Source: a virus
Length of the DNA: 24,229 bases
Virus record (IMG/VR): IMGVR_UViG_3300001828_000080
Location: 1 to 24,229 of that record
Reading direction: 5' to 3' (one strand)
Part shown: one piece after another, positions 1-24,229 of the stretch
How the letters are laid out: each line of letters starts with the position of its first letter
How positions within the stretch are numbered: position 1 is the stretch's first letter
The notes under the pieces: model-generated
What the model saw: only the letters and a program-made list of their open reading frames with translations
Told to the model about the DNA's origin: nothing
Database searches by the model: none
Position numbers and translations under genes: made by a program

Positions 1-16
1 CGAATAGCGAATACAT

Positions 17-89
17 TCCTCTATAGCTCAGTCGGTAGAGCGAGTGACTGTTAATCACTATGTCCCTGGTTCGAGCCCAGGTGGAGGAG
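17..89 (+). tRNA. tRNA-Asn (anticodon GUU)
   Basis: A complete 73-nt cloverleaf folds by eye. The acceptor stem is TCCTCTA (17-23) with TGGAGGA (82-88), containing one T-G wobble, and the discriminator base is G89. The D arm is GCTC/GAGC (26-29/38-41). The anticodon stem is AGTGA/TCACT around the loop CTGTTAA, giving anticodon GTT at 50-52. The variable loop is 60-64 and the T arm is CCTGG/CCAGG with loop TTCGAGC. No CCA is encoded, so a host CCA-adding enzyme must finish it. It decodes AAC and AAU. Phage tRNAs are usually read as compensating for codon-use differences from the host; here the tRNA sits directly upstream of very long asparagine-rich fibre genes. Confidence 0.97.
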
Positions 90-186
90 TTATGAAAGGC
101 GATTGCACATGGTCCGAACAGTTCGGATACATTTATCTGTGTGTCAAAGAAATAGTCAAAATACTTATTCTAGGAGACAGGTATCG

Positions 187-231
187 CCCTGGTGTATAAA
201 TAAATCCGAGGATAAATTTTACACCGCAGGG
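187..231. repeat. Imperfect inverted repeat spanning the late promoter
   Basis: CCCT-GGTGTA (187-196) is mirrored by TACACC-GC-AGGG (220-231), giving ten paired positions with a 2-nt bulge on the right arm. The late promoter box overlaps the end of the left arm and lies mostly in the loop. A transcript starting near 208 would contain only the right arm, so the dyad would matter at the DNA level or in read-through RNA from the tRNA side. Confidence 0.45.
195..202 (+). promoter_or_regulatory. T4-type late promoter box TATAAATA
   Basis: TATAAATA, preceded by G, exactly matches the core of T4-like late promoters, which are read by the phage sigma gp55 with the sliding clamp and have no -35 element. 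It lies 41 nt upstream of the giant structural gene, so the transcript would begin near 208 with a leader of about 35 nt. It is the only exact copy I saw outside coding sequence, and no obvious promoter or terminator follows until about 22.7 kb. I infer it drives the whole fibre operon. Confidence 0.8.
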
Positions 232-242
232 TCAGATTAATC

Positions 243-3200
243 ATGCCATTAACACGTCTGGATAACCTTATCAGCTCTAAGACTGGTAAGTATCTTTATG
301 TTTCTCCTGATGACTTTAACGCTACAGATTCGTTATCAAACAGAGGTAACTCTCCTGTTACCCCATTTAAGAGCATCCAACGTGCGTTCTTAGAAATCGC
401 AAGATATTCATATACTCCTGGTCCATCTAATGATAGATTTGACCAGTTCAGTATTATGCTGATGCCTGGCATTCACTACATTGATAACCGTCCTGGTCTT
501 GTAGATACGAATGGTATTGATACTTTTGAGTTTAGTCAACTTCTAAACTCTTGGGGTGATGATCCCATTCTTGATATCTCTAATCCTGATAACGTCCTCT
601 ATAAGTTTAACAATACTGAGGGTGGTGCTATCATCCCTCGTGGTTCTTCACTTGTTGGTTATGACCTTCGTAGAACCACTGTTCGTCCTCTTTATGTTCC
701 CGATCCTGCCTCGGTAACTGTTCCTCGTTCTGCTATTTTCAACGTAACTGGTGGTTGCTACTTCTGGCAGTTCACCCTAAAGGATGGTCAGACAACTGCT
801 GAGTCTCCTCTATTCAACTCTGCTACTGGTAGTGGCGAAGTTTATTATGATCCTACCGACTTTACTAGAAAGGCAGCACCTAACTTCTCTCACCACAAAC
901 TAACAGTATTTGAATATGCTGACAAAGAAGAGTTGCAACTCTTCTACAGAAAGATTGCTAAGGCATTCTCTGCTTATCAACCTACCATTGATGATGTATC
1001 ACCCGAAGGAATTCCTGAGTTTGACTTCAACGTTCAAGAAAACAGAATCGTTGGTCCTCTATCTGACTCTCGTGTTATTGAGTCCCTCAAGTTTGATGAC
1101 ATTGCAGGAACTTCTAGTTGCAGTATCGAAGTAACAACGAAAGTTGACCACGGTTACTTTGCTGGTCAGTTTGTTGCTATTTCTGGAACTGAGATCGATG
1201 ATGAGATCGAAGGTTTCTGGCCAATTTATGATATTTCAGATGATCCACGTAAGTTTACTTATCGTGTTCCTTTTGTCACATCAGGTATCGGTCAAGGTCT
1301 GACAACAGGTGTTGAAGTTAGTGTAAATTCTTCTCCTGCACTAGGTCAGAACGCGCAAGTTCTCGCGGAAGTTGACTCTGTTGAGTCCGCATCTCCTTAT
1401 GTTTTCAACGTCTCAATCCGTTCGGTTTGGGGTATTTGCGGAATCTGGGCAAATGGTTTGAAAGCCACTGGATTCAAATCCATGGTTATCGCGCAGTATA
1501 CGGGTGTTTCGCTCCAGAGAGACGACAGAGCATTCATTCGCTACGACGAATACGCAAACACTTGGAACCAAGCATCACTAGTTGACGCATTTGCTACGGT
1601 TCCTTACCACGCGAAGGGTGATTCTTACTGGAAGGATGACTGGAGAAACTTCCACGTCCGCGCTTCGGAAGATGCATTTATCCAGAACGTTTCGATCTTC
1701 GCTGTTGGTTTCGCTGATCACTTCCTGATGGAGTCAGGTGGTGACATGTCGATCACTAACTCTAACTCAAACTTCGGTAACACCTCACTACACGCTATTG
1801 GTTTCAAAGGATTCTCCTTCAACCAAGATAAGGCAGGTTATATTACCGATATTATTCCTCCTCAACAAGTTGTTGAGAGTGAGACAAACAGAGAGAAAGT
1901 TCTCTACTATACTATTGATGTTCAGGGTTCAATTCAAGACTCTGCTAATCGCTCCAAGTTGTTCCTTGGTGGAACAGATCTAGACAATCCATTAAACCGT
2001 CCTGCTGCTACCATTGGTGGTTATAGAGTTGGTGGTAAGAGTGGCGACAAACTCTATGTCAAGCTTGACAAAAAGAACAATATTGATACTTTTGAGGCAA
2101 CACTAGAACCAACTGGTTTTGTCAAGTATATTGCTAAGGGTTCTATCCTCAACCCAAGCAACTTCACAATCAACAGTGTAAATGTAGACGCTGCTAATCT
2201 AATCGAAAGCAACCGTCGCATGATTCAGGAGGAAGTCTTCGGTTATATCTTGGAAAGATATCCTAGACTTCAGAACATTTCATACGTCAACCCTGATCTA
2301 AATCCTGCTGCTGGTCGTTATTTCGACGCTAAGAACCTAATCCAAGCAAATCGTCAGACTATCGTTGATAGTGCATTTGATGATATGGTTGAAACTTTTG
2401 GTGTTGCTAACATCGAAGGTGTTGCTGATGGTAAGTGCAAGCGTGACATTGGTTTCATTGTTGATGCTATCTCTGAAGACCTTAGAGATGGTGGCAACTT
2501 TAATACTATTGAAGCAACCAAGTTCTACTTCAATGGTGATGGATCACCACTACAGAATGGTCTTGTAGGAGAAGAACAGTATGCAGTCTTTGCTTTCAAT
2601 AGAGCTAGAGATTACTGTAAGAAAGCAGTTGCTAACCTACTTCCAGTTAAGGCAACTATCTACGATCCAGAGAGTGATAACCTCCTTGCTCCTTATGGAG
2701 TAATCTCTGGAAGCACTGGATCTGGTGCTTTGGGACTGGATAGTGAAGGTGTTACTGTTGACAAAGCTAACAAGCAAGATCCAGCTGGTCGTTACAAGGA
2801 TGCATACAACAGAATTACTGATCCTATCAACCGCGAGTTTATTCTTGACGCAGCACTAGCAGAGGTTGCTGTCTATCATCCAGACTTCTATATTCCTGGT
2901 GATACTCAGAGCAATGCTCAATCACGCTATGCTGATGCCTTCAGACTAATTCGCCGTAACAATAAAGAGATTACTGATAGAGCACTTGCCAAAATTGCTG
3001 CAGCACATCCTGATTTCTACTTCCCAGGTGATGCTCAGACAACCGCTGATTCTAGATTCTATGATTCCTATCGTCTAATCGAGCAGAATAAGGATCATAT
3101 TGTTGATGCCGCCCTTGCAGAAATTTCTATCTATCACCCAGATTTCTATATTCCTGGCAGTGATCAGACAACAGCACAGTCAAGATTCTTTGACTCATAT

Positions 3201-6200
3201 CGTTTGATCTATCAGAATAGAACTGAGATCATTAATACTGCATGGACCAATATGGTTGGTGCATATCCTGGTGTTGCTGGAACTGAAGTTAAGTGTAAGC
3301 GTGACCTAGGTTACTTTGTTGATGCTGTCTCCCTTGACGTATTCATGGGTGGCAATAAGTATTCTCGTAAGTTTATTTCTGAATACTTTGATGGCAATGG
3401 TCAGTTCTTAACCAATGGTCTTGATGGTGAGACCACTGAGAGCATTCGTGCTTTTGAGGAAGCAAGAGACCTCATGAAGCAGGCAATTACAAACCAGTTG
3501 TCTGTTCAAGATCTTGGTATTACTGGCGATCCAAACCCAGGTCAGAATCCACCTCCATATGGAACAGTTGGAGTTACGACAAATAATCTAAATCCTGCTT
3601 CTTGCGCTAATGTTCAGTCTGCTATCGATACTCTTGCGGGTATTGTAATTGGAGTTCTTCAACTACCAACTCCATCGTTGGCAACACTTCCTGCTGAGAC
3701 ACCTTATTCAATTGAAGCTGGTGAACTCAAGTGCCGCAGAGATATCGGTTACTTTGTTGATTCTGTTGCACTTGACCTCTTCATTCGTGGCAATGAGTAT
3801 TCATACAGATTTGCTGCTGAGTATTTCGACAACGCAGGTCTTCCAATCAGCAATGGTCTAGTTGGAGAAACTGCTGAGAGCGTTACTGCTTTCGAAAAAG
3901 CAAGAGACATGATGAAGTTGGCACTAACCAACTCTCTATATGAGAAGGATCTGACTATTACTCCTGATCCAAACACTGCTCCCGATAATCAAGATCCTAC
4001 ATCTTGTGCTGATGTTCAGGCAGCAGTTGATACTCTAACTGGTATTGTAACAACGATTATCAATGATGGTAACCTAACTTCTCTACCTATTGAACTCAAT
4101 AAGGGTTCTGCCCCTGCTGGCATGGCAAAGTGTGGTCGTGACATCGGATACTTCATCGATGCTATTTCTGTTGACTTGTTTACTGGTGGAAATGGACACA
4201 CTAGAAGCTTTATTGAGCAGTATTTTGATGGCAACACACCTATTTCTGGCGGTGTTCATAACACCCCAGAACAAAAAGCTGCTACGCTAACCGCATTCTC
4301 TGAAGTTTCTTCATTCATGCAGTCGGCAGTTACAAACCAACTCTATTATAGAGATCTAACTGTTACAGCAGATCCAAATGCTGGACCACTTGGCAATGAA
4401 GATCCTGCAAACTGTGCTAACGTTCGTAGTGCAATCTCCACTCTTGCATCATATGTAACTGATGCTGTTTCAGCGGAGAATCTAAACAACCTTCCTGCTC
4501 TGGTTGCTTCATCATTCCTCACTGGTGAGACTAAGTGCCGCAGAGATATTGGTTACATTGTTGACGCTGTTGCACAGGATCTCTGGTTTGGTGGTAATGA
4601 GTATACCATCGCAGCAACCAAGGAATACTTCAATAATAATGCTCTAATCGGTAACGGTGTTGATAACGAAGTTGGTCCTTCGGTCACAGCATTCAAACGT
4701 GCTGCTGATCTAATGAATCGTGCAGTCAACAACCAATACTACAGCCGCGACTTAACTCTAACCCTAGATCAGATTGGCGATCCAGCATTTGTTGCTGACA
4801 TTCACGCCGATGCATATAACCTTGTTCTAGACAACAAAGAGTTCATTGCTGCTGAAGCATATGAGCGTATGCTTGCTGCTTACCCAGCATATCAACCTTC
4901 TGCTGGTAACACCAAGCAGGACTGCCTAGACGACGTTTATGACGTTCTAGACGAGGTAATGTGGGATGTTAAGTTTGGTGGTAACTCCAAGACTTATGAC
5001 GCTGCTAACATCTACGTTACTAACGTTTTTGAAGGTCAACCAATTGATACCTTCCTAGATGCTGAGCGTGATGAAGCTGCTAAGGTATTCCTTGAGGCAA
5101 AGAACATTGCTATCCAGTGCCTTAGAAATGAAACTGTAAGCATATCTGCTGGCAATACTCTAACTCAAACGTTTGATCCTACTATTGTTGATGATTGGGA
5201 TGATGATTTTGCACCACTACCTAAGTGTGGTTCTGCCGCTGGTGCTGTAGATACTCTGTTTGATATCCTTCTTCAGGCAATCGGCAATGATGGTGGAGTT
5301 GGTAACCTCAACGGTATCACGAGAACTGCTCCTACACAACCAACTACTTATGAACTAGGTAATTGCTCTGATGTTCTAGCAACAATTGATACCCTCATCG
5401 GTATTGTTTGTGATGCTCTGACTGCTGGAAATCTAGATGATCTTCCATCACTAAGCAATGGTCTATGGGATTGTGCTAACGTTCGTTCTTCAATTGAGAA
5501 CCTCTTTGATATCGTCACAGATGCCGTTTCTAGCGGTTCTCTTGCAGGACTGCCCGTTGTTAACCGTGGCGACTTTATCGTCAATGCAGAGGCATCTAAG
5601 TGCTTTAGAGACGTTGCTTACATTGTTGATGCTATCGCTAATGACCTCAAGTATGGTGGTAATATCAATAGCGTTCAAGCAGGTGAAGCATACTTTGTTG
5701 GTGCTCAACTAGATTACATTGATGGTGAAAGAGACGAAACTGTTGCTGCTTGGAACTATGTCGGTCAAATGGCAATCGCAGCAATGCGTAACTTTGACTT
5801 CCTTGCATACAACTGCACAACTACTAGCAGCTCGACACTAACTTCCATTGTTGATGCTGTTGGAACTGGAACTAGAAACGTTCCTGCTTCTGCAATTATT
5901 GACGTTGGCGACAACAGAGGCATCTTGATCGGCATGAAGGTCGAAGAGTATGCTCTTTCTAATTACACCAACGGTCTATTAAGTGCTGGTGCTACACCAA
6001 TCACAACTAATATTCCATCTGATACTTATGTCAAGAGTCTAATTGATACAGATAAGATTGAAATTGGAGTTCTTGGATCCAGATTGGATACTGGTGTAAA
6101 TCAGAATGCTCAGCAGGATAGCACATCTACTAACCTATACTTCACTTTCGAAAAAGGTTCATGGGCAGATACACTTCCTGAAACTGTAATTGTTGGACCA

Positions 6201-9200
6201 GAAGGATCTGGTGAGGATGTAATTCAAGATACCACAGTTTCACCTTCTCAACGTGAGTGTGCTTCCACTGCTGCGGCAATCACTCAGCTTGTAGAGAACA
6301 TCACAACTATCATTGAAACTGGTCTAACCAAAGTTGTTAACAACATCACTGTTCCTACAGTTGATCGTGTTGAACCAACATTCAACACTGCTTTACTTGC
6401 ATCTAGAGCAACTGTATTTACTATTGATACAACTGGTTACGCTTCAACCAATGCACACGACTTCGAGACTGGAACTCCTGTTAGACTTGTTCCACGTCCT
6501 CGTTTTGATACCAATACTGGTAAGTATGTCGAAGTCGATAAGCGTCTCATCAGACTACCTAACGGTTTTGACACCAATACAACTTATTATGTAATTGCTC
6601 CTGGTAGAGCAACACAACCTGTTGATTATTCTGGAACAAGTTTCTTCGATGGAACACCTGGATCCATGAATAAGTTGATGCTTGCAACCTCTAAGGAGAA
6701 TGCAGCAGCAGGTATTTACATCTATGCATCTGAAACTGAAACAATCGATCAGAATATTGAGATTGACCTCTATCAGTTTGTCCTAGATGACAAGTATGAT
6801 CTCCACACGTATTCCTGTGGACTAGTCAACACTGTTGTTGGTGGTATTGAAACTGATATTGCACATATCTTTGACAAACCATCCAGCGCAACAACTTATC
6901 AGAAGGTATTCTTTAGAGAGATTGAAGGCAATGATCTACCAGATCTTGCTACCACATATGCCGCAGATCCAGCAGTTGCTACTACTACTGGTGTTAATGC
7001 AGGTAAGATCAATCCCAACAAGGAGTTCTTTGTTCGTTATCAAACTAGCAAAGTCTTCACAATTCACAAGACAGAAGCTGACGCTCTGAATAATGTAAAT
7101 CCAATTACATTTAACAACGCTAACGGTCCATTCAGAGTATTTGCTAACAAGAAGCGCAGTCCAATGCGCTTTGATCCTACATTTAATGGCGATGATACCG
7201 ATAACGGTAAGTGGTATCTACAGTGTAAGGATAGAAGCACTGAGGATCAAAATACTGTATGGCGTGAGATCTTCTATAGAATTCACGAACCAGACTATAG
7301 CAGCAAACCAACCACAACTGATACATGGTATGAGCGTATTGCTGATACTAGAGATGCAAACGAAAGAACTTACAAACTTCGTTATGTCATTCCTAAGTAT
7401 ATCGAGAACGCTAGAGATCCTATTAATGGATTTGTCATTAAGACAAGAACTGACGACACTCGTAAGTTAGTTCCTCAGAAACTACTACTTAAGCCTGTAT
7501 CTGGTAACGTATATGGTGCTCGTTTTGAAAACCCACAGCAACCAGGAGAATTCATTGGATTCACCCAAGAACAGTTTGATGCTGATGATACTCTGAACGA
7601 ACTTTCTGCATATGATCCATACAGAAGACCTCTAACTGGTGAAGATCAAGACATCGATTACAGAGCAATTGCTAGATTTAATTCTGGTGTTGCTGCTACA
7701 ATTCAGTCTGGTCGTTATGTAGAAGATGCTTTAGATTCAGCAATTAACTACTTGGAAATCACTGTATTCGATCTTGGTATCGATACTAAGAACTTCCCTG
7801 GACTAAGAAATGAGATTTTAACAACTGTCAAGATCTCTGCTCCTCAAGGTGGTGCTTTTGTTGCTAACAAGACACAGAGTATCGTATCTAACTCTGTTGG
7901 ATTTGGTGGTAATTCTTCTGGAACTGCATATATTCATGGATACTTTAGTGTTGGTGGTGACCACTATCTAATCATCAAGGGTATTAGTGGTGCTAAGGGA
8001 ACTGCCTCCCTAGAGTATAGTGAGTTCCAAGGCACACGATTCACTCAGGGTAATGTCTTTGCTGATATGCTGGAAGACCAGGATATGGGCAAATCGCTAC
8101 CTCTGAAGACTCATATCAGAAAAAATTTCCCAGAGTATTATTACAAGCAAAACGGTTCTAACGTTTATACTATTACTCCTGGTGATCGTATTCAAGATGA
8201 TGCTGGTATCGAATACTATGTTGCTAGTGTAGAAGATACTGGAGTCATTGAAGATACATTCTACATCTTTGATAGTGCAGAGCTTCAGAAGAGAATCCCA
8301 GGTCAGCAAGATGGTATCTACTATTTAACTGCTCTTCGTGGTAATATCTCTCCATATCCTCAAGGCGCTGGTGTTTCTACCAACTTCCAGAAGTTTAAGT
8401 TCTCTCAACCTGTAGGTAAACTTTATCCTCTCAACTACAGAAACGATCCTCTCTGGTTCCAAAAGTCTGGAACCACGAACGAAGAGAAGAACTACTACTC
8501 GCAGTTAATTGATCCACCTCAAGCATTCTCTGCTGCTGATAACTACATCCATGGTAAGGTTACTGTCAACGATACTAAGCACTCTGTAACTAGAGAGCTT
8601 ATGAGCGATTTAACTGCTCAACCAGCATTTGTTCAGAATACTTACACTGCTGACAATGAGATCAAGGCACAACTAGGTAATGCAACTTCTGGTTCAGAAG
8701 ATCGTCGTATTCCTATTGCTGGTGATAGCACAGTTGTTTCTGATCAGCGTTACTACGTTGAACTTCGTAGACCATCTATCGCTCGTGCTGGTAACCATAC
8801 GTTTGAATATCTTGGTTTCGGTCCTGGTAACTACTCAACAGGTCTTCCTGCCCGTCAGGAGATCGTTCTAGAACCAGAAGAGGACTTCTACGCACAGTCC
8901 AAGAAGCAAGATGCTGGTATCGTATTCTATACTGGTATCAACTCTCAGGGTGACCTCTACATCGGTAACAGAAGAATCAACGCTATCACTGGCGAAGAAG
9001 ACTTCATCGATAGAGCAGTTCTTGCTGATGATGGAGACGAGGATGATGTAATCGGACAACTCGTTACTACTTTCGACACTCCAGTTACATTTAACCAGAA
9101 CATCACAATTGTTGGTGGTCCAGATGGTGAACTAGTTAATAACATCAACTCACCTGTTCTAGTTAATGTTCCTGACAATCAACTAAGGAACCTTGGAGCA

Positions 9201-12200
9201 CCTTTAGTAGTTTACTCACTAGTAAGTTCTACTGATCCTATTAGTGGTCTTCCACAAGACGCTTCTCTTGATAGAGAAGCATTCTTCCCCAACACATCTG
9301 GTGATATCCGTCTAGGTAAGAACCGTGTTGATGCTGCTGTCTTTGGATTTAATCCAAGAGGCGAGGGTCAAAATTATATGATTCAAACTCACGCCCCTGG
9401 CGGTGTTGGATCAAATATTTGGCCAAATCAAGATAGTTTGGTTTCTCAGGGTGGATCTAGACTTGCAGCAGATCAATATATCACTTACACCAATGTTCTT
9501 CCTTCTACAGGAGACATGGCACTCAAGGGTAGTGCAGTTAATAAGAATGGTTCACTTGGTTGGATCTTTGCTAACATCTACACAGTTATCCCTAACAACG
9601 TAATTTCTTCCTTGGAAGTGATCGTTGATCAGAGTGTAAACGTTGGATCATTTACATTTATTGACAGCAACAGCAACCCAGTTTCTGTTGGTTCTCTAAA
9701 CATTAAGTCTGGTTCTGAGATTAGACTACAGAATATTAATTACAGTGGTGTTCTTAATGGAACATGGCCAGTTCTTAATACTCAGGCATATCCATTCTCT
9801 CCAACCAGCAACGTTGTATACTTCCAGATCACTCCAAGAACTGGATCTCCAATCGGCGCATTTAACGAGACTTGGAGCACTGGTATTGTTAACGCTCCAA
9901 CAAATGCATCTCCAAATGCTCTTGTTTCGTTCTCTGTATCGAATTGGAAGGAATTTGGTGTTCTAGGTGCTGAAGCACTCAGAACTGAAACCGAGACATG
10001 GGGTGACTTTAAACTTGGTATCAACACCATCAACAGAGCAACGCATGATGCATATAAGGATGCATTTGTAGAGGTTCAGAACACTGATCCTCGTGCTAAC
10101 CTAGACGTTGTTGGTAACGCATATATCAGCGGTCGTAAGACAACTGATTGGCTTTCAAATGATGAGTATGCTGGTCGTAACAAGAATAGAATTTCTGATG
10201 CTCTTGTTGTTGGTTGGTTGGATGAAATTCCATCACCAAATAGTGAGGACATTGATGATGTAACTGCTGCTTTCCGTGTTTCTACCGAAACCGTAGCAAT
10301 TACAGAGTCTGGTAGAGGTAATAATGAGAACAAGGTTGGTATTAACGTCAACAACAGTGAACTTGATAGAGCATTAGTTGTCAAGGGCGATGCAAGATTC
10401 ACTGAGGATGTTCGCTTTGAGCGTGACATTGAGATCCATGGAGATGGAACTCTAACAGAAGTAAGAACTGATACAACATCTGGAATTTTCAATCTAATTA
10501 CAGATGCTGGATTTGTTGGAACTCTCAACTTTGCGAATAGCGCAAACATTGCTAACCTAGTTAACGGTGCTGAGACAGTAAGATTTGCTGATGTTACAAC
10601 AAACGCGCAAACAATTGCTATTGGTAACAACTCAAGCACTAACACATTTAGAATTGGTAATGCTGTTGCTGGAGATCAGTTCTTCTACATCGGTAACCTT
10701 TCAGATCACAGCAATTTCTGGGTTGGAAACACTCCTGATGGTGCTACTGTTGCTGCTGATGGATCTATTACAACACCAGGAAGTGGAATTAGTAAGATTG
10801 TAATTGGTGGTGCTTTTGGTAACACAAACCAAGACCAGTCATTTGTAAGAGTTGGAACACAAAATCTACGTGTTGATGGTGATATGTGGCTCGGATTCCG
10901 TCGCCCAGGCGGATCTGCAGAACTAAGATCACAAGCTTCACTAATTAGTTTCTTCTCTAACTCTGGTGGTCCTTCGACTATTAACTTCGGTCTCAATGCT
11001 TCTGAAGTTAACATTGCAGGTCAGGGTGGAACAACCACAATTAATAACTCACTCCATGTTGTTGCTTCTGCTAAGTTTGATGGTAACATCTTACTTTGCG
11101 GTGGTCTTGCTTCCTTCTCCTTTATCGGTGACAGAGCACAAATGGGTTCGACCATCTCTGCTCATGGTGACGGTGTGGAACCAGATGGATCATTCACTAA
11201 GAATGTTGATATTCTCAATGTCTTAGTTCTTGGTCCAACTGATGATGGATACAACGCAGTTGATACTGCTGGTTCTGGTCAGTGGGGTGGAACTGCATTC
11301 CAACAGGAAGTAACAACTATTGGTGGAACACCTGAAGTTGAACCTCAGGATCTTCCTACCCTAACAGGTGATGAGTATTATCTACCAATCAAGAATTCAC
11401 CCAACAAGCAAAATGGTGATCCATATCTAACAACTGGTGATTATATCATCGTTGATAGTGCAGTTTCTGCAAGCGGACATCCTGAGATTGTTCAAATTCT
11501 TGAGGTAATGAGAGGCAATGTTGGTCCTTTCTATCTAAGAGTTAAGCGTCAACCATTTGGTAACTTTGGTGGTGTTCTAACTAATCACCCAGATACAACT
11601 CCAATCTACAAAGTAAATGTTCAGTTTGACGCTACTTGGTTGGAGATTGGTGTTGACGGTGCTGGAGCGCAAGATAACTTCTATCTTGCTGAGTTTGGTG
11701 GAAATCTAACCACAAACGATTATGTTATCCTCAGCAGAAATGATTCCACTGGAACTCCAGAATATGTTGCTGTAAACACCCCAATCTCTCAAGAAGTTCA
11801 GAAGTTTAGAATTAATGATGGTGAAAATTGTGATGATGAATCTGGTGATGTATTTGTCGTTAACTCTGTAACTGGTGATACTATCATCAAGGGTGGCACT
11901 ACTATTAACAATACATTGACCATCTCTGGTGGATGTGGAACAATCAGTAACATTGCATTCTCTGCAAATTCTGTAGTTAATACTAAAGTTCTTACCAATG
12001 TTGTTGTATCAACACCAGATAAAACAATCAGTGATATTCAAATTGGCGATGTTATTGAGATTGTTACCAATGAAGCTTCACTGCAACCTCTATTTGACAC
12101 GCATGTTGCGGCAGTTGATGCCACAAACAACAGAATCTTCCTTGACAAACCAATGGCAGGTGGTGGTTCTGCCAATGTAAACTTCCAGGCTCGTAGAAAC

Positions 12201-13826
12201 GAAAAACTTCTCCTAACAAATGGAGAAAGCGTTCCTACATTTGAAGTAGATACTTGCACAGGCACCACACACCTTGGATCACATTATGGTAGAATTGAAG
12301 TTGAATTCGGTGAGACTGGTGGATATGCAAATAACATCAGTGATACTGATGATATTGTAACCGCATTCGATAATGGTGAGATTGAATACGCATACAGTTT
12401 CTACTATGATCCTAAGATTCTTTCTGATGGTGGTCCAAATACAACAATCAGAGCAACTGTTGCTGGTTCTTCAAGTCAGATTCAGATTCCTGTTCAATCT
12501 CTAGGTGTTGGAGATGGTGCATTTGCAATTGGTGATTATGTCTTCGTTGGAGATCCTACTGCTGCTTCTACTGGAATCGGAACATTCCAGATTGGATACA
12601 TCAATGACATCGTTGATAATGATCCAGCAAATCTAACTATTGTTATTCAGTCTGCTGGTGATGGTTTGATTACTAACGAACCATTTACTCCTGGAGATGA
12701 TGTATATACTGTTGGTAATGTCGTTAGAAGAGTAATCAAGCATACAGAATTTGCTAGAATTATTGATATTGAGACAAGAACCAGAACAGTTCAAGGTGCT
12801 CAGAGCAATTATTGCTCAGTAATTCTAGACAAAGGATATATTGCACAGCAAAAACTAGATTATCTTGGTTGGTTGGTCTTTGTCAACTCTGAGCATGAAG
12901 CACAGACATTTGCTGCTGTCAAGGGAAGACTCAAGGGTGTAGTCCACACTGCCGTCATGGATGAGCAGAGAAAGGATGGTGCTATTGAGTTCAGAAGTGG
13001 AACAGCAAACATTGCTTCCAATATCCACATGATTGGTGGAAGCCTTGAGATCTATGATTCTGTCAATCAAACGAGACTATTTGGTTTCGTCAACGATGAC
13101 GGACACGCAGATCACCAGGGTCTACTATTCTGGGATGCTGGTGTTGTTGCTCGTGGTGACTTCTATCTCTTCAGTTCTTCTGATCCAGAGAACATTATTG
13201 AGAACCCAGATAGTGATACTCCATCGTTCTTCGTTGATAACCTAGGTAATGTTGGTGCTGAAACTACTCTCACGGTTACTGGTAATGCAATTGCAACACC
13301 ATCTACGACTCTGGAGCAATTATCTGTTCAGAATCTAGGACCTAATGGATCTAAGAAGTTTGCAGTCAAGCAAGACAACTCAATCGACTCGTTTGGTTAT
13401 ACTAACTTCTTTACTTCAAGTGGTGGTTCTCATACTAGATACATCTCTTCGGCATCTGCTGAAGAAGATCTAACTCTACTTCCCAACATTATTTACATGG
13501 TAAATACTACAGCACAATCAACGCTAGTAGTTACACTGCCAACTTCACCACAAACTGGAGATGTTGTCAGACTAATTGATGTCAGTGGTAATCTAAGCTA
13601 CAATACTTCACTTGTTGTTAGAACTGCTGAATCATCTGGAACTAAGATTCAGGGAGATAATACTGGAACACTTCTTGGTGGTAGATTAACACCATATCCT
13701 TCTGGAGAAATGGTTGTTCAAACACCTAATGCAGCGTTCAGTCTTGTATATCTCGGATCTACTGATAGCAATGGTCAAGTAGGTATACCATCCGCCGTTC
13801 AAGGATGGTGGTTAATGGAGGTCTAA
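243..13826 (+). CDS. Giant virion structural protein, probable tail fibre (4527 aa)
   Basis: The N-terminus (DDFNATDS, NRGNSP, TPFKSIQRA) is the conserved start of large cyanomyovirus structural proteins. Residues 1 to about 570 look beta-rich, with a pectate-lyase-like stretch near 480-525. Residues 649 to about 2028 are an array of helical, cysteine-containing repeats, annotated separately. The rest is beta-rich, including IGN/VGN strand repeats near 3456-3530. The C-terminal domain (about 4394-4527) ends in GWWLMEV, like distal domains of phage fibres. No signal peptide or transmembrane segment is evident, as expected for a virion protein assembled in the cytoplasm. The start lies 41 nt after the late promoter box; AGGG at 228-231 is a weak, distant ribosome site. 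The frame is uninterrupted over 13.6 kb. The structural assignment is firm; the position in the virion (long fibre, baseplate spike or whisker) is inference. Confidence 0.9.
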   Translation: MPLTRLDNLISSKTGKYLYVSPDDFNATDSLSNRGNSPVTPFKSIQRAFLEIARYSYTPGPSNDRFDQFSIMLMPGIHYIDNRPGLVDTNGIDTFEFSQLLNSWGDDPILDISNPDNVLYKFNNTEGGAIIPRGSSLVGYDLRRTTVRPLYVPDPASVTVPRSAIFNVTGGCYFWQFTLKDGQTTAESPLFNSATGSGEVYYDPTDFTRKAAPNFSHHKLTVFEYADKEELQLFYRKIAKAFSAYQPTIDDVSPEGIPEFDFNVQENRIVGPLSDSRVIESLKFDDIAGTSSCSIEVTTKVDHGYFAGQFVAISGTEIDDEIEGFWPIYDISDDPRKFTYRVPFVTSGIGQGLTTGVEVSVNSSPALGQNAQVLAEVDSVESASPYVFNVSIRSVWGICGIWANGLKATGFKSMVIAQYTGVSLQRDDRAFIRYDEYANTWNQASLVDAFATVPYHAKGDSYWKDDWRNFHVRASEDAFIQNVSIFAVGFADHFLMESGGDMSITNSNSNFGNTSLHAIGFKGFSFNQDKAGYITDIIPPQQVVESETNREKVLYYTIDVQGSIQDSANRSKLFLGGTDLDNPLNRPAATIGGYRVGGKSGDKLYVKLDKKNNIDTFEATLEPTGFVKYIAKGSILNPSNFTINSVNVDAANLIESNRRMIQEEVFGYILERYPRLQNISYVNPDLNPAAGRYFDAKNLIQANRQTIVDSAFDDMVETFGVANIEGVADGKCKRDIGFIVDAISEDLRDGGNFNTIEATKFYFNGDGSPLQNGLVGEEQYAVFAFNRARDYCKKAVANLLPVKATIYDPESDNLLAPYGVISGSTGSGALGLDSEGVTVDKANKQDPAGRYKDAYNRITDPINREFILDAALAEVAVYHPDFYIPGDTQSNAQSRYADAFRLIRRNNKEITDRALAKIAAAHPDFYFPGDAQTTADSRFYDSYRLIEQNKDHIVDAALAEISIYHPDFYIPGSDQTTAQSRFFDSYRLIYQNRTEIINTAWTNMVGAYPGVAGTEVKCKRDLGYFVDAVSLDVFMGGNKYSRKFISEYFDGNGQFLTNGLDGETTESIRAFEEARDLMKQAITNQLSVQDLGITGDPNPGQNPPPYGTVGVTTNNLNPASCANVQSAIDTLAGIVIGVLQLPTPSLATLPAETPYSIEAGELKCRRDIGYFVDSVALDLFIRGNEYSYRFAAEYFDNAGLPISNGLVGETAESVTAFEKARDMMKLALTNSLYEKDLTITPDPNTAPDNQDPTSCADVQAAVDTLTGIVTTIINDGNLTSLPIELNKGSAPAGMAKCGRDIGYFIDAISVDLFTGGNGHTRSFIEQYFDGNTPISGGVHNTPEQKAATLTAFSEVSSFMQSAVTNQLYYRDLTVTADPNAGPLGNEDPANCANVRSAISTLASYVTDAVSAENLNNLPALVASSFLTGETKCRRDIGYIVDAVAQDLWFGGNEYTIAATKEYFNNNALIGNGVDNEVGPSVTAFKRAADLMNRAVNNQYYSRDLTLTLDQIGDPAFVADIHADAYNLVLDNKEFIAAEAYERMLAAYPAYQPSAGNTKQDCLDDVYDVLDEVMWDVKFGGNSKTYDAANIYVTNVFEGQPIDTFLDAERDEAAKVFLEAKNIAIQCLRNETVSISAGNTLTQTFDPTIVDDWDDDFAPLPKCGSAAGAVDTLFDILLQAIGNDGGVGNLNGITRTAPTQPTTYELGNCSDVLATIDTLIGIVCDALTAGNLDDLPSLSNGLWDCANVRSSIENLFDIVTDAVSSGSLAGLPVVNRGDFIVNAEASKCFRDVAYIVDAIANDLKYGGNINSVQAGEAYFVGAQLDYIDGERDETVAAWNYVGQMAIAAMRNFDFLAYNCTTTSSSTLTSIVDAVGTGTRNVPASAIIDVGDNRGILIGMKVEEYALSNYTNGLLSAGATPITTNIPSDTYVKSLIDTDKIEIGVLGSRLDTGVNQNAQQDSTSTNLYFTFEKGSWADTLPETVIVGPEGSGEDVIQDTTVSPSQRECASTAAAITQLVENITTIIETGLTKVVNNITVPTVDRVEPTFNTALLASRATVFTIDTTGYASTNAHDFETGTPVRLVPRPRFDTNTGKYVEVDKRLIRLPNGFDTNTTYYVIAPGRATQPVDYSGTSFFDGTPGSMNKLMLATSKENAAAGIYIYASETETIDQNIEIDLYQFVLDDKYDLHTYSCGLVNTVVGGIETDIAHIFDKPSSATTYQKVFFREIEGNDLPDLATTYAADPAVATTTGVNAGKINPNKEFFVRYQTSKVFTIHKTEADALNNVNPITFNNANGPFRVFANKKRSPMRFDPTFNGDDTDNGKWYLQCKDRSTEDQNTVWREIFYRIHEPDYSSKPTTTDTWYERIADTRDANERTYKLRYVIPKYIENARDPINGFVIKTRTDDTRKLVPQKLLLKPVSGNVYGARFENPQQPGEFIGFTQEQFDADDTLNELSAYDPYRRPLTGEDQDIDYRAIARFNSGVAATIQSGRYVEDALDSAINYLEITVFDLGIDTKNFPGLRNEILTTVKISAPQGGAFVANKTQSIVSNSVGFGGNSSGTAYIHGYFSVGGDHYLIIKGISGAKGTASLEYSEFQGTRFTQGNVFADMLEDQDMGKSLPLKTHIRKNFPEYYYKQNGSNVYTITPGDRIQDDAGIEYYVASVEDTGVIEDTFYIFDSAELQKRIPGQQDGIYYLTALRGNISPYPQGAGVSTNFQKFKFSQPVGKLYPLNYRNDPLWFQKSGTTNEEKNYYSQLIDPPQAFSAADNYIHGKVTVNDTKHSVTRELMSDLTAQPAFVQNTYTADNEIKAQLGNATSGSEDRRIPIAGDSTVVSDQRYYVELRRPSIARAGNHTFEYLGFGPGNYSTGLPARQEIVLEPEEDFYAQSKKQDAGIVFYTGINSQGDLYIGNRRINAITGEEDFIDRAVLADDGDEDDVIGQLVTTFDTPVTFNQNITIVGGPDGELVNNINSPVLVNVPDNQLRNLGAPLVVYSLVSSTDPISGLPQDASLDREAFFPNTSGDIRLGKNRVDAAVFGFNPRGEGQNYMIQTHAPGGVGSNIWPNQDSLVSQGGSRLAADQYITYTNVLPSTGDMALKGSAVNKNGSLGWIFANIYTVIPNNVISSLEVIVDQSVNVGSFTFIDSNSNPVSVGSLNIKSGSEIRLQNINYSGVLNGTWPVLNTQAYPFSPTSNVVYFQITPRTGSPIGAFNETWSTGIVNAPTNASPNALVSFSVSNWKEFGVLGAEALRTETETWGDFKLGINTINRATHDAYKDAFVEVQNTDPRANLDVVGNAYISGRKTTDWLSNDEYAGRNKNRISDALVVGWLDEIPSPNSEDIDDVTAAFRVSTETVAITESGRGNNENKVGINVNNSELDRALVVKGDARFTEDVRFERDIEIHGDGTLTEVRTDTTSGIFNLITDAGFVGTLNFANSANIANLVNGAETVRFADVTTNAQTIAIGNNSSTNTFRIGNAVAGDQFFYIGNLSDHSNFWVGNTPDGATVAADGSITTPGSGISKIVIGGAFGNTNQDQSFVRVGTQNLRVDGDMWLGFRRPGGSAELRSQASLISFFSNSGGPSTINFGLNASEVNIAGQGGTTTINNSLHVVASAKFDGNILLCGGLASFSFIGDRAQMGSTISAHGDGVEPDGSFTKNVDILNVLVLGPTDDGYNAVDTAGSGQWGGTAFQQEVTTIGGTPEVEPQDLPTLTGDEYYLPIKNSPNKQNGDPYLTTGDYIIVDSAVSASGHPEIVQILEVMRGNVGPFYLRVKRQPFGNFGGVLTNHPDTTPIYKVNVQFDATWLEIGVDGAGAQDNFYLAEFGGNLTTNDYVILSRNDSTGTPEYVAVNTPISQEVQKFRINDGENCDDESGDVFVVNSVTGDTIIKGGTTINNTLTISGGCGTISNIAFSANSVVNTKVLTNVVVSTPDKTISDIQIGDVIEIVTNEASLQPLFDTHVAAVDATNNRIFLDKPMAGGGSANVNFQARRNEKLLLTNGESVPTFEVDTCTGTTHLGSHYGRIEVEFGETGGYANNISDTDDIVTAFDNGEIEYAYSFYYDPKILSDGGPNTTIRATVAGSSSQIQIPVQSLGVGDGAFAIGDYVFVGDPTAASTGIGTFQIGYINDIVDNDPANLTIVIQSAGDGLITNEPFTPGDDVYTVGNVVRRVIKHTEFARIIDIETRTRTVQGAQSNYCSVILDKGYIAQQKLDYLGWLVFVNSEHEAQTFAAVKGRLKGVVHTAVMDEQRKDGAIEFRSGTANIASNIHMIGGSLEIYDSVNQTRLFGFVNDDGHADHQGLLFWDAGVVARGDFYLFSSSDPENIIENPDSDTPSFFVDNLGNVGAETTLTVTGNAIATPSTTLEQLSVQNLGPNGSKKFAVKQDNSIDSFGYTNFFTSSGGSHTRYISSASAEEDLTLLPNIIYMVNTTAQSTLVVTLPTSPQTGDVVRLIDVSGNLSYNTSLVVRTAESSGTKIQGDNTGTLLGGRLTPYPSGEMVVQTPNAAFSLVYLGSTDSNGQVGIPSAVQGWWLMEV
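2187..6330 (+). repeat. Array of KC-x-RD and CANV-type modules in the giant protein
   Basis: This is a protein-level repeat array at about residues 649-2028. A module beginning KC-x-RD-IGY-x-VDA, with a later GGN and a tract ending near AxxN, starts at residues 731, 1017, 1163, 1296 and 1431, with diverged copies near 1560 (DCLDDVYDVLDEV) and at 1786 (KCFRDVAYIVDA). Core spacing is 129-146 residues. A second motif, CANVQSAIDTLAGIV-like, closes several units and recurs six or seven times, the last at residue 2006. Each well-kept unit (1017, 1163, 1296) holds one Cys in each motif. At the DNA level the copies differ strongly, so they are old duplications kept at the protein level. I recall similar KCKRDIGY modules in other marine phage structural proteins; their function is unknown to me. 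Confidence 0.85.
2799..3281 (+). repeat. Tandem 43-45-residue helical repeats in the giant protein
   Basis: Four consecutive units of the form DxYRLI-xxN-xxI-xDxALAxI-xxxHPDFYxPG begin at residues 853, 898, 941 and 984 (spacing 45, 43, 43). Related single units begin at 649, 695 and 1523, in each case before a KC-x-RD module. The HPDFY-x-PG linker is nearly invariant in the first three units and degenerates to AYPG in the fourth. The nucleotide sequence varies mostly at synonymous positions. The pattern suggests a helical repeat spacer that can grow or shrink by recombination. Confidence 0.85.
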
Positions 13827-13829
13827 TAG

Positions 13830-15077
13830 ATGGCAAGTTATAACAGAATCAGGGCATCGAAACAGTCCCCTATCGGGACAATCATGCCCTGGGGAGGTTC
13901 TTCTAGTAACTCAAAACTAGATGAAGATGCTATTCCAACTGGGTGGATTGTTTGTAGGGGACAAACTCTTTTAGCAAGAGATTATCCTCTATTAGCACAA
14001 CTTCTTGGCAATACTTATGGTCCTTTTCAGGAACCTGGAGGACCACCTGTAGGTATTCAAAATGCATATCCAAGTTATGATGAAAATGACTTGTTTACTC
14101 TGCCTAATTTAAATAATACTGGCATGGTTGATCTTGAGGGATCAAGACTAGAACCAGAAACACAGTTGATTGTCGGTCAATATATTACAGAAAATGGAGC
14201 AGATGCCGCTCCGCCAAACATTGCGTTATCATATATTGACGTTAATTTTTCTATTGAATCCGATTCAAATCTGAGTGGTAAGATTACAGGGATTACAATT
14301 GAAGATCCTGCATATTTTGCTACTGGTAGAATTATTCCTAGAAAATTGGGCATTGACCACACTCCTGGTCATAGTCACCCGCAACCAGAAGATGCTGATG
14401 CAAAGTATCCTTCTGCAGTTCTTGGTGGTGGTTATGTCGGACTATTTGAAGCTGGTAACTATGATGTTCAAGACTCTGAATATACAACTGTTAGTGCTGA
14501 ACCAATCAATCCATCGGAAGATAGTGCAGATAGATTCAACCCAGGAACTGCACTTGTAACTTGGTATGATGAGTCGGCATTTACCCTCCCTACAATGAAC
14601 CAGTTTAGGGATTTTACTGCTGCTCCAGCAAATGTTCCTGCTATCCCAGGAAGTTCTAGAGCTGTTAGTGGATATGGTAATACTATTGATTATGAAGATC
14701 CAAACACTTGTATTATTAACGTTCAGGCACCTGCTGTTTCTTCTCCATTCCCACCATCTGGAACTTATCAAGGTTTAAAAAACTTTTATAGTTCTGGAAC
14801 AGTTGCTTCTTCTAGAGGTGGAAGCACTTTATATCCATATCCAACTACTTTAAACCACAATGCTGATGCGTGGAACTCAGAGTCTCTCGCATCTCACAAT
14901 CACTTCACAATTGACCTTGCTATGACCAAGGGACAGATGAGAATTCCTGGCACAATTCTCATAAATAATATGACGACAGGAACCATTGCTCCTGTTAGTG
15001 TTGATAAGGCATTAAGTGTTCAGATCAATGCAAATACACCTTCAATTACAACTCTGATTATAATGAGGGCATACTAA
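13830..15077 (+). CDS. Tail-collar-domain fibre protein (415 aa)
   Basis: The N-terminal phage tail collar domain is clear: PIGTIMPWGG at residues 14-23, then a stretch ending GWIVCRGQ (39-45), DYPLLAQLLGNTYG (51-64) and LPNL at 91-94. Two HxH motifs follow, H181/H183 (GHSHPQ) and H356/H358 (SHNHF). In T4 gp12 and gp37 such motifs bind metal ions along the fibre axis, so a trimeric fibre with internal metal sites is likely. The start is supported by GGAGG at 13817-13821, 8 nt upstream, and lies 3 nt after the giant gene's stop. The leader MASYNRIRASK resembles the starts of the next two proteins. It is probably a short fibre or distal fibre part; its partner is not visible from sequence. Confidence 0.88.
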   Translation: MASYNRIRASKQSPIGTIMPWGGSSSNSKLDEDAIPTGWIVCRGQTLLARDYPLLAQLLGNTYGPFQEPGGPPVGIQNAYPSYDENDLFTLPNLNNTGMVDLEGSRLEPETQLIVGQYITENGADAAPPNIALSYIDVNFSIESDSNLSGKITGITIEDPAYFATGRIIPRKLGIDHTPGHSHPQPEDADAKYPSAVLGGGYVGLFEAGNYDVQDSEYTTVSAEPINPSEDSADRFNPGTALVTWYDESAFTLPTMNQFRDFTAAPANVPAIPGSSRAVSGYGNTIDYEDPNTCIINVQAPAVSSPFPPSGTYQGLKNFYSSGTVASSRGGSTLYPYPTTLNHNADAWNSESLASHNHFTIDLAMTKGQMRIPGTILINNMTTGTIAPVSVDKALSVQINANTPSITTLIIMRAY

Positions 15078-16382
15078 ATGGCAGTATTTTATAACAGAGA
15101 AAAATCTAAGATTGGAACAACTACTGGTTCTATTATCAACTGGTCTAGACAATTGACCTCTAATGATCCAGAAGATACCCAAACAAGAGACCAGCTTCCC
15201 GCTGGTTATCTTAGATGTGATGGTTCAATTTATGCTGCTGAAGTTTTCCCAGCACTAGCAGAAGTTCTTGGAACAGGAACTTTATCGAGGTTTAGAAAAC
15301 CAAATCAGACTTTATTGGATAATCAATTCCAGTTACCAGATTTCGGATCAAAAAAGATTCGTGCTTCAAGTGGAGCAAACTTGGGTGACTATGTTGATCT
15401 TTACATTCAAGACGACAACGATAATACTATTACAAAATCTGGTGTTGGTTTAGAAGTTCAGAGTAATATTGGAACACAATATGAGATCTTATATCAAGGA
15501 TCGTTCTTCTTGCCTTCTCAATCAATTCCTATTACAGGTGAACCAGGATTTACGAGATCTACTGGTAACTATACAGAAACATCTGATGTGCTATCTAATG
15601 GATTTATTCCACACGCACACTTCCATGATGGTAACAGAACTAGAGTTGCATCTTCAACAGGAAATGAATATGCTGCATTTGGTAGAAACTCTTACACTAG
15701 AAAATCTACACTATGTGTAGTTGACTGGGCAAATAATACAAGACAAGACCTTTGCTATTATAATGCTACTAGAATTAGATTATCTTCTGTAGTTCAGCAA
15801 GAGTCAAATGCTGCAGGATGTCAAAGAACTTACTATGCTGGATGTTTTAGTGGTTGTGAATTTACAACTTCATATGAATGTTTGATTCCAGAAGGTTATA
15901 CTTGTGGATTCCCAATTTGGTCTGGTAGTGGGGGTGGATGTCCTAATGCTGGATCACAAGAAACTGCTACATGTGGAAACATTCAATATCAAGGAACAGT
16001 TGCTGTTAAGTGTCAATCAGTTGGTTTCCCTGGTTGTGCTATTGGTGGATACGTCGCACAACCAAGAACTGGTCCTGTTACACTATCTTCCAACTACAGT
16101 GATGCTAACTTGCCTTTTGACTCATTTAAAGACTCTGATTCAAATTCTTTTGCTGCAATTAACAACGTAACAAATCAAGTAGAAGCAACTGGTAACGATG
16201 GATCTCACAGACACTTTGTTAATTTTACTGCACAACCACATACATACCAAGTGAATACTTCGCCTAGTTTTATTCCTTCATCAAATTTAGTTTCTACGAT
16301 TAGTATTAACGTTAACGAAGAGAATAAAGCTGACCAGTTTATCCAACCATATCTCGTTCAAGAGTTTCTTATCAAATACTAA
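15078..16382 (+). CDS. Tail-collar-domain fibre protein with cysteine-rich insert (434 aa)
   Basis: A paralogue of its two neighbours. It has an N-terminal YNREKSK leader, a collar-like domain with GYLRCDG (43-49), FPALAEVLG (57-65) and LPDF (86-89), then an HxHxH motif (H179, H181, H183) and HRH (H377, H379). Between these lies a segment with eleven cysteines (213-320), which neither neighbour has. GAGGG-like GAGGG at 15065-15069 supports the ATG, which directly follows the previous stop; the last base of its own stop is the first base of the next ATG. The likely role is a receptor-binding or fibre-tip protein of the same particle structure. The metal-binding reading of the histidines is inferred from T4 fibres. 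Confidence 0.85.
   Translation: MAVFYNREKSKIGTTTGSIINWSRQLTSNDPEDTQTRDQLPAGYLRCDGSIYAAEVFPALAEVLGTGTLSRFRKPNQTLLDNQFQLPDFGSKKIRASSGANLGDYVDLYIQDDNDNTITKSGVGLEVQSNIGTQYEILYQGSFFLPSQSIPITGEPGFTRSTGNYTETSDVLSNGFIPHAHFHDGNRTRVASSTGNEYAAFGRNSYTRKSTLCVVDWANNTRQDLCYYNATRIRLSSVVQQESNAAGCQRTYYAGCFSGCEFTTSYECLIPEGYTCGFPIWSGSGGGCPNAGSQETATCGNIQYQGTVAVKCQSVGFPGCAIGGYVAQPRTGPVTLSSNYSDANLPFDSFKDSDSNSFAAINNVTNQVEATGNDGSHRHFVNFTAQPHTYQVNTSPSFIPSSNLVSTISINVNEENKADQFIQPYLVQEFLIKY
15714..16037 (+). other. Cysteine-rich domain within the 434-aa fibre protein
   Basis: Residues 213-320 contain Cys at 213, 226, 248, 256, 260, 268, 276, 288, 299, 312 and 320; the remainder of the protein has only one other (C47). 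Spacing is irregular (CFSGC, then larger loops), unlike a classic zinc ribbon. The segment is rich in Gly, Ser, Tyr and Gln. An odd number of cysteines could form five disulfides plus one free thiol or interchain bond once the virion is extracellular, or could bind metal. Confidence 0.75.
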
Positions 16383-19300
16383 TGACAGTCTCCTACAGAA
16401 ATCGATTTACATCGTATAAACAAGAAACTGACGGACAGTATGCTCCCGTTGGATCGATTGTTTCTGTCTTGGTTGATAATTTTTCCGATGCAGCACAGTC
16501 TCCTGAATATGGATATAAAAATTATCTTTATTGTGATGGCAGAGAATTAAACATTAGAGATTATCCTTTCTTATATCGTTCGGTTGGAAATACATACGGT
16601 GGATCTGCTTCAGTAGAAAAAACTCAACCAACACAAGCTGGTGGTGTAACTAAATTATATTGGATTAACGGTAAAGCATTTTTTAATTTACTTCAAGATG
16701 GATCTGTTGCTGGTGGTCTTAAACTTCCATATCCATATGGTGTAAATTTTAGAATTCTTGATTCTGGAAATGGGAGAGGTGCATTGGATGCAACTAATTT
16801 CCCATACGACACATTTTTCTCTACTCAAGCACCAACTGAAAATGTTTCATCTCAATTGCCAGGAAATGGAACTGAGTATGCATATGAAATTGTATTCCCA
16901 ACAACAGTAACACCAACTCCTGGTGCAACTATTGTTTTTAGTAGTGGAACTCATCCAAATATTTCTTTTAGAAAGAACTTTAGTGAGGATGATTATCCAT
17001 TTCAAGTAGGAACTTTTAGATTACCCGATTATAGAGATAAAGTTATTGTTGGATATGGAGCAGTAGATGGTGAAGGATCACCAACGGTTGAAAATGCTCT
17101 TATCAATAATGTTGGACAAAGTGGTGGTAGATGGTATATTTCTCAAGATGATCTTTTAGATGGTGGTGTGTTCTTTACAGTTGGAAATGTAAGGACAACT
17201 GGATATACAAATATTAACTCGGATGTTTTTACATTTATCACTGGATCTGTAACCTATCAATTAGGACCAATTGATGATTATATTTTCAGCAGACCAGTAG
17301 AACACTTCCACTATATTCTTTCTTCGGAACCAGATGAAGGATTAGAAGCTGAATTTGGATCTACTCCATCAGATCAATATGCTGTTCTTTATAACAAATC
17401 GAGAGCAAATATTTCTCCATTTGAACCACAAGGATCTGGTGGATTGGCATTGGGACACTCGCATGGCATTTCTGCAGAACCATTAAATGATCCACGAATG
17501 GCAACATATGGAAACGTTGGTGGTATTGGTGGTGAAGATCCTAATGTTCCTATCGACGTTAACTATGATGTTAATGATAGCATTTTAACTAATACTGCCG
17601 TTTATAGTGGTGTATCATTAGAACTATATGGCAGTGGTTCTGGAGAAATTGGTGGATTTGCTGCTCCTGCTGTTACTGATAAAGGAGACAGATATCTAGC
17701 ATTTGGATATGGAAGCTCTGGAACTTTTGGCAACACGTTACAGAGTAGTAGATCAGTAACTTACACTATGGATTTTACTGGATATACTCAGTTGTATATC
17801 TTTGCTATCTGTGGTAACGATAGCAATGGTGGAGAAAGACCAAACAATGTTGGTGAAGGACTTCAAGTTACTATTGGTGGCGCGACTCAGCAAATTATTC
17901 CATCAGGTCAGGATTTTAATGCTCAAAATGGTATTGAAGCTGGAACAGGATTTGATGCATATGATGCTGTTTATGCTTATTGGACGCAGAGTTTCATAAA
18001 CATTCCTCCTGGCAATCAGACGGCAGGACAAACAGTTACAATCTCACAAACTTGTTCCAATAGTGGTAGTGGAAATGAACTACAGTCTGGTAATGAAGCA
18101 AGTGCAAATGCTCTTGACATGTTTGGCATTCAAGCAATTGGATTGCGTGGTGGAATTCCAGAAGTGCCACCAGATCCAAATGGAACTTATCCAGTAACTG
18201 GTTCTCCTCTTGTTACTATTACAAGTCTTGTTTATGATTCTGCTAATGGATATGTTGTAGCAGGAACGGCAGCACCACATGCTTTTGACTCGGGAATGAT
18301 TGTTAATATCAGTGGTGCAACCCCAGCAGAGTTTAATGGTGCCGTTGAAGTATTGCCTGATCAGTTGAGTAGTGTTAATTTTACATATATTCCTGAAACT
18401 CCTCCATCTCCAACAGTTGCAACGGGAACAATTACAGCACGTATTGCTTCTGGTAGTTTTAGTGATGTCACAGAGACTCCAGCACCTAAAGTATATGTTA
18501 TTAATAACAATACTGTAGTTGGTGGTAAACCAGATGTTTTTGAAGTTCCTGGAACAGGTGTTATTTTCTATGATGAATATATTACTAGTCCAAATACAAT
18601 CAACGCAAGTCCTGTCACAACAGGTCCTGGAGAATCTTTCTCTCAAATTACTGTAAACTTAGTTGCTCCTGGAGGCGGTGGAGCTGGTAGTTTTGGTGAT
18701 GGTGGTGATGCTGGATATGCTTATGCTACTTTTAACTGGAAAGGCACCAACAAAACCATCTATGCTTACGGTGGAGATGGAGGACAAAGAGGAAATAATG
18801 GTGGTGCTGGCGGATCAGGTGGAACATTTTTAATTCCTGCTGATTTACTCGTAGATCCAGATTTTCAGTATTCTGCTGTTGCTGGTATTGATGGAGCTAC
18901 TGGTGGTGGCGCTGGTAGTGACACTGCTTCCACTAGTGGTGGTGGTGCTGACAATGCATTTGGAACAGGTGGTAATGGAAACTCGACTTCATTCTTGACA
19001 GAAGAAGCAGGAGCATGGGAAACTTTTACTACAAGTGGAACATGGTCTGCTCCAAGTCCATCAACTGGAGAAACTTCTAGAAACGTTCAAGTTCAAATTG
19101 CTGGTGGAGGTGGAGGTGGTGGTAATGGTAATGCCAACTCTGGTTGTGGTGGTGGTGCCATTGGTGGAACAGGAGGTGGTGGTGCTCTATTGACTGCCAC
19201 ATTGAATCAACAACCATCGACACTTAGTTACACTCTTGGCGCAGGCGGTGGTGTTGGTTTCAACAATAAAGATGGCAACACTGGAACTGGTAGTGAAGCT

Positions 19301-20872
19301 GGACCATCTTATGGTGGTAACGGTGCTTCTATTGGTGGTCGTGGCGGAACTGGAGCATGGGGTAATGGTGCAACTGCTGGCGCTGGCGGCGGTTCTTCAG
19401 GTGTATATTTCAATGGAGGAACTGCTTTCCTAGGTGCTGGCGGCGGTGGCGGCGGCGGTGGATCAGGTGGTGGTTACAACGGTGGTGGCACTACTGATGG
19501 TTGCTACGCTGGTGGAAATAATAGAGCTGCTGATACCAACTTACACGTTCAAAACGCTGCTATTGACTTCAACGGTGGAGGTAATGGCACAAGTTCTGGT
19601 TGCACCTCTGGTGGAGGTGGAGGCGGCGGCGGTGGCGCTGGACCTACAGCTGTAGCCAGTGGTGGTGATGCGGGTCAGGCAGGTGTTGGTCACAATGGTA
19701 ATGGTGGCGGAACTGGCGGTAAGCGTGGTGACTCAACATATAGAACTAACTATTGCACCGCAACATGGTCTACTGCTAGCAATGGCGGTTCACCTGGAAG
19801 TGCAGGTGGTGGTGGATATTTTAGAGTTAAGGTCGATAGAACTATTTTAAATTACGGAAACGTTGGTGGTGCTGGTGGTCAGGGTGCATCAATTAACTTT
19901 AGTTTAATTGGAGAAAATATTGCTGTTACTGCGGGTTTACAGTCTGCTGGAACTGGATCTACATCTGGTGGTGATAGTGCTCAGGGTGGTGAAAACGGAT
20001 ATGTTCAGGTAACCTACTACGGTTCTGAAGGTGGTGGTGAAGTAACAGGAGAATACACAACTGCTGCAGGTAACTACTATGAAGCAAATGCTGTTGGAGT
20101 TCCTGGAGGATCGTTATTTGATGGTGGAATTTGGATATCTTCTTCTGCTGATGGAGATGTAGAAGCAGATGAATTGACTCCTGTTACTCCTGGACTTGGA
20201 ACAGGAACAAATACTAGATTTACTATGCCATCTGGAGCAGGCATCCCAACATATGGTGGTCTTGCAACTAAGTATCTTCCATTTAATGGTCCTGGCAACA
20301 GAGAATATGTTCTTGGTCCTCTTGACTTAACTAATGCAAATAAGTTGAGATTTGTTATGATTAAAGGAACTAATCTCAATGGTGGTGCTGCACCAGAAGA
20401 AGGAGTTCTTGCATACTGGAGAGTTTCTGGATCTACAACTACAAATTTACTTGATACTGTTATCACAGCAGATGATGGAACAGTTGGATGGGGAGAATTT
20501 GATCTAATCCTATCAGATGGTTCTGATATTAGGCAAAATAATATTGAATTAATCCTTAGACAGACAAGACCACCTGGAAATGATGATAACACTGTAGCTA
20601 CTCAAGATAATTATGGTATGTCCGCATTTGCTGTCTTTTATGATGATGTAACTACTAGAGTATTCACACCTTCTGAGGGTCAGACAATTTCTAATGTAGA
20701 TGAAATTGTAACAACAGTTTCTGCAGCAGGTGCTGGATTGATTTCAACTGACGGTTTGTTTGAGATGAGTTCTTCTACTCCAATTTCTACAACAGCATTA
20801 GTTTCGCCAGAAAACGATATTTCACTGGTCACTAAATATCACAGGGTAAAATATTTGATCAAAGCGACTTAA
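16382..20872 (+). CDS. Large glycine-rich tail fibre/adhesin with collar domain (1496 aa)
   Basis: Residues about 22-75 are the first half of a tail collar domain (PVGSIVSV, YLYCDGRELN, RDYPFLYRSVGNTYGG). Its usual LPDY element appears only at 214-217, so roughly 130 residues are inserted. HFH (308-310) and HSH (359-361) follow. A probable beta-sandwich spans about 435-590, a glycine-rich region about 764-1215, and a second similar beta-sandwich about 1295-1421. The segment SGTW-SAP-S followed by VQVQIAGGGGGGG resembles the glycine-rich fibre domains whose polyglycine-II sandwiches form the tip of adhesins such as phage S16 gp38. The start shares one base with the previous stop. It is the best candidate here for the direct host-receptor adhesin; that role is inference. 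Confidence 0.85.
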   Translation: MTVSYRNRFTSYKQETDGQYAPVGSIVSVLVDNFSDAAQSPEYGYKNYLYCDGRELNIRDYPFLYRSVGNTYGGSASVEKTQPTQAGGVTKLYWINGKAFFNLLQDGSVAGGLKLPYPYGVNFRILDSGNGRGALDATNFPYDTFFSTQAPTENVSSQLPGNGTEYAYEIVFPTTVTPTPGATIVFSSGTHPNISFRKNFSEDDYPFQVGTFRLPDYRDKVIVGYGAVDGEGSPTVENALINNVGQSGGRWYISQDDLLDGGVFFTVGNVRTTGYTNINSDVFTFITGSVTYQLGPIDDYIFSRPVEHFHYILSSEPDEGLEAEFGSTPSDQYAVLYNKSRANISPFEPQGSGGLALGHSHGISAEPLNDPRMATYGNVGGIGGEDPNVPIDVNYDVNDSILTNTAVYSGVSLELYGSGSGEIGGFAAPAVTDKGDRYLAFGYGSSGTFGNTLQSSRSVTYTMDFTGYTQLYIFAICGNDSNGGERPNNVGEGLQVTIGGATQQIIPSGQDFNAQNGIEAGTGFDAYDAVYAYWTQSFINIPPGNQTAGQTVTISQTCSNSGSGNELQSGNEASANALDMFGIQAIGLRGGIPEVPPDPNGTYPVTGSPLVTITSLVYDSANGYVVAGTAAPHAFDSGMIVNISGATPAEFNGAVEVLPDQLSSVNFTYIPETPPSPTVATGTITARIASGSFSDVTETPAPKVYVINNNTVVGGKPDVFEVPGTGVIFYDEYITSPNTINASPVTTGPGESFSQITVNLVAPGGGGAGSFGDGGDAGYAYATFNWKGTNKTIYAYGGDGGQRGNNGGAGGSGGTFLIPADLLVDPDFQYSAVAGIDGATGGGAGSDTASTSGGGADNAFGTGGNGNSTSFLTEEAGAWETFTTSGTWSAPSPSTGETSRNVQVQIAGGGGGGGNGNANSGCGGGAIGGTGGGGALLTATLNQQPSTLSYTLGAGGGVGFNNKDGNTGTGSEAGPSYGGNGASIGGRGGTGAWGNGATAGAGGGSSGVYFNGGTAFLGAGGGGGGGGSGGGYNGGGTTDGCYAGGNNRAADTNLHVQNAAIDFNGGGNGTSSGCTSGGGGGGGGGAGPTAVASGGDAGQAGVGHNGNGGGTGGKRGDSTYRTNYCTATWSTASNGGSPGSAGGGGYFRVKVDRTILNYGNVGGAGGQGASINFSLIGENIAVTAGLQSAGTGSTSGGDSAQGGENGYVQVTYYGSEGGGEVTGEYTTAAGNYYEANAVGVPGGSLFDGGIWISSSADGDVEADELTPVTPGLGTGTNTRFTMPSGAGIPTYGGLATKYLPFNGPGNREYVLGPLDLTNANKLRFVMIKGTNLNGGAAPEEGVLAYWRVSGSTTTNLLDTVITADDGTVGWGEFDLILSDGSDIRQNNIELILRQTRPPGNDDNTVATQDNYGMSAFAVFYDDVTTRVFTPSEGQTISNVDEIVTTVSAAGAGLISTDGLFEMSSSTPISTTALVSPENDISLVTKYHRVKYLIKAT
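18671..20026 (+). repeat. Glycine-rich (poly-Gly) region of the 1496-aa fibre
   Basis: At the protein level, residues about 764-1215 are dominated by GGGG, GGxG and GAGG runs, with the longest uninterrupted glycine stretches near nt 19438-19460 and 19612-19635. At the DNA level this is a dense run of GGT/GGC/GGA trinucleotides, prone to slippage and recombination. Two subregions are separated by a non-glycine stretch at about 874-905 (ETFTTSGTW). The local GC content is visibly higher than in flanking sequence. Confidence 0.85.
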
Positions 20873-20877
20873 ATTAT

Positions 20878-21492
20878 ATGAATGAGCATGATTTTATTTT
20901 CCCCATCGATCAGATGGTTGGGGAATTTGATGACTTTATTGGAATTTGGAATAATTTTTTTCCTAAACAATTGTGTGAACAAGCAATTTCTAAAATTGAT
21001 AAAATTTTTGAAAGTTCCGCAGTTATCAATTCTGAGACAGGAAAGAGACAGTTCAAGCATGGTAAACTTGGCAGACATGACTTTGCTTGTGTCTTGAATG
21101 ATTATGATGTAAAGTTGTCAAACACAGTAAATGATTATCTGAAGTGTTGTCTCACTCATTATTGTAGAGAGTTTGAGCAACTTTTGAGTGTCAAACTCAT
21201 GTCATATGCTGTGAAAGCACAAAAAACTCCACCTGGCGGTGGTTATCATGAGTGGCATTATGAAAATGCTTCTTACATGAGTGCAACTCGTGAACTTGTG
21301 TGGACAATCTATCTTAATGATATGCCAGAAGGTGAAGCTGAGACTGAATTTTTATATCAACGACGTAGAATTAGACCACAACGTGGTATGGTTTGTGTTT
21401 TCCCAGCAGGCATGACTCATGTTCATAAAGGCAACACAGTTTTTACCCAAGATAAATACATTTTGACAGGATGGGCTCATAAAGTAAAATGA
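20878..21492 (+). CDS. 2-oxoglutarate/Fe(II)-dependent oxygenase (204 aa)
   Basis: The C-terminal half shows the double-stranded beta-helix core: HxE iron ligands at H127/E129, then FPAGMTHVHKGNTV with the distal histidine H183 (H181 is the alternative) and K193 five residues after V188 as the probable 2-oxoglutarate-binding base. GW at 198-199 ends the core. The family couples 2-oxoglutarate decarboxylation to hydroxylation of protein, nucleic acid or small-molecule substrates; the substrate cannot be read from sequence. The gene starts 5 nt after the glycine-rich fibre stop with no clear Shine-Dalgarno, suggesting translational coupling, and its end overlaps the next gene by 4 nt (ATGA). 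Such oxygenases are common in marine cyanophages. The position makes hydroxylation of a fibre protein an attractive but unproven idea. Confidence 0.85.
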   Translation: MNEHDFIFPIDQMVGEFDDFIGIWNNFFPKQLCEQAISKIDKIFESSAVINSETGKRQFKHGKLGRHDFACVLNDYDVKLSNTVNDYLKCCLTHYCREFEQLLSVKLMSYAVKAQKTPPGGGYHEWHYENASYMSATRELVWTIYLNDMPEGEAETEFLYQRRRIRPQRGMVCVFPAGMTHVHKGNTVFTQDKYILTGWAHKVK

Positions 21493-22319
21493 CAGAATTT
21501 GCCTCAACACAAACAGTAGCGTTGTATGTGAATGCCACTACTAGGCAAATGCAGCGTGATGGAATCACCAAAAGTATTAGTGATCAGTATTGGACTGATG
21601 AAATCATTCCTATTCTGTATCCTGTCTGGGATTCTGATAGAGATAAACTAGAAAGTTTTATCTATTATAAAGATGGTTCTGCCAAGATGCTTAAGAATAA
21701 GTATCAAAGGAATCAAAAGACAGGTGATTACAAGTGGGTTTCGTATGAGTTTGACCTCAACCCATTTCCAGATCATGAAATTGTTGGTCTTTTTAATCAG
21801 TTAAATGACAAGTTCACAAACTTCAGAGACATTGAAGAATATGATCTTGACAGGCAACTCCAGAGCACATATGCAAGAGACAATATTGTCAACTGGAATA
21901 AGTTGGTAATGATTAGAAAGTTCCTTCTTATGGATAGTGATTGGACTCAAGTTGGTGATGCACAGATTACTGATGAACAAAAAGCACAGTGGGTAACATA
22001 TAGACAGAAGTTAAGAGACATCCCACAAGATTACAGTGGATTCCCTGCTGCTGAAGTTAAGTTCCCCATCACACCATCAAAATATGCTGATAGAGTGGGA
22101 TCTGGTGACACAGAAGAATACTTGGCTGATGATAAGAATCACTTCTTCTTACTAAACCAGTCTGTATATCAAAAATACTCTAATAGAATTCTTACTTATC
22201 TCTCAATCTCTATTGCAGTCAAGAATATTGATGACATGCCAGTTTCTAGAGTATATGACTCTGATACTGATACTAATCTTGACGCAATTCTTGATTCTAT
22301 TGAAAACGGAGAGGTCTGA
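21489..22319 (+). CDS. Tail-assembly-chaperone-like protein (276 aa)
   Basis: Residues about 142-196 match the pattern of phage tail assembly chaperone proteins (Phage_tail_APC type): an R-x-LLMDSDWTQ segment (D149, D151, W152), a QW-x-x-YRQKLRDIP segment (W168, Y171, R172, L175-D177), and a final FPITP. In known phages this domain follows tail-fibre genes and is needed for fibre folding or assembly, which fits its position here. The N-terminal 140 residues (YPVWDSDRDK, YYKDGSAK, YEFDLNPFPD) and the C-terminal 75 are not recognised. The ATG overlaps the oxygenase stop by 4 nt. The acidic tail ends at a 1-nt overlap with the next ATG. Confidence 0.65.
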   Translation: MTEFASTQTVALYVNATTRQMQRDGITKSISDQYWTDEIIPILYPVWDSDRDKLESFIYYKDGSAKMLKNKYQRNQKTGDYKWVSYEFDLNPFPDHEIVGLFNQLNDKFTNFRDIEEYDLDRQLQSTYARDNIVNWNKLVMIRKFLLMDSDWTQVGDAQITDEQKAQWVTYRQKLRDIPQDYSGFPAAEVKFPITPSKYADRVGSGDTEEYLADDKNHFFLLNQSVYQKYSNRILTYLSISIAVKNIDDMPVSRVYDSDTDTNLDAILDSIENGEV

Positions 22320-22711
22320 TGGCACTAATTTCATTACAACCACATTCAATTCACGATCTTTGTGTTCGTATTGCTGCTAACGAGAACAAATTTGTTCTAG
22401 TTATTGACAATCATAGGTATCATACGCTCACAGACGAACAAAAAGCAGCAGTATATAACTATTACAAGGATCCAGTTGACGAAGAATTTTCTAACTGGAT
22501 CATTCCTGAAGCAGAGATTGATGCTGTCTTTGAAGCAAAAGATTTATTCTATGTGTTTGACACAGAAATGCAGGCAACTGATAATTGCTTTGATTGGTTC
22601 CCAAGACCAGAAAACCTACCCGATGAGAATCATTGGATCAAAGCATACATTGTGAAACCAGACGGCACCATCCCATACATCAACGAGAGAGCGGTTCCAG
22701 CTGAGGGTTGA
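22319..22711 (+). CDS. Hypothetical protein, last gene of the fibre operon (130 aa)
   Basis: I do not recognise this protein. It is acidic, soluble and rich in aromatic residues (VYNYYKDP, CFDWFPRP, NHWIKAYIVKPDG), with no signal peptide or membrane segment. The start is well supported: GGAGAGG at 22308-22314 is 4 nt upstream, and the stop and start share one base (TGATG), so it is translationally coupled to the chaperone-like gene. Its place at the end of the fibre operon suggests a tail-related accessory role, but that is inference. Its stop codon overlaps the -35 box of the next promoter. Confidence 0.8.
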   Translation: MALISLQPHSIHDLCVRIAANENKFVLVIDNHRYHTLTDEQKAAVYNYYKDPVDEEFSNWIIPEAEIDAVFEAKDLFYVFDTEMQATDNCFDWFPRPENLPDENHWIKAYIVKPDGTIPYINERAVPAEG

Positions 22712-22737
22712 CAAGGGGTTGACTCCTGTGCTATGGT
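22708..22737 (+). promoter_or_regulatory. Sigma70-type promoter with extended -10
   Basis: TTGACA at 22708-22713, an 18-nt spacer, then TATGGT at 22732-22737 preceded by TGC, which gives an extended -10. Predicted transcription start is near 22744, about 16 nt before the ATG at 22760. A second GGGGTTGACT copy lies in the spacer (22715-22724), but no -10 sits at the right distance from it. This fits host-RNA-polymerase early transcription in cyanophages, in contrast to the late box at 195. The -35 box overlaps the preceding stop codon. Confidence 0.75.
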
Positions 22738-22759
22738 AGCAAGGCGTTTGTGAAACAGC

Positions 22760-22987
22760 ATGAAAGTCCCCACACAATATGAATTGACGCATCTGCAATT
22801 GCAAGCGATGATGCGAGATAACAACATTCCAGAAACTGAGATCAAATACTTAGGCGATCGTGTTTATCCTGAGCATCACACTGGACATCCAGAGTGCCAT
22901 GGTATTGTCATGCCTTGGTATCTGATCGCCAATGAGCATGAGGTTCCTGTTGCCGACATCGCATCAGTGGATCGAGTCGAAAATTAA
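22760..22987 (+). CDS. Hypothetical protein, small early-type gene (75 aa)
   Basis: I do not recognise this protein. It has a predicted helical N-terminus (QYELTHLQLQAMMRDN) and a central histidine- and cysteine-containing segment (YPEHHTGHPECHG: H39, H40, H43, C46, H47) that could bind metal, followed by PWYLIANEHEVP. It has its own sigma70-type promoter, a very short leader and no Shine-Dalgarno (GTGAAACAGC precedes the ATG). It is separated from the fibre operon by its promoter and from the next gene by another. It is probably expressed early and unrelated to the virion. Confidence 0.7.
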   Translation: MKVPTQYELTHLQLQAMMRDNNIPETEIKYLGDRVYPEHHTGHPECHGIVMPWYLIANEHEVPVADIASVDRVEN

Positions 22988-23002
22988 GTTCTGTAACAGG
23001 GG

Positions 23003-23031
23003 TTGACACCCACCCCATTTCGCCCTATACT
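23003..23031 (+). promoter_or_regulatory. Strong consensus sigma70-type promoter
   Basis: TTGACA (23003-23008), a 17-nt spacer and TATACT (23026-23031) form a near-perfect sigma70 promoter. The predicted start is A23038, only about 15 nt before the ATG at 23053. The -35 box sits in GGGGTTGAC (22999-23007), a 9-mer that also occurs at 22715-22723 near the preceding promoter. Such promoters mark early genes read by the host polymerase in cyanophages. Confidence 0.9.
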
Positions 23032-23052
23032 GACCTCAGTTCAAACAAACAC

Positions 23053-24099
23053 ATGACCGCCACCATTTTTGACGCTCTTAACATCGACGAATACGTTTGT
23101 GAGTATTTCGATGAGAAGTTGATGGATCCTAATAACTGGACTTTCCCTGTCACTGACAAGGGTATTGATGGTATTGAGATCATTGAGAAAAAGTTTGGTT
23201 TGTGGAAAAACACGGTTAAGCAAAACAATATTGGTCGCTTCCTTGGCACTGATTCTCAGAAAGTCATTCTGATTAAAGAAGACATTGAGCAAAACGGTAT
23301 TGATTGTAGCCAACCTCCTGTTTATATTGACATTGACACTGGAGACATTATCACTGGTGGTCACCGTCACGATGCCTGTGCTATGCTTGGCATTCCTGGT
23401 TACATGATTGTTTTTGTTCGTTGCAAAAACGAATGGGCCCGTAAGCGTTTTGCCAAGGCGCTGAATAATGAGCGTGTCTTCCATGCCACTCTCAACAATG
23501 CAGATGAAGTTGTTGAGCATATCAAGTTTGGTATTTCTGAAGGTCAGATCACCTGCCAACAGCAAATTGAAGATGAGATCCGTTTGATTGCTAACAACTC
23601 TCTCAGCAAGACTAAGCAAGGTCGTCTTGTTAAAGAGATGGTAAGTTTCATTCACAGCAGCGGTAACACTAACGTGAAACTGGAACGCTACACTTCTCAC
23701 AACGAGACCACTTACGAAGAGTTTGTTAATCGTTCTACTGACACCTATGTTAAGGATGTTCTGAATAATCCAGAAGTTCGTAACTATTACATCAATATGG
23801 ATAACTGGGGTTCACGGACCAATCCTTTGATTACAGAAGCAGGTAAAACTCCTCATAATTCTTGGATGAACATTCAGTCTTCCGTTTCTCTTCCCTCTCG
23901 TGTGGAATCTCTTGATGTGAAGCGTGAGAAAGTGCATGGTGTTGCTCTTAACAACCTCGCAGAATCTCTTGATAAGGTATTCATGTATAAGGTTGCTAAT
24001 GGTTGCTATCCCTGGCAGCACAGGAAGTGCCAACACGCCTTCTTGGCTCAAGATCACCACACAGAAGGTGTCCAAGAAGGTCAGTTCATCCGCTTGTGA
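23053..24099 (+). CDS. ParB/Srx-fold domain protein (348 aa)
   Basis: The N-terminal part (about residues 70-120) has the ParB-like core: a helix with DIEQNGID, then PPVYIDIDTGDIITGGHRHDACAMLGI split across 88-114, where GGHRHDA (102-108) corresponds to the G-x-H-R-x-x-A nucleotide-binding motif of ParB/sulfiredoxin folds. In this superfamily the motif binds and hydrolyses CTP or ATP, or contributes to nuclease activity. The rest of the protein is unrecognised. Near the C-terminus C318, H323, C326 and H328 form a C-x4-H-x2-C-x-H cluster followed by H335/H336-region histidines. The gene has its own strong promoter and a strong terminator. A role in phage DNA replication, segregation or host takeover is possible; partitioning is unlikely because no ParA or plasmid context is present. 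Confidence 0.6.
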   Translation: MTATIFDALNIDEYVCEYFDEKLMDPNNWTFPVTDKGIDGIEIIEKKFGLWKNTVKQNNIGRFLGTDSQKVILIKEDIEQNGIDCSQPPVYIDIDTGDIITGGHRHDACAMLGIPGYMIVFVRCKNEWARKRFAKALNNERVFHATLNNADEVVEHIKFGISEGQITCQQQIEDEIRLIANNSLSKTKQGRLVKEMVSFIHSSGNTNVKLERYTSHNETTYEEFVNRSTDTYVKDVLNNPEVRNYYINMDNWGSRTNPLITEAGKTPHNSWMNIQSSVSLPSRVESLDVKREKVHGVALNNLAESLDKVFMYKVANGCYPWQHRKCQHAFLAQDHHTEGVQEGQFIRL

Positions 24100-24122
24100 T
24101 GTGACGATTAATAAGTGTCACA
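24100..24122 (+). other. Upstream hairpin after the ParB-like gene
   Basis: TGTGAC (24100-24105) pairs with GTCACA (24117-24122) around an 11-nt loop. It begins directly after the stop codon at 24097-24099 and ends 2 nt before the main terminator stem. It may help termination or protect the transcript's 3' end. Confidence 0.45.
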
Positions 24123-24124
24123 CT

Positions 24125-24145
24125 GGGGTCTTCGGACCCCTTTTT
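24125..24145 (+). terminator. Rho-independent terminator with TTCG tetraloop
   Basis: GGGGTC (24125-24130), loop TTCG (24131-24134), GACCCC (24135-24140), then five T (24141-24145). The stem is six perfect base pairs closed by a C(UUCG)G tetraloop, which is exceptionally stable in RNA. It ends the ParB-like transcript 25 nt after its stop codon. Confidence 0.93.
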
Positions 24146-24152
24146 CATGCCC

Positions 24153-24158
24153 TATAAT
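24153..24158 (+). promoter_or_regulatory. Possible -10 or late-like promoter element before the helicase-like gene
   Basis: TATAAT lies 23 nt upstream of the next start, within CCTATAATTATCC. No -35 match exists 16-18 nt upstream, where the terminator stem lies. The wider string TATAATTA is one base from the late box TATAAATA. It could therefore be a weak late promoter or a -10-only promoter. Either way, the gene behind a strong terminator needs its own promoter. Confidence 0.4.
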
Positions 24159-24180
24159 TATCCCATCAACGACGCACCGC

Positions 24181-24229
24181 ATGACCCTGACCCTTCGCCC
24201 TCACCAGCAGCGTATGCTCGATGCTCTGC
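24181..24229 (+). CDS. Start of a possible superfamily 2 helicase (UvsW-like), cut by the window end
   Basis: Only 16 codons are visible, reading MTLTLRPHQQRMLDAL. LRPHQ-x-x-x-L is typical of the Q-motif region at the beginning of superfamily 2 DEAD/DEAH-type helicases, and T4-like phages carry one, UvsW, which acts in recombination and replication-fork restart. The start is the first ATG after the terminator and has no clear Shine-Dalgarno (GACGCACCGC precedes it). With so few residues the family call is tentative and UvsW specifically is a guess from phage type. Confidence 0.45.
   Translation, partial: MTLTLRPHQQRMLDAL

Follow-up and report, generated by a model that had tools for sequence, protein, structure and literature searches.

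Layout of the repeat array in a giant tail fibre gene

The window, meaning the whole stretch of 24 229 nt analysed here (IMG/VR record IMGVR_UViG_3300001828_000080), carries a giant gene whose single open frame encodes 4527 aa. The protein matched the profile of PHROG 4527, short tail fibre, over its full length (E=0, 4663 bits), and across the array described below it was 74 % identical to SRSM4_214, annotated 'putative short tail fibre' in S-RSM4, the closest isolate. Three tail-collar genes and then a tail assembly chaperone gene lie downstream, in an order similar to that of S-RSM4. The virus is a T4-like cyanophage, and profile and gene context mark the gene as a predicted short tail fibre gene of the PHROG 4527 type. 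Hosts of phages with related proteins are mostly Synechococcus with phycobilisomes.

The initial annotation had described three interleaved repeat types in this frame. Motif scans located KC-x-RD at residues 731, 1017, 1163, 1296, 1431 and 1786 (position of the K; codons at nt 2433, 3291, 3729, 4128, 4533 and 5598) and a divergent seventh copy, DCLDD, with Cys1561. The HPDFYxPG motif occurred at residues 879, 922 and 965 with a period of 43 residues, and CANV-type motifs had their cysteines at 1121, 1255, 1391 and 1744, with weaker instances at 1662 and 1708. The features are as follows.

243..13826, + strand: giant short tail fibre gene carrying the array; single open frame, 4527 aa
2316..2642, + strand: phycobiliprotein-like module 1, helices A-B followed by KC-x-RD, putative bilin-site Cys732 (codon 2436); profile match and CxRD
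2787..2903, + strand: A-B helix unit 1, HPDFY at residue 879, lacking a KC half of its own; motif, helices in model
2904..3032, + strand: A-B helix unit 2, HPDFY at residue 922; motif, best PF00502 stretch, two helices in model
3033..3161, + strand: A-B helix unit 3, HPDFY at residue 965; motif, two helices in model
3174..3500, + strand: phycobiliprotein-like module 2, Cys1018 (codon 3294); AF2 and Foldseek of the single domain
3597..3938, + strand: module 3, Cys1164 (codon 3732); motif, model, profile
3603..3635, + strand: CANVQSAIDTL helix, Cys1121; motif, model helix 257-275, Cys conservation
3999..4346, + strand: module 4, Cys1297 (codon 4131); motif, model, profile, best phmmer match a PDB phycocyanin alpha
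4005..4037, + strand: CADVQAAVDTL helix, Cys1255; motif, Cys conservation, model
4407..4742, + strand: module 5, Cys1432 (codon 4536); motif, model, profile
4413..4445, + strand: CANVRSAISTL helix, Cys1391; motif, model
4803..5138, + strand: module 6, divergent CLDD form, Cys1561 (codon 4923); profile match with DCLDDVYDVL
5466..5810, + strand: module 7, CANV Cys1744 and putative bilin-site Cys1787 (codon 5601); motif and profile

The array is real and not due to chance, because a profile search recovered 526 modules, none identical to another and all spanning the motif, from related phages, in which copy number per gene ranged from 1 to 12 (seven in close orthologues). The order of unit then KC module, reported near residues 695/731, 984/1017 and 1523/1560, was found as described, and the reading of composite duplication holds. 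Pairwise identity among the 72-aa KC modules was 25-60 % in protein and 40-67 % in DNA, in agreement with the earlier view of old copies under selection for the fold. The division into three repeat types stood only as far as the motifs themselves: the unit and the KC module, rather than being separate motifs, are consecutive pieces of a single domain, helices A-B and then helix E onward, while the CANV helix is either the end of one domain or occupies the A-B place of the next.

Relationship of the module to phycobiliproteins

Among Pfam families, PF00502 (Phycobilisome) matched 56 of 60 homologous arrays with a best E of 1.5e-18, and every other family matched at most one array. On the window protein it reached 33.4 bits, summed over repeats, against a cut-off of 22.2, with the best stretch at residues 893-935 (profile positions 28-70). 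Single modules matched it in 10 of 76 cases, and one module weakly matched another family. A profile built from diverse modules (A4) was searched against the PDB with hmmsearch; among the matches listed, 60 of 60 were phycobiliproteins (E 6.9e-7), and the alignment began at phycobiliprotein residue 39-40, leaving the module without the N-terminal helices X-Y. Single-sequence matches to phycobiliproteins were weak (E 0.002), with the module sequence nearest phycocyanin alpha.

AF2 models of the array (pLDDT 88, pTM 0.87) and of a single domain (positions 3150-3677; pLDDT 88.1, pTM 0.86) were all-helical. With the whole array as query, Foldseek returned phycobiliproteins only at E above 0.1, an ambiguity attributable to the multi-domain query; the single-domain query resolved the identity, its best 50 PDB matches all being phycobiliproteins (probability 1.00, TM 0.54-0.76 for the predicted model). 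The single-domain model begins at helix A and has a hairpin in place of helix F. The KC-x-RD module with its preceding unit is thus almost certainly, on homology and fold alone, a phycobiliprotein-like (bilin-binding globin) domain present in seven copies: its profile similarity places it in the bilin-binding globin superfamily, its predicted fold is globin-like and helical, and the putative CxRD attachment motif lies at the start of helix E. The initial annotation had known of no described structure for the array. That view proved wrong, the fold being that of phycobiliproteins; a profile hit on a characterized domain, which the annotation had named as telling against its own proposal, is what the phycobiliprotein match supplies.

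Compared with phycobiliproteins such as CpcA and CpeB, the module shares helices A-B, E, F' and G and the last helix in a full-length fold match with TM of about 0.6-0.7, and its KC-x-RD-IGY is in register with their Cys84/Arg86/Asp87. It differs in lacking helices X-Y, in the hairpin after F', in an identity of about 15 % and in being tandemly fused within a 4.5 kaa phage tail fibre, with the bilin only inferred. We do not file the module as an antenna (light-harvesting) subunit because the profile match starts at residue 39-40 and the model at helix A, which leaves no X-Y helices for an alpha-beta protomer; its score against NCBIfam phycocyanin alpha (TIGR01338; E 1e-9, 38.6 bits) also fell below the equivalog cut-off for naming of 269. 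Also among the nearest known systems are the bilin biosynthesis-associated globins (BBAGs), non-antenna bilin-binding globins of which some carry CXRD and which are linked to bilin-making genes; these are, however, single-domain cellular proteins, encoded next to genes for heme oxygenase and bilin reductase, and not structural (PMC10151467). SRSM4_214 of S-RSM4 and the genes for the T4-GC 734/830 proteins of Syn1 and S-PM2 are orthologues or relatives that carry the same array; their annotation goes no further than tail fibre or hypothetical and does not name the domain. A search with a module-2/3 query found no relatives in cellular genomes, and we found no published report of phycobiliprotein-like domains in a cyanophage tail fibre.

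Bilin-site residues, cpeT and alternative readings

The alignment of profile A4 to PDB sequences set KC-x-RD on phycocyanin Cys84/Arg86/Asp87, with the phage Cys on alpha-Cys84. Across modules this Cys was kept in 524 of 526 (99.6 %), the Asp in 525 of 526 (99.8 %) and the Arg in 443 of 526 (84 %). Cys and Asp were the two most conserved residues, whilst structural positions drifted. CXRD is a bilin-attachment motif (PMC10151467), and the near-invariant attachment Cys suggests that the virus particle may carry a light-absorbing pigment. The earlier proposal of a length-adjustable helical segment was borne out in the helical models and variable copy number, but a mere spacer would leave unexplained why these two bilin-site residues are conserved above all others.

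We propose that a string of phycobiliprotein-like domains is built into the short tail fibre and that the CxRD Cys of each module would be covalently linked to a linear tetrapyrrole, in the manner of phycocyanin alpha-Cys84. We give the covalent bilin a probability of roughly 0.55. The bilin would stabilize the domains, making the fibre segment a chain of pigmented globins. More tentatively, at somewhat under even odds, either the host or the phage genes ho1/pebS/pcyA could supply it, with delivery helped by the phage T-type lyase CpeT.

CpeT (PF06206) is an accessory protein and not a relative of the module, but is its genomic partner in many phages. The cpeT gene lay directly upstream of the module gene in S-RSM4, S-WAM2 and Syn1, and upstream within 5 kb, mostly at 0.16-1.9 kb, in 18 of the 48 environmental module loci whose sequence was long enough to tell. 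All 20 PF06206-positive genomes examined carried modules, whereas a search of P-SSM2, S-SM2 and S-SSM7, chosen as genomes without cpeT according to the literature, found none (Fisher 0.012 for the association, in a small and biased genome sample). In a gp23-anchored co-occurrence survey of IMG/VR, contigs were too short to infer absence. PF06206 was not found in four module-bearing phages (DSL-LC03, S-SSM4, S-SSM2 and S-B43); replacement by an S-type lyase was considered there, but no CpeS-type lyase was found in any of 29 phages. The known target of cellular T-type lyases is beta-Cys153 and not Cys84 (PMC10452541), and this, like the phages lacking PF06206, was counted against a covalent bilin. 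A link between modules and pebS/ho1 was unsupported: P-SSM2 and S-SSM7 have both genes (PMC3037559) but no detected modules, so the genes serve another use at least there, and bilin reductase occurred in only 4 of 23 module phages.

A bilin-free scaffold is possible, if on the unlikely side. A captured host phycobiliprotein gene would have been reused as a duplicable helical block of the fibre stalk and baseplate wedge, with Cys and Asp kept for packing or as a helix cap. Modules in phages with neither a T- nor an S-type lyase detected fit this, as does a copy number as variable as a spacer's. So do the missing helices X-Y and the hairpin for helix F, which, together with the replacement of Arg by Asp in about 11 % of modules, were also counted against a covalent bilin. 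Helices X-Y serve alpha-beta pairing in phycobiliproteins. The scaffold does not account for a bilin site more invariant than the structural positions, nor for the confinement of cpeT to module genomes within the sample.

Less probable by far is a disulphide lock of the fibre, pairing the KC Cys with the CANV Cys or with a neighbouring chain. Fibres function extracellularly, and the CANV Cys (1121, 1255) is kept in at least 90 % of rows in the close-array alignment (A2). A regular-expression scan, however, showed no downstream CANV-type Cys in 220 of 518 modules, which nevertheless retain the KC Cys, and the lock leaves the invariant Asp and the exact CxRD match to phycocyanin unexplained. Assignment of CANV to the beta-Cys153/155 site at the start of helix H was attractive by eye and is rejected for now, as profile A7 against the PDB returned only Csn2 (E 0.7); the full-length Foldseek cover of the single domain leaves a beta-Cys153-equivalent position possible.

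Molecular mimicry, in which the domains would bind to, or titrate out, host lyases or components of the host phycobilisome late in infection with no virion role, is very improbable. It would suit the nearness to phycocyanin alpha and the mostly phycobilisome-bearing Synechococcus hosts, but the module-bearing genes of relatives are annotated as structural (tail fibre, gp7-like wedge), and modules also occur in P-HM2, P-RSM6 and P-TIM40, phages of Prochlorococcus, which lacks phycobilisomes (PMC2984593). Chance or convergent likeness of a helical repeat can practically be dismissed: helical folds match easily, and the single-sequence and array-level Foldseek matches are weak, but profile, Pfam, NCBIfam and fold searches, independently of one another, converge on one family with its functional motif in register.

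Light-dependent adsorption and the role of cyanophage bilin genes

P-HM2 does not adsorb in the dark, whereas P-SSP7 does (PMC7112961); we found five modules in the former and none in the latter. A further and weaker step from the covalent bilin would be that light absorbed by bilins changes the conformation of the fibre or baseplate and so makes adsorption light-dependent, which we regard as speculative. The weak expression of P-HM2 genes after a dark shift at infection (PMC5082946) was counted against such light tuning. Similarly doubtful is the broader proposition that many T4-like cyanophage virions are chromoproteins, with CpeT-loaded, covalently bound bilins on many fibre and wedge CxRD sites that would sense light and allow adsorption under illumination. 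Were it true, chromoprotein virions would explain both cyanophage cpeT and light-dependent adsorption, and pigmented tail fibres would offer a physical basis for the latter.

What cpeT and pcyA/pebS do in cyanophages has been called unresolved or a mystery, especially in Prochlorococcus phages (PMC3037559, PMC2984593). Bilin binding by the modules, if true, would supply an acceptor for these genes. A candidate acceptor is present in every cpeT-positive genome examined, which makes the question of role testable with standard bilin assays. Even without a bilin, a host light-harvesting fold would have been domesticated and amplified as a building block of the virion.

Organization of the giant fibre gene and its neighbourhood

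The record is linear and viral, comprises 24,229 bases and contains the following features:

243-13826 (+): ORF of 4527 residues, product matching short tail fibre in PHROG (E=0)
13830-20872: three consecutive genes, each with a phage tail-collar domain (PF07484)
20878-22319: 2OG-Fe(II) oxygenase (PF13640) and tail assembly chaperone (PF16778), after the fibre genes
23053-24099: 348 aa protein weakly matching phrog_21315 (PHROG, function unknown; E 9e-6), closing the tail block

The nearest isolate across the repeat array was Synechococcus phage S-RSM4 (74 % identity). Downstream of its orthologue lie more short-fibre and structural genes and, likewise after the fibre genes, a possible dioxygenase, as the 2OG-Fe(II) oxygenase does here. 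The third tail-collar gene (1496 aa) has an extended glycine-rich region at about 18.7-19.9 kb, with GC up to 50 % and GC skew up to 0.31.

The repeats lie where the initial annotation had them: KC-x-RD occurs six times and a CLDD variant once, there are three 43-residue HPDFY units and several CANV helix motifs, and the claimed order of unit followed by KC module was borne out. Pairwise, KC modules shared 25-60 % protein and 40-67 % DNA identity. P-RSM6, P-TIM40 and S-SSM4 also carry modules in structural genes, which reach 6935-8573 codons and rank with the longest open frames in this analysis; in P-HM2, S-SZBM1 and S-H38, modules are present in genes annotated as gp7-like baseplate wedge.

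Homology of the modules to phycobiliproteins

An initial Pfam scan of the whole protein returned Phycobilisome (PF00502, 5e-8), a score summed over weak repeats and therefore taken only as a lead. When 60 homologous arrays were scanned separately, 56 matched PF00502 (best E 1.5e-18), and each other family matched at most one array. Among 76 single 112-residue modules, 10 matched PF00502 and one weakly matched another family. Against the PDB, 21 of the 22 matches to a single sequence were phycocyanin alpha chains (E 0.002 or weaker); profile A1, built on 42 modules taken from 13 sources, retrieved bilin proteins in 34/34 matches (E 0.001 or weaker); and with profile A4, built on 76 diverse modules (best E 6.9e-7), the best 60 of 153 matches were all phycobiliproteins. 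The NCBIfam phycocyanin alpha model also matched (E 1e-9), with a score short of its naming cut-off, and this may explain annotations of such genes that say no more than tail protein.

The AlphaFold2 model of a single domain (window 3150-3677, 89-row alignment; pLDDT 88.1, pTM 0.86) matched phycobiliproteins in all of its top 50 PDB hits, at probability 1.00 and near-full length, with TM scores of about 0.6-0.7 (lowest 0.54, highest 0.76; best E 3e-4). In a viral structure library, its only confident matches were structural proteins of Synechococcus phages, uncultured Caudovirales phages and unnamed records. The array model (residues 866-1500, 60-row alignment; pLDDT 88, pTM 0.87) was all helical except for one small hairpin per module; its PDB E-values were weak, and the high-probability matches listed were phycobiliproteins or relatives. 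Homology to phycobiliproteins and the predicted fold are secure.

In the phycobiliprotein domain, the repeat unit ('AAxxLxxNxxxIVxxAxxxxxxxxP') takes the place of helices A and B, and the KC module begins at helix E; unlike antenna subunits, the phage modules lack the N-terminal X-Y helices. From the array model and repeat comparison, the three HPDFY units ahead of module 2 look like A-B halves lacking a KC half. In the single-domain model the CANV segment forms the final helix, but it may equally stand for A-B of the following module.

Conservation of the bilin site and association with cpeT

The A4 profile alignment pairs the phage Cys with alpha-Cys84 and keeps Arg86 and Asp87 in register; CXRD has been described as the bilin-binding motif (PMC10151467). 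Profile search of phage and environmental loci yielded 526 non-identical modules covering the motif, of which 524 kept the Cys, 525 the Asp and 443 the Arg (replaced by Asp in 58), figures somewhat biased because the search profile holds the Cys and loci were partly collected by an RD-containing pattern. Most other columns were variable. Both Cys and Asp were retained in copies of 20-30 % identity in S-RIM2, P-HM2, P-TIM40 and S-SSM4.

In S-RSM4, S-WAM2 and Syn1 the giant gene is immediately preceded by the T-type bilin lyase gene cpeT, and coordinates place cpeT just upstream in ACG-2014e, ACG-2014h, S-CAM1, S-H9-2 and S-PM2. Among 48 module loci on environmental contigs with sufficient sequence, 18 had it within 5 kb upstream, mostly at 0.16-1.9 kb; many of the rest seem to have different module genes. 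Of 23 module phages, 19 had the CpeT family PF06206 and four lacked it; P-SSM4 had it too, and all of these PF06206-positive genomes have modules. No modules were found in six PF06206-negative genomes (P-SSM2, S-SM2, S-SSM7, P-SSP7, HTVC008M and T4), the first three picked as cpeT-negative from a published list (PMC3037559). Across 27 cyanomyoviruses the association gave a Fisher value of 0.012 in a sample neither random nor phylogenetically independent. The proximity of cpeT and modules could be explained by conserved synteny alone.

Syn1 has an annotated cpeT (Syn1_028; PF06206, 1.5e-35) and is listed without it in Table 3 of PMC3037559. CpeT frames measure about 175-190 aa in most phages where cpeT adjoins the module gene; those of S-RIM2, ACG-2014b, S-RIM8, Syn30 and S-RIM12 (149-160 aa) match PF06206 in two separate halves and represent a shortened form missing profile positions of about 80-105.

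Probable bilin binding and a possible role in light response

These results place a known superfamily in an unexpected context, as phycobiliprotein-like domains that recur along a phage tail fibre and retain an intact bilin site; we found no report of the module domain in the open-licence literature on cyanophage tail proteins and phycobiliproteins or bilins. Non-antenna globins of the bilin-binding globin clade bind bilins (PMC10151467). Judged from sequence, the modules likely carry covalent bilins, since the attachment Cys and bilin-contacting Asp are kept better than any structural position and a bilin lyase gene travels with the modules. A linear bilin would be attached covalently to the conserved Cys, with the Asp contacting it. 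The role of phage cpeT is described as unresolved and that of pcyA/pebS as a mystery (PMC3037559). P-SSM2 and S-SSM7 carry pebS and ho1 (PMC3037559) without modules, and a module acceptor alone therefore cannot explain those enzymes.

In darkness P-SSP7 adsorbs and P-HM2 does not (PMC7112961); P-HM2 has five modules and P-SSP7 none, a contrast that is no more than a lead because P-SSP7 is a podovirus and otherwise wholly different. S-PM2 has about ten modules. The light-dependent adsorption study of Jia et al. in 2010 reportedly used S-PM2. Taken together, these three phages suggest, speculatively, that the modules may have a light-gated role.
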